NCBI GenBank assembly: GCA_009746045.1
Contig: RPFO01000130.1
Span: 1,812,125-1,876,124, forward strand
Source: Mesostigma viride
Lineage: Eukaryota > Streptophyta > Mesostigmatophyceae > Mesostigmatales > Mesostigmataceae
DNA length: 64,000 bases
Direction: 5' to 3'
Positions within the stretch are counted from its first letter, which is position 1, and each line of letters opens with the position of its first letter. Positions 1 to 64,000 of this stretch are shown here, in pieces. A program made the translations under genes and the position numbers. Below the pieces are notes generated by a model. The model did no database searches, was not told where the DNA came from, and saw nothing but the letters and a program-made list of their open reading frames with translations.

Positions 1-61
1 TCCACAATCCCGTCGTCCGCATCCTTCTTGCGAGCAACCTGATTTGACGGCATCGATTTCT

Positions 62-211
62 GTGGGTGGGGTGGGGTGGGGTGGGGTGGGGGGGTGGGGT
101 GGGGTGGGGTGGGTGGGGTGGGGTGGGGTGGGGTGGGGTGGGGTGGGTGGGGTGGGGGGGTGGGGTGGGGTGGGGTGGGGTGGGGTGGGGTGGGTGGGGT
201 GGGGGGGGGTG
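62..211. repeat. (GGGGT)n microsatellite
   Basis: About 150 bp of TGGGG units with a few GGT and G-run interruptions. One strand is almost pure G/T and could form G-quadruplexes. Open frames read through it are Gly/Val/Trp repeats with no coding value. Confidence 0.95.
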
Positions 212-374
212 GTCACTATAGTATAGTGTGTGGTGTGGTGGGGTGGGTTGTAACGGATGAACGGATCCCCTTGGAGGGGAGAAGGTAGGCGAGAATGGTC
301 GAGAAATCGTGTTACCAAGTGGGTGGTTGATCTAGAGACGCGCCTTTGTTGGACGGTCCAGGAGCAACCGGCTT

Positions 375-634
375 GGTGGGTGGGTGGGCGGGCGGGCGGG
401 TGGGTGGGTGGTGGGTGGGTGGGTGGGTGGGTGGGTGGGTGGGTGGGTGGGTGGGTGGGTGGGTGGGTGGGTGGGTGGGTGGGTGGGTGGGTGGGTGGGT
501 GGAGGGAGGGAGGGAGGGAGGGAGGGGTGGGTGGGTGGGTGGGTGGGTGGGTGGGTGGGTGGGTGGGTGGGTGGGTGGGTGGGTGGGTGGGTGGTGGGTG
601 GGTGGGTGGGTGGGTGGGTGGGTGGGTGGGTGGT
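375..634. repeat. (GGGT)n microsatellite
   Basis: About 260 bp of GGGT units, interrupted by a short GGGA block near 502-524 and two GTGGTGGG slips. Strongly G-quadruplex prone on the + strand. It is not the TTTAGGG telomere unit. Confidence 0.95.
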
Positions 635-1147
635 GGGCCCTGCACCCGTGTACATGATGCTTTCGCTCGTGCTGTCCTTCATGTTCTTCGCTGAGCTCCC
701 CTTCCCTATCCCCACCCACCACCCCACCCCATTCCCTCCACTCCCGTCCCGACCTCCCCAGCCCTCTACTTTTTTAGCCCACCCCGCACGCACCCCTGTC
801 TGTTCACCCCGAACACCCAGCACTGCGCGCCCATTTTCCCCCCGCAGCGCTTGCCCCCCTGTTGATCCCCTTAGCTCGTAGTGTCAGTCCGACAACTGTC
901 CGTCCGTTTCTTGGTGGATACACTTGCTGACGGTTTTCTCCACCCACCCGCCCGCCCTGCACTTGCTGATGGTTCTCCACGCACCTGCCCTGCAGTTGCT
1001 GACAATTTTCTCCACCCACCCACCCACCCTGCACGTGCCGACGGTTTCTCCACGCACCTGCCCTGTCTCTTCCCTGCCCCTGCCACCTTGCCATCCCGCC
1101 TGCCCCTCCCCATGCACTCGTGGCCCACCGCCCCCTCGTCCTTGCAG
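635..1147 (+). other. C-rich upstream intron of STT3 with a ~36-bp minisatellite
   Basis: This pyrimidine-rich stretch precedes the first recognisable STT3 exon and ends in a splice acceptor (CCTTGCAG at 1140-1147). Positions 921-1065 hold four alternating units of about 36 bp (TTGCTGAC-GG-TTTCTCCAC followed by a C-rich tail), best seen as two copies of a ~72-bp unit. The earlier STT3 exons lie upstream of the window or are too diverged to see. A short hydrophobic frame at 649-700 was considered but could not be tied to the protein. Confidence 0.55.
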
Positions 1148-4100
1148 CGCTCACCTACCTGCTGATCGCCTTCTCGCGCCACTGCGTGTGGGTGACCTCG
1201 GAGGCCTACTCGTCCCCCTCGATCGTTCTTGCCGCGAAGCAGCACGACGGGAGTCGCATGATCTTCGACGACTTCCGCGAGGCCTACCACTGGCTGCACC
1301 ACAACACGCCGTCGGACGCGCGCGTGATGTCGTGGTGGGACTACGGGTACCAGATCACGAGCATGGCCAACCGCACGATCCTCGTGGACAACAACACGTG
1401 GAACAACACGCACATCGCGACCGTGGGCCGCGCGATGGCGAGCACCGAGGACGAAGCGATCAAGATCATGCGCCAGCTGGACGTGGACTATGTGCTGGTC
1501 GTCTTTGGCGGCATGGTCGGCTATTCGTCGGATGACATCAACAAGTGAGTCGAAGGCGGGGAAGTGAAGGGGTATGGGGTGGATGATTGGAGGGGAAGGT
1601 CTGGAGATGAGTTGTGATCAGATAGGCATGGAAAGGACGTGCATGCGTGCGGTGCAGGCTCCACGAACCCTCTTCTGATGACGGACTACTCTACGCCCCT
1701 CGCTCCCATTCCAATGCCACCCGCACGTTCCTGTGGGCGGTGCGTGTGCGAGCAGGACATCCTAGTCACCTCCTCACTGGAGACAACCTCAGCATTTCAC
1801 AATCCAGTAAGGGGTCACCTTGTGAGGCCGTAGCTTTGCTGACCCTCTCTCCCGTTCCAAAGCCACACCCAGGTTCCTAATTTGACAAGCTCTATATGAT
1901 CCTGTGATGTCCAACGCCGCCCGCAGGTTCCTGTGGATGGTACGTATCGGCGGCGGCGTGTTCCCTGTCATCAAGGAGAGCGACTACCTGGCCAATGGAG
2001 ACTACCGCGTCGACGCGGGCGCGACGCCCACCATGCTCAACAGCCTCATGTGCGTCCGTTTCTATGAATGGCACGGCCCTTTTCTTTGTTGGGCAGTATT
2101 TGGTCGGCTATTTTTTGCTAGGCGGTATTTGGTCGCTGGGCACGTGGGGAGCCGCTCAGTCTGCATTCATTTTCTTGATCTGTGCTTTTTTTTAGAGCTT
2201 CATTGTTTTGAGGTGCATCTGTAGGCCCCACAGCATATGTACATTTTTGCTCATAGCTTGGCTGCCCCGATACCCTTGATTTGCCTGATATGCTGATATC
2301 GCAATCACACATTGATAGCGCGTGGCCAGTCGGGCGTCTGAGCAACAGCCGGATGTGCTCCTATGTATAGCCTGATGGCCGGCATAGCTTGGTTGAGCCT
2401 TAAGTAGACTGTGGCCAACTGGGCGTACGCAACAAGTGCGTCTGTTTATAGGTTTATATGCACAGCCACTGTCTAATAGCAGAGAGCTGGACCGCCATTT
2501 TGTAGTGTTGTCCTAGCTTGCTTTTATCTGGTGCCCCCTTTCTGTCCTAGCTTGCTTTTATCTGGTGCCCCCTTTCTGTCCTAGCTTGCTTTTATCTGGT
2601 GCCCCCTTTCTGTCCTAGCTTGCTTTTATCTGGTGCCCCCTTTCTGTCCTAGCTTGCTTTTATCTGGTGCCCCCTTTCTGTCCTAGCTTGCTTTTATCTG
2701 GTGCCCCCTTTCTGTCCTAGCTTGCTTTTATCTGGTGCCCCCTTTCTGTCCTAGCTTGCTTTTTTCTGGAGCCCCCTTTCTGTCCTAGCTTGCTTTTATC
2801 TGGTGCCCCCTTTCTGTCCTAGCTTGCTTTTTTCTGGTGCCCCCTTTCTGTCCTAGCTTGCTTTTTTCTGGTGCCCCCTTTCTGTCCTAGCTTGCTTTTT
2901 TCGGGTGCCCCCTTTCTGTACTGGCTTGCTTTTGTTTTGTCCCCAATGAAGATTGTGCTAACCCGCCTCAGTTCCATTTCATTATGCGATGGCCTTCAAT
3001 TGGCAGCTGCCAACCACAGTGTTGCTCACTTTATCTCTTTGCGCCCCTTGCTGTGTGTCTGTGTCGTGTCGTGTCCTGTGCGGGCATTGGTGTCCCTTCC
3101 TCACCCTGGTGGGCGTGCAGGTACAAGATGTGCTACTACCGGTTTGGCCAGATTATGACCGAGTACGGCAAGCCGCAAGGGTGAGTGGTCTTGTCTAGTA
3201 TAGCAGCTTTACAAAATGTATATACGACGACGACGACTACACTACCATTACTACTACTACCATTACTACTACTACCATTCCTGCTACTACTACAACTACT
3301 ACTGCTGACCAAGATGTGTCAGTTATGCAATATCGAACAAAAATGAGGACGGCAAGCCGCAAAGGTGGGTTGGTTCCGCTAGAAGACAACGATGTTAGAG
3401 GACATGGCAGCCAATCATATACTAGCATCATGCTAGTATAATAGCAAAAATAGTAGGATGATAGTACGATACTCCTTCTGCTAGTACCATGTGATGTCAT
3501 ACCCATGTCGCTGGAGCATGGGCAGGCACAACAGTGCGTGATGTTCAGGCAACCGAAGGATTTCCGCTGATGGTGGCGACAATTCCAAGGGGAAGGCCAT
3601 GGTCAAATACCAGGGACAGCGTAGCCTGGGCCGGTCATGTTATAGTAAGATATAGAATGGATATTTGACCATGGAACAACTATCATGGACAGGGTAGGTC
3701 ATATCATAATAAGACATGTAATAGATATTTGACCATGGAACAACCATCATGGGCAGGGAGGGCGCTGCCAGCGGCGGTCCCGCGCTGCCAGCAGCCTTTT
3801 CTTGCTGGTCGGGACACGGGCGGGAGTACAGGCACGTTTCGTGAACGTTTCGAGAAGTGGATCTGTTGGGTGCCCTTGAACGCACGCATCCTGGTCTTGG
3901 CATATCCACGTGTGCATCATGTCTTGTGTATCATGTTGTACTGTGCTGCAGCTGGGACCGCAATCGAGACAGATGCAGTTGCAGAGTGGAAGCGTGTACG
4001 AACCTGACATGCTGGCTTTACATCTGCTCTTCTTGTCTCGCGCCAACTGTCAAGTCATTGTCGTTTCTTAACAGCTGGAACCGCGTGCGCCTACGGCTTC

Positions 4101-4410
4101 GCTTGGCGATTGGATTGTGGAAATGCCGGCGGTTGTGGAGATCGGGGACCATTACTAACATTACATTCTTTCTGGGTGTTGTGTGTGCTTGCTTGTATGG
4201 TTACATTATATTTGTACATTATATTCTTGCATTATTGGTGGATTATGTTGACACACTATCGTTTGTCGATGAACAAACAGCTGGGACCGCGTTCGCCAGG
4301 TGGAGATTGGCAACAAGGACTTTGAGCTCGACTACCTGGAGGAGGCGTACACGACGGGTAACTGGCTCGTGCGCATCTACAAGGTGAAGCCAGAGGAGAA
4401 CCGCTGGTAA
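1148..4410 (+). CDS. STT3: STT3, catalytic subunit of oligosaccharyltransferase (C-terminal part, four exons)
   Basis: STT3 transfers the lipid-linked glycan to Asn of N-X-S/T sites in the ER lumen. Exons are 1148-1544, 1927-2049, 3121-3180 and 4281-4410, joined by GT-AG introns that keep frame exactly (donors GTGAGT, GTGCGT, GTGAGT; acceptors all end in CAG). The first exon encodes the last membrane segment edge, the conserved [12 protein letters not shown] stretch and the WWDYG motif that contacts the acceptor sequon, then [11 protein letters not shown]. The second reads [10 protein letters not shown], the third YKMCYYRFG, and the fourth ends [13 protein letters not shown] before a TAA stop. 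All are hallmarks of eukaryotic STT3. About 236 residues of a protein normally 700-800 long are present. The N-terminal multispan region is missing because the window begins inside the gene. Sequence style is closest to green-plant STT3. The introns hold satellites and degenerate exon copies. Confidence 0.96.
1690..1880 (+). pseudogene. Degenerate copies of the STT3 exon-2 acceptor edge
   Basis: Within intron 1, two stretches near 1704-1745 and 1849-1879 resemble the real acceptor and exon start at 1903-1940. They share TTCCAA-GCC-C-C, then an A(C/G)GTTCCTG core. The first copy continues with TGGGCGGT, parallel to TGGATGGT in the real exon. Neither keeps an open STT3 frame, so they look like decayed local duplications rather than alternative exons. 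Confidence 0.55.
2509..2940 (+). repeat. 34-bp tandem satellite in STT3 intron 2
   Basis: Twelve full 34-bp units plus a partial thirteenth, each starting TGTCCTAGCTTGC and ending GGTGCCCCCTTTC. Units are nearly identical except for TTTTAT/TTTTTT and a few late-unit changes, which suggests recent expansion. There are no variable spacers, so it is not CRISPR-like. Confidence 0.97.
3223..3305 (+). repeat. (ACT/ACC)n trinucleotide repeat
   Basis: Imperfect ACG then ACT/ATT trinucleotide repeats in STT3 intron 3. Confidence 0.9.
3309..3371 (+). pseudogene. Degenerate copy of STT3 exon 3 with its donor
   Basis: The stretch carries CAAGATGTG near its start and GACGGCAAGCCGCAA followed by a GGTGGGT donor-like end. 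This matches the layout of real exon 3 at 3121-3186 (CAAGATGTG ... ACGGCAAGCCGCAAGG, then GTGAGT). The centre is diverged and out of frame. It appears to be a local duplication of a 60-bp exon that has decayed. Confidence 0.6.
3632..3762 (+). repeat. Two direct repeats of about 65 bp
   Basis: GTCAT-TTATA-TAAGA-AT-GA ... ATATTTGACCATGGAACAAC-ATCATGG-CAGGG occurs twice in tandem, about 85 percent alike by eye. It lies in STT3 intron 3. Confidence 0.75.
3946..4105 (+). pseudogene. Two degenerate copies of the STT3 exon-4 start
   Basis: At 3948-3968 (GCAGCTGGGACCGCAATCG) and 4070-4090 (ACAGCTGGAACCGCGTGCGC) the sequence mimics the true acceptor and exon start at 4278 (ACAGCTGGGACCGCGTTCGC). Both keep an AG acceptor but do not continue into the rest of the exon. 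They could act as decoy acceptors. Only the 4281 exon encodes the conserved C-terminus. Confidence 0.65.
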
Positions 4411-6389
4411 ATGGGAGGGCTAGAAGGAGAGCCACCTGTGAGGGGGAATGCAAGAAGAAAAATCGCCGCTGAAGGGGAGGAGAAGAAGGAGAGCCACTGG
4501 TGAGGGGCCGGCAGGGGCACTGGTCGCGCACTGGCAGCGGAGGAGGAGGAGAACCTGGGCGAAGTGGGGCAGGACGTCCAGCGGTGGCAGCGGTTAGCCG
4601 GGCGCTAGCCGTCCTGTGCATACCAGATGGGTGCGGGTGAACAGGGCACAGGGGGGGACGAGAGGACGGAAACCGAGCTGTCGCCATGGGCCGGTGCCAT
4701 GTGAGAGAGGCGAGTCAGCGAGACCGTTCTCACCTAAGGGGAAAGCGGGTTGTAAGAGGACACCGCCGTTGTAAGGGTGAGCCGTTGGCATCCATGGATC
4801 CGTCACTTGGTGCACTTGGCGAAGGGGATCGAACGGCGGCGGCACTTGCAAGTGAAGGAGGAGCCTGCAATTAGGGCGTGTCAGAAAAGCGAGGGCCAGT
4901 TCCGGGGCAGGGGGGGGGAGTCCCAGTGGTCCCCATCGCAGGGACATTGCCAGGGGGCTCTTACCCTGGGGAACTTGAATGATGCGGGCGCACGCTGTGG
5001 TGTTGCTGGACTTGTGGCGTGCGCGCTACGCCTGGGGACGGTGCCAAATAAGCATAAATTTGTGCCAAATAAGTGGGATTACCCGGAACTTGTTCTACAT
5101 GGTTATTTTTCGTGTCGTGGGGAAGGCTTCTAGTGTAGGTAGTTATGGACAGGTTTCCTGAGGGCGGTGGACTGTTGGCTAGCTCGCAAGAGGGCAGTGG
5201 TTCGAGGACTCGCACGGTGAGCTAACGAGCAGTGCCAGGGGGGCGGTCGCTTAGGTGGCTTCACCTGGCAGTATCGTCCTGCGGCTGCGGTGGTTGATTC
5301 TCCTCACCAAGGTTTGTCAGGAGGTTTGGGGGGGCATGGTCTTTCTTACCGCGACTTGTGGACACAAGTAAGATGCTGGTGGTCAAATGGCTTGAGTCCG
5401 GGCTTGCACAGGAAATGCGTGCTGATACCAAAAGCAGCTGGGGGTGGCAGTGTTGCACTTGGCTCAACTGGAGGCCGGGGGGGGGGGGGGGGGGGGGGCA
5501 GTTGGAAAGGTCTTCAAGGCGTGCAGCTGGCAGGGATGTGTCATGCGCCTGTCGTGATATCATGATGGGGTACAGGTGGCTGCGCTCCATTTCCGTCCTG
5601 GGGATTCTCAGCGTCACGCCGGTGCTTGGAATGCATGCCTGGAACCTTGGGAAGGAATTTTTTTTTTTAAGTACAGAGCGGGTTTTATCTGCTGGGATTG
5701 CTATTTGCATGCGATGCACTGGCGACGTGCCAAACAGGGGAAGCCATTGTGAAAGTCCCCACTGATGGCAATCGTGCTGTTGGTCGTGCCTTGAGGCCGG
5801 TGAAGGGACTCGGGTGCCTTCGTCAAAGCATGCTCGTCCTTTTGCAAAATGCGCAGGGCGCAAGGCGAGTGGTCCTCTGCGACTTCGTGCCTGCTTTTGT
5901 AGCCATGGTAGCCAGCGTGTACAGGGTTGGTTGCATTCTCTGCACAGGTTTTGAGGTTTGGGGGCTTTCTTAGGCAAGGTTTGACCCGGGCCGTACGTGA
6001 TCTTGTTTCCTACCTTTCTAGGAACGAAAGTTATTTTTCCAGCTAGGGCAGAGCCGCACTACGATTGCCGCCTGAGTACAGTCGCGATCATCTGTGGGCT
6101 ACCTCAGCCTCTAGGAAGCAGTTGCCAGTAGGTTGGCAACCATAGTAGCCCTTGGATGAATAATAAATGTTTGCAGTAGATCCCTGGCACTACCAGTGCG
6201 GTTTCATGGAATTGCCAGGAGGCAAGGGTGTAATGAACTCCATTTCAAATCTATAGACGCTCGATCTTTATACATTGCCAATGCCACATGTTGAACAAAT
6301 CATTAAAACTAGCCGGTGAAGAAATGGCTCCGAGTTTGGAGTTGGAGTTGGAAAGTGGCATGCGGAGAGTCATGCATGCCCACAGCCAA
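4411..6389. other. Region without a recognisable gene
   Basis: Nearly 2 kb after the STT3 stop. It contains a purine-rich GAGGAGAAG-like stretch (4430-4560), a G homopolymer of about 20 bp at 5478-5498 and a T run at 5659-5668. A 238-codon minus-strand frame at 5261-5977 crosses the homopolymer, has no recognisable domain and is probably chance. The first few hundred bases may be STT3 3' UTR. Confidence 0.5.
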
Positions 6390-7541
6390 CAGCCACGAGC
6401 CACGAAGTAGCCATGGCGGAGCTCATAACTTTCACGTTTGGGCACCGAATTCGGCTGTGAATATCACAATCGCTTCGTCTTGAATCTAAGACGCACACGC
6501 TGATATATTTTCCCGAAACTAAAACGCAATATTATGGCGAGCAAACGCCCGACTGCGCAACGCAGGCTGGCGGCTGCGATGAGCCAAGAAAATTTGCCTG
6601 TGCACAGCTCCGGCTGTAGTTCCGCCCGGCCTGCCAGGCAGCGAGGCCACTACTCAAGCGTTAGTAGTGCACTCGGCTCCTGCGGCTTCGCCATCGGCAT
6701 CGCCCGATCCCAAACGCAGCCGCCCAGAAGAATCGCGCCCAACAGAACCGCGCTTTCGGCCCCAACCTTTCAAAGTCGACGATCACGACTGGACCAACAT
6801 GGCCCCGGGCAGTGCTATGCAATGCATCTTCTTCGGGGACTACGCCTCGCTTTACGACATGTGCATCCATCTCGACAGCATCAACCGCCTCATCGCCCTG
6901 GATGGCACCTGGTTTAACCCCAGGTCTCTGTTAGGGTGCTCCTGCCCCCAACTCCAGCACACCATTCTCTACTCTCTTCTCATGCGCTCTGATGTCGAGA
7001 TCTGGGCTCCATCCATCTCCGCAGCCACACTCCGCTCCATCCTTACGGAAGCCCTCCAGCAGCACGTGACTCCCCTCGCTGCAGGTGTGGCAGCAATGGG
7101 AATTAGCACACTGGCTACTGAGCTCCCTCACCTTTCCACCACCGTCGCCTCCACCTCCACACGGCCCTCCTCGCCTCCACCTCCACCGCCGACATCAAAG
7201 CCCAGCTCCTCGACATCGATCGACCAGCGCCTCAAGGACAACGCCATCGCCATTGAGTGCCTGAAAAACTCCGCAGGCCTCACCTCCCAGGCGGTGAAGG
7301 ACATCACCGCCCAGCCGGCATCTGCTGGCCCGGCCAGCGATGCTCCTCCCACCCAGACCTGGGCGGACCTGCTCAAGCACCACACCACCTCCACCACCTC
7401 CACCATCGCGGCACAGCTCAAGCAACACACGCTCGACCTTCGCGAGGAGGCCAACCTCACCAAGCGCAGCCACAATGTCATCGTCATGCACTTCGATCAG
7501 CCGGCAGGTGAGAACTCGGAGTCTCTTCTCATGGCATTTAA
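6390..7541 (+). mobile_element. HLE copy 1: ORF1-type LINE-like element, 5' part
   Basis: Homologous throughout to the minus-strand copy at 25645-24430. The shared leader includes GCCACGAGCCACGA, a conserved TGATATA-TTTTCCC block and an ATG at 6534. The copy is cut at 7538-7541 by a TTAA insertion. It resumes at 9452 for only about 26 bp, where removing the insertion restores the frame seen in the related copy, and it then meets an inverted repeat. Confidence 0.75.
6534..7537 (+). pseudogene. ORF1 of HLE copy 1, interrupted
   Basis: From the ATG (MASKRP) an early frameshift near 6650 moves the conserved protein into the frame starting near 6667. Visible blocks are a Ser/Pro/Arg-rich N-terminus (PDPKRSRP), a conserved segment CIFFGDYASLYDMC shared with the 25-kb copy, a long Pro/Thr/Ser linker, then KRSHNVIVMHFDQ and a NSESLLMAF block. 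The related copy continues to an L1-ORF1-like C-terminal region, which is displaced here. In L1-type elements ORF1 is an RNA-binding chaperone; assigning that role here is inference. The last ~86 codons of the uninterrupted frame after 7541 belong to the inserted transposon. Confidence 0.65.
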
Positions 7542-9451
7542 GGGGACGTGGCGCGCCGAATATTTTCCGCGCCAAAAAATTCGCGGTACCGTCCGTACGG
7601 TGTATAATGTGTGCCCGGACCGCTCAACCCTCGCGGAAGTGGCCATGGCGGCATGCCTTTATGCAATATTAATCGATATGGCACGTTGTCTCTTTGATAT
7701 GGCACGTAAACAGCTAGAAAAAATGCTTGAATTTCGCAGAAGATTAGTTGATGACCTCATTGCGTGGCGGAAAGTTTACGGTTTGCAATATCGCTAATTT
7801 CTCGAACGGCTACGGGCGCGGGGGTCCAGGATATAATTTCTCTTGCGGATCATGAAATTTAATGCAGGTTTACGGCAGCTATTGTGAGGCAACGTAGGCT
7901 CTAAAGAGCGATTATGAAGCTAACTTAATGGTGTTGTCGAGTTTGTGCCGAAGCTTCCCGGTTTCTTTTACATTTCCGGCATTCAAGGTAAGAACCTACG
8001 CAGGCCTGCGCATGTCGCCTTCGACGTATTCACGGAAGGCGCACCTTCCTTGTTCGCCTGATCAATGGATGATGTCTTTTATTGTTCGAGCTTGCGTGCC
8101 AGTTTATGCATGAAACATTTCCACGCAGGCAGGTGCATTAACGTCGGCCTTTCGCCTTTTTTTCGGGCAGTTTCCCTGCAGGAAGCGCTCCATTTCTTTC
8201 GGTTGCATCGTCAGATTCCTAGCTATTTCGTACAATTTCGTGTAGTTTGTGGCTGGCATGCTAAATGCGCCGAGGTCAAGTTGTTGGTAATGTGTTGACA
8301 TTTGTTTTCCATAATCCTTTGGACGTGACCTTGCTCAGACGCTTTGTTATGTGCCGGATCTGACACGCCTGTTTTAGAACGACATCCGGCATGTGCCTAG
8401 AGGCTAACAAGCTGGCATCAGCTTCTTAGCAAATTGCCCTATTGGAAAGGAAGGTGAGAGTGGTTCTTTTGCTGGCCATACTGCATGAGTGGCATTGCAT
8501 TAGATAGGTGTTTCCATTGCTTTCCTTGAGCTATAACCATTAAGACTTCCCTGCTATGTGTGCAGCAAGGCAAGCTGGATAGGATGTGAATGCTTGGCAT
8601 ACAACATGTATGATTTGCTGCCAAGTTTGCAGGCTGCAGTTGCCTCTATTGCTTGGGCAGTCTTTCTAAGGTTTTTACACGTATACTTGCTGAGTTCTTG
8701 GCATAAATTTACATGGTAACCTTGGGCTGAGCTTAGTGTATGCTCTCTTGGTGCGTGTATGCCTAGCGATGGTGTTGCTATGCGCACGCTGGCAAGGCTG
8801 GCCATGCTGAGGGCAGGGGAGGGCAGATGAGGTGCCTAGCCTTTTCTTATGTTGTGTGATCGAGTTGGGCATGTTTTTTGGCTTCTTGGATGGAAAACAT
8901 GATGCCTAGGTGGCCTTATACACAGAAAAACCTCATTTAGCGTATGTTCAGGTTTTAGCACGCCACACGCAATAACTTGAGCTAGACTTGTCGGAATGAC
9001 CTGGGACTTGGACCACTGCTGTCCCCCTGTTAGCCGGATTTTCGCTACATTTTGTTGACTAATCTGAAGTGTTTATGACATGTTTATTCCCAATGTCCGG
9101 TAAAAAAAGGGTACTTTTGCGGGGAAATTAATAACTGTTCAAGGTTTTGTCATTTTCATGATGTAAATAGCTCAGCAAGCTACAAACTCAGGGAACTATA
9201 GACGCTGCATTTTTTTTTGCCAACAAATGAGTGCATGGGCTGGGGCATACATAGCCCTAATTAGCGTCTTTTTCTATTTATAGCGCTATGTTGGCGTATA
9301 TGTGGGGGTAGTACCCCCAACAAGTGCATGGACAACTCACTAGAGATGTTATTTAGTGCCCCCAATCATAATTTAGCATGGTGCAACTGAAATTCAAGTG
9401 ATATTAGCATGGGTCAAGTTTTAAGGGTTTTGGGGTGCCACCTCCCCTTAA
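7538..9451 (+). mobile_element. TTAA-flanked, probably non-autonomous derivative of the transposon at 33032-36499
   Basis: TTAA at 7538-7541 and 9448-9451 bracket a 1906-bp element. The first ~45 bp (GGGGACGTGGCGCG ... GCGGTACC) and the last ~480 bp (from the CTTGTCGGAATGACCTGGGA block to GGGGTGCCACCTCCCC) match the ends of the full element at 33036-36495. The interior (7590-8950) is different and has no transposase, so it would need a transposase in trans. Removing it joins two parts of the ORF1 reading frame exactly. Confidence 0.85.
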
Positions 9452-9479
9452 GCGCGACAGTCTTAATTAATGAATGAAG

Positions 9480-9669
9480 TAGGAACATAACTCCGTTGGG
9501 AGTATACAGTGTAGCACCTTGCAGGAAGTAGCTTAGAATGTATTATATAGGTAGTAGGCCATATCAAAGAGACAACCAGCGCAGGCCAGAAATCGGGAGA
9601 ATCCGGACCGGGATATGCCCCTTCTCTGGGCTATGTGCTACATATACTCCCAACGGAGTTATGTTCCTA
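9480..9669. repeat. Short element with 27-bp inverted ends, made of HLE 3'-end and R-repeat pieces
   Basis: TAGGAACATAACTCCGTTGG at 9480 recurs inverted at 9650-9669. Both arms are the 3' terminus of the HLE family. Between them lies part of repeat R (GAGACAACCAGCGCAGGCC). A head-to-head arrangement of two 3' ends is more likely than a true MITE. Confidence 0.6.
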
Positions 9670-9702
9670 ATATTAATTAATTAATTAATATGTAGCACAT
9701 AT

Positions 9703-11602
9703 CCCAGAGAACCACGCCGCCCGCCGCTGAGCAGGACTACACGTACCCAGCCCTGACGGAACCCCTGGCCCACCCCAACGAGCTCCCGCCGTTCACCGAG
9801 CTCGAGCTGAGCACCGCCGCCAAGCAACTCCGCTTCTATGCTGCCGTTGGACCTGACCAGCTCCCAGCCCCGGTGATTAAGCTGACGGCGCTCACGGGGT
9901 TCCTGCTTGACGTCTGCAACCGGATCCTGCTTGCCGACGCGCCGCCGATTCCTGAGTGGCAGCACAGCTACCGTATTATGCTGTACAAAAACAAAGGTTC
10001 CCCTGACGACCCCGCCAACTACAGAGGAGTCTGCATCCAGAGCGCCGCACTTAAGTTGTTCATGCGCATGATCCTCAACCGCCTTCGTTCTGCTCTCGAC
10101 TGTCACCTTGGGGAAAGTCAAATGGGCTTCCGTCCTGGGCGCAACACCGTCATGGCCATCTTCGTCGCGCGTCGCCTCTTCGAGGAAATCGCTCTCCTGC
10201 AACCTGGTGAGTTTCCCGCCATCCTGATCTTCGTCGACTTCATCAAGGCTTTTGATTCTGTCCTCTGGGACGCTCTATGGGCTGTACTTGCTCGCGCTCG
10301 CGTCCCCACTCCCCTGATTACCGTCATCCGCACGCTGTATGAGGGGTCGACCACTTCGGTGCGCACTCAACACGGCCTTACCCCGCCCTGCCCACTGCAG
10401 ACCGGCGTCTGGCAGGGTTGCGTCCTGTCGCCGTACCTGTTTATTATTGTAGTGGATTATGTTATGCGCCAGGCACGTGCTCGCTTTGCTAGCATTGCAG
10501 GCCGTGCCCCTGGCCTAGCGATCACGAACGAGCTTGGGGAAGGGGGGCCGACTAACAAGCAGAATTTACTAGCTGACCTCATTTATGCCGACGACATCAC
10601 GCTCATCGAGAAGCCGGAGTCTGCCCAACTTTGGCTGGACTGGGCACCTGGCGCTCGAGGCTCGGGCGGTTGGTCTAGAAATCAGCCCCAAAACGGAGGC
10701 CCTGGCCCTCGGCATGGCAGGGCCCCCACCCACACTCCGCCTCTTAGACGATGCCGAGGTCAACTACCCTACTTCAGGCCGCTTCAAGCTGCTCGGCAGT
10801 TGGCTTCCCGACTGCGAGGACGACATGACGACACGGATCGGCATGGCGTGGGCGCACCTCCATGACCACCGCCGCTGGTGGAGCAACCCCGCCCTACCCC
10901 GGATCGTCAAGCGTGACCTCTTCAAGGTCGTCATTCTGACGATCCTGACCTACGGCGCCGAGACGTGGACACTGATGCAGGAGCTGGAGCAACGACTCGA
11001 CGGCGCCGTCACCAAGATGCTGCGCAAGGCCCTTAACATCCCCTTTGGTTTGCACATTAGTAATGAGGATTTGTACGCTGATTTGCCCTATGTTTCCCAC
11101 ATTATTAGGCACAGGCGCCTGGGCCTAGCCGGGCACCTGGCCCGCACAGATCAGGTAGATACATCAGATAGACTAGCTGGCACCAAGCCCGCCCAGCCTG
11201 GGCGATATGTCCTCACCTGGCGTGCCCCCGGCCGCGCGCGGCAGGGCCGCCACCCGTGGACTTTTCGTGATAGACTCGGCATGGACATGTGCTACACTAG
11301 ACGTGACGGGCTCACCCCCGGGCAGCCTCCTGGTTTGTCTGTAATATGGAGGCAGATGGTGCGCAAGGATAGATGGCAAGTAGTGATGAAGGAGACCACC
11401 GGCCCCCAAGCCTGTGGGGGCTCCGCGTGTGACCAAGTATGGCATTCATAGCGATTCGGGCCGCGGTGCCCACACCCCTGTAACTAGGACCTAGATAGCT
11501 TATACCATCCATTCCATCCCATGTTCCGCTCCCACTGAGGGCTTATGCTCACGTGACGCAGTCACGTGTCTATTAATTAATTAATTAATTAATCCCAGAG
11601 AA
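9703..11602 (+). mobile_element. 5'-truncated LINE with (TTAA)n tail and 9-bp target duplication
   Basis: The element spans 9712-11593. CCCAGAGAA flanks it at 9703-9711 and 11594-11602, and a second tandem copy lies at 11610-11618. In other HLE 3' ends the same site reads through as CCCAGAGAAGGGGCATATGG, so this is the interrupted target. The 3' end is a run of TTAA units (11571-11593). This pattern fits target-primed reverse transcription of a LINE that lost its 5' part. Confidence 0.8.
9714..11451 (+). pseudogene. LINE reverse transcriptase (frameshifted)
   Basis: Non-LTR reverse transcriptase copying element RNA into DNA at a nicked target. Open from 9714. Motifs in order: GPDQLPAPVIKL (motif 0), KNKGSPDDPANYRGV, GFRPGRNT, VDFIKAFDSV (motif A), GVWQGCVLSPYLF (motif B), YADDITLI (motif C, two Asp present). 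A frameshift near 10640 moves the thumb and C-terminal region into the frame that ends at 11451, with TYGAETW and RRLGLAGHLAR blocks common in LINE C-termini. The endonuclease and N-terminal part are missing through 5' truncation. Fragments of the same family lie at 37505-37825 and 40915-41200 on the minus strand. Confidence 0.85.
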
Positions 11603-11846
11603 GGGGCATCCCAGAGAAGGGGCATATGGCTTGTAATACATTCTAAGCTACTTCCTGCAAGGGTGGGAATGTAAACGACACTTGCTCTAGGTGCACCAAG
11701 GGCACATGCACCACCAGAGTCTCAGAGCTCAACCCAACTAAGGGGAGCCTGTCATGGGGGGGGAAGATCACCATGGCTATACAAGAGCTAGGGCATGGCT
11801 TCTCATCAGAGAGTGACTCTCTGTATCGGCAGGGCTGAGCTAATTC
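11603..11846 (-). repeat. HLE 3' UTR (repeat Q), minus orientation
   Basis: Continuation of the Q repeat interrupted by the LINE at 9712-11593. It contains the landmarks CATATGGCTTGTAATACATT, the TTCCTGCAAGGG block, and the hairpin-like AGAGAGTGACTCTCTG. It is itself cut at 11847 by a TTAA insertion and resumes at 13620. Confidence 0.75.
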
Positions 11847-13619
11847 TTAACACGTCGTTTGTAATAACTCAGTCCTAAAAATAGGACTGAGTATACCATC
11901 TTTGAGATCATGTGGCGGTAAGGGGGGAGGGGTACCCCATATCAAAGAGACAACCATATGTTTGATATGCATCATAGCACTCAATATCATGCTAATGCTT
12001 GGGCATATGCTTAAAAAATCATATGTTGACCAAATCATGTAAAATTATACATGAGTCTCAACCCTTACTCGCGATTTTGGAATTTTCTGTGGAAACACGA
12101 GTGTGTAAAATCCAATAAAATCCATATTCACTATTAAAAATCATAGGCATGTAGATATTAGAGTTCTTGAACTGTGGCAAAAAAATGGACTCAATTCGGC
12201 CACTGGCACTGCCTGAAACATGCAAAACACTGCCAGTCCTATAAATAGGACTGGGCCTTGGTAGCAAAATGCTAGCATGGGAGTGCGGTCGTACTACACA
12301 CCACCGTGGCCACCAACCATGCCAATCAACTCATTTCCCTTCCAGCATAATAGGACAACATGCTTGCATCATCATATTGCAGTTATATTATACCTTATCA
12401 TGTGCGAGAGCCTATGCAAGCACGTAGGGAATGGGTTTGGATACCTACCCACAAAAGGTTTTTTTTTTAGTGTTAACCACCAATGTACTGGGCAGGTTAA
12501 GCATATTTCAAGTGTCTCTAACAAGAATGGACATGGATAAAACTGTTTTGCCTTGCCATGGCATGGCCAACATACTTGCTGGCACATGATGACAGTGGTT
12601 TACCACCAAGATCTTTCACTCACCCATGTAAGCTCGAAAGCACCCTTGACGAAGCCCATGGCCACACAATTATGCAGTATGAACGTAGCAAAAGAATAAC
12701 TAACATCTATGAAGGTGTTTAAACCCATACAGCGCCTAAAAACCTGCACAACTACACCAGGGCAAGGCAAATGCCTGGCAACATCATCTAAAAAGGGGGT
12801 TTTGGAGAGGGGCAGGCAACGGTCAAGAAAGAGCATCAAGACTCGAAACTGGCAACACCTCGCAAGCTTAAACTCATGTACGAACATCAAGAAACGATGA
12901 GACAACGACATTCCGGCTTTACCTTGCATGGCTGGCGTTACCTTGGCCCAGGCGGTGCCCGCAAAAGTGGCACTTTGCGGCACACACACCATGACGTGAC
13001 AGAGTGGTCGAAATCATCAAATCTATACTGCCACTAAGTCAATTCTATGACCATGCATGATATCAAGTAGAAAGAAACCTATAAACCCTTCGACTTGCGC
13101 CGGAAAGCAGTTGTAGTAATCAATCCCGTCGACCTGCCTGATCGCAGCTTTTTCCAGCAAGAACGGTGCCGACACCTAGTAAATCGCATCCCCGCGAGCT
13201 GAAAATCAACTTGTATCATCTCTAGGATATATAAAATCTATTTCCTGAGTTTGGCCAGCTATATCTTCCGAAAACGTAAACTGCGTGCATGGGCGCAAGC
13301 CGCCATGGCTAGGTCGTGCATTTCCGGAACTCACGTTTCACGTGAAAAAGTACCCTTACCACCTGTACTTTGACCGTCCATTTGACCGTCCAAACAAAAT
13401 CAAAAAAAATCCCAAAAATATGTCCCAGAAAGATCTTTTCACGTAGTATTTGAATAAATTTAGAGAGAATTTTTTTGCCAAACATTCTGACTTGGGTGAA
13501 TTTTCTACAAAACCCTAAAACTCAGTCCTAAAATTAGGACTGAGTTGAACTCAGTCCTAAAATTAGGACTGAGTTGAACTCAGTCCTAAAAATAGGTGTG
13601 GTTACAAACGACGTGTTAA
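11847..13619. mobile_element. TTAA-flanked transposon with perfect 14-bp inverted ends CACGTCGTTTGTAA
   Basis: TTAA at 11847-11850 and 13616-13619 flank a 1765-bp element whose ends are exact inverted copies of CACGTCGTTTGTAA. Subterminal palindromes of CAGTCCTAAAAATAGGACTG type occur once on the left (11870-11892) and two to three times on the right (13514-13598). The empty target is preserved at 22611-22640 (inverted), where a related repeat reads AATTC-TTAA-TGCATC. The interior shares about 0.85 kb with the element at 27749-29457. No transposase domain was recognised. Confidence 0.85.
12600..12992 (-). other. Open frame of unknown function conserved between two TTAA elements
   Basis: The 130-residue frame has a partner at 28464-28712 (+). 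Shared blocks are PLSK-PFLD and a CMGLNT segment, followed by an IL-H-C block, with no frame break between copies. In both, similar positions are followed by a GTGAGT donor-like sequence. I recognise no family. It could be a captured exon or simply homologous non-coding DNA that happens to be open. Confidence 0.3.
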
Positions 13620-13744
13620 AATGCATGATCCATGGGGGTCCCATTATAGGCAGGGCGTGGCTAAATTCTGAAACGCATCGCGACAATCTTACCCCCGTCC
13701 CCCATGCAACTATTACTGGTGAGCTGCGGATGTCGGCTGTCCGC

Positions 13745-14055
13745 CTCAGGAAGTTCCCCGCGCGCGGGGTAAGGCTGGCCCGGCTCCCCTGCTCCTCACC
13801 TTCGATTACATGGCGGATAAGCTGTCGTTTCTTAAATGCCGCAAGAAGCTCGCGAGGACTTCCTACACGCTGGACGACGACTTGAACCTGGCGCAGCAAC
13901 AACGGCGACGGGATATGGCCGACCTACCAGCTCCGGCAGACCGCAGGGGGGAAGCCGGTATACTGGAGGGGGGTGGTCATCCACGTCGACCACAAGCCCT
14001 GGTAGGCGCCCCCTGCCACCCCAGCAAACCCGGCCAGCCTAGGGAAATATAGTAA
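13745..14055 (+). pseudogene. HLE ORF1 C-terminal fragment (L1-ORF1-like)
   Basis: The stretch encodes ADKLSFLKCRKKL, then TSYTLDDDLNLAQQQRRRDM and degenerate continuation, a pattern like the C-terminal part of L1-type ORF1 proteins (D-DLT-x-Q-x-RR, then a W-containing G-K-x-x-x-x-RG block). Parallel copies lie at 22220-22545 (+) and 24450-24075 (-). The frame is broken after the RRRDM block. Confidence 0.65.
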
Positions 14056-14085
14056 TTTAATTTCAGTAGTGTAGACTAGTCAGGG

Positions 14086-14330
14086 GCTTATCAAAGAGAC
14101 AACCAGCGCAGGCCAGAAATCGGGAGAATCCGGACCATGGTAGCTCGAGCCTGCCGTTATCTTTTCCGCGTTTTCGAGTCGTTCAGGATGATGAAGATGA
14201 ATGGTGATGGAAATGTGTATCCTTGTGCATTGAAATTATGGCTGGCTTACGTGTGGAGCGACTAGATGACCTAGACGGTGGGGCCGGAAACAGCATGCTT
14301 GATCAGGGCGTGTGTTTCTAGCCTAACTGG
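14086..14330 (+). repeat. Repeat R copy
   Basis: Near-complete copy of a dispersed ~200-bp repeat starting ATCAAAGAGACAACCAGCGC and running through GGTAGCTCGAGCCTGCCG, TTCAGGATGATGAAGATG and GACCTAGACGGTGGGGCCGG. Other copies lie near 22985 (-), 23405, 26190 and 26500 (-), 32880, 37315, 37840, 38036 and 56130. Confidence 0.85.
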
Positions 14331-14647
14331 CCGGGAGTGTCTAGTGGTGAGCACCATTGCTGCGATCGCTCTCCCACCATTTACGAGGAAATACCCGCAA
14401 ATGGAAAACCACTGAAAAGGTCTAGCTAGTCAGTCATCACGTTAGCCATGCCATGATTCCAAACGTCCAAGAACTGCACACGGTGCAAAGGCAAAAAGCC
14501 GGAGGACAGCACTTTCAAATGTGCGGCGGGAACCAAAAGCCCGCGGATGCCAGAAAACATCGTGTTGCGGCAGCGACGCGACGATGTGGACAACGAATCC
14601 AGTGCCAAGCTCGGAACGGCCGCAAAGGAGATCTGGCATCACAGGGT

Positions 14648-15857
14648 TCAGATGTGCGGAGATACTATGCGATCCAGCCGGTCCACGACCTGTTTGTAGA
14701 GCTTGTGCCAAGGGGCAGCACCGAACAGATGTGGGTGACGTTGCAAAAAACATCGGACTTGACGGAGCATAATGGCTCGGTCATAGTCTTTGACCAATAA
14801 ACGCTGCAAGAGTTCAACAAGAGTCGTGATGAAATCAACACGATAAGAACAAAGACGGGAAAAACGATGTAACTGAGAAAGAACAACACCATATTTTGCT
14901 GTGTGGGAAAGGAGACTGTGAATATCGGGGTAACGAATAAAAGGAATTTGCTGGTATTTAGGATCCTTGCGCTTATCATAGACAGCCGTACGCCAGCCCT
15001 TCTTGTTATGGGTAATGTTAAGATCGAGGTAATTGCAATGAGTATCCTCCGACGTGAGCTTTAATGTGAGGGACGCTTGCGGGTAGATGCCAGGCAGACC
15101 AGCGGTGATATACAAATGGGTTGCGAAATCAGGGTTGTCGAAAGCGATGACATCATCAATGTATCGACATGTATGGATAAAACGCCTGATGAGAACATCA
15201 TCGTTTGAGGCAATGAGATTCTCCATGAATGCAAGCTCATAAGTGTATAGATAGAGGTTTGCAAGGAGCCCGGCACAGTTAGTGCCCATAGGGATGCCGA
15301 TAGCTTGTTGGTATACATTGCCCGCAAAACAGATGAAGGTGTTATCAACAAGATAAGAGATCCAATGGACAAGGTCAGCCTTCGTGATAATATAATTATA
15401 ACCATCCCGCACGATAGCACCTGCCGCGATCCCTGAGAGCCACGTTGCCGTGGGCTTGGTCTGAGAAACACGCACGTGCAGGTGGTTGCGCCCGTGAGGC
15501 CTCATACGTGCATACAGACGAGTAAGGAGGCTATCTAAACGGGCTTTCAAATCGTGCAAATCTAGTGTGGTATATAGAGTGGTGAAATCATAGGTGGCTA
15601 TGGGCATAGGTATACGTTTCTCTGCTGCTGTCTTAGAACGGCTAAGGGCGGCAAGGCGTAGGCGTACTTGGGCTGAGTCTATGACGATCCAACTACCAGC
15701 GCATTCATACCCGGCATTCGACAGCACCTCCACCCATAATGCATTGGCTTCGGGGAGAAGAGCATTCAAAGCATGGCAGATGAGTTTCGAGAGAGGCATC
15801 AGTGGGGCTGAATGCGACGCAGCAATGGTGCGCAAAGCAACAGGAGTTTTGTGCAGC
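14648..15857 (-). pseudogene. Penelope-like reverse transcriptase domain (3' half of split gene)
   Basis: Begins inside the conserved L-K-L-H-K-T-P motif, whose first residues lie across the insertion at 19028. Visible motifs: RTIAASHSAP, YDFTTLYTTL (motif A, catalytic Asp), GIPMGTNCAGLLANLYLY (motif B), RYIDDVIAFDNP (motif C with YIDD), then YLDLNI and a positively charged tail ending VSPHI. These are diagnostic for Penelope-like RT, a relative of telomerase. All catalytic Asp residues are present and the half-gene is otherwise open, so inactivation is due to the insertion alone. Confidence 0.9.
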
Positions 15858-16139
15858 TTAACCCCTCAACCGTCTTTGACTCGTGACTAAAATGAGTCAC
15901 GAGTTGCACAGTATGCCACAGGTGCCCCCATTCAGCCTAATTATTTTTTCTAGACCATACTAGGAACCAAGCATAACCATATTAGGGCCCACCTGGGGGT
16001 ATAGTGGGTGGTCCCAGTGCTAGCCCCCCCTGCTCTATAAATAGCCCCCCTCTCAGGGGGGTACGGTGAGTGTGCGCGGTGACACCCTTATAATGGATGA
16101 TGGACCCCCTTCCTCAATGAGTTGACCCTGGGGTTGGTT

Positions 16140-16690
16140 TTGTAGATAGATTTTTTAGTTAGGATGGGATACAAACACTAAAAATTGTAACTCCCCCAGG
16201 GACCCATCAGCTGGTGCTAAAAATAACTGGTGACTATTTTGAGTCGCGAGTTTTTTGGGGGCTAAAATAGGCATCCTAGTGCAGTTTTGAACATGGAAAC
16301 GATAGGTAAGCATAGAGTATGGGCATACATGCATGCTAACACTTATTCCAACCTGTGTGCCACCAATACCTGCCATAACCACTGCAGGTCCCTGCCGGAT
16401 ATGATTGGAGACGACTACGCGCGGGCCGCGAGTACGGGGTTCACAACCTTATCATGCATGATGGAGCATGTATACCTTGGATTTCACCCTAGTATTTCAG
16501 CGGGGACTGCAACTGTACCCAAGCACTACATCCAAACACTTACATGTCTTGTTTCACCCAGGGACCCACAAGATAATGCTAAAAATAGCTGGTGACTATT
16601 TTGAGTCACCAGTTTGGGGGGGGCTAGAATAGACATCCTAGTGCAGTTTTGAACATGGAAATGATAGGTAAGCATGAAACATGCATGATT
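16140..16690. repeat. Diverged direct duplication inside the piggyBac-like element
   Basis: The block around 16190-16320 (CCCAGGGACCCA ... AACTGGTGACTATTTTGAGT ... GCAGTTTTGAACATGGAAA) recurs at 16555-16685. The shared TGACTATTTTGAGTC resembles the palindrome at the left terminus. The unit carries no open frame. Confidence 0.75.
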
Positions 16691-17276
16691 ATTCTGATCA
16701 GACACTCCGCAAAGGTGAAAACCTTTGCGTTCAGTGCCGGGCCGCGGAAAACGCGGAAAACGCGATCTGAATGAATCCGACCGGAATCGAACTGGGGACC
16801 TCTCGCACCAATTTTGCTGACTATAGGACGGACGTCTCCGGTTACCATGGCATCGCCAACTTACACCTACAGTCATCCGCAAAAGTTCTCCTGTCCGGGG
16901 AGTGATGCAAGCCTTTCGGATTTGGTACTAGATAAATCACTCGAGATCTGTGTGTAGGAGTACTACACACGTGTCGTGATGCATGATTATGTTTATTCCA
17001 GCCTATGTGGCACAAATATATGCCACAATAAGCGTAAATGCTTGCAGACCCGCTGATACTGTGGTACTTATTTTTACATGCATGATGGACCTTGCACACA
17101 AAGTCAAAACATCCCAGCACTCCTAGATAAATTAGTGACCAAGGGACCATGCATGCAGTAACACTGAAAATTGCCAACTAGAAATAATAGGTGGCACTGT
17201 GACCATCACGGAGCAGATTTTCAAACTGCACAAGTTATGCATAAACATGAAAGCTAATAAGACATGACCATGAAAC

Positions 17277-17402
17277 AATAACCCATGCAGGCTAACAACA
17301 TGAAACCAAATAACACATGCACAGGTGGGACCATGAAACAATAACCCAGGCTAACAACATGAAACCAAATAACACATGCACAGGTGGGTCCATGAAACAA
17401 TA
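17277..17402. repeat. Two-copy tandem repeat of about 63 bp
   Basis: The unit runs from AACCCATGCAGGCTAACAAC through ACACATGCACAGGTGGG and CCATGAAACAAT. The second copy lacks CATG near its start. It lies in the non-coding half of the piggyBac-like element. Confidence 0.85.
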
Positions 17403-17525
17403 ACACACACTTCAAACCATGCCGGCCCATGGTGATACACGGCGCGCATGAGCGCGGGCAGGAAAGGCCAAATGCCATGCCACGTAGGCAACAAATGCTA
17501 GCATTCTTAGTCAGCCTCCGTAGGA

Positions 17526-17849
17526 CTATATCCCAGGCGGACATGCTCCGCCCTGAGATGGCGGCGCCGCGCCATGCACCCCCTTGAGCTTCCGGGTGGT
17601 GGCTGCTGCCCCCCTCGTGGTAGTGGCGCCCTTGAAATTCTTGGCGCATTCGCCACGCTGGGAGAGGCGCTGCCATACCCGCTGCTTCGTCACGTTGAAG
17701 TCCAGCCCCTCCACCTGCCCGGAGTGGAAGAGGCCGAAGCAGTTCCGCTCGCTGTTGCTGCAGAACGCCATGTCACAGTGCTCGCACATGACCGAGGTCT
17801 TGTGCTTCCTGCCTTGCGCCCAGCACAGTTGGCACAGCACCTGCTCCAC
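17526..17849 (-). pseudogene. piggyBac transposase C-terminal cysteine-rich domain
   Basis: Encodes CQLCWAQGRKHKTSVMCEHC, then a DMAFC-RNCFGLFHS block: a C-x2-C, C-x2-C-x4-C, C-x4-H ligand set typical of the zinc-binding C-terminal domain of piggyBac-family transposases, which binds the inverted ends. A basic tail follows. A likely acceptor (GGAGCAG) precedes the first Cys pair at about 17843. It lies downstream of the N-terminal fragment with no catalytic core between them. Confidence 0.75.
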
Positions 17850-17908
17850 CCATGCAGAAATTTGCCCATCTCATGCATTGTTAATTAAGGGGTGCCACTC
17901 ACGCTCAC

Positions 17909-18645
17909 CTGGCTTGCCCGCCCCCTTGAGCTCAGCATAGTCGTTGGTCTCCTTGACAATCTTGGCCACGACATCACGTTGGGACCAGAAAAGGGAGAAC
18001 AGCCCGAGGGGCCCAAACTTGAGCTGGGCAGGGGAAAGGTTTTGATAGCAGGCGGTACCCGTCATCGGCGACAGCACCGGAGTATCGGGAAAAGGAAACA
18101 CACCTGGCATCGAGCTCAGCCTCACCGCTCGGCACCGGACCCTCCGCACCCTTCTGGTAAACAAAGTCGTCATCGGAAGCGTCCGAGACAACGCTCTCGC
18201 TGGCCGCCGCCTTGGTCTGACGGCGCCTTTTCGGGGCGTGGCTGATGGCTGGATTCTTCTTCGGGTTGCCGACAGCGCGCTTCCCCGGCTCGCGTCGCTT
18301 GACCGGTGTGGGCAGCTCGATATCCTCGGATTTGTCGTCGTCGTCCTCGCCGGCGTCAGAATCGCTATCCTGGCCCTGCTCGCTATCATCGTCACTGCTA
18401 CCTGCCGTTGGGACCTTCCTGGCTGCGCATTCTTTCACTAGAGCTTCGTACTCATCTGATCTGCACGAATATATGAAAATCTGCTCACGGGTGAATGGGT
18501 ACGTGAGCTTGTCGTCCGGGAAATAGCACCGTGCACCATCTCCGGACCTGTTCACTGTCACTACCTTGCCCGGCAAACGTACCTCGCTGTGTTTTTCCCC
18601 ATACTGCTCTATCGCCCAGTCTAGTCCGAATTTTTCCACAGGCAC
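17909..18645 (-). pseudogene. piggyBac transposase N-terminal region with one intron; catalytic core missing
   Basis: Exon 18645-18104 encodes a long acidic Asp/Ser/Glu-rich stretch and basic KRRRQTK-type clusters, usual for piggyBac N-termini. A GT-AG intron (18103-18024) leads to exon 18023-17909, LKFGPLGLFSLFW then VAKIVKETNDYAEL, matching the start of the DDE_Tnp_1_7 domain (F-x-LF, I-x-x-TN-YA). A GTGAGC donor follows at 17908. The three catalytic Asp blocks are absent before the C-terminal zinc domain. I infer an internal deletion, so this copy is non-autonomous. Confidence 0.75.
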
Positions 18646-19027
18646 TGCATGCCATGAAAATGCCCTTCTTTACCTTGAAAGTCCGTATATCTGCCTGCAT
18701 TTCGTCCGCCATGTCTACGTCCGCGCTCCCCCCTTTTTGCGCATCCTTCGTTTTCGTACGTTTTTGTCAATTTTTTTTACCGCCCAAACCTGCACGCACC
18801 AGGGTACCCTGTTGACTTTGACCAGGGTTTCCACCCTGATACGGTGGTCAAATACGGTCAGACAAGTGTCCTACGGATAGAGTGAATCTAGATCTTTTCG
18901 GTGGTCTAGTTGGTTCCCGCCAAAACCTTCCCGCCAAATCCCTACAGGGAGCACAAACTCATGCCGAATGTGAGGCATGAGAAAAACTCGCAGTCGAAAA
19001 TCGGCACGAGGACGGTTTAGGGGTTAA

Positions 19028-20873
19028 GAGTGAGATACAGATATGGGAACGTAGTGGTGGTGGCGCGTCGCTGCCGCTTAAGGAATGCCCGAGCAAAAAT
19101 GTTTTGGCTGTGCAGAAAAGCCCGATGAGCAGCAGTGATACTGGCGGTGGACTGTGCACGCTGAACATAGGTAGGGCTGGACGCCAACTCGTGTTGCAAA
19201 GTAGCAAGGTAGTGCTTCTTGCATATGAAAGCAAAGTTGTTGGCACTCTTGTCAACACACGTGATGATAAAGTCCTGCTTGAAGTGGTCAAGAAGTGCTT
19301 TATCTGTGGTGTTGAGCCAGGTGGTGCGGTGGACCTGCTGGAGACGGGAATCAAGCCTGGTGAGACGTGCATTGCATTCGTGAATGACGGCGCGAAACCA
19401 CGGTTCCATGGCAAGGGGAGCAAGCTGTAGGTCCGTGCACATGGCATTGCAGAATTTGCGCAGTGATGTGGAGAGCAGTGCATTCACCTCTTTGGCACAC
19501 GTGCGCTGGACCCACGGCCGAAACTTGGTGCCTTTGGCAAAAAGGTCTACAAGCGTGTGGCTCGGCAGGATGCTGAGGTCAGCGGTCATGACGTGCTGTG
19601 AGGTGGGATCAAGGTACTTGAAATACCGTTGTTGTTGGCAGGGGCAGGGCCCTGCCAAGATGGTGGCCAGCTCGGTGGGCGTTGTATCGCGGCTGACCTT
19701 CCCGTTGCTGAAAACCATTTGTCCCAAGGTGGGAGAGTAATGCCAGGCGGCAATGGGAGTGCCGAAAGTGTTGCGCACCACGAGCGGCATCGCAGCCTGC
19801 ACTTGCGGCAAATGCAGAATGTGTGGCAAACACAGCTCATCCATCGCAGCATGAATGAAAGGTGAGATCAGCAAACGGCGCGGACGCAGTGCATCTGCAT
19901 TCCCATTGACACGGTGCCGAATGATACGTGAGAGAAGGCCTCGCAGACTAGTGGCATGGGAGCGGGGGACTTGCAGATCAGCTGGGGAGCACGACCCGAC
20001 GGCAATGTGTAAGCTGGTAAGCTTCTTCAAGCTGCAGGCTTCGAGATAGGATGCATGAAAGTTGCCGCGTTGCATAAGCCGAGACATGTGACGTAAGCAG
20101 CGGAGACTGGTGGAGTAAAGGGAAGGATCGGTGGACACATGTGTGGAAGGTGGAGGGGCCGGGGTGACGCTGGGGGGATAGGGGCGATATGGGTGGAGAT
20201 TGTGCTTCAGACGCCAGGCACGGATGAACATAAGAGGGCGGGGACGGAGGGGAGGCGGGCGGCGGCGAGACCGAGCTTTGAAACTCTTGCCTTCAATGCA
20301 AAAACCGTGGGGCAGAAATGCATGTAACATTCGTTTCCAAAACGTTTCCCGATGCCCTGCGGCTTTGCGAAAAGCGGCGCCGGTAAAGGTGCCGGGGACA
20401 TGTTCCAAGGGGACGACTCGCCAATCCCACCACCCGTATTGGGCCATGGCGCCATGTAGGGGGGTGTCGTCGTTGGCGGCAGGGCGGCCAATATGAAGGC
20501 GGCGTGCCGCTCGGACATGTTCCTGAAAACGCGTCCAGGCATCCCGTTGCGTCTGGCCAACGTAGATACGCTGAGGGTACCTGCGGTTGTAAATGGCATA
20601 AATGACGCGACGGGTGCTTACGGGGTGTGGGCGAGTGGAGTTGGTAAGCGACAAATGCGTGCGCTGTAAGCGCCGGAGGCGACGTAGAGTATGGTCATCC
20701 TTGCAGTGATGGTTATGGCGCGTGTTGATGCGACAACGCTTCCGCCATGCCTGTGAGGAGATACGATAGGGGAACTGCCGAGAAATAGCAGTGTACTTCC
20801 GGTAATCAATGCCACTGGATTGCCGTATTCTGTGGAGGGTAAGAGCATGCCAGAAAGTCATAAGGTGTTTCAT
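19028..20873 (-). pseudogene. Penelope-like polyprotein N-terminal half with GIY-YIG endonuclease
   Basis: The ATG is at 20873-20871. Residues ~90-175 are a GIY-YIG nuclease: VIYAIYN, IYVGQT, an Arg in WTRFQEHVR, and HRETFW supplying the metal-binding Glu. Next come basic linkers, then CPC-QQQRYF, H-x-M-T-x-D-L and GTKFRP, the CxC region of this clade. Residues ~545-600 read DFIITCVDKSANNFAF, KKHYLATLQHEL and SPTYV, the conserved block before the RT fingers. The frame runs to the TTAA junction, where the insert adds L-N-P and a stop. The native protein would continue into the RT at 15857. Confidence 0.88.
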
Positions 20874-21840
20874 GATGATTCAGATGCACTGAGAGCTAAG
20901 ACATCAAACAGAACCAGAGCGGAGCATATTGAGGTAAGTCAATATTCACTGCGTAACACCCGTTACGCGATAGCGGTGGTCCATGATGCATCTCCCCGGG
21001 GCAGGATGTGGCTAACAACACAGCTGAATGGACTCGGAACATGTGGATTCCCAGTGGGGGGGCCTTCCAATTGTCATACTTGACACCTCTTTCCTGTAAC
21101 GAAAAGATTTCCCTTCTTCATGTTCCAGATGAGTCACCGTGCTCCTGCCTTTGTGTTTTTTTGGCGTTTGTAAAGAGATATGGGAGGGTAAACAAAAGCA
21201 AAGGCTGATATTGCCGTGTGGGGGGCCCGATCCTTGGTTAGTCTCTCAAGTGCCCACAGAAAAACACGAGAGTAGCACACACAGCGCGCAGCCCAGCCTA
21301 GCTCCCTCAGTAAGAGTAAAAGAAAAAGGACAAGAACAGCAAAACAAACGAGAACAAGAAAAAGAACAAAACACAGACACGTAGTGCAATGTGAGCGGAA
21401 TGATGGAGGAAGGTGAGAGGGGGACATCGTATTGAATGTGTAGGCATTGAGGCAGCCGAAGCGTCCCATCCCCGGGTACATTCGTGGCTTTCAAAAAAGC
21501 CACAACCTGCGTGGAAGAGGAAAATGCAGGAACGATGAGTATGATCCTGAAAACGAGGTTGAGGAAACGCGGAGAGGAAATGCCGGCCGCTGAAACGATT
21601 CCGATGGAACTATGGGTTTCGCCGACATGAGGCGGTGCAGCTGACTATCTCTATGGTGTCGTGTGTGACCGGGAGTGCCGGTTCACGTGCGCACTCGTCG
21701 GACTAGCCCGACGACATGTGTGCTTGGTTGCCCACGGCTGAAATCCTCTTGCCCGTCATGCAAAGGCCACGCCTCCTAGCCGAAAACGAACTGTCTATAT
21801 TCAACCAATCTAATATCAAAGAGACAACCCTTTCTTTGCA
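20874..21840. other. 5' flank of the Penelope-like element; no gene seen
   Basis: Nearly 1 kb with only short low-complexity frames, for example a Lys/Glu/Gln-rich one at 21305-21384. The Penelope promoter or 5' UTR probably lies here, but no boundary or TATA-like signal could be fixed. Confidence 0.4.
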
Positions 21841-22140
21841 CGTGGCGCACGCTCATGCGCATATGCGCCTATTATGATGGGACTCTCCGATTATGAAGCA
21901 TTAAGAATTAAGCCAAGCTTTGCCTATGCAGAGAGCTTCTCTCTGCTGAGACGCCATTAATGAATTAAACTCGTGCTCCCGTTGGGGAGTCACGGAGCAC
22001 CGAAATGTTTTTAATCCCGGTCTGTATCGGTGCACAACAGGAAGAAAGGGCAGAGACGCCATGCCCTAGCCAATTTGTTTAGCCATGATGATCTTCCACC
22101 CTCTATGACCGCACCGGCCTTAGCTGCTGGAATACATAGT
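21841..22140 (+). repeat. Diverged HLE 3' UTR (repeat Q) fragment
   Basis: Shares GCATTAAGAATT-AGCCAAGC, CTATGCAGAGAG-TCTCTCTGCTGAG, CCATGCCCTAGCC and CTGGAATACATAG with the copy at 22610-22770. It is interrupted near 21965-22065 by unrelated sequence. Confidence 0.65.
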
Positions 22141-22219
22141 GGTAATGGGTTTGTTCTAGGTCACTTAGCCTACACCTTCGATCAAAACATTAAGGGAGTT
22201 TTCCACGTCCTTGAACACA

Positions 22220-22936
22220 TGTTCCACATCGCGCGCGGGGTAAGGCTGGCCCGGCCCCCGTGCTCCTCACCTTTAAGTACATGGCGGATAAGCTGTCGTT
22301 TCTTTAAAATGCCGGAAGAAGCTCTCGGGGAATTCCTGCACGCTGGACGACGACTTGACCCTGGCAGAGCAACAACGGCGACGGAAAGCTATATGGCCGA
22401 CCTTAACCTCCAGCTCCGGCAGAGCGCAGGGGGGAAACCGGTATACTGTCGAGGGGCCGGACGTTATCCACGTCGCCCACACCCTGGCAGGCGCCCCCTG
22501 ACACCCCAGCAAACCCAGTCTAGGGAATATAGCAGTAGTGTATATTAGTCAGGCTTAGCTTAGCAAGTGGCACAAGCCTACGCGCACGTGTGCCCATAAT
22601 GCCCCCCCCCATGGATGATGCATTAAGAATTTGTAGCCAAGCTCTGCCTATGCAGAGAGCCACTCTCTGCTGAGAAGCCATGCCCTAGCCATTGTATAGC
22701 CATGATCGATGATCTTCCCCCCTATGTCCACCAGGCAGCGCTATGTCCCGCCCTAGGTGCTGGAATACATAGCGGTGTGCAGGTGCACTTTGTGCACCCA
22801 GAGCAGGTGTAGTTTATACACCCTACTACTACTACCCTTGCAGGAAGTAGCCAAGAATGTATGCCCCTTATCAGGGATATGCCATATGCCCCTTATCAGG
22901 GATATGTTACATGTACTCCCAACGGACTTATGTTAC
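22220..22936 (+). mobile_element. HLE copy 3: 5'-truncated, ORF1 C-terminus plus 3' UTR
   Basis: ORF1 C-terminal coding (22220-22515: ADKLSF, the T-L-D-D-D-L-T-L block, then RQSAGGKPVY) runs directly into the 3' UTR (repeat Q), ending GGACTTATGTTAC at 22936. The direct ORF1-to-3'UTR junction is the same as in the 25-kb copy. Several single-base frameshifts make the protein a pseudogene. A GATGCATTAAGAATT site here is the empty counterpart of the TTAA insertion at 11847-13619. Confidence 0.7.
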
Positions 22937-23260
22937 AGTTTAATTTAATTTAATTTAATGCGGAGATGGACCGGATTCTCCTTATTTCTGGCCTGGGCTG
23001 GTTGTCTCCTTGATAATTAAATATGATGTTTACCTCCAGCGATACCTGGGATTGGAATGGGCGGTGTAGCGCCATAATTGGAAGTTCTGTACTTGACGGT
23101 GCTGGACGTAATTCCTCTTCAGGGAAGCGGATTTTACATCCCACGTTAAAATTAAATTAATTTATTTAATTTATTTAATTTATTTTTTAATTCACTCGAC
23201 GCCGGTGCTCGACAGAATTCCCGGCCAGGGAAGTGGATTTTACATCTCACGTTACACTAT
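22937..23260. repeat. AT-rich pentamer tracts and two copies of a GGAAGCGGATTTTACATC repeat
   Basis: TTTAA units at 22937-22958 and 23146-23195 bracket a diverged minus R copy (22985-23010). The motif GGTGCT-GAC-GAATTC ... CAGGGAAG-GGATTTTACA-C occurs at 23078-23143, 23200-23257 and again at 25700-25750, which marks another unnamed dispersed repeat. Confidence 0.6.
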
Positions 23261-23636
23261 GGAACAGTGGTGTTTTGTTGGCGCCATGCACATTCATCGG
23301 TCGTGATGTTATCTGCACTGTTGGCCGGATCTGCATCTACGGCGTTTGTGGGCTGTTATTACGTTTCGAAACCTGGTCGATGAGATTTGACGGAGAAGTT
23401 GAGTATTATACATCAAGGAGGGCAACCAGTGCAGGCCAGAAATCGTGGAGACTGTATATATGCATGAGTGATCCTTTTTCAATGCGTGGGTGCGGACTAG
23501 AAGTGCATGGCTGTAACTTCGGTCGCGAGCGCGAGCTGGCGAAAAAATGGCTCTGAGTTTGAAGTCGTAGTAGTTGGAGTTGGAAAGAGGCATGCATGCA
23601 GAGTAAGAGATATACCTCCTGCATGCGATATCTAAT

Positions 23637-25645
23637 TAGGAACATAACTCCGTTGGGAGTATATGTAGCACATAGCCCAGAAAAGGGGCATATGAGCCTA
23701 TAATACATTTTAAGCTATACTTCCTGCAAGGGTGGGAATGTAAACAACACTTGCTCTAGGTGCACCAGGGCACCTGCATCTCCATGATCTATCAAGCTAT
23801 GCCCAGCTAAGGGGGAGCCTGTCATGGGGGGGAAGATCATCATAGCTATACAAAAGCTAGAGCGTGGCATCTCAGCAGAGAGCAGCTCTCTGCATGGGCA
23901 CAGCATAACTAAATAAAGCTAGGCATCATCTGGAGTGTGGCACATCATAGGCACACATGTACATGGCTAAATGAGACTCGTGAGTCAGCTGGTATAGAGC
24001 CTGTAGGAGGCTTACATGTACATACATGGCCACGATCTAACTATTCTATACACTACTACTGCTGTATTCCCCTAAGCTGGGGTGGCGGGAGTCACTGGGG
24101 CCGCGGGGGTCGCATGCCAGGGCCTGTGGCCGGCGTAGATGGATGGCCGCCCCCGCCCAGTACACCGGCTACCCCGCCTTGGCCTGCCGGAGCTGGAGGT
24201 AGGTCCGACGGCCACAGCTCCCGTCGCCGTTGTTGCTGCGCCAGGGCCGGTCAAGTCGTCGTCAAGGGTGAAGTGAGTCTTCTCGAGCCGCTTGCGGCGT
24301 CTGAGAAAGGAAATCTTGTCCGCCGGTGAGAAGGAGTGGGGGCGCCCCTGCCTTACCCCGCGCGCGGGGAAGGCGGTGGGCGACCAGCTCGATCTCACCA
24401 GTACGGCCCATGCGACTAAGAATTTCTCTCTCAAACGCACGTGCAAGCTTCTCGGAATTCTCATGCACCTTCCTCCATGTCGAAGTTTTTGACAATGACG
24501 TTGAGGCTGCGCTTGGCAAGCTCGGCCTCCTTGCGGAGGTCGAGCGTCTGCTGTTGTTCAAAGCTGTGCTGCGACGGCGGAGGCCCTCCGTGGTGGAGGT
24601 GGCGTGCTGCTTAAGCATGTCCGGCCAGGTCGGGATGGGAGGAGCATCGCCGGCCAGCTAGGCCAGCCGGGGCTGGCTTGGCGGCGATGTCCTTCACCGC
24701 CTGGGCGGTGAGGCCTGCGATGTTTTGCAGGACCTCAATGGCCATTGCATTGCTGGTCAATGTCGAGGAGCTGGGCTTTGATGTCGGCGGTAGAGGTGGA
24801 GGTGGAGGTTGCAGTGGAGGTGGAGGCGAGGAGGTACGTGGAGGTGGAGGTGACGGTGGTGGAAAGGTGAGGGAGCGCAGTAGCCAGCGTGCCGCCCATA
24901 TTGCCGCCACATCTGCGGCAAGGGGGGTCACGTGCTGCTGGATCGGAAGGCTTCCGTGAGGATGGAGCGGTATGTGGCTGCGGAGATGGTGGGGGCCCAG
25001 ATCTCGCCGGCGCCGTCAGACTTCGTGAGGAGTGAGCAGGGAATCAGATTCTGTGAAGGTCATGCAGGCCGGTTGTAGTGGAGGCCCGTCAGCAGCAGAT
25101 CTCGGCTTTGAAGCCTGCGGCCATCTGGCTCGAGAAGACGATTGATGCTTTGAAGGTGGAGGCACAGCTCAAGGAGCGAGGCGTAATCCCCGTAGAAAAT
25201 GCACTCCAGAGCAGTGCACGGGGCAATAGTTGTACCAGTCGTAATCGTCGACATTGAAGGTTTTGAGCTTGAAACGCGGTCCGCGTGGAAAGGATGAGCG
25301 GCTGCGTTTAGGGTCTGGCGATGCCGATGGCGAGGCCGCGGAGGAGTGAACCACTAACGCTTGGCTAGGGTCACAGTGGCCTGCGAGGCCGGGAGGCGAA
25401 GCTGCAGCCGGAGCTGCAGGCGTATTTGCTTGGCCGGCTCATCGCAGCTTCCAAACTGCGATTCGTCGAGTTGCGTTTGCTCGACATAATATTGCGTAAT
25501 AGCTTGGGAAAATTATATCAGCATGTGCGTCGTAGAAAGACGCGTCGACTGTGATATTCACGGCTAAATTCGGTGCTCAAACGTGAAAGCTATGAACTCC
25601 GCCGTCAGCCATGGCTACCTCGTGGCTCGTGGCTCGTCCATCCAT
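23637..25645 (-). mobile_element. HLE copy 2: near full-length ORF1-only LINE-like element
   Basis: On the minus strand: leader (25645-25488), ATG at 25487, ORF1 through about 24075, then the 3' UTR Q to the terminus GGAGTTATGTTCCTA at 23637. No reverse transcriptase lies between ORF1 and the 3' UTR. The same direct junction occurs at 22515, so this is the family's structure, not one deletion. It resembles half-LINEs such as mammalian HAL1, which keep ORF1 only; that parallel is inference. Confidence 0.7.
24075..25487 (-). pseudogene. ORF1 of HLE copy 2 (several frameshifts)
   Basis: MSSKRNSTNRS at the start, then (with frameshifts) PDPKRSRSSFPRGPRF, CIFYGDYASLLELCLHLQS, a Pro/Ser-rich linker, SLNVIVKNFDM, HENSEKLARAFEREIL, ADKISFLRRRKRLEKTHF and TLDDDL. 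The block order matches L1-type ORF1 proteins, with an RRM-like middle and C-terminal domain for RNA binding; this is a family-level inference. At least four frame changes exclude a functional product. Confidence 0.6.
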
Positions 25646-26150
25646 CGTGGCTATATCTAGGATTAGCATGGTATAGCCATTGGGACTACTCGTGTATGAC
25701 GGTGCTCGACGGAATTCCAGGTCAGGGAAGCGGATTTTACACCTCACGTACGTTACATGGAAAAGGGCGCGGGTAATTCCAGGTAAAGTGGCAATCTTGG
25801 TCACGAAGTGCCCCTTTCTAAACCAGTTTTGTAAAATTAATGGCTTTCGTAAACTTTATGGAACTAAAAATAATCTAGAAGGGGAAAAAAAATTTACTTA
25901 ATTGAGACAACTATTTACATGGATAGAGGAGGGCGCGGGTACGCGACGCACGGCGCGTGTAAAAGGGCTCTGGTACGCGACGCGGAGCGACGTCGTAAAA
26001 TGGCTTGTAACCAAGGAACGTACATACCGAGGCGATTCGGCGCCGCTTCAGTCGTGACGTTGATTGCACCGTTGAATCTACATCTACGGCATTGGCAGGT
26101 TGTCGATCTCAAGACCCGGTCAATGAGATTTGACGGAGAAGTTGAGTATA
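25646..26150. other. Repeat mosaic without a gene
   Basis: Contains a third copy of the GGAAGCGGATTTTACA repeat and a block (26080-26150) shared with 23320-23405 (CATCTACGGC ... GATTTGACGGAGAAGTTGAG) that precedes R copies. No coding signal. Confidence 0.5.
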
Positions 26151-26530
26151 ATAATATGAGTTCCGGTATCTCCCAATTTCTGGCCTGCGCTGGTTGTCTC
26201 CTTGATATGAGCGCCCGGCCACTTAGGCTCAAAACACACCCACTGATCAAGCAAGATGTTTCCGGCCCCACCGTCTTGGTCGATCATCTAGTCGCTCTTA
26301 TATAGCGCGTAAGCCAGCCATAATTTCAATATGAACAAGGCTACAGATTTCCATCTCCGGCCATTCATCGATGGGGTCCAGGAGTAGTTGTCATCGATGA
26401 TCATCCGAAACGACTCGAAAACGCGGAAAAGATAACGGCAGGCTCGGGCGAGCTACCATATGGTCCGGTCGGATTCTCCAGATTAATCTGGAGAGTTCAA
26501 ATATTTCTGGCCTGCGCTGGGTGTCTCATC
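26150..26530 (-). repeat. Repeat R, one unit plus the start of a second, minus strand
   Basis: The R start (GAGACAACCAGCGCAGGCC, reversed) occurs at 26190-26212 and again at 26498-26518, with the R body between. The body includes an insertion of ~45 bp with CATCGATG palindromes relative to 14086-14330. Two same-direction starts show R was tandem here, as at 37836-38208. Confidence 0.75.
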
Positions 26531-27009
26531 CATTGATAAGTCATAAGTGATCATTTTCAATACGTAGTTGGTGCGGAATAGTTAATGATTATCTAACTTC
26601 GACGTCCGGTCGCGTGCAAGTCGGAATGAATTGAACTCTGACTTGGTGGGTGACTGGTAGCCGGTGAAAAAATGGCTAACATATTGACTGAACAAGTAAA
26701 TAAAAGTGATTTGACAGCAACTCCGCGTCTGTCGAGCCCGGACATGGCCGGTGTCCGGGTCGCTGACGACACCTGGCTGGTTATAGCTGCTGGATCTCGA
26801 CGTCTGCAAGTTACTGGGTCCTACTTGCCCCGCAGCGAGCCAGCTACCGCGATCCTTGAGTGGCAACACAGCTGATCCGTGTCATATGCGCGCCGTGGCA
26901 GCTTTCCTCCACGGCCGCATATCAAAACCACCCCCCTCTCGCGCCTTCGATTGAAACAGCTGGCTCTGAGCAATGTAATCGAGTATTAAGTATACTTGCG
27001 TGTCCTGCG

Positions 27010-27130
27010 CATTAAATATTAGTCAATTTACACGTAAGTGCGTCACGTGAGCATAAGTCCTCAGGGAAATGAATATGGGATGGGGATGGAATCATGTAGA
27101 TATGTGACCTAGTCTTGGACCCGGCCAGCC
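27010..27130 (-). repeat. Fragment of the 3' UTR of the LINE at 9712-11593
   Basis: The reverse complement matches 11480-11575: CTATTTACACG-like AT end, CACGTGAGCATAAG and the CCCATCCCATATTC block. No RT coding remains beside it except a short TTGAGTGGCAACACAGC match at 26857. Confidence 0.6.
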
Positions 27131-27748
27131 CCTACTGAGCTACCCTTTCATCACCGCCATCCAGGATCGACCGCCGAACAGCGCCTTCCTCGGGGTACGT
27201 ATACTCCCTCGGTCGCCACCGTCCTATCGGCCCGGGCCAGCAGCATTCCCTGCCCGCGTCATCAATAAACACCGGCTAGAAAACCTATGCATGCGGGTAT
27301 TCTGCACACCACCATGGTATTCAGAATGGCTCTTTTTGATGACCTCAACGCCCAGGGTCGTGCGTGGCTATAAGTCTCACTCTCGTTGCGGCCGGAGTGT
27401 GGGCTCCGGGCTCAGGTCTCCGCTCTCTCCCCATGCCCCCCGCCCATTTGTCCTGGCGCCCACCAGTCACTATCCGGTGGCGCTGTGACCGACCAACTGT
27501 TTGCCCGACAACCTCTTGTTCCCGCAGGGCAGCCCTGTGCATGGTAGCTGTGGGCAGGCCACTTGTTGGGACCCACTGGGACCCACAACCACATGTCCTG
27601 CATGGGTGGCAACCCCATGCAGTCTAGGGAATATATATATATATATATATTAATGGCCAGCAGAACCAGAACTGGTTCCTCTATCTCCATACCGCTCTCC
27701 TCCGGGTGGTGTGTGCCATGGTTCGGTCGGTCTTTCCCCACTCCACCA

Positions 27749-29457
27749 TTAACCCCTAAATGGTCTTGCTGCCGATTTTCCGCCAAAAAGTGACTTACAG
27801 CCGATTTGTCGGCACCTACTCGGGGGACCAGTTTGCGAGAATACTAATGGGAATTAGGAAACGTTTAGCTGAGAAGAATGAAAGTTTATAAGTTTCTCCA
27901 GAACATGATACTAGGGTTTGCTATATTTTGACCAAGTTTAACAGGTGTTCCAGACCGTCAAAGTACAAGGGGTCAGGGTACTTTTTCACGTACAACGTGC
28001 ATTCCGGAAAACGACGACCTGGCCATGGCGGCTTGCGCCCACGCATGGCATTTACGTTTGCGTTCGAATTTTCTGGCCAAACTTAGGATATTGATTTTAT
28101 ACGTCCTAAAGATCATACAGGCCAATTTTTGGTTCGCGGGAATGCCATTTGATAGGTGTCGGCAGCGTTCTTGCTGGAAAAAACTGCGATCAGGCCGGAC
28201 GATAGAAACGTTGACAGCAATACCTTTCCGGCGTATTTTAAAGGATATATCGGTTTCTTTGTACTTTTTATGATACATATTAGTCGTAAACGTGCAAGGG
28301 TGGCCAGAAATCGCCGAATCCAGCGACCATGCTGCACAACTTTGGTGTGCCGAAATGCGCCATTTTGCGGCCACCGCCTGGGCCAAGGTAACGCCATCCA
28401 TGCCTGGTAAAGCTTAAGCATCGTTTTCCTATCGATGTTTGACGTTTATATATACGTTCTAGCTTGTGTAGCACATTCTTTTTGCATTATTCATGCTCTT
28501 TCTTGACCCTGGCCTGGCCCCTTTCTAAATCACCCTTCTTAGATGCTTCCCTCAGTCAGTTGACCTGCCACAGGGTGATGGTGATAAGTTTTAGAGGCTG
28601 TATGGGTTTGAATACCTCCATATATGTTTGTTATACATTTCCCACACACATATTGCATGAGTGTGAGGCAGTTGGCTGGTCTCTGTGGCATCATCAAGCA
28701 TGTAACCGGTGAGTAGAAGCTTCCCATTGTCAGCATGTGCCACCAGGTGTGCTGGCCATCACCTGGAAAGCTATAGCAGCTTAGGCCTAGTTTATCCTTG
28801 CTAGGGCAGGCTGAAATAGGCTTAAAATCACTATAGTTTGTTGGTGGCTGCCTCCTAGAATGCATGCCTTGCGTAGGGTATCCGTACCACGTTACCTACG
28901 TGCATGGACAAGGTGGCACCTGCACATAGGTGCCATGTAAGGGCAGTGTGATGATGCAGTTATGTTTCCCCATCATTGTGGAAGGGAAATGTATTGTTTG
29001 GCATGGTTGGGGGCCATATTAGTAGGTATTAGTAGGTAGTATGCCCACTCCTACCCCCTTGGTTGCTTTTTACCAACGGTACCCCTATGGGCTGTACTGG
29101 GTGTAACTGCTGGTATACCCACCCAAATGATGACCCCAATGGCTCAAACTGTTCAGCAACTAATTGTTTATCATCCCTTAAGTGGTAGGTGCCTAGCTCT
29201 TACAACATAATTCAAAATGCACATTCTACCAAAAATGAAAACGCTCGTCTTGACCCCCCTGACTTTGACGGCAGTTATACATGGCCTACGATGAATATAT
29301 GTGAGGTTGTGATATATCATGGCTTAGGGCAACTCATGGACATGCTTGCCCCCCAAGGACAGCCATTGGATATTGCTAGGTTGTACCGGGGCTGGTTTAC
29401 AAAATAGGTGAGTTACTGCCGATTTATCGGCAGCATTTCCGCCCATTTAGGGGTTAA
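27749..29457. mobile_element. TTAA-flanked element with CCCCTAAATGG ends
   Basis: TTAA at 27749-27752 and 29454-29457 flank 1701 bp with inverted ends CCCCTAAATGG and subterminal TGCCGATTT motifs on both sides, also seen at the right end of the piggyBac-like element (TGCCGATTTTC). The CCCCT(A/C)AA start suggests mobilisation by the same transposase type. The interior (27960-28720) matches, inverted, the core of the 11847-13619 element, including a reading frame containing FFQQERCRHL and AWAQAAMARS at 28220-27973. No transposase was recognised. Confidence 0.82.
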
Positions 29458-29920
29458 GTGCGAGGACGCGGATGGGGCCGCCCTCTACTCACCCAACCAC
29501 CGCCCCGACATTACCGTGCTTGACTACGACGGGCAGGGTTGCCACCTGCTCATCGATGTCTCCGTGGCTCGGCCGCTTTCCGGTCGCCACATCCTCCGGG
29601 CGGCTGTGGATGCCGGCGCTGCTGCCGCTGTGGCTGAGCGCGACAAGTTTGCCTCCTACGGCAATGTGGGGCCCCACCGGGTCATCCCCTTTGTCCTTGA
29701 GGAGTTCGGGGCCATGGGCCCCAAGACAGCGGAGTTTTTCCACGAGTGCTGCCAGCGCCGTGAAGACCGCCTCGACCTCGAGGGTCAGACCGCCCCGTGG
29801 TCGGCCCGCACGTGGTCCTCGTATTGGCGGCAGCGTCTGTCACTCGCCCTCACTCGCACCGTGGCTGATGTGTTATTCCGCCGCACCCGGGCCGACTTTG
29901 TCGCGACCCATGCGGTCTAG
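29458..29920 (+). pseudogene. RLE LINE endonuclease domain (copy a)
   Basis: Encodes CEDADGAALYSPNHRPDI, then VLDYDGQG and LLIDVSVARP, the RPD ... ID pattern of the PD-(D/E)XK endonuclease that nicks the target in R2/NeSL/CRE-type LINEs. Then come a conserved alpha-helical region (AAVAERDKFASYGN, FVLEEFGAMGPKTAEFF), RLDLEGQTAPWSARTWSSYW and the terminus FVATHAV. The frame is intact from 29458 to its stop, but the upstream zinc finger and RT are cut off by the insertion and truncation. Confidence 0.75.
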
Positions 29921-30165
29921 ATTCCTTCCAGGCCTGCATGGTGGGCCGGCAGCGCTGTTGCTGCGTGTAGTTTTGTGATGTATAGTTAGTTGTACCTTGT
30001 GCCGCTGGCGTGATCCTTGGATGTCTGTGTCAGATTACTATTAATTTCTTCAGGGTTATTCTCCCAGTTCTCGGGTTTTTCCTTATGTTGCATGCCTATC
30101 TCACCTCCGTAATCTATCATTCTCAATGAATATATATTAATAATATAATTATAATATGCATGTAT

Positions 30166-31010
30166 ATATCCTGCCCCCTCTATCTCCATACCGCTCTCCT
30201 CCGGGTGGTGTGTGCCATGGTTCGGTCGGTCTTTCCCCACTCCACCATCAAGTGCGAGGACGCGGATGGGGCCGCCCTCTACTCACCCAACCACCGCCCC
30301 GACATTACCGTGCTTGACTACGACGGGCAGGGTAGCCACCTGCTCATCGATGTCTCCGTGGCTCAGCCGCTTTCCGGTCGCCACATCCTCCGGGCGGCTG
30401 TGGATGCCGGCGCTGCTGCCGCTGTGGCTGAGCGCGACAAGTTTGCCTCCTACGGCAATGTGGGGCCCCACCGCGGGTCATCCCCTTTGTCCTTGAGGAG
30501 TTCGGGGCCATGGGCCCCAAGACAGCGGAGTTTTTCCACGAATGCTGCCAGCGCCGTGAAGACCGCCTCGACCTCGAGGGTCAGACCGCCCCGTGGTCGG
30601 CCCGCACGTGGTCCTCGTATTGGCGGCAGCGTCTGTCACTCGCCCTCACTCGCACCGTGGCTGATGTGTTATTCCGCCGCACCCGGGCCGACTTTGTCGC
30701 GACCCATGCGGTCTAGATCCCTTCCAGGCCTGCATATGGTGGGCCGGCAGCGCTGTTGCTGCGTGTAGTTTTGTGATGTATAGTTCGTTGTACCTTGTGC
30801 CGCTGCTGTGATCCTTGGATGTCTGTGTCAGATTATGTACTATTAATTTCTTCAGGGTTATTCTCCCAGTTATCGGGTTTTTCCTTATGTTGCATGCCTA
30901 TCTCACCTCCGTAATCTATCATTCTCCATTAAATTAAATTATAACATGCCTCCGTGGGGGGGTCATGTAGCATTCTCAATGAATATATATTAAAAATATA
31001 ATTATACTTA
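30166..31010 (+). mobile_element. RLE LINE copy b, 5'-truncated
   Basis: Starts in the coding sequence (CTCTATCTCCATACCGCTCT) and is almost identical to copy a through 30716, apart from a CG insertion near 30474 that shifts the frame. The 3' UTR runs to an AT-rich tail. The stop at 30714-30716 matches copy a. Its high identity with copy a suggests a local duplication or two recent insertions. Confidence 0.8.
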
Positions 31011-31012
31011 CA

Positions 31013-31990
31013 GCAGAGTGAAATCACTCAAACCAAAGCAAACGCCCGGCTATAAACCTATATACAGAGCCATGTCAAAGCTCTACACTACGATAAGACC
31101 AATGGAAACGCCTAACGGGAGGAACCTAATAGCCCTGCTGCACCGCAAAATCAGCCCGCGTACGGCGGAGCATGATGTCAGCCGGCCATGGCCCGAGTCA
31201 GCGCCACCGACAAGCGCTGACGCCAATATGACGTCCAGGTCCGCGCCGACCATGGGGCCCGCTGGCCCTCCAGGTCCAGCCGGTCCTCCCGGAGCCGGCA
31301 ACACTCCTTGAAGAAGGCGGAGGTCAGGGGCCCCATGGCCCCAAACTCCTCCAGGACAAAGGGCACCACACGATGCATGGTGCCCGACGTCGCCGTAGGC
31401 CAGGAGCTTGGCCCGCTCCGCCCGGTCCGCCGTGTAACCTGCCGTGAGGGAGGCCCCAGCCACGTGGCTAAGAGCCAAGGGCCGCGCCACCGAAACGTCA
31501 ATAAGCAGATGCCGGCCACCCCCCTCAAAGTCCAGCACCACGTACGATGTCAGGCCGGTGGTTGGGGGAATAGAAGGCAACGCCATCCGCATCCTCGGAC
31601 CGGATGTTCGCGTGGGGGAAAACCGACCGAATCATGGCGAGCACCACCGTCAGGAGGACAGTGTGCAAATACAAATACCAAGTTCTGATTCTGTTGGCCC
31701 CCCATGCAGGCAAGGTAGTGAGTCCCCGTGGGATCCAGCGGCTGCCCACAGCTACCACAAGGCCGCCCGGCCGGGACAAGAGGCTGCGGGGCAAATAGCT
31801 GGTGCCGGAGCGCCACCGAGTAGTGGCTGGGAGCCAAGGCGAATGGGGGGGCCATGGGAAGAGCACGAAGGTACGCCCGGAGCCCACACTCCGCAAGGAA
31901 AGCGAGAACAGCCACGCACGTCCCTGGGCGTTGAGGTCCGCGAAAAGAGCAATCCAATCAGCCGTGTGCAGAATACCCGCGTGTGTTTTC
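31013..31990 (-). mobile_element. RLE LINE copy c, minus strand, with zinc finger and nuclease
   Basis: On the minus strand the region encodes a Leu/Pro-rich segment, then CGSCGQPLDPTGTHYLACMG, a C-x2-C-x9-H-x4-C finger, RHDSVGF and the RLE domain (SPNHRPDI, VVLDFEGG, HLLIDVSVARP), ending near a stop at 31126. CCHC followed by a PD-(D/E)XK fold is the C-terminal layout of RLE-type LINEs. One or two frameshifts divide the frame near 31550 and 31300. Copies b and c meet tail to tail. Confidence 0.75.
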
Positions 31991-32009
31991 TGGTGTTTAT
32001 ATATATAAC

Positions 32010-32755
32010 AGTAGTGTAGATTAGTCAGGCTTAGCGCCTAGCTAGCACGTGGCTCACGCCTACGCGCATGTGCGCCTATAATTATGGGACTCCCCACATA
32101 CGATGCATTAAGAATTTAGCCAAGCTTTGCCTATATGCAGAGAGCTCAGGCCTCTCTGCTGAGAAGCCATGCCCTTGCCATAATTGTTTAGCCATGTTGA
32201 TCTTCCAGTGACCCTATGTCCGCGCCTTATTATTATAGGTGCTGGAATATATATAGACTAGACCTGGAGGGCCAGCGGGCCCCATGGTCGGCGCGGACCT
32301 GGACGTCATATTGGCGTCAGCGCTTGTCGGTGGCGCTGACTCGGGCCATGGCTGACATCATGCTCCGCCGTACGCGGGCTGATTTTGCGGTGCAGCAGGG
32401 CTATTAGGTTCCTCCCGTTAGGAGTTTCCATTGGTCTTATCGTAGTATAGAGATTTTACATGGCTCTGTATAGAGGTTTATAGCTGGGCGTTTGCTTTGG
32501 TTTGAGTGATTTCACTCTGCTGTAAGTAATTATATTATTAATATATATTATAAAAATATAATTACTTACAGCAAAAATATATATATTATTAATATATATA
32601 GACTAGTGGTGCAGGTGCACCTTTTGCACCCAGAGCAGGTGTAGTTTACACCTACCGTTGCAGGAAGTAGCCCAGAATGTATTAAAAGCCATATGCCCCC
32701 TTCTCAGGGATATGTGCTACATGTACTCCCAACGGAGTTATGTTCAGGACTAATT
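32010..32755 (+). repeat. HLE 3' UTR (repeat Q) interrupted by RLE LINE copy d
   Basis: Q runs 32010-32261 (GTCAGGCTTAGC, GCATTAAGAATTTAGCCAAG, GCTGGAATAT) and resumes 32607-32755 (GGTGCAGGTGCACC ... CCCAACGGAGTTATGTTC). A second short Q fragment lies at 32820-32880 after a GAAAGCAGTAGAAAGCAACA-type simple stretch. Confidence 0.75.
32246..32606 (+). mobile_element. RLE LINE copy d: 329-bp 3' end with 16-bp target duplication
   Basis: AATATATATAGACTAG flanks 32262-32590 on both sides. The insert encodes only the last ~48 residues (RLDLEGQRAPWSARTWTSYW to a TAG at 32405-32407) plus the 3' UTR. Severe 5' truncation with a long target duplication is the signature of target-primed reverse transcription and shows the family moves as a LINE. 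Confidence 0.88.
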
Positions 32756-32879
32756 AATTGGGAACATGGAAGCAAGAAGCCAGCAACAAGAAAGCAGTAG
32801 AAAGCAACAAGAAAGCAGAATGTATTAAAAGGCATAAGTGCCGGGCTTCTCCGGGGATATGTGCTACATGTACTCCCGG

Positions 32880-33031
32880 CCAATGGAGATATCAAGGAGA
32901 CAACCAGCGCAGGCCAGAAATCGGGAGAATCCGTACCATGGTGGTAGCTCGAGCCTGCCGCTGTCTTGTCCGCGTGTTCGAGTCGTTCAGGATGATGAAT
33001 ATGCATGGAGATATGCTCGATCCACTTTAAT
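32880..33031 (+). repeat. Repeat R copy, cut by the TTAA element
   Basis: ATCAAGGAGACAACCAGCGC through TTCAGGATGATGAATATG, truncated at 33032 where the next transposon begins. Confidence 0.85.
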
Positions 33032-33136
33032 TTAAGGGGACGTGGCGCGGCGAATATTTTCCCGCCGAAAAAATTCCCGGTACCGCGAAAATGAAACACG
33101 AAATTTTGTGCACGACGCACGTGAGGCAAGCACGCG

Positions 33137-33487
33137 ATGGCGGTCACTAGATGCGAAAGTGCATTGCAAGCCAAGTGTATTAGCGTCGCAAATGCGTGGA
33201 AAAATACGAACGGTTATTCCCACGTATCGCTGGATGACATTTTCGACCGGGATAAATTAGTGTCGCTCGGGGCAGTGTCACGCAAGCACGACCCCCCCAA
33301 ATCGCGAACTGACCCGCCTAATAAATTCCGCCATGCCGCGTATCGGTGGTTAGCTGAGCGCCTGAGCTGGCGAGAAGCCGACGGAAGTGCCAAGGAATTT
33401 CCTAGGGAGCTGTTTAATGCAGTTCGCGACCGTTTCCCTGACCCGGACATGCAATATGTCGGATTTATCCCAACCGGAGACAGATGA
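33137..33487 (+). CDS. Small protein of unknown function in the Kolobok-like element
   Basis: 116 codons starting MAVTRCESAL, with a mixed charged and aromatic composition (HAAYRWLAERLSW, FNAVRDRFPDPD) suggesting a small helical domain. I recognise no family. It sits just after the left end and may be a DNA-binding first exon of the transposase, because the next frames overlap it closely. A TGA ends the frame at 33487. A neighbouring frame reads WPVLAGIKGIW immediately after. Confidence 0.4.
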   Translation: MAVTRCESALQAKCISVANAWKNTNGYSHVSLDDIFDRDKLVSLGAVSRKHDPPKSRTDPPNKFRHAAYRWLAERLSWREADGSAKEFPRELFNAVRDRFPDPDMQYVGFIPTGDR

Positions 33488-33520
33488 GCGCTGGCCGGTG
33501 CTGGCCGGGATTAAGGGGAT

Positions 33521-33967
33521 ATGGTGCGAAAAAAGAGTCTGTGCTTATATAGAGCTGCTGTATGGGAAGCCATAAAAGCTGGGCCAGCGCAGCCGCCGCC
33601 CGAGACTCCCAAAAGAGGGCGGGGCAGGCCTCCGGGGTCGCGAAATAGGTCGGGTTTAGGGCGACCCCCGGGCAGCAAAACCAAGAAGTGCGACGGTGGC
33701 CAGCCGAGTGCCGATCTATTTTCAACGCCTGCGGCGACTACAAAGCGCGGAAGATCTGGTGCTGCACGTCCTTCTTGCTCCCCGGATGTTGCTTCATCGC
33801 ACGGTGATGAAGGTGGGCAAACCGGTTCCCGGAAGCGCTCGCTGCCTGACGCTTTTTATCCTTCACCCAAGAAGGTTGATAGAAAGGGAAACCATGTCAG
33901 GGTGCGTGACTCTTCCTCCTGTCCCACCTCAAGGAGAGAGCCTTGCTTGGTCACGCATTATTTTTGA
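33521..33967 (+). CDS. AT-hook protein or transposase N-terminus
   Basis: 148 codons with two GRPPGS AT-hook cores (KRGRGRPPGSRNR and GLGRPPGSKTKK), expected to bind the minor groove of AT-rich DNA. A Ser/Pro/Lys-rich tail follows (KKVDRKGN). The frame is the same as the transposase core at 34061-35758, with a stop at 33965-33967. The intervening zinc ribbon is in another frame. An intron or two single-base indels could join them; neither was proved. Confidence 0.5.
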   Translation: MVRKKSLCLYRAAVWEAIKAGPAQPPPETPKRGRGRPPGSRNRSGLGRPPGSKTKKCDGGQPSADLFSTPAATTKRGRSGAARPSCSPDVASSHGDEGGQTGSRKRSLPDAFYPSPKKVDRKGNHVRVRDSSSCPTSRREPCLVTHYF

Positions 33968-35758
33968 TGCAACCTGCTTGGAGCAAATGGTGTCTGTCAT
34001 GGGCTGCCCTGTCTGCCATGCAAGGGGGGGTTTGGTTGGCCAAAGGAGGACGCCTGGCCCATGCTCTTCTATGGTGTTGGTCTTGTGGTGCACGAACCCG
34101 CACTGCCGTGCTGCGGCGATAATTTGCCATGGAAGCACGAGCAAAGCACCCAGCTTGACAGTGGCCTGGCACGCGTTGGCACTTCACGTGCTTCCGTGAA
34201 TGCACTGTGTGCAATAGCCTCTGTCATATTTGCCATCCCACGCCCTGAGCTGCTGCGCTTGTTCACCATCTTTGGCATGTCTTTCCCTTCGTATGGGAGC
34301 GTGTGGCGCAAGGATGTGCAACGCACGTGCGAGGTGGTGATAGCCTACTTGCACCGGGTCATCATGGAGAACCGCGAGGCAGTCAGGGTGTTTGAGATGG
34401 AGGCAAAGAGGTTCAAGTTGGGCAAGGATGGGAGGTGGCTGACTAGGGCGACATTTGACGGGAGCTGGATCACGCGTGGGTTCAAGTCCTTGTTTGGGCA
34501 ACAGCTCCTTATTCACGATGTGCTCAAGTTAGTTATCGCCCACCACATCTCTGGCTCGTGGTGCTCCTTTTGTTGGGCGGTGAGGGGCAAGAGTGATGAG
34601 CAGGGCAACCCTTTAGCCCCAAAGCCTCACATGTGCTTCCTCAATCATGAGCACATCGGCACAAGCAAAAGCATGGAGGGGGCGGGGGCGGTGGCGATGC
34701 TGCGGGATGTTGGGTCACTCAAGGCGGGTGTGTTCACGGGCCAAGTGATGGAGAGGGCTGGGGTGGATGAGGTGGACAAGGGCAGCAAGCCTGAGAGCCA
34801 AAGGCTGCACGTTGCAAAGGTGACTAGTGACGGTGACAGCAGCTGGCACTACCAAGTCAGAAATGACCCTTGGCTCAAGCAGCGCGGTCTTGTGCCTGAG
34901 AAGGAGGAGGACCTGAACCACTTGCGAATTTGCTTGCATGGTGCGCTGGCTAAGGCAAAGAAGGATCACCTGTCTAGCCACCAAGGTGTCTTTTCTGACA
35001 AGAAGCATATTGTGTCAATGTGCAGGGGCTTGAGTGCATGTATCAGGATCAACTGGCATAAGGGTGCCACGTGGCTGTCCGCTGCACTTGGGAATTATCT
35101 TGAACACAACTTTGGTAACCACACCAGGTGCTGGATGTTCCCTAATTATAAGTTGCAAGCGGACAACAAGACTGTGGTGAGAGAGCAATGGTGCTCACTC
35201 TACAAGCGGGGGGTGAACCATCCCGCGTGGGGGGAAGATGAGCCGTGGATTCCACGTGTGCACACGAACAAGAAGGGGGAAGAGGTGAACGTGATGGAGG
35301 TGGTAAAGAAGGTGTGGGATGACTACACTAGCCCGGAGGTGATGAAGGGGTGCTGCCATAACAGCTCATCCAATGCCAATGAGTTTACACATAGCATGCA
35401 GGTGAAGAGCACGCCCAATGGCAAGGGTGGCTTTCCTGGAAACCTCTATGCTGCGTCCATGGCAGTGGGCATTCTGCGTGCACAGAAGGGTGAGCTGTGG
35501 GTGATGGGAGTGGCGGATGAGCTGGGCATCACCACGTCCCCAGCTGCACTTGCACAGCTGAATGAGCTGATTGACAAGCGGGAACGGCAGCACGAGCTCA
35601 AGAAGACGCCTGAGTTCAAGTTGGACAAGCTAGAGAGGAAGTGTGCTAGGACAAAGGTGTATTTTAACAAGGCAAAGAGCGACCCCTCCACCTACAAGAG
35701 TACGTGGCTGCCGCTATGCAATGCAAAGGGGGGAGGAGGGGGGCCATGGGGAAGGTAG
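33914..35758 (+). pseudogene. DDE transposase with N-terminal zinc ribbon (Kolobok/Mutator-like), frameshifted
   Basis: A zinc ribbon is encoded at 33930-34125 (GCPVCHARG ... LWCTNPHC). After a one-base shift near 34130 the core runs 34140-35758: VGTSRASVNALCAIAS, FPSYGSVWRKDV, then TFDGSWITRGF (first catalytic Asp), VTSDGDSSWHYQV (second Asp), RCWMFPNYK, and NSSSNANEFTHSM, whose N-x-N-E-x-x-H supplies the likely Glu. The order matches the Mutator-like domain of Kolobok-type transposases. The enzyme would cut and paste the element at TTAA. The core frame is intact for 565 codons, so decay is slight. Confidence 0.75.
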
Positions 35759-35966
35759 TAGTGATGATGACAATGATGTTGATGAAATTCCTTGCCTTGC
35801 ATGTGCGTCCCTCGATGAAATTGACGGTGTCCCTTTCTTGCTATGCAGCACATTCGGGTGCAAGGGAGGGCTGCATGGGTGCTGCGCTGACCCCCCCTTG
35901 AGGAAGGAGCCCAAGGGGGATTGGTTTTGCCCTGCCTGCCTTGTGCAGGATGCTTGCAAGGGCTGA
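35643..35966 (+). pseudogene. PHD-type zinc finger at the transposase C-terminus
   Basis: From about 35757 the frame reads an acidic SSDDDNDVDEIP, then CLACASLDE, LLCSTFGCKGGLHGCC and GDWFCPACL: the C4-H-C3 spacing of a PHD finger, including the Trp before the last Cys pair. PHD fingers read histone H3 tails, so it may guide integration to particular chromatin; that role is inference. A shift in the GGGGGG-rich stretch near 35735 separates it from the transposase frame. Confidence 0.7.
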
Positions 35967-36514
35967 AATAGTGACAATTTCTGTTTTAGCGAGCATTTTT
36001 GAATAAACACGTTTAACTTTATAACTTGAGCTGCACTTGTCGGAATGACCTGGGACTTGGAACACAGTTGTCCCCCTGTTAGACGGATTTTCGCTTGATT
36101 TTGTGGCCTTATCTGACGTGTTTATAAAAAGTTATTTCCAATGTCCGGTAAAAAAAGACCTGTTTTGCGGGAAAATTAATAACTGTTCAAGGTTTTGCCA
36201 TTTCCATGATGTAAATAGCTCAGCAAGCTACACACTCAGGGAACTACAAATGGTTGATTTTTGGTTGCCAACAAATAAGTGCATTGGCTGGGGCATACCC
36301 AGCCCTAATTAGCGTCTTTTGCTATTTATAGCGCATTATTGGCGTATATATGGGGGTAGTACCCCCAACAAGTGCATGGACAACTCACTAGAGATGTTAT
36401 TTAGTGCCCCCAATCATAACTTAGGGTTGTGCAAATGGATTTCAAGTGATATTACCATATGTCAATTTTTAAGGGTTTTGGGGTGCCACCTCCCCTTAAT
36501 TAAATTTGGTGGCC

Positions 36515-37310
36515 ACTGAACAGAATCATCTGGAATTGGTACTTATACTTGCACACGGTCCTCCTGACGGTACGTGGTGCTCGCCATGGTCCGGTCCGTT
36601 TTCGCCCACGCGAACATCCGGTCTGAGGACGCGGACGGCGCAGCCTTTATCACTCCCCCAACCACCGACCTGTGACATCGTGGTGCTAGACTTTGAGTTC
36701 GAGGTGGCCGGCACTTGCTCATCGACGCGTTTCCGTGGCTCGCCCCTTGGCTCTTAGCCATGTGGTTGCATGGTGCATCCCAGGCGGCGGGCTACACGGC
36801 GGATTGGGCTGAGCACGCCAAGCTCACGGCCAGTTATAATGGCGACGTCGGGCCGGCACCACCGTTCATGGTGCCCTTTGTCTTGGTACTCTTGGAGGAG
36901 TTCGTCGGGGCCATGGGAACCCTGACCGCCGGTTTCTTTAAGGAGTGCTGCCGGCTCCGCCGGAGGCCGGAGGACCGCCTGGACCCGGAGGGCCAGCGGG
37001 CCCCTTGGTCGGCGGCTCGGCGCGGACCGGCCTGGACGTCGTACTGGCGCCAACGCCTTTCAATACGTAGCGCTTACCCGGGCTATGGCTGACATATCCT
37101 GCTCCGCCGCCCAGGCGGGCTGCATGCACGGTCATTAGGCCGTTATACTTCATTCCCGGCGGTCACGGTGGATCGAGTGTCCCATGGCATCATTCCGGCT
37201 GCATGTAGTTATTTCGTCGTGGTATCTCTTGTTGGCGTTCATGGCTTTATTTATATGTTTAATAGGGCCGCCCCGCGGCCATCACTCTGATGTAAGTAAT
37301 TATAAATTTT
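36515..37310 (+). mobile_element. RLE LINE copy e, strongly decayed
   Basis: Parallels copy c: CACACGGTCCTCCTGACGG, CGAACATCCGGTCTGAGGAC, a broken RPD region, LEEFVGAMGTLTAGFFKECC and WTSYWRQRLS, with many small duplications and frameshifts. It ends before a GATGTAAGTAATTATAA tail like that of copy d. Confidence 0.65.
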
Positions 37311-37407
37311 AAGATATATCAATTAAGGAGACATATTGAACCAGCGCAGGCCAGATCTAGAAATCGGGAGAATCTGGACCATTGTAGCTCGAGCCTGCCG
37401 TATATGA

Positions 37408-37495
37408 CCACGGCTCGAATCGCTACTATGCATTCCAATTAAACTTGGTCGACCACCAAGTTAATTGGAATGCATAGTAGCGATTCGAGCCGTGG
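37408..37495. repeat. 88-bp near-perfect palindrome
   Basis: CCACGGCTCGAATCGCTACT at 37408 is mirrored inverted up to 37495, with arms of ~40 bp and one indel around the centre GGTCGACCACC. It lies between an R fragment and a LINE fragment and may be a head-to-head join of two LINE 3' pieces, because CTATGAATGCCA-like sequence also follows the LINE RT at 11440. Confidence 0.8.
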
Positions 37496-37504
37496 CCATG
37501 CATA

Positions 37505-37825
37505 TACCACATCACACGCAGAGCCCCCACCGGCCGGCTGGGGCCGGATGGCTGTGTCCAAGTCATTACTCAGTCAGCAACCTGCCTTTACGTGTCATCT
37601 GCCTCCAAATTACAGACAAACCAGGGGGCTCCCCGCCCGCGTGAGCCCGCCCCGTCCGTCGAGCTAGGGTAGCACATGTCCATGCCTAGCCTATCGGGGA
37701 AAGTCCACGGAGGGCGCCAGGCCCAGCGCCGGCGCGCGTAGCCTGGCCGGGGCATGCATGCACGTGAGGACAAAACACCTGGGCTAGTAGCTTCCATGGT
37801 GCGGGCTTGGTGCTAGCGCTATAGT
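37505..37825 (-). pseudogene. LINE reverse transcriptase C-terminal fragment
   Basis: The reverse complement matches 11161-11430, with CACCAAGCCCG at one end and CGGCCCCAGCCGGC-GG at the other, and encodes remnants of WTFPDRLGMDMCY. It is decayed, with frameshifts. Confidence 0.65.
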
Positions 37826-37835
37826 CGCAGACTAT

Positions 37836-38208
37836 CTGATGTCAAGGAGACAACCAGCGCAGGCCAGAAATCGGGAGAATCCGGACCATGGTAGCTCGAG
37901 CCTGCCGTTATCTTGTCCGCGTGTTCGAGTCGTTCAGGATGATGAAGATGAATGGTGATGGAAATGTGTATCCGTGTGCATTGAAATTATGGCTGGCTTA
38001 CGTGTAGAGCGACAAGATGACCTAGACGGTGGGGCCGGATGTCAAGGAGACAACCAGCGCAGGCCGGAAATCGGGAGAATCCGGACCATGGTAGCTCGAG
38101 CCTGCCGTTATCTTGTCCGCGTGTTCGAGTCGTTCAGGATGATGAAGATGAATGGTGATGGAAATGTGTATCCTTGTGCATTGAAATTATGGCTGACTTA
38201 CGTGTAGA
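37836..38208 (+). repeat. Two tandem R units; the second is interrupted and continues at 40847-40905
   Basis: Unit 1 (37836-38037) and unit 2 (38038-38208) each start GTCAAGGAGACAACCAGCGC. Unit 2 breaks after CTTACGTGTAGA, and the rest (TAGAGCGACTAGATGACC ... GCCGG) is found at 40847. Unit 1 shows the uninterrupted sequence. Confidence 0.9.
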
Positions 38209-40846
38209 TGTCGCGTTTGCGTGCCATTATATCCTGGACTGATCATTACCGCTACTTGAATGTATCCACTATCAGCAGTAATCATGTGTGTGATATGCCA
38301 CCTAAAATCCTGTGAGATGCAGGTCACGGACATACTTGGCCGCCGACCTCATGACAGGCAATTCCGTAGCCAGCCAGGTGTAGAATAAAACCATGATGCT
38401 TTATATATTTGGAAAGCAACCAAACCATTCACATTTAATTTCAAAAGACATCGACAAGAATACAAGTGTTGTCTAGTCGTATAATGTCGTACTTGTGCGT
38501 CACTGTCCAAATAAGGCTAAGCGGTTCTTGATAACCTAGCAGGCCTCGGGTGACGCCACACTGCTCCGCTTGGCTTACGGCTGGCAGTGTACTTTAGCGC
38601 CCCCTATCCTGTCTACCTATCCCGCTTACCCCAGCTATGGCTCACTGGCCAACGACGACCGGGTTCCTTCCCGAGTCTCGCCCACAATACACACATCATC
38701 TTGACGAAACCAAACAGTTATCACTTCCGTCAACCAATCTCATGACAATTACTCATTGCAACCACTCTCGGGGGCTGCTCCGGATTGTTCAACTATTAAA
38801 CCCCTTGACGACAACACCAAGTTGTGAGGGAGAGTAACGAGCGAACAACGACCACCATGGCCGCTGCTGTGCTCCTAAATACCTCCAAAAATCCCGGCAT
38901 CCATGCGCTGCATGTCGCATTTGCCAGCAAGCCGCCTGACGTGCAGTTAGACTGCCAGCAAAATGCAAAGCAAGTCTGTTCGACAGCCACGTGCGAGCCA
39001 GCACACCGCACACTACGATCTGCGTATCTAGCTTTGTCAGATGGACTGAACATCATTCCGTCTGGACAATACAAAAGATTCATAACTGCCAAATGTCACG
39101 CACCGGAATATTGCGCAAGCCACCAAGGCTTTGCGCCCCAAAGTCTTGCGCCCGAACCTAAGTCAGGTCACCTAAGACTGTCACTCTAGAAATTCAGGCC
39201 TTTCCGGCGCGGCGCTCTACACCGGCCCAAGGAACAAAGCCTGCGGCCTATACTGAATCGGAACCAACCAAACGTCGGACGTAACGATTCCGATTACGGC
39301 AGTCGCGTAACTTCTTGAGTGCACGGACGTAAATGATCACGGACGTGACAGCTGTCGCGTTTGCGTGCCATTATATCCTGGACTGATCATTACCGCTACT
39401 TGAATGTATCCACTATCAGCAGTAATCATGTGTGTGATATGCCACCTCCCCCCCCACTCTTTAGCTCACAACAACTTGAGAGCAAAAAGTGAAAGAAAGG
39501 CATCTCACACAACCGAAGGAAGCCCAAAGAGGGCGTCATTCCAGGCAGCAGCAAAAAGGAAAAAAAAAATCCAGCTGCTCAAAGATGCTTTTCCAGGATC
39601 AGCAACAACCTTAACATGCATGCTTTTAAAGGCTTAGCAATAACCCCTTCAATGGCTTTTTACAGGGGAAAGCCTAACCTCTTCAGATGCTTTTGAAGGC
39701 TAAGCAATAACCTCTTCCTTGTGCTTCCCTGGGTGAAGCAGGAGGAACCCCAGGCTGGCCGAACTGAACCCGCCAAGGGTTGTTCGCTCGTTAAAATCCT
39801 GTGAGATGCAGGTCACGGACATACTTGGCCGCCGACCTCATGACAGGCAATTCCGTAGCCAGCCAGGTGTAGAATAAAACCATGATGCTTTATATATTTG
39901 GAAAGCAACCAAACCATTCACATTTAATTTCAAAAGACATCGACAAGAATACAAGTGTTGTCTAGTCGTATAATGTCGTACTTGTGCGTCACTGTCCAAA
40001 TAAGGCTAAGCGGTTCTTGATAACCTAGCAGGCCTCGGGTGACGCCACACTGCTCCGCTTGGCTTACGGCTGGCAGTGTCCTTTAGCGCCCCCTATCCTG
40101 TCTACCTATCCCGCTTACCCCAGCTATGGCTCACTGGCCAACGACGACCGGGTTCCTTCCCGAGTCTCGCCCACAATACACACATCATCTTGACGAAACC
40201 AAACAGTTATCACTTCCGTCAACCAATCTCATGACAATTACTCATTGCAACCACTCTCGGGGGCTGCTCCGGATTGTTCAACTATTAAACCCCTTGACGA
40301 CAACACCAAGTTGTGAGGGAGAGTAACGAGCGAACAACGACCACCATGGCCGGCGCTGCTGTGCTCCTAAATACCTCCAAAAATCCCGGCATCCATGCGC
40401 TGTCGCATTTGCCAGCAAGCCGCCTGACGTGCAGTTAGACTGCCAGCAAAATGCAAAGCAAGTCTATTCGACAGCCACGTGCGAGCCAGCACACCGCACA
40501 CTACGATCTGCGTATCTAGCTTTGTCAGATGGACTGAACATCATTCCGTCTGGACAATACAAAAGATTCATAACTGCCAAATGTCACGCACCGGAATATT
40601 GCGCAAGCCACCAAGGCTTTGCGCCCCAAAGTCTTGCGCCCGAACCTAAGTCAGGTCACCTAAGACTGTCACTCGAGAAATTCAGGCCTTTCCGGCGCGG
40701 CGCTCTACACCGGCCCAAGGAACAAAGCCTGCGGCCTAGCTAGCTATACTGAATCGGAACCAACCAAACGTCGGACGTAACGATTCCGATTACGGCAGTC
40801 GCGTAACTTCTTGAGTGCACGGACGTAAATGATCACGGACGTGACA
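38209..40846. mobile_element. Tandem dimer of a TGTC...GACA element with 4-bp target duplication TAGA
   Basis: TAGA flanks at 38205-38208 and 40847-40850. Unit 1 (38209-39350, 1142 bp) and unit 2 (39353-40846) are nearly identical apart from a 345-bp insertion in unit 2, and are joined by just GC. Each unit starts TGTCGCGTTTGCGTG and ends CACGGACGTGACA, an imperfect inverted pair that also fits the TG..CA of LTRs. An AATAAA signal lies near 38384. Two readings are possible: two LTRs joined as in a two-LTR circle with no interior, or a dimer of a short-TIR transposon. Unit 1 has an open frame at 38824-39189 (121 codons) that is broken in unit 2, so probably not coding. Confidence 0.75.
39447..39791. 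mobile_element. 345-bp insertion within unit 2 of the dimer
   Basis: Unit 1 reads GCCACCTAAAATCC where unit 2 has this insert, beginning TCCCCCCCCAC and ending TTCGCTCGT. It contains an A run (39558-39568) and two GCTTAGCAATAACC repeats. No coding or clear inverted ends; origin unknown. Confidence 0.65.
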
Positions 40847-40914
40847 TAGAGCGACTAGATGACCTAGACGGTGGGGCCGGAAACAGCATGCTTGATCAGG
40901 GCCGGATGTGTCTA

Positions 40915-41200
40915 CATGATCTGTGCACGGGCCGGCCAGGTGCCTGGCTAGGCCCAGGCGCCTCTGCATGCCTAAAAGAATGTGGGAAGCATATGGGAAA
41001 TCAGTGTACAGATCCTCATTGCTAATGTGCACCCCAAAGGAAAGATTTTAAACTGGCAGCCTAGCTTGCGCATGCAGCATCTAGGCGACGTCCGACGCCG
41101 TCAAGTCGTTTCTAAAGCTCCTGCGTCACGCGTCCACGTCTCGGCGCCGTAGGAATCAAGATCGTCAGAATGATATGTATGATCAATTGATACCTGCTGG
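40915..41200 (-). pseudogene. LINE reverse transcriptase fragment, minus strand
   Basis: Encodes HISNEDLYTDFPYASHI and RRLGLARHLA, matching the LINE frame at 11050-11140, followed upstream by a decayed YGAETWT piece near 41140. Blocks are out of frame with each other. Confidence 0.65.
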
Positions 41201-41573
41201 CCGTTTTCCAGGCAATAATGCAGCAGCATAAATTCAGCTAAAAATAGACTCCTCGCGGCGCGGATTCCGTGGCGGAGTCGCTGTTCGCCGTTCGGCGCAG
41301 CGGTGGAGTGGAGCAGTCTCTCAGATGCACACGGTGGCATCCGGCATATATCTTGCGAGCTGGGCCGTTGCCAAGTTACGAAGCTAATATCTATGGCTTA
41401 ATCAGCAAGTTGGTGCCGGCATGGCTGCGGACGTTGGTGATTCAAGTTGGGATGGGGCGGAAATCGTATTCCGCCATATCGAGTTGAAAATTAAAAAGAT
41501 CAACATTTGCTGGGCAGGCCGCCCGGTGCCGATATATAGATTATTATTAGGAAATCTGGCCGGGGCGATAGCA

Positions 41574-41745
41574 GTTAACGAAACTGTGGCTGAACTGTGG
41601 TTCAGCCTGCACTGATTAATATCTACAGAGGAAGTAGTTATATTAATCAATAGGTTTACGTTGCTGGTTATGGCTACCAGCACAGAATGCACGAGGCACG
41701 TGAGAACCGTCGCCAAAGGTGCGAGGACACAGGTGCAGGGAAAGT
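41574..41745. repeat. 172-bp unit H, first copy (second at 43214-43385)
   Basis: GTTAAC-AAACTGTGGCTGAA to GGTGCAGGGAAAGT occurs at both places, nearly identical. Each copy is followed by the same LTR-like sequence, so a ~630-bp H+LTR block is tandemly duplicated. The first copy is separated from its LTR by the palindromic insert at 41746-42754. Confidence 0.85.
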
Positions 41746-42754
41746 AGTTAGGTTAAATAGTGCCGGAACCTTTTGCCGCCTGAGGCAAATCGGGCCGGAA
41801 CACTATTTTGCCCGGAATAACCACTTCCGAGCACCCAAGTTAATTCGGCCGAATCAACTTGGGTGCTCGGAAGTGGTTATTCCGGGCAAAATAGTGTTCC
41901 GGCCCGATTTGCCTCAGGCGGCAAAAGGTTCCGGCACTATTTAACCTAACTAAAACCTGGCCTCGTGGAGGGTGGGTTGAATATGAGACATCCGCCTAGG
42001 CCGCTGAGCACGCAAATGTAAATGCGCCGGAGCTGCCCGGATTCGAACCCCTGACCTCCAAGGTGCACCTCCAAGGTGACCTCCAAGGTGAACTAAAACC
42101 TGTGCACCTTGGAGGTCAGGGGTTCGAATCCGGGCAGCTCCGGCGCATTTACATTTGCGTGCTCAGCGGCCTAGGCGGATGTCTCATATTCAACCCACCC
42201 TCCACGAGGCCAGGTTTTAGTTAGGTTAAATAGTGCCGGAACCTTTTTCCGCCTGAGGCAAATCGGGCCGGAACACTATTTTGCCCGGAATAACCACTTC
42301 CGAGCACCCAAGTTAATTCGGCCGAATTAACTTGGGTGCTCGGAAGTGGTTATTCCGGGCAAAATAGTGTTCCGGCCCGATTTGCCTCAGGCGGCAAAAG
42401 GTTCCGGCACTATTTAACCTAACTAAAACCTGTGCACCTTGGAGGTCAGGGGTTCGAATCCGGGCAGCTCCGGCGCATTTACATTTGCGTGCTCAGCGGC
42501 CTAGGCGGATGTCTCATATTCAACCCACCCTCCACGAGGCCAGGTTTTAGTTAGGTTAAATAGTGCCGGAACCTTTTGCCGCCTGAGGCACATCGGGCCG
42601 GAACACTATTTTGCCCGGAATAACCACTTCCGAGCACCCAAGTTAATTCGGCCGAATTAACTTGGGTGCTCGGAAGTGGTTATTCCGGGCAAAATAGTGT
42701 TCCGGCCCGATTTGCCTCAGGCGGCAAAAGGTTCCGGCACTATTTAACCTAACT
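41746..42754. mobile_element. Cluster of three perfect 206-bp palindromes (foldback-type insertion), 5-bp target duplication AAAGT
   Basis: Palindromes at 41746-41951, 42219-42424 and 42549-42754 each run AGTTAGGTTAAATAG ... GGCCGAAT ... CTATTTAACCTAACT with ~103-bp arms. Between the first two is a 267-bp spacer that is itself an inverted repeat; between the second and third is a single 124-bp arm of the same spacer. AAAGT lies on both sides (41741-41745, 42755-42759), and the uninterrupted site is present at 43381-43385. The transcript could fold into very long hairpins. Confidence 0.9.
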
Positions 42755-43838
42755 AAAGTGGTGCTACCAAGTGGCAGCGTCCTGCTCGTTATATACTAAT
42801 TGTGACGCAGTCACATCCAGATGACTGATAGGACAGATCATCTCACAATATTGCTGTCCTTCACTCTGGACCAGCAGATCTCGACTCGTTATCCATAAAT
42901 AGTCACATCAGTGTCCTGTCGCACAAGTCCTGTCACTATTTGTTACGTCTAATCAATAGCATTGAATAGACCGCAGTGTCGGAGACTAAATGTCCTATCG
43001 TACACTGTGACAAGACGCCGTATGCCACGCGTCACTTGAAGAACCACCGTAGAATCACCGAATCCAAGTAGAATGTAGTAGAACAGTATCTTGCTCATAT
43101 CTCGAGCAATACTCATCAGAATGAACCCGTTTCTGGATTGTAGTAACCGGAAGTAGAATCTCTACAAGCCAAGTAGCTTAGTAGAATAATATTGCTTGCC
43201 AGGCAATATTAATGTTAACAAAACTGTGGCTGAACTGTGGTTCAGCCTGCACTGATTAATATCTACAGAGGAAGTAGTTATATTAATCAATAGGTTTACG
43301 TTGCTGGTTATGGCTACCAGCACAGAATGCACGAGGCACGTGAGAACCGTCGCCAAAGGTGCGAGGACACAGGTGCAGGGAAAGTGGTGCTACCAAGTGG
43401 CAGCGTCCTGCTCGTTATATACTAATTGTGACGCAGTCACATCCAGATGACTGATAGGACAGATCATCTCACAATATTGCTGTCCTTCACTCTGGACCAG
43501 CAGATCTCGACTCGTTATCCATAAATAGTCACATCAGTGTCCTGTCGCACAAGTCCTGTCACTATTTGTTACGTCTAATCAATAGCATTGAATAGACCGC
43601 AGTGTCGGAGACTAAATGTCCTGTCGTACACTGTGACAAGACGCCGTATGCCACGCGTCACTTGAAGAACCACCGTAGAATCACCGAATCCAAGTAGAAT
43701 GTAGTAGAACAGTATCTTGCTCATATCTCGAGCAATACTCATCAGAATGAACCCGTTTCTGGATTGTGGTAACCGGAAGTAGAATCTCTACAAGCCAAGT
43801 AGCTTAGTAGAATAATATTGCTTGCCAGGCAATATTAA
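42755..43838 (-). repeat. Two LTR-like copies (42755-43213 and 43381-43838) separated by unit H
   Basis: TGGTGCTACCAAGTGGCAGC to GCCAGGCAATATTAA, about 455 bp, almost identical. The right copy adjoins the 3' end of Copia A. A purine tract AAAAGAGAAGAAAGGG (minus strand) precedes it, the usual position of a polypurine tract. A third, incomplete copy is at 55298-55660, on the 5' side of Copia A. The exact LTR ends are uncertain because the purine tract itself appears in the third copy. Confidence 0.7.
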
Positions 43839-44617
43839 CTCCAGCCCTTTCTTCTCTTTTAGAGCTTGGACATAACAGCCATATTAACTCCAGCCCTTTC
43901 TTTCTTTTAGAGCTGTTAGGCTTGGCAACACATATATAGAAACAACATGCATAGCACTTGATATCCCTCCCAGCTCTCTGTAGTCTCTGCTCGGGATTAA
44001 TCAAGCACCAGATCACAACACATCTCAGCCATGACGAATTACAATGAATTCCCTATCCACTGGAAGTAGAAAGCCAAGTGTTTGGAATAGCAGCTTGTGG
44101 CTAACCAGAATAATGACCAAAATGGAATCATCACCATAATGGCTCCTGATTGGAACCCCACAAGTTACCCACAAGACCTTATCAGGTAGACATTGATAGT
44201 TATCAGAACTGGCGCCCACCATGGACTGAGAAATAGCACATCACAAAATATATTAAGCACATGACAAACTACCTTCGACTCTGTCTGGGACAAAACTAGG
44301 GGGACCTGTCGCCACCTCACCAGCAAGGTTGATGGGCCAGCCAATCCGGGAAAATCCGCCTAAGCAGCCCCAGGGAATCGAACCCTGCCCTATAAAATCC
44401 CTTTGGTTGAGACAAACCTCAAACTGAGGACAAACCCCCAACCAACATCATGCTCCATGACTGAGCATTACATAGAATACAGTATTATACACATATGTAC
44501 ACAGAGCATTACTGCCCTCAGAGCATCACAGCTCTCAGCATAACAGAGCCCAGCTCAATGTTAGCTCTTCTCACCCAACAGTCACCAAGCTCAAAGCTCC
44601 AACTGGAATTGCTCAAC

Positions 44618-45619
44618 TCACACAGAGGAGCTCATCAGCTTGTAAAGAAGCTTATATTGCTCAGCAGACTTGTGAGGCAACTTAGTCAAGGCATCAGCAG
44701 GATTCTCAGAACCTGGAAGATGTTGAATATCCACCAGACCTGCCAACTCCTTCAACAGGAGATAATCCAGATCTCTGCTTCTGGCCAACTGCTTGTGCAC
44801 AAACTGGACCATACCCATGTTATCTGAAAGGATCAAGGTTTCCAGCTGAAGAGTATGAGGAGTCACTGAAGCCATAGCTAGCAACAGCTCCTTGATGTAC
44901 AAACTAGACTGAATCCCTTCACAAATGGCTCTGCACTCAGAGACATCTGAACTCACAGCAACCCTTCTTTGAAGACGACTGTACCAGGCCACAAGACTAG
45001 GCCTATGTTGCTGAAGCACAAACAAGCCAGCTGACCTGCCTCTGACCTTAGAAACTTGCCTGCTATCCATGGAGCTATCAACATAGATATCCAAGGAAAA
45101 TGGCAAAGACAAATCAATCCCAGCTAAAGTAATACCAGGAGACTTGTTAACATGTGCAATAATCTGGGAAGGCTCCTCCAGAATTAGCACATCATCAGGG
45201 GATCTGCTATGGACCATCATGTCAGGCCCACAAATGCTGCCATACCAGGCCAACTTGCCTTTCAGCTCAGGTGCAATGGATGACGTCATGACCTCTGGAA
45301 CAGATTGAAGAATGGTACTCTTGTAGTCATTGCCCGCCTGCAGCTTAATCAGCCACTGACTCCCCTCCTGAACCAATGTAGCCTGCATTCCACAGAACGT
45401 GACAGCCTCTCCAGGCTTCTGCCACAATTCTTTTCCCAAAGGAAATGCATAATTAATGATGGGCACAAACTGACTCAACCACTTAGTGGGAGCAATCAAG
45501 TGCAAGTCATCACCATGCAGGCTAGCATACACAGGTAAATCATGCCACCTACCCAGCAATAAACATGGGTCCACAGATGACACCTTCAACCCACAGTGTT
45601 TAGTCAAGAAGTCTTCCAA
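44618..45619 (-). pseudogene. Copia A RT C-terminal part and RNase H
   Basis: The open frame of 333 codons starts in the RT palm: SVDPCLL, then YASLHGDDLHLIAP, which occupies the place of the usual YVDD motif C. The connection has LKGKLAWYGSICGPD. The Copia-type RNase H shows VDSSMDS (Asp), SSDVSECRAICEG (Glu), LILSDNMG (Asp) and HLPGSENPADALTKL. The two Asp of motif C remain; the upstream residues are His-Gly. The same HGDD is in Copia B. Confidence 0.85.
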
Positions 45620-45645
45620 GGTGAGCCTCCAAATGATGGGACTGG

Positions 45646-46227
45646 TGTTAAAATCGAGTTCGAATTTTATTAAATGATAATTTTACGGTAATCAGGTTAC
45701 AAACTCAGAGCCAAGCCCCCAGCTTAATTTACCAGCGCAACCATAGCCATTGCCAGCATAGCAGCAACAACCGTTGGACCGCCGCAACACAATGCTGGCT
45801 TTTGGATCATCATCGTCTGTCAGGCGGCTAGGCTAGCCTGCAGCGCTAGGCACCGACGCAAGCCTGGGAACGCATCTCCGTTACACATCTCCGTTACAAC
45901 ACACCAGCCGAGTACCGACCAATCGACACACACCAGTATCTCGCCACTTGTCACGCCAGCCGGCAGTACCCAGAATCCTAGTCCGCACCTCAGTACCGGA
46001 CCAGTGCCGCACAGCCAAAGTCTAGGGCGTAACTCACGAGGCATAACGCACACAGCGTAACTTAAATCGTTGTGGATCACACAAGCCAAAATTCAGCCGA
46101 ACCTCAAAACGGCTAAGTCCCAATGCGCGAATTAACCCGAACGCCTCGAACCACAAAATGGCTAAGTACCGGCACACAATCATTAATTATTTCCATGTGA
46201 CTGCGAGCTGAAACCTATAATATAACA
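45646..46227 (-). repeat. Copia B 3' LTR
   Basis: 582 bp, TGTTAAAATCGAG ... ATAATATAACA on the + strand (TGTT...AACA ends on both strands). Preceded on the element side by a purine-rich GGGAAAAAGCGGCTGG (minus strand), a likely polypurine tract. ACTGG at 45641-45645 is the left target duplication. Confidence 0.93.
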
Positions 46228-46706
46228 CCAGCCGCTTTTTCCCGAGCAGTCACACATCCCACCAATCATTATCTCACTCAGCTCGAGAGTAACCGACAGA
46301 CACCTCACCAGGAAGCACTAACACAGGACGCTATGTACTAGGGGAGTCCGCACCCCTCACTTGGCGCCCATTCACGCCCTGGTAGTACAACCAGCATCTG
46401 TCAGTAAGTCAAGTAAGCAAGCGAGAATACAAGACTGATCAAAAGACCACCCTCGGCTCCAACACCAACCACACCCTGAACCCACGGACTTTCACACATC
46501 ACCAACCACAGTCCCCGCCTCCGATCAGGTCCTCAACCCAGGACCATCCCATCAGGTACATCCCCACCAAGATAGAGTTATCCAACCGTACTGGGTCATC
46601 CTGAGATGGGCTCGATCCAGGGGTCATTCCCAGCCCACATGTAATGCGTCCCAACGCCTGCCAGCCTGAAATTCTCATGCCACATGGTCCATTGCCCAGA
46701 TCTACA

Positions 46707-49700
46707 TCAAACCTCCAGCAGTCCTTGCAGATCCCCGAGAGAGCCCCCCATGACCATCCGCAGGAGGCGATACTGGTCGCGCGCCCCAGCAAACAGCTTG
46801 GTCAGCGCATCAGCCGGGTTGAGCTTCCCAGGTAGATGAAGCACGCTCACTGCGTATGACAGTTCCTTGAGTAGTAGGAAATCCAGGTCGCGCGTCCTGG
46901 ACAGGCTGTTGAGAATGAAACTCACAAGCGGCTGACTGTCGGTATGCACAGTCGTGGTCAGTACCAAACGAGCATCCAGCCACTTGCCCATCCAGCGCAG
47001 AAATTGCTCTAGATACAGGGACGCCTTGATGCACTCACACACCCCGCGACACTCATTGGTATCCGATCCAACTGCCACCCTGCGGCACAACCTAGAGTAC
47101 CACCCACAGAGCGAACCATTGCCCTTGGGGTTGGAGAGCACAAACAAGCCGCCCATGCGAGCTCTCGTCTTGGTGAGCTCCCTGCCCTCGCCAGACGTGT
47201 CAGCAAAGCAATGCAACACAATCGGCTGAGAAAGAGACAAACCAGAAAGTACTACACCCTGGCTCTCAGCAACATACTGCTTGATCACAGACGGAGAAAC
47301 GAGAGCCAACACCTCATCCACAGTCCTACTTAACACCAGCAGGTCAGGCCCACACACCGCTGCCATCCAGCCGAGCTTGCCACGCAATCTGCTCCACAAA
47401 CCCTTGGCGCACAACTCCTCCACATCGCGCATGAGCTCCTCCCTGTACTTGTCAGGAATACCCAAGTGCATCCGGTGCTTACCCGACACCACCCGCAGGG
47501 TTTGCACCACCCCGCAAAACACCCGTGGCGTCTGCGGCCCCAATTGCTGCAACTCACCCACTGGGAACCGCCGCCCAATGTCAGCATAGAATGCATGCAA
47601 GGCTGACCGCGAAGCAATGACACGCAAGTCATCCCCATGCAGTTGTACAAACATAGGACCAGACGGCATCCGCGCCACGAACAACGATGGGTCGTAGGGA
47701 GATACCTCAAACTCTGCGATCTCACCCAACGCACGCATGAGGGTTATCCTCCAAACAATCGACGCGCTCTGCAGACCCTCTATAGCCTTGCACAGACCCA
47801 TGAACTCAGACGTGACCACCTCCTTCCAGAACGGCGGCGTCTGCACCACTAGAGGCGGAGTACCCTCCCACACCTCTTGCGCCACTTCCTCGCTAGAGTT
47901 AGGGAATGCGCGCTTGACATCAATGGACGCACACGCGTAGTCCTTGCCTTCGTCCAGAAAGCTAAGAAAAATCATGCTAACCATCCTGAACGTGTCCCAT
48001 GCCATCCCTGGGGTGTAGAGCTCCTCCTTGGCCAGCGGGCTAGTACCTGCAAACTCTTGTGATACCGGCCTCACGTAGCAGATCTCCACACCTGCCTTCA
48101 CCTTGTGGGACAGCACCATCTTCAGCGGAAGCACCCTAGCCCCCTTCGGCACCGTGTCAAGCGGTTCATACACCCCGTAGCCCTGCCACTCCTCAAGTGC
48201 CTTACGGAATGCACACCACCAGCTCGAGAACCCACTAGGCGTTGACATCTGCAGTACAAGCTCAGGGAATGTGATCGGGGAATGTGCGGCTATGTCCCTC
48301 TCAGTGATTCCTAGGCTGTTGGGATGCAGTAATGCAGGCATAACCAGGTCAGCAGCTGGCGGGAGATCAGCGCCCCACGCTACACCCTCCGTACCCGACA
48401 GTGCTGCTAGCCTAGCCACTGTGCTGCAAATGCGACTGAGAGGCTCGACTGACTTGTAAGACTGTAGCTCTATCGACCCGTGACCTACTCGGGTTAGCAA
48501 TGAGCTCTGAATCCGCACATCAGGATGGTCCAGGAAAGGAAGTCCCAAAATGGCGGGTCCATCATACCCCTCGAGCACGCAAAACGGCGTCTCCTCCCCA
48601 AGATCGTCAGCATTACCTCACCCCGCACCGGCATCCTCACTAACCCGGAGAAGTCCTCCACATACCTCCACCTGGACGCAGTGCACGGCAGATGCCTGGC
48701 TACTCCCTCACCCAGCAAGCACACCACCGCGTCAGTGTCCACTTCCAATCGACAACTACCCAGCCCGTCCGAATACCAGTTGGCAAGCTTAGAGACCGCA
48801 GCCACCAGCTCACCTGGCTCACCTCTCTCCTCGACAGCCTCGCTGTCGTCCATGGGGCTATCGCCCTCACTCGGCAATATAGGCCCCGCGTCGGCCAACC
48901 CGCCAACGCCACCAGCCTGCTGCCCCGCACCTGCGGTCAATGCCCCAGCATCGCCGGCCCGTGCAACCCCACCTTCGGCTGGCTCACCCGCCTCACCGGA
49001 CCGTGGTACCATCCCACCTTCGGCCACCCGCTCCTTGCCGGCCCGCGAGATGTTGCCCCCCAACTGCCGCTGCTCGCCCACCGTGGCAGCGCGTCGAGCT
49101 TCCTGCAGGCGCTCCACTAGGCGGGCTAGTACCGCGGCGCGCTGCTTCTCCTGGTCGTCAACGGCTGGGGCAACCCCCGAACCGCCCGACCCCACGCTAG
49201 CGGGACCGCCCTTGGAAGGTGGCAACCCAGCTTCCGGCGAAAGGGAGCGAGTAGGTTGATCAGGCCCACCCCCCTCCCTCACCCCCCCTGCAGCCCCGGG
49301 ATCCCCCGCCTCACCCCCAGCCTGCACACTGGGGTCCCTAACACCTTCCTCAGCGGGTGGGTCTGGCGGCCCCAGCCCGTCATAGTAGGGGCGCAGGTGT
49401 TTCCACGCTAGCAGCTTGTCGTAGCAACTGTCCTCTAGCGCTACCGAAGCAAGCATGTGATCAGGATCGATCTCCTTGACCACACCGGGACCTCTCCATA
49501 GGCCCCGTTTTCCATGACTGCCCTCCGCGTAGGCCCAGACCCTGGCGTTCACGCACGGCACATAAACCTGTCCACGTCGCAGGTCCATCTTTACCATGCG
49601 CACGTAACGATCGCTCAAATAATCCCTGTACTCTTCCACAGCCTCAGGTGACAACAAGCCCATCTCCACTCCCTTAGGCGTGACTGCCACCTGCCCACCC

Positions 49701-50593
49701 AACACCTTGACCATTACACGGTTGTTGAGACATTGCTCTATCTCATTGCAGATCACCAGCCTCTCACGATACGAGCCTGTTCTCATCTTCTCCATGCATG
49801 CCATCACCTGCTTCGATGTCTGTATGTGGCGCTCGACAAGACCCTGGTGCTCGTGGTCAGCTACCCCAGCAAGTTCTATCTTCCCCACACCCGGCTCACC
49901 CACACAGCACTCAAACTGCTGATCGCACTCCAACACAGATGCCACACCAAACTTGGACCTGAGGAGACGCAATGCATCACACAAGTGCTCCTTCAGCTTG
50001 CGCTCAAGTGGCACCATGACCTTGTACCTGGAGAACCTGCCCACTGCAAGCACGTAGTCTCTGTCGTCATACATGAATACATCACACTGCACCACACCTC
50101 GCTCAAACTCTGGCCTACGTGCATGGAACTTGTGCGGTTTAGGTGCCCGCTCCTGACATTTGCGACACCTTAACCACACCTGCTTGCACATATCCACTAA
50201 GTCTGTGAACCCTAGCATGGCTGCCCACTCCTCACCCGCATGCCCATGCCCTAGTGCTTTGTGTAACCGTGTGGCCATGTTAAGTACACTGAGCGACCCG
50301 GCTGCCTCACCGCACGCCGCACCATTCACATGTGCTGAACTAGGGTCTGGTGAGGTACCACCTACCGGCGGCCCGCCCGCTGCGGTGTGCCCCCCTGCAG
50401 CGCCTCCAACCCACTCATTCCCCATCCCCTGAGACACTGCCCTTCCCCCTTCTGCAGCTGTCCCATGCTCCAGGTGGCCCCCCTTCTCCCTAGTGCCTGC
50501 TAGCACCGCCACCTGAGCACCCAGGTAGGGTGAGTACACCTGGGGGGTCGAGCTGGCCTCCCCTGCACCAGCCCGCATGCCAACCTCACCTAG
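46707..50593 (-). CDS. pol: Copia B Pol: integrase, protease-like domain, RT, RNase H
   Basis: Pol reads on from the gag TGA (50596-50594). Domains in order: HKALGH and CRKC (HHCC finger, ~residues 110-150 of pol); integrase core with Asp in VVQCDVFMYDD, Asp in LECDQQFECC and Glu in HQGLVERHI; Pro/Gly-rich linker; retropepsin-like CRLEVDTDAVVCLLG ... DFSGLVRMPV ... PAILGLPFLD; RT with SIDVKRAF (motif A) and FVQLHGDDLRVIA (motif C); RNase H with SDTNECRGVCE, HTDSQPL and NPADALTKL. A one-base shift in GGGG near 48580 divides the frame inside the protease-like domain, so this copy may be dead or use frameshifting. No protease lies before integrase, unlike standard Copia. Confidence 0.88.
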
Positions 50594-50596
50594 TCA
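50588..50596 (-). promoter_or_regulatory. Leaky stop context TGA CTA G between gag and pol
   Basis: Gag ends in TGA at 50596-50594, followed by CTAGGT. The pol frame is the same frame, with its first ATG 18 nt after the stop. UGA-CUAG is an established high-readthrough context in animal and viral genes. Readthrough here would make a Gag-Pol fusion at low level; reinitiation at the nearby ATG is the alternative. Confidence 0.7.
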
Positions 50597-50804
50597 CCTA
50601 CGGCCACCGCCCTGGGCCGCTGGGCACAGGTGAGTGTCCCTCGCAAAGTGCCCTGGCTGCCCACACCTGTGACACACCGCTGGTGCTTGCGAGTTGGCGT
50701 TGCTGCGTGCCTGGAGAGTGTCCTTGTGCCTGTGATAGCAATTGGCTGCCATGTGTCCCGACTTCCCACACACAAAGCATGCCCCATGCACCGCCGGCTG
50801 TGCC

Positions 50805-50837
<33 letters not shown>

Positions 50838-51811
50838 GAGCGCTGTTGCTGCTGATACGGCGACGCAGCTGCAGGCTGTTGTGCATGCTGCTGCTGCTGC
50901 GGGTATGGCTGCTGTCTACCTTGCTGCCATCGCTTCCCAGGCATGCGCTGCGCTCGGCTGAAGCTGCCCTTATTGCCCCTACGCATCGGGCCCCCATTGC
51001 CCCGAGGCCCGCTGGGCCCCGCGCCGCTAGAGCCACCACCGCCCGCAATGGCGGCCACCTTGCCCCCATCCGGCGCTTTAGCAGCACCACCTTGGGCACC
51101 ACCAGAAGAAGGAATGGAATTCACAGCGACAGGCGGTAATGCAGGGGAAATCAGACCCAGCTCATTGAGCTTACCTTGGGCCCGCAGTTGGGCCACCATG
51201 TCCCTCTCCTCACCCTCGACAATGCCCGTGATAACCTCAATCGCCTTATTGAGATCATCCTCGGCTTTCTCACGCTTGAGAGCTGCCATGGCATTCTGGA
51301 AATTAAGGTCCTTGGCATTGCGAACATAACGGTCCACCACCGCCAGTTCCACCACCGGAATGCCATCCTTTACACTCTCGTTTCTCGCATTTCTCAAAGC
51401 GAGAAGGTCGAGTGTGTAGGGACGCTTCGGCACCCAATTATAAATGCCAACATGACGAGACTTGGCAGATGCTTTCGATTCAAGAAGTGCTGCACGCAAC
51501 CTACCTCCAATTGCAGCGCCCTCGATTTTCTCGTCACGGCAGGAGCGCAGGCAATTTACTAGAATGGCGTTGTCGGCTCTAAACATTCCGGCATCCCGGA
51601 ATAGCCCATACAGATCCTCGGTTTTATCTGCATGATCCGCCACAAACGCCTCAAACCTGTCACAGAAATCCTCTACCAATGTCACTGCCGCATCAAGAGG
51701 AATTGTCCCGACTCGTGTTTTGCACAGCTCTATCAAATTCTTCTCATTTCTTAAATCCTTCCACCCAGTACGCTTTCTCGAATCCGTCTCTTCTTGTTCT
51801 TGATCCGACAT
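50594..51811 (-). CDS. gag: Copia B Gag with poly-Q stretch and two zinc knuckles
   Basis: 405 residues starting MSDQEQEETDSRKR at 51811, about 40 nt after the 5' LTR. An alpha-helical capsid-like region spans ~residues 15-200 (DLYGLFRDAGMF, NCLRSCRDEKIEG), followed by Gly/Ala and Gln-rich linkers encoded by a CTG/CAG repeat at 50811-50900, then CFVCGKSGHMAANC and CHRCGQPGHFARDTHLC. The first is a C-x2-C-x4-H-x4-C retroviral knuckle; in the second the last spacing is longer. Gag packages element RNA into cytoplasmic particles. The frame is intact. Confidence 0.9.
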
Positions 51812-51851
51812 TGCTACGTTTTTCCTTATTAATTAACCCCGTCCTAGTACA

Positions 51852-52434
51852 TGTTAAAATCGAGTTCGAATTTTATTAAATGATAATTTTACGGTAATCA
51901 GGTTACAAACTCAGAGCCAAGCCCCCAGCTTAATTTACCAGCGCAACCATAGCCATTGCCAGCATAGCAGCAACAACCGTTGGACCGCCGCAACACAATG
52001 CTGGCTTTTGGATCATCATCGTCTGTCAGGCGGCTAGGCTAGCCTGCAGCGCTAGGCACCGACGCAAGCCTGGGAACGCATCTCCGTTACACATCTCCGT
52101 TACAACACACCAGCCGAGTACCGACCAATCGACACACACCAGTATCTCGCCACTTGTCACGCCAGCCGGCAGTACCCAGAATCCTAGTCCGCACCTCAGT
52201 ACCGGACCAGTGCCGCACAGCCAAAGTCTAGGGCGTAACTCACGAGGCATAACGCACACAGCGTAACTTAAATCGTTGTGGATCACACAAGCCAAAATTC
52301 AGCCGAACCTCAAAACGGCTAAGTCCCAATTCGCTGAATTAACCCGAACGCCTCGAACCACAAAATGGCTAAGTACCGGCACACAATCATTAATTATTTC
52401 CATGTGACTGCGAGCTGAAACCTATAATATAACA
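51852..52434 (-). repeat. Copia B 5' LTR
   Basis: 583 bp, same ends as the 3' LTR. The internal region begins after it with TGTACTAGGACGGGG (minus strand), the expected primer-binding position; the tRNA was not identified. ACTGG at 52435-52439 is the right target duplication. Confidence 0.93.
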
Positions 52435-52573
52435 ACTGGACCTGAGACCTTCTAGACCCTTCAGAATCAGCAGGTAGCTATAGACTGGAGCTCTGCCTGC
52501 CAGGCTACAGGAACTGGCACATGAAATGGAGTTTCACAATGGCACACCTGCTGAGCCACACTGGGATCACCCT

Positions 52574-53926
52574 TCAGAAATGCTCTCTTGAAATAGATCT
52601 AGCAGAACAGTCTGAAGACATATCAGCACCCTGGCTCAGCATACCGACATACAGGCACAATAAAATACGCCATGTATCATGTAGCATCCCAGGTGTATAC
52701 AACTCCTCGCCCAGAAGATCCCCAGTACCACGGTATTCATTAAGAACTGGACGCACATGGGGAACAGACACCCCCTCCACCTCCTTCCGCTTGATGACGA
52801 ATCTGAGCTTCAACCGTGTACTGTATGGAGGAACTTCATTCACAGGCTGACAGCAGTCAAACTGCAACCACTCCTCTAGGGCCTTGGCAAATGCTAGCCT
52901 CCAGGCCTCAAACATCAGAGGAGAACTCATTTCCTGGTCAAGCTGATCATAGCTAAGAGGAGAATGAGCAGCCAGTGATCTCTTAGTAATACCAATACTG
53001 CTAGGATGGAGAGCAGCTGGCATCACAAGACTGGAAGCCACAGGAATCTGATCCTCAGGCCACTGCACATTCCTGATCGCTTTCACAGAGAAAAAATTAA
53101 GATTCAGGGCCCTGAAGTTAGTCAGTGGAATGCTACCCCAACCCTTACGAATAAGGCTATGAGATACAACCACAACTCCAGGGGTGCAAAGAAAATTCTG
53201 ACCCAAAATGATAGGGCCATCGTAATCTTCTAGCACTAGTAGGAAGGAAACATCTACACCCATAAATGGCAAGATGATTTCTCCTACCACTTTCATATGA
53301 ACCCTGCCGCTAAAGTCAGACACCCAGGAACAGCTAGACTCGCCAATCTGCCGCTGCCCTGTATGCTGAGACCCCATGATTGAGACCTCTGCATTGGTAT
53401 CTACTTCTAGTGCAGTGCACTCGGACTCCCCCAACTGGCTGAGCTTGGACACCCGAGGCTTTTGCTTGGCTTTTTGCATAGCCAGCACCACATCTTTCAG
53501 GCCCACACCTCTATGCTTAGTGAGGCTAGAGGGGACCACATCTGCCTGCTCTAAATCTGGAAAGTTAACCGGTCCAGGGGTCTGGCCAGGACTTACCCGG
53601 GGATTACTTCCAGCCGGAACGTGATGATCAGGGATGACGTCATGACCAACTGGCAAGGTTGTCACATCAGGAGATACTGCCTCTGCTTCAGCACCCCTTA
53701 GACGTACATATGACCACGACAGACAGTGCACATTCTTGGGAGGATCCTCCATCTTCACCCAGCACTTGTGCCCAGCTAGTTCCACCCTGGTCACTACTCC
53801 AGGGTGCCAGCTACCACGCTTGCCTGCAAGCTTGGGCTCTTTCCACACAATTACCCTCTGGCCAACAACAGGTTTCAGAACACTCCAGCCCTTGTCTTTC
53901 TGCCTCAACTTGGCAAACTTGAACAT
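52574..53926 (-). pseudogene. Copia A integrase tail, protease-like domain and start of RT
   Basis: 450 codons: a C-terminal integrase region (GQRVIVWKEPKL ... GVVTRVEL), a linker, then retropepsin-like ALEVDTNAEVSIMG, DFSGRVHMKVVGEI, and DYDGPIILGQNFL. The DTN occupies the place of DTG or DSG, and IILG is the second psi-loop motif. RT fingers follow (LKLRFVIKRKEV, VRPVLNEYRGTG, EELYTPGM). The frame stops near motif A (GADMSSDC) through a frameshift. This shows the same integrase-protease-RT order as Copia B. Confidence 0.82.
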
Positions 53927-53954
53927 AAGGCTATCTTTCCAGGCTTGCTCAACC

Positions 53955-54540
53955 TCAGTAGGGAGCTCCCGAAGACTGATGCAATGATAATGGAGTCACA
54001 GGGACCTCTCCAACATACATGGGTGCCCTGACATTCAATCTGTCCTCAACTGACCTTAACCAGGCCGTCTTGATAATAGCTGGAACCAATCTTGGAATCT
54101 TCTTCTCCGTCAGCAGAATAGTCTTGAGTTCTCTGATTGTCCTCTCCACCACGCCTTGACTGCCATGGGACTCCCTGTGTACAACAAATAACTCAGGGAG
54201 GTCTTCATGCCCCATGCAGCACTCAAATTCTAAATCACACTGCAGCTGGATCACTGGTTTCATTCTGGATCTGATAGCCTGGAGCCCAGTCACCAAACAT
54301 GGCTTAGATTTGTCTTGCAACAGCTCCAGCACCTTGTACTTCTTGGTGTATCTGTCAACACCCACCAACAAAATCAGTTTCCTGATTTCTTGGATATCAC
54401 ATATTTGTACATATCCAGGCTGCAACACAGGTTGTCTGACATGAGACTTCTTAGGCTTGAGAGCAACCAGCCTACAGGAACAAGCCTCAGCAACCTGCTT
54501 TACTGCTAAGGTGATGTGCTTTGATCAGCACTTTATCACT
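53955..54540 (-). pseudogene. Copia A integrase core
   Basis: Contains ICDIQEIRK (first Asp), VGVDRYTKKYKV, VIQLQCDLEFECCMG (second Asp) and SHGSQGVVERTIREL (Glu), the D-D-E triad of retroviral-type integrases. CD-x-x-FECC-x-G is shared with Copia B. The upstream HHCC finger is degraded (ACSCRLVALKPKK). A frame change near 53950 separates it from the following region. Confidence 0.8.
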
Positions 54541-55297
54541 TACAACCATGCTCCCCATTAATTGCATCATTCAGGCCATCATCAGCCTCATCCTCCTCCT
54601 CTAAAGGAGCCTCCTGCCCTACTAAGGCAGGACTTCCACGCTCCAACATTGAAGGAGTACGCAAACTACCTCCAAGAGCCATGTGGGAACGTTGTTGCCT
54701 TGTGGTAACTGCTTTCACCATGGTGACGTGGGAAGACCCAGTCACTACCCCATTGTGTTCTCCCTCCATGGATGTACCCTCAACCTGACAGTGCAGGGAG
54801 CAAATTAACTTCATCCAGAGTTATGGGGGGGTCACTCTTAGCCCCCTCCCTGGCGGACCCTAGCAAGCCCAGGGAAGGCAGAATCCGTCAGGTTGGGTTA
54901 AATTAATATACCCACCTCGGTTCACTTGCCATTGAATGCCAAAGAGGGCAATATGACCCTGTTTGCATGGCAGAAATAACATGTTACCCTGCGCTGCACC
55001 GCAGATCCAGGTGCTCCCCACTGGGCACCTACCCTGTTGAAGTGATTATCAAATAAATCACAACCTTGCTTGTAAGTGCGCCTTCACGCCAGGCTGCTCT
55101 TCATGCAACAAGGTATCAACAGTAACTCCACTTGTTGTTGCTCATAGCATTAAATCGTTCGCGACACTCGCGGGCGACTGAGCACTCTCGATGAATCAAC
55201 TGCACACTGGTGAAGCCTTCGCTCCCAACACGCTCAGCAGCTGCATTGAAGACCTTCATTGTCGATGGCGACAAATTTTATTGATTAGACGTAACAA
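54541..55297 (-). pseudogene. Copia A gag remnant and 5' leader
   Basis: No long frame survives. Around 54960-54990 the minus strand reads CYFCH, then after a one-base shift QGHIA, a broken zinc knuckle. Poly-Ser/Glu acidic coding at 54560-54620 may be the gag-integrase linker. The leader joins the LTR remnant at 55298. Confidence 0.5.
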
Positions 55298-55660
55298 ATA
55301 GTCACATCAGTGTCCTGTCGCACAAGTCCTGTCACTATTTGTTACGTCTAATCAATAGCATTGAATAGACCGCAGTGTCGGAGACTAATAAATGTCCTAT
55401 CGTACACTGTGACAAGACGCCGTATGCCACGCGTCACTTGAAGAACCACCGTAGAATCACCGAATCCAAGTAGAATGTAGTAGAACAGTATCTTGCTCAT
55501 ATCTCGAGCAATACTCATCAGAATGAACCCGTTTCTGGATTGTAGTAACCGGAAGTAGAATCTCTACAAGCCAAGTAGCTTAGTAGAATAATATTGCTTG
55601 CCAGGCAATATTAACTCCAGCCCTTTCTTCTCTTTTAGAGCTTGGACGTAACAGCCACAT
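55265..55660 (-). repeat. Copia A 5' LTR remnant with a terminal foldback
   Basis: Matches the LTR-like copies at 42755-43838 from AAATAGTCACATCAGTG onward. About 130 bp of the expected end is missing and replaced by an inverted copy of TATTGATTAGACGTAAC, so 55280-55350 can form a hairpin with the same sequence 40 bp away. Confidence 0.7.
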
Positions 55661-56126
55661 TAACTATAGCTGCAGAAAATTAAAAACAGCCTGTTCGTCA
55701 TCAAAAGACGAGTCTAATGCAATCAACCCGACGAAATTTCATGGCCGGAGCAAAACGCTATGAGCATTCTCGGAGCTACCATTTTGCCGCCATTTTGAGC
55801 AACAGCACTGCAATCGGAGATGAAGATGGAATATCTCGCATCAGCCCCCATCTTGCTGTCATGCACATGGAGAGCAATAATGTAAGTTCGTGAACATGTA
55901 CTGAAAGTCTTAGGCATGCCACGGAGTACCAAAAGGCAATTATAGGCATGGTAGAGGACGTCCAGGAGCTCGCCGTGGCTGCCAAGCTTCAGTGGACAGC
56001 TAAGAAGATTGAGGCCCTGGCCTTACAACAGGTGCCCAACAATCTGCTGCATAGACGGCGCCACCATCACCGCTCAGTCCGCTGGGCATGGTGAGGGGGA
56101 CCCGACCTCCCCGTGCACACCTGGAT
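55661..56126. other. No gene recognised
   Basis: Short open frames only (for example 55723-55932, minus). No repeat seen elsewhere in the window. Confidence 0.4.
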
Positions 56127-56233
56127 TATATCAAGGAGACAACCAGCGCAGGCCAGAAATCGGGAGAATCCGGACCATGCCTCGAGCTACGGTAGCTCGA
56201 GCCTGCCGTTATCTTGTCCGCGTGTTCGAGTAT
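56127..56233 (+). repeat. Repeat R, truncated copy
   Basis: ATCAAGGAGACAACCAGCGC to CTTGTCCGCGTGTTCGAG, with a small internal duplication of CTCGAGC(T)A. Confidence 0.85.
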
Positions 56234-57446
56234 ATACTTGCTGAAGGACCAGGCCAGCGGCCGGCAACCACCAACGCCACCGCCACCAAGCTCCAGAAAG
56301 CTACTAGACAAACAGCCAGCGTCCAACGGTGGGAAGCCACCTCGATCGGGAGCGCGTTAACGTCGCGCCGAGCTGCCACGCGCGATTCTGCGTCTTTTCC
56401 CTGACAGGGCCATCCCAACCAATGGACCCTGGGGAGGATGTCGAGTCTCTTGATGCCTGCCGGTTGACAGGCACGCTCCTTCCTCGCATCAGTCGCATGG
56501 ATGGGGCTCACGACCCGCGTGTGGGGAGCTCTGAAGGCAACGTAAAGTGCTCAAGCTGCTGCACGGGCCATTGTCTTCCCCCGATCGACTCCCCAGGTAA
56601 GAATTGCTGGCCCATATCGTTTCCCCGAATTCAGTCTATGCCCGAGAGAAAATCAAACGGAAAGACTTTGGGCGGACTAGGCTTTCTGAAACTGGCTGGC
56701 GGTAAATGCCAGGAATGGCCTTCAGGTAACCGAACGTTTTCGCTAGCTAGGTAAACGCTTGTGAAGTCGCAAAATTATGTTGCAAATTTGTATGGAAGAC
56801 TGCGTCACGTGAGCATGACCGATCTTTGGGGGGGGGCAGAACATATATGCACTTTGGTTCTCCGGTTTGGGAGACATCGATGGTCTCGTCCCTCTTTAGC
56901 CCCTCCCTGGGCATTGCCCCCGGCAAGTGAGGGCCTCCTGGGGGCGCATGGGCGGACTACCGGCGGGAGACTGAGGCCGGTCCTGAGACCGACTAAGGGG
57001 GCCCTAATCGACATGTGATGAATGACTCATCGTACGTGGAGATGATCGACACTCACAGTCTACACTAGGCTTAGTAGAAGAAATTGAAGGGCGTGGTGTC
57101 GGTGGTCGTGTCTCATCCATGGGTCGTTGTTGTCGGGCTGCGTAGCATGCGTATGTATGATCGATGGTTCTCATGGCTAGGAGAAAGTCGTGTGCCGGTC
57201 GTCTCATGGTGCGGTCGTCGGGCCGGTAGTCACGTCTTGTCACTCTTGTGACAGGGCACTTTAGGGGGGGCGCACGTCGGGCACCGGGCTGACAGCGGGA
57301 CATGGATGGCGCGGCCCTTTAGTCGCGGTTTCGTCGGGGGGGCTCTCACATCGCGGTGCCACGGTCGGGAAGACCGACCGGCAATTGTGCCGGCACCTGG
57401 GCACGCAATGACGCGGCAGCCACGACGCACTACCCCACTTGCCGTC
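56234..57446. other. No gene recognised
   Basis: Mixed sequence with frames of up to ~180 codons that show no domain, no repeated homology and biased composition. A weak CACGTGAGCATGACC match to LINE 3' UTRs lies at 56806. Possibly upstream DNA of the 58.7-kb gene. Confidence 0.4.
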
Positions 57447-57769
57447 CTAGCTGGCTCAGTGTTTGCAACAAGCCCGGAGCCGGCGAAGCGAGTGTGCAGG
57501 GGGCGGGGGGGTCAGACCTCCCCCCCCCCCCCCCCCCTTGGTATTGGTCGAGGGGGGGGGGGGAGGAGGGTCCGAACCCCCCCACCCCCTGGTAGGGGAG
57601 TGAGGGTGAGGGGGGGGATTGAGACCCCTCCCGCCCCTCCCCTCCCCTCGAGGGGGGGGGGGGGGGGGGGGGGGCGGGGTCAGAACCCCCCCACGGCCCC
57701 CCCACCCTTGGTCAGGGGGGGGGGGGGTAGTGCACACTCGCTCCGGGCTTGTCGCAAACAGCCAGCTAG
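57447..57769. repeat. Inverted repeat with ~40-bp arms around C and G homopolymers
   Basis: The left arm CTAGCTGGCT ... GTTTGCAACAAGCCCGGAGC (57447-57494) is mirrored by 57731-57769. The core holds a C run of ~18 (57521-57538), a G run of ~12 (57551-57562), a G run of ~24 (57651-57674) and another G run near 57715. It resembles a small foldback element. Long frames through it are artefacts of homopolymers. Confidence 0.8.
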
Positions 57770-58736
57770 CACGCTGCCTCGCAGCCGAATCCGCTGGTCG
57801 TGCGCTCTTTTCCGTGAATCATCATGTATCAGTCATCATCATCACGGCTGATCGACAGGTTCATGCCCTCAGGTAACTGATGTTAGCTCGGCCGGCCGGC
57901 GGTTTAGAAGAAGAGCCGGGGACTACAACTACTTGCTATTGGGAATATATGGAATAGCATTTGTCTCAAAATAACTGACAAGTATGTTTGGTTGGTAGTA
58001 CAGTAGACGCGCACTACTGATGATAAGCAACTGGGCCAGTCCACCGCATGACCGCACGGCGCCCCGGCCCCCGGCCCATGGAGTCGCCCGATCAGAAGTG
58101 CGCAACTGTACCGTACAGTTGACTTTTGGCGCCAAAGACCGCGAAGCTCCCGCAAGGGGAATGGGGATTATGGGGATAACGCGGAAACGCATGCAGTAGT
58201 GGCATTCATTGCTTACAGAGCAGGCCTGAGGCCGAGACTGCATTCTCAACTCTGCAGCTTTCCATGCATGGCGTTCTTCAGCAACTTTTGGTAGCAAAAT
58301 AAGCTCTCAGAATCCGGGCCCCTCCCCGCAAACCAGCCCTTAGAGCGGGCGCGAAAAGGTGTGAAATGCCGGAAGGCCGTTGGCTGATAGATTAGAATGG
58401 AACCGGGGCTATTAATTAATTGCCTTGCATAGTCTGTAGAAAACCATAGCAGTACAATTATCGGGGCACGCAAGATAACACAAAGTAGTCATATGCTGTA
58501 GGTGGCCGGGGTTGTGAGCATTAGCTATTCTCTGCTTCTTCCAAATGTTAGAACTCCACAAAGATGGTTACCGGCTTCCGACCTTCGCCGTCTCATGGCA
58601 AGAAGAATGCTTGACGCGGTACTAACGTGAACCCATACACTCTTACAGGCCAATAATCCATTTGGCCTAACGTCGCCGTAAAGGGTGTGAGGTATTTTTA
58701 CGTCGGTGCACCCGCTTACACAGCACTGCCGTCGTC
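57770..58736. other. Upstream region of the SAP gene; no gene seen
   Basis: No domain-bearing frame. The last 100 bp lead to the ATG at 58737 and probably include the 5' UTR. No clear TATA element. Confidence 0.4.
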
Positions 58737-59774
58737 ATGGCTCAATACGACGAAACCATCTGGAAGGTGAAGCAAATTTACGATTACAAGCCTGCTTTGG
58801 TCGACGTCACTTCTACAGCCGGGGTGACAAAGGATGTTTTCAAGCCCGGTATTCGCGAAGAGTTCGCCAAGAGGCCGCTGTTTGCGAGGGACATTGCCGA
58901 CTTGGCCTTGGGTGACTGGATCATAAGAAGCATCTGCAAGAAACGAGGGCTACCATGCCCCGACAACAGCACCGCGGCCGGCAAGGCTGACATCGCCGAG
59001 TACAATAGGGCCAAGATGAGGCTATTCTCGCAGGACTACGTAGAATGTGAGGGCAATAATGGAAAGCCCGTCCGGCTCAAGGAGGCAGAACTCCTGTGGC
59101 TGTGCGTCGCCAAGTATGTTGCTAAGGACGACCTGCAGATGCTGTGCAGGATGCAAGGCATCCGGGGCCACTCCACCTGCAAGGACAAACTGGAATTGGT
59201 CGCACTGTTGAGCAAGAACGACCCCGGACATGGCATGCCGTACGTGGCCGCGGTGAAGGAAGAGCCTGCAGGGCCTGTCCCCGCGGTGAAGGTCGAGCCT
59301 GCCTCTGGTCCCATCCCTCCCATGCCCGCCCTGAAGGCTGAGCCTGCCGCTGGGATAGCGGCCAAGGTGCAGGTGAAGGAAGAGCCTAGACCTGCCTCTG
59401 CCCCTGTCGCTGCGTCCAAGGGGAAGGAAGAGCCCGCCGCTGGGCCTGCAATGATGAGGGTGAAGCAGGAAGAGCCTGGGCCCGCTGCAGGGCCAGTACC
59501 TGCGGTGAAGGTGAAGAAAGAGCCTTCCGCTGGGCCACCTGCCAGCGATGGTCCGGGGAAGAGGCGAGACGGGGACGAGAGCGCCCATCGCTTTACAAGT
59601 AATGATGTTGATGCTGACAACATGCGACAACACACTGGCAGTCCTTCCAATGGCACCGCGGACACCTTCCCAGCCGCCAAGAAGCCTCGCGTGGATGGCC
59701 AGCAGGGTCCCTGCGGCACGGCGGGCCAGGGGGAGACGGGCGGCCGGGCCCCAGGGCTTGTTGGCGTACGTTAA
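58737..59774 (+). CDS. SAP-domain protein with repeated V-K-x-E-P motifs
   Basis: 345 residues, ATG in a good context (GTCATGG). Residues 1-60 (IWKVKQIYDYKPALVDV) are of unknown fold. Residues ~57-94 and ~127-159 (AKYVAKDDLQMLCRMQGIRG, then C-K-D-K-L-E-L-V-A-L-L) have the helix-GL-helix pattern of SAP motifs, which bind DNA in chromatin proteins. Residues 173-263 hold at least five V/L-K-x-E-P sites, fitting the SUMO consensus psi-K-x-E, in a Pro/Ala-rich background. A basic KKPRVDG near 310 may be a nuclear signal. It is probably a nuclear chromatin or transcription factor; the role is inference. No intron seen. The closest neighbour gene is also SAP-like. Confidence 0.65.
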   Translation: MAQYDETIWKVKQIYDYKPALVDVTSTAGVTKDVFKPGIREEFAKRPLFARDIADLALGDWIIRSICKKRGLPCPDNSTAAGKADIAEYNRAKMRLFSQDYVECEGNNGKPVRLKEAELLWLCVAKYVAKDDLQMLCRMQGIRGHSTCKDKLELVALLSKNDPGHGMPYVAAVKEEPAGPVPAVKVEPASGPIPPMPALKAEPAAGIAAKVQVKEEPRPASAPVAASKGKEEPAAGPAMMRVKQEEPGPAAGPVPAVKVKKEPSAGPPASDGPGKRRDGDESAHRFTSNDVDADNMRQHTGSPSNGTADTFPAAKKPRVDGQQGPCGTAGQGETGGRAPGLVGVR

Positions 59775-60518
59775 TTCATGAATATCACGTTAAAAAAAAA
59801 AAGTTTGGAAGGTGGCCGCACCCCCCGCTGCCTGATGGGGCAGTTTTTTGCGAGTGTTTCTGTGCTATCATGTTTGCGATAATGTCTGGGCTTTCATGAA
59901 TTTGCGAGCATTTCCGTGCCAGCTCTCACTGCATTGAGAAGCTTGCCAGAGGCCTCACGAGGGACAGGGGCTTTGTCAGAGAGGTGTGCTTAGAGATGGG
60001 TGTTGGTGTAGAGAGGCATGTTTGGTATAAATAGAGGGGTCACTATGTCTAACGCACGTACACTTGTTAGTTAGAGATGGGTGTGAGTCTAGAGAGTAAA
60101 GAGGCATGTTTGGTATACATCTGACGTAGAGGGGTCACTATGTCTAATGCTCATCGAAAGCACACAGAGGGATATGTACCCTGCCTGTCCCCCCGCCGCG
60201 CTGCCCTCCCTGCTCCCCCCTGCCGTGCCCTCCTCATCACGACCATGCCCGACAAGGCATAATGCCTAGCAACATCAATTTGTAGTGATATTGCTGCCAA
60301 TTTACATATACACTACTTGGAACTAGTTGACCGACCTCCCTTGTTTGCCTATATTTATCGCGGGTCGGCAGCGATGTTGCCTGCCTGTGATTGTGAGCTG
60401 GTTGTGTTGACTCCCTGTTTTACACTTGCCAGAATCATTCCTCGTTCGCTCGTCTTGGTATTCCCGATCCCGTAGCTGGTGCTTACCGTTTTCATTATAC
60501 ACATATTATGGTATAGCA
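59775..60518. other. Intergenic region with a duplicated ~75-bp block
   Basis: GAGATGGGTGT-G-GT ... GAGGCATGTTTGGTATA ... GAGGGGTCACTATGTCTAA occurs at 59994-60052 and 60076-60148. The first copy contains TATAAATAG (60027-60035), a possible TATA box for the downstream gene. Confidence 0.55.
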
Positions 60519-60616
60519 GCCTGCTGGCCTGCTGGCCTGCTGGCCTGCTGGCCTGCTGGCCCGCTGGCCTGCTGGCCTGCTGGCCTGCTGGCCTGCTGGC
60601 CTGCTGGCCTGCTGGC
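60519..60616 (+). repeat. 8-bp satellite (CCTGCTGG)n
   Basis: Twelve units with one CCCGCTGG variant. An open frame through it gives LLACWPAG repeats, which may or may not be translated upstream of the next gene. Confidence 0.93.
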
Positions 60617-60700
60617 CCACTTTCCCGCATTCCCCCTGGCGTGTCTCATACGTGTGATGTGCCCCATGGTATTTTGCCCCTGCCGTTGTGCCCCATACCC

Positions 60701-61402
60701 ATGCTGCGGCCCATGCGTTATGCCACTACCGTGCAGGCGCCCCCACGTACCCCATCCAACGCCGCAGCCCCCTCATCGATGGGGCAAACATGCCAGCCTC
60801 CCCCCGCACAACCGCCCCCCTTGTCAACCACCCCGAGCATCCCCTTGTCCCTGGAGCTCGAGAACGCGATCAAGAGGCGCCACAACACGCCACCTGCCGC
60901 CTTATCCGCGCGTGTCCTGCTCGACTTGGCTCCGCTGACGCTTCTCTCCCAACGATGCGTGTCCAAGGGCCTCAAGAGCGGGGGGGTAAAAGCAGAGGTC
61001 ATCCGGCGCCTGCTGGATACCCCGGGGGAGGCCGCCACCGTGTGGAAGGCGGCGGGGTTCACGGTGAGGGAGCTCCAGGAGGTGTGCCGTGCCAAGGGTC
61101 TCAGGGTCACGGGCTCATGGGGGGATTTGGTGATGAGGGTGGAGCAGGCGGACGGCGGCAACGCGGGAGACACGGACAAAAGGGCGGATGCGAGTACAAA
61201 CAAGAAGGAAAAGGGGGCGGACGGAAGCAATAAGAAAGTCGACAAGGGGACGGATGGCAGCGTGAGCAAGAAGGAGAAAGGGGGGGACGCCAGCGTTAAT
61301 AAGAACGAGAAAGGGGCGGACGCAAGTGGGAGCCAAAAGGACAGCGGGGCGGATGCATCCACACGGGACCGGCAGGGTGAGTTGTCAGACTTCCTGCATT
61401 GA
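60701..61402 (+). CDS. SAP-like protein with KKEKGADxS repeats
   Basis: The frame is open from 60479, but its first ~48 codons run over the satellite, so the ATG at 60701 or 60713 is preferred. After a Pro-rich segment, residues ~75-105 (LSQRCVSKGLKSGGVKAEVI) and ~120-150 (FTVRELQEVCRAKGLRVTGS, then DLVMRV) are two SAP-like helix-GL-helix motifs. The tail (~155-225) is made of five or six 14-residue repeats such as KKEKGADGS and KNEKGADAS, highly charged and probably disordered. It ends GELSDFLH. Likely nuclear. Two adjacent SAP-type genes suggest an old duplication, though the tails differ. Confidence 0.55.
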   Translation: MLRPMRYATTVQAPPRTPSNAAAPSSMGQTCQPPPAQPPPLSTTPSIPLSLELENAIKRRHNTPPAALSARVLLDLAPLTLLSQRCVSKGLKSGGVKAEVIRRLLDTPGEAATVWKAAGFTVRELQEVCRAKGLRVTGSWGDLVMRVEQADGGNAGDTDKRADASTNKKEKGADGSNKKVDKGTDGSVSKKEKGGDASVNKNEKGADASGSQKDSGADASTRDRQGELSDFLH

Positions 61403-62155
61403 GGTCTCTCCATTGCGGGTTAGCCAGAGCTGCGCTTTTTGCCACTTGGGTCTCTTTGTTGACCCACCGAGAGGGCTTGCGGACTTAATTGTGTGAGGCA
61501 TCGTACGACCATGCCGGCTGCCTAACATTGGTGGGTGTGGCTCTTGCGTGTCCAGACTTGCTGGCAGATGCCGATTTCCGGCAATTTTCCAGTGCTTTTT
61601 GTAAGGGTTATTGGCAGGCATCACGGTACTGAAAGCACTGGCAGGTTCTAGTCTCCTGTTGTGCTGGATTGAGATCCAGCAAACCTGAGAGGAGGTTGTT
61701 CTGCAAAACCTTTGTGTGGGACATATATGCGGTGTCCTGTGTGGCAGCACGTTTCCAAAACTGTCTTAAACCTTTGTATCGTGTCCTCACTCATGGGTGA
61801 TGAAAGAAACTTGTTGAAGAGGGCCCTTTGATGACCGCAATGGCCCGAGAGCGAATATCTACATGGCACGACTCCTGCCTACTGACACCAAACGCTGCTG
61901 CGCTGCGTGCCTCACGCGGTGCATCTGTCGCGGTTCTGTCGCAAAGACGCAGCGCCACGGGGCGACGCCGGCAGCAGCTCCCCTGCTTTTGGTGCGCCGC
62001 AAACGCCTGCCCGCCATGCTCCCGGAATGCAGCCGCTCCCCCCAGCGCACCCGCTGCATGTCATCGGATCACACATTGCCCAGGTATAATTATCCCAGTG
62101 ACATGCGCACATGCACTCGTGGTTGGTTCTTCATGCTCCAAAGGGACACAGTACG
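61403..62155. other. No gene recognised
   Basis: Several overlapping short frames of up to ~225 codons from 61828 on, all running into a pyrimidine tract and lacking domains. The start may be the 3' UTR of the SAP-like gene. Confidence 0.4.
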
Positions 62156-62285
62156 CGCCTCCCTTCTCCCCTCCCCTACCTTCTCCCCTTCCCTCTCACC
62201 ACTCCTCTCCCCTCCCTTCTCCTCCCCCCTCCCTTCTCCCCTTCCCTCCCACCACTCCTCTCCCCTCCCTTCTCCCCTCCCCTCG
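62156..62285. repeat. Polypyrimidine CCCTTCTCC tract
   Basis: About 130 bp of CT-rich imperfect repeats (CTCCCCTCCC, CTTCTCCCCTTCCC). May adopt triplex or i-motif structures. Confidence 0.85.
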
Positions 62286-63847
62286 CTTAGCTTATATGTC
62301 ATAGTAGTTTATTATAGTAGTAGTATTTTAAGTAGTATATATACTGGACAAGCGTGGGAAACATCTGCTGGTCACATGCATGGTTGGGCAAGCGTGGGAA
62401 ATATTTTGTTGGTCATGTGCACGGTTTCATTAAGCTGGAATGCATTAGCACAACAATGTGTGATGTACCCAGGGGCATGCCACCTGCACCACCCAGCGTA
62501 TGCAATCCAACGTTTCAGAGGCCTAGATATGGGCTTATGATAGGGCGCCCCTGACCTGACCTGGGTGTAGTTGGACACCTTAAATGTATGGGTGGATCTC
62601 TGTCTGCATCTCGTTACCGGATATGCGGCTTCGTAGTGAGTGTGGAGCAGTTCATGAATGCTTGCCGATCCCAGCTAGGGTCGTGCTGCCCCTTGTATAT
62701 ATACCATTGGTTCGCTCTCCTCAACTTCCAAAATTTTCTTTTTAAATATGAATATAGTTTTTTTGTTGCAATTATATATACTTGTATACATTAATGGAGC
62801 ACTTTGTGGTCATGCTATTCCGAATCCGACACCCTCAGCTAAGCATGTTTGTGTGCCTACAGTACGCTGGCGTGAAACCAGCCTGCATCTAACCCTTTAC
62901 TGCGGAAATACGGCTTTTCTGGGCTGCACCAAGTGCACCATGTGCTAGTTGTTTGTATTTTGGTCATGAGTCTAAGGTCACCTTGGGACAATTGAAGCAT
63001 GCTTGGTGTGGGTATTGGTGGCATTTGTTTGATGGCCCAGATGTACCACCACTACAAATGCGTCAGAGATGAACCAGCCAGTAGCATTCCCTTGCTTCGA
63101 CCCTCGATGGGCTAGCTGTCCTGCTCACGTGCTCACAGGAAGTGAGTACATTGTCACACTTTTGTAATCCTTGTGTGCCCAAGATTCCTTGCACCCATAT
63201 GGTACGGGTGCCCAGAGCTGCTTTCTTTGTGGGTCCTGCCGTCCATTGCTGTTGCCACTGCAGGCTTTGCAGTCAACTTGTGCCTGACACATACCAGCAA
63301 ATCACTTTGCGTTGTGTTGATGTTGTTCTGTGCAGTGGCTTGCAGGTAACCGGATCGCACTGGGGCCAGAAAACCCTGATCTATCAAATCTTGGCGGGAT
63401 TGTGAGCTTCGTGCTATTGGCTACAGCTGTGTATAGTTTTTTCGGAGTTGGCTGGATCATCGCGTTTGGGCTTCTTTTGGCAATTGTGTATGAGAAGTCT
63501 TCGGGCTAGCTAGTTGCCAGGTTTTTCAGGTCGCTGGACAATGGCGACTCAGGTCATGGGGCCCTAACTTGTATGACTAATAGCTAGGTTGTCATTTGAC
63601 AGGTCTTGTGATGGATAGGCCTTCCACCCCTTTCATTCATTCCATGCTGTTGAGAATCATGTACACAGTCACTTGATTGAACCTGTATGTTATGGACAGC
63701 AACCCCATAGTATGTTGCTTATTTCTTTGATTCAGTATGATGATCGTTTATAACCACCAGACATCTCCGATATTTGCCCACTGAAAGAGTCGATAACACG
63801 CCGGATGAGTACAGACGTGGCGGGATAGTATTAAATTAAATTAAATT
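62286..63847. other. No gene recognised; small direct duplication at 62345-62430
   Basis: CAAGCGTGGGAAA-AT-T ... TGGTCA-(T)GTGCA occurs twice near 62347 and 62390. Elsewhere only short frames. The TTTGCAGTGGCTTGCAGGTAA-like steps around 63260-63350 could be splice sites of an unrecognised gene, but no protein homology was seen. Confidence 0.35.
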
Positions 63848-64000
63848 GTAACATAGCTCAGTTGGGAGTACATGTAGCACATATCCCTGAGAAGGGGCAC
63901 ATGGCTTTTAATACATTCTGGGCTACTTCCTGCAACTTGAGGGTGTAAACTACACCTGCTCTCGGTGCACAAAGTGCACCTGCACCATTATGTATTCCAG
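63848..64000 (-). repeat. HLE 3' UTR (repeat Q) copy running off the window
   Basis: GTAACATAGCTCAGTTGGGA ... GTAGCACATATCCCTGAGAA ... CTACTTCCTGCAA ... GGTGCACAAAGTGCACCTGC, the same order as 23637-23790. Preceded by ATTAAATTAAATTAAATTG. It continues beyond the end of the window. Confidence 0.85.

Follow-up and report, generated by a model that had tools for sequence, protein, structure and literature searches.

A main criterion that divides LTR retrotransposons into Copia and Gypsy elements is the order of their domains, which is gag, protease (PR), integrase (IN), reverse transcriptase (RT) and RNase H (RH) in Ty1/Copia, and PR-RT-RH-IN in Ty3/Gypsy. In Ty3/Gypsy elements and retroviruses the protease is of the ILG type and lies directly upstream of RT, and the integrase has an SH3-like C-terminus. 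A second retropepsin motif is expected about 60 residues past the active-site Asp. An ILS tail has been described as the mark of a Copia-type protease (PMC2642776), and a large plant survey describes removing all elements of unexpected order as likely mispredicted (PMC6317226). The elements analysed here probably represent a distinct Copia-related LTR lineage of Mesostigma viride with the order gag-IN-PR-RT-RH.

Two nested elements in one window

The window, a 64-kb stretch of M. viride DNA, contains element B (45646-52434) nested inside the decayed element A (41573-55665), each with its own target site duplication (TSD; Table 1). The RT of A is split because B inserted inside A. Paired LTRs, TSDs, a polypurine tract, gag and pol mark the elements as LTR retrotransposons. 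The two LTRs of B are 99.66% identical, those of A only 98.1%; A-type LTRs end in AG..CT. The division of the 3′ end of A into two tandem LTRs was inferred from the repeat table. Close relatives of the decayed A copy have an open pol of 1,197 aa. The first-pass annotation had read integrase, a retropepsin-like domain, RT and RNase H, in that order, in both A and B, and we found the motifs, reading frames and domain order where it had placed them.

Table 1. Features of elements A and B in the window
Feature	Position	Strand
TSD ATAGC, left of element A	41568..41572	.
Element A outer 3′ LTR copy with ~1 kb palindromic insertion (41745-42757)	41573..43212	-
Element A second (tandem) 3′ LTR copy, adjoins polypurine tract	43213..43889	-
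Element A RT end and RNase H; 41% identity to B	44618..45619	-
TSD ACTGG, left of element B	45641..45645	.
Element B 3′ LTR, TG..CA	45646..46227	-
Element B frame: second part of PR-like domain, RT, RNase H	46707..48578	-
Element B PR-like domain, D-T-D-A ... ILG; frame broken within, in window copy	about 48450..48811	-
Element B pol frame: integrase, linker, first part of PR-like domain	48494..50578	-
In-frame UGA, then CUAG, between element B gag and pol	50594..50596	-
Element B gag, two CCHC zinc knuckles	50594..51811	-
Element B 5′ LTR	51852..52434	-
TSD ACTGG, right of element B	52435..52439	.
Element A frame: integrase C-terminal domain, PR-like domain, RT start	52574..53926	-
Element A PR-like domain, D-T-N-A ... 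ILG	about 53132..53449	-
Element A integrase core (D, D, E)	53955..54524	-
Element A 5′ LTR remnant	55296..55665	-
TSD ATAGC, right of element A	55666..55670	.

In the window copy of B the reading frame of pol is interrupted within the part that codes for PR, and the same broken frame is common to 19 of 71 B-type rows; in other genome copies the frame is continuous. Since eight of the 71 rows each lie in one frame of 1,288-1,297 aa with no stop, we rejected programmed frameshifting as a general mechanism for this break, which may still be tolerated in the 19 rows that share it.

The domain downstream of the integrase

We compared seven representative sequences of six families: A1 and A2 (one family), A3, B, C and E from the Mesostigma genome, and D, an ENA protein. 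In every one of them the active site of the PR-like domain reads D-T-[N/D/Q]-A in place of the retropepsin signature D[ST]G, and the tail reads ILG or LLG. All five Copia controls, two of which (L009 and L012) are almost the same sequence, end in LLS or ILS. To judge from these motifs, the domain appears to be an ILG-type retropepsin-like protease and not the ILS type of Copia. Our first idea, a relocated Copia protease, was disfavored by the ILG tail and by the weak match to the Copia PR profile (P 0.005-0.009); because of that tail and the D-T-[N/D/Q]-A site, a mere change of position of the Copia protease probably does not account for the domain.

A protease upstream of the integrase was also sought. 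A Copia-PR HMM reached at most -0.2 bits on the seven upstream regions, compared with 45.5-83.6 bits on all five leave-out canonical controls, and a scan of five pol proteins and four gags revealed no D[ST]G. The claim that gag and early pol of B hold no other protease was thus borne out in the regions tested by HMM and motif scan. In family E (L056) the gag/linker contains a D-T-G-A that might have marked a second protease. We discounted it, as the frame tested (1704-2948, with the N-terminal gag outside it) scored -0.7 bits against the Copia-PR HMM and -1.7 bits against the lineage PR HMM.

Since the active-site Gly is missing in all seven sequences, catalysis by the domain is uncertain. It could be a retropepsin relic that does not cut and serves as a structural or dimerization module, Gag-Pol being cut by a host protease or left whole, a reading that we regard as possible but unlikely. 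The change from D-T-G to D-T-N/D/Q throughout and the lack of D[ST]G in the scanned pol and gag proteins would fit such a relic. On the other hand, D, T, A, DF.G and LG are invariant in all seven sequences; that Asp, Thr and Ala persist although PR-domain identity to family E is 32-36% is what a used site would be expected to show. Moreover, variation at this site is seen in canonical Copia elements of the Mesostigma genome too (D-S-A-A in two of four, and likewise in the protein P0010), and these have their protease at the usual place.

It seems improbable that the domain is an unrelated beta-rich module whose motifs resemble those of a retropepsin by accident. Such a module would account for the absence of a confident structure and for weak database matches: Pfam gave no family at E 0.001 for the PR domain of five members, DUF6898 (three of five, best E 0.0025) and DUF3558 (one of five, 0.016) came ahead of gag-asp_proteas (two of five, best E 0.16), and an NCBIfam search of the domain gave no match. 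A fold check, as the first-pass annotation had proposed, was informative in part: the predicted structure (pLDDT 37.4) was unusable as fold evidence, and the seven-row PR profile, searched against 177,635 PDB sequences, returned a single match with E ≤ 10, to the retropepsin domain of DDI1 (3s8i). This match, with E 0.53 not significant alone, is in register at both motifs; a five-row profile lacking D and E returned two aminotransferases instead (E 1.4-1.5). The unrelated module is also opposed by the score of the profile against Copia PR (22.4, reached by none of 200 column shuffles), by the fixed position of the second motif (hydrophobic-LG), 63 residues past the Asp in all seven sequences, and by the failure to find any other protease.

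Domain order across families and copies

The IN-PR-RT-RH order is present in all seven representative sequences, in single pol frames of 1,196-1,307 aa in A1, A2, A3, B, C and D and in collinear pieces in E. The canonical PR-IN-RT-RH order was found in all four control Copia elements scanned (of five retrieved). Because seven sequences of six families have the new order, with the same spacing from the Asp to the second motif, we conclude that it is not shared by chance. Among A-type rows, whose matches span the integrase end to the RT start, 33 of 94 lie in stop-free frames of at least 1,190 aa. The nesting of B in A and the broken frames of both window copies might suggest an artifact, with the order produced in two decayed copies by the nested insertion, by misassembly or by mixing of frames. 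This is refuted by the long A-type frames, by the eight open B-type rows and by a 1,214-aa ENA protein of the same order, and can be dismissed.

It had been argued that two diverged copies sharing the order exclude a single rearrangement. The sharing holds and extends to all seven sequences, but the inference does not: when two relatives have the same order, this points to a single event in an ancestor of both and not to separate ones.

The lineage has many near-identical copies. Among seven A-type stretches, those in which an LTR pair was read (L045, L046, L047 and L050) have LTRs 99.68-100% identical. A and B apparently belong to an undescribed, recently active Copia-related lineage. This agrees with the earlier suggestion of an undescribed Copia lineage, where "undescribed" refers to the open-access literature, in which we found no earlier report of a protease placed after the integrase.

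Integrase, RT-RNase H and database relatives

The integrase of B has a zinc-binding N-terminus, a D-D-E core and an SH3-like C-terminus. A structural model of segment 49340-50320 (pLDDT 58.8) matched PDB entries with a best E of 4.1e-10, and only retroviral integrases were among the 50 matches listed of 298 at E ≤ 0.001. Against the Copia integrase profile, P was 0.26, and no Pfam rve or SH3_retrovirus match was listed. The integrase as modeled in B resembles retroviral integrases, and the integrase of the lineage is not recognizable as that of Copia by profile.

RT-RNase H is Copia-type as judged by sequence: six sequences (without E) aligned with Copia over 474 columns (hhalign P 3.3e-20). 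Pfam RVT_2 was above the cut-off in B (E 1.8e-8, about 47562-48155), C and P0001, below it in A2 (E 0.076) and unreported in A3 and E. The RT motif is HGDD in the lineage versus YVDD-type in P0010. In an RT tree of the kind that had been proposed, with Copia elements of the Mesostigma genome and one outside Copia protein as references, the lineage was on a long branch.

Protein-family searches barely recognize elements of this lineage. A protein database search with the IN-PR frame of B gave no match, low-complexity words having perhaps filled the candidate list; its RT frame found one Mesostigma protein. A five-row PR-RT-RH alignment returned four matches, of which P0007, P0008 and P0009 belong to the lineage and P0010 is a canonical Copia (E 3.7e-4). 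When IMG/VR was searched with the RT frame of B, five stretches fit a pattern and none was a relative.

Proposed mechanism and implications

Gag and pol lie in one frame across the UGA in three copies (B, L047 and L050) and do not in L044, L045 and L046. A small share of ribosomes would be expected to pass from gag to pol by way of the in-frame UGA or, where frames differ, by a frameshift. Within the particle, two Gag-Pol molecules would pair, and their PR-like domains would together make up a retropepsin dimer that relies on the Asp in D-T-[N/D/Q]-A. The protease would excise itself from between integrase and RT and release Gag, integrase and RT-RNase H from one another. The RNA would then be copied, and integrase would insert the cDNA, producing 5-bp duplications.

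As the PR-like domain is of the ILG and not the Copia ILS type, the likeliest history is that the Copia-position protease was lost and a different one is present next to RT. Alternatively, the lineage may have branched early, with integrase taking a third position. We tentatively raise a broader reading, for which we see somewhat less than an even chance: a superfamily-level lineage of a basal streptophyte alga, having integrase at a third position, before a non-Copia ILG-type protease that uses D-T-N/D/Q. If so, LTR elements have seen at least three placements of integrase with respect to PR-RT, and a retropepsin can do without the glycine.

Such elements exist: a different domain order is borne by long open frames in families of one genome (five retrieved) and in one outside protein, and the motifs given here may serve to find more. 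How retroelement modules re-join, whether particles mature normally with a post-integrase protease and whether a retropepsin can be active when the glycine of its active site is missing become testable questions.

Comparison with known systems

With Ty1/Copia the lineage shares an RT-RNase H homologous over its whole length, an integrase upstream of RT, LTRs, a 5-bp TSD and a CCHC gag. It differs in having the protease after the integrase and not before it, in the ILG/LLG tail (ILS/LLS in Copia) and D-T-[N/D/Q]-A site, in the AG..CT LTR ends of A-type elements and in HGDD for the YVDD-type RT motif. With Ty3/Gypsy and retroviruses it shares PR-RT adjacency, an ILG-type protease and an SH3-like integrase end, a likeness by description; unlike Gypsy, it has integrase before and not after RT-RNase H, which is Copia-type. 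DDI1 differs in being a cellular protein with a D-S-G-A active site. Exceptions to TG..CA LTR ends, as in A-type elements, are also described for Troyka, a proposed superfamily of Gypsy-related animal LTR retrotransposons with CG..CG ends and a 3-bp TSD (PMC12440569), and for TARE1, a tomato Copia-like element whose LTR is described as starting with TA (PMC3701649).

Domain order in a Copia-related lineage

According to the first-pass annotation, the two LTR retrotransposons A and B of the window read integrase, a retropepsin-like domain (PR), reverse transcriptase (RT) and RNase H, whereas canonical Copia (Pseudoviridae) elements read gag-PR-integrase-RT-RNase H. We found the claimed order in all seven representative sequences, in six of them within one reading frame. 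These six carry, in order, HxxxGH (zinc-binding), integrase D, D and [E]R, then D-T-[N/D]-A, ILG, D[F/V]KRAF, HGDD and ADA[L/V]TK. The seventh, E, has the same motif order with D-T-Q-A, LLG and Asp as the third integrase acid; it is made up of collinear pieces spread over at least two frames, one piece spanning PR through RNase H. In all seven sequences, 63 residues separate the PR Asp from the second motif. As controls for order, we scanned four of five sampled canonical Copia elements of the same genome (L013 was left out), and all four read Pol_BBD, gag_pre-integrs, rve, SH3_retrovirus and RVT_2.

No earlier description of the order gag-integrase-PR-RT-RNase H was found in the open-access literature searched, and on this scope we regard the lineage as undescribed only provisionally. 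Neumann et al. discarded elements whose domain order was not the expected one, taking them for probable mispredictions (PMC6317226).

Elements A and B in the window

Both elements lie on the minus strand, B nested within the decayed A, whose coding region it splits in two. The LTR pair of B is 99.66% identical and the LTR remnants of A are 98.1% identical. Across PR, RT and RNase H, A and B are about 40% identical; for the integrase core the figure is 32%.

Coordinates of elements A and B and their parts in the window
Feature	Position	Strand	Details
Element B	45646-52434	-	LTRs 582/583 bp; ends TG..CA; target site duplication (TSD) ACTGG
B gag	50594-51811	-	two CCHC knuckles; pol next in same frame past UGA-CUAG
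Element A	41573-55665	-	TSD ATAGC; host of B insertion
A coding region, one part	52574-54524	-	
A coding region, other part	44618-45619	-	

At one end of A (41573-43889) there appear to be two tandem LTRs, one with a palindromic fold-back insertion of about 1 kb (41745-42757). Elsewhere in the window are direct repeats of about 1 kb, 98% identical (38303-39350 and 39792-40846), and further reverse-transcriptase-like frames, by eye non-LTR and possibly Penelope/GIY-YIG-like (9873-11451, 14648-15835 and 19017-20873).

Identity of the protease-like domain

In all seven sequences, PR keeps the first-motif residues D, T and A, together with D-F-x-G, V-x-G, Y, L-G, F, P and G-x-G-x-I-x-L. The PR of E is 32-36% identical to those of the other six and was found at 83.8 bits by an HMM built from them with E left out; therefore, E belongs to the lineage. 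Against 177,635 distinct PDB sequences, the seven-row PR profile had a single match at E-value <= 10, human DDI1 (E-value 0.53). DDI1 is a retropepsin, and its alignment covers the greater part of the domain and keeps the two motifs in register. A five-row profile, with D and E left out, matched two aminotransferases instead (E-values 1.4-1.5), and PDB sequence searches with the full A2 pol, the five-row PR-RT-RNase H alignment and the E frame gave no match. Pfam ranked DUF6898 (3/5, best E-value 0.0025) over gag-asp_proteas (2/5, best E-value 0.16). The structure model of PR failed (pLDDT 37.4), with HIV protease at rank 25 (E-value 4.6). Aligned with Copia proteases, PR scored 22.4, a value reached by none of 200 column shuffles (maximum 18.7); with Copia integrase or RT, P was 0.6-0.72. 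In the second half of the PR-Copia alignment, the ILG motif is not paired with Copia LLS. Judged on these sequence comparisons, the domain is likely a retropepsin.

The statement that gag and early pol of B hold no other protease stood up to a wider search. With an HMM of Copia PR, none of the seven upstream regions scored above -0.2 bits, and 5/5 leave-out controls scored 45.5-83.6 bits. The upstream regions comprised both gag and early pol in A2, A3 and B, early pol alone in A1, C and D, and frame L056:1704-2948 in E. D[ST]G is absent from the pol of A1, A2, A3, B and C and from the gags of A1, A2, A3 and B. The gag/linker of E (L056:703-2948, minus strand) has one D-T-G-A, without a domain seen by the HMMs.

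Integrase and RT-RNase H

Pfam listed no rve or SH3_retrovirus match at E-value <= 10 for A2, A3, B, C and E, or at E-value <= 1 for the window frames; Agenet matched the C-terminal domain of A-type proteins weakly, below the cut-off (E-values 0.004-0.08). The lineage integrase profile was not recognisable as Copia's (P 0.26). An AlphaFold2 model of the B integrase, computed from three rows (pLDDT 58.8), shows helices at the N-terminus, a core resembling RNase H and a barrel at the C-terminus. All 50 PDB matches listed for it are retroviral integrases (best E-value 4.1e-10), and of 39 BFVD matches at E-value <= 0.001 the named ones are mostly retroviral pol. TM-scores by query are low (0.19-0.25 for the PDB matches listed), so the domain arrangement is poorly modelled.

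RT-RNase H of the six sequences other than E aligns with Copia over its whole length (P 3.3e-20). In an unrooted maximum-likelihood tree of 12 sequences, a branch of 2.30 substitutions/site with support 100 splits the seven lineage sequences from five Copia sequences. The tree, from which Gypsy, BEL and plant Copia lineages are absent, shows deep separation and not a sister group.

Copies in the Mesostigma genome

M. viride is a basal streptophyte alga. We searched its assembly (439.9 Mb, 2,243 contigs), of which LTR elements are reported to make up 27.9%, in a main text that does not use the word 'Copia' (PMC6947507). The representatives are genome stretches L044 (A1), L047 (A2), L050 (A3), L052 (B) and L051 (C), the ENA protein P0007 (D), and L056 with L044:7718-9499 (E); L048 and L049, also A3, were excluded from profiles, and L045 and L046 were used for LTRs and gag only. 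A1 and A2, with 96% pol identity, are one family. Their PR segments, only 73% identical, mark a stretch that was either exchanged or has changed quickly. Two Mesostigma gene models also belong to the lineage, P0009 and P0001, the latter 84% identical to the RT frame of B.

Because scoring covered the best candidates only, genome counts are lower bounds. A 450-aa protein of A had at least 94 matches; of these 94, 33 lie in stop-free frames 1,190 aa or longer. The integrase frame of B had at least 71, of which eight are B-type with stop-free frames of 1,288-1,297 aa and one is a relative of 1,320 aa, family C. Another 19 of the 71 carry the same frame break inside the PR region as window B, and for 18 of these the listed identity is 100% along 684-694 aa (window 46707-50578 plus genome copies). 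B copies with the frame break have multiplied despite having RT and integrase in different frames; they were therefore probably moved by proteins of continuous-frame relatives.

LTR ends and the gag-pol junction

The LTRs of A1 (C14), A2 (L046), A3 (C1) and window A end in AG..CT (AGTTAA...TTAACT), those of B in TG..CA. The AG..CT ends were seen in L045/L053, L046, L050/L055 and at window positions 41573 and 55665, the outer ends of A, which read AGTTAACG and TTAACT. Flanking TSDs are ACAGA (A1), TCAGG (A2) and CTTAC (A3), read by eye, and ATAGC for window A. Since most LTR elements have TG..CA ends (PMC12440569), AG..CT is unusual, although other exceptions are known.

In B (window 50594-50596), L047 (A2) and L050 (A3), gag and pol share one frame with a UGA between them. 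Gag enters another frame in L045 (A1) and L046 (A2), and its frame stops earlier in L044 (A1). UGA read-through is therefore plausible in some copies, and in the lineage as a whole it is only a possibility. In B, the stop context is UGACUAG, which is prone to read-through. The order, motifs, frames, LTRs, TSDs and near-identical copies are observed. In the proposed mechanism, ribosomes would pass from gag into pol, PR would dimerise and cut itself out between integrase and RT, and reverse transcription and integration would follow their standard course.

Comparison with Copia proteases

A survey of clan AA gives ILS as usual in Copia proteases and ILG in almost all others (PMC2642776). The second motif is ILG/LLG in all seven lineage sequences, and LLS/ILS in four canonical Mesostigma Copia elements (L009 and L012 being nearly identical) and in the canonical Copia protein P0010. 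The lineage PR is probably not of the Copia kind. In its active site, N (A1, A2, A3, C and D), D (B) or Q (E) stands where D-T/S-G has glycine. We think it somewhat more likely than not that the domain cuts. Two of the four canonical elements (L010 and L011) and P0010 have D-S-A-A, not D-[ST]-G-A, and the glycine position therefore varies also under the normal order.
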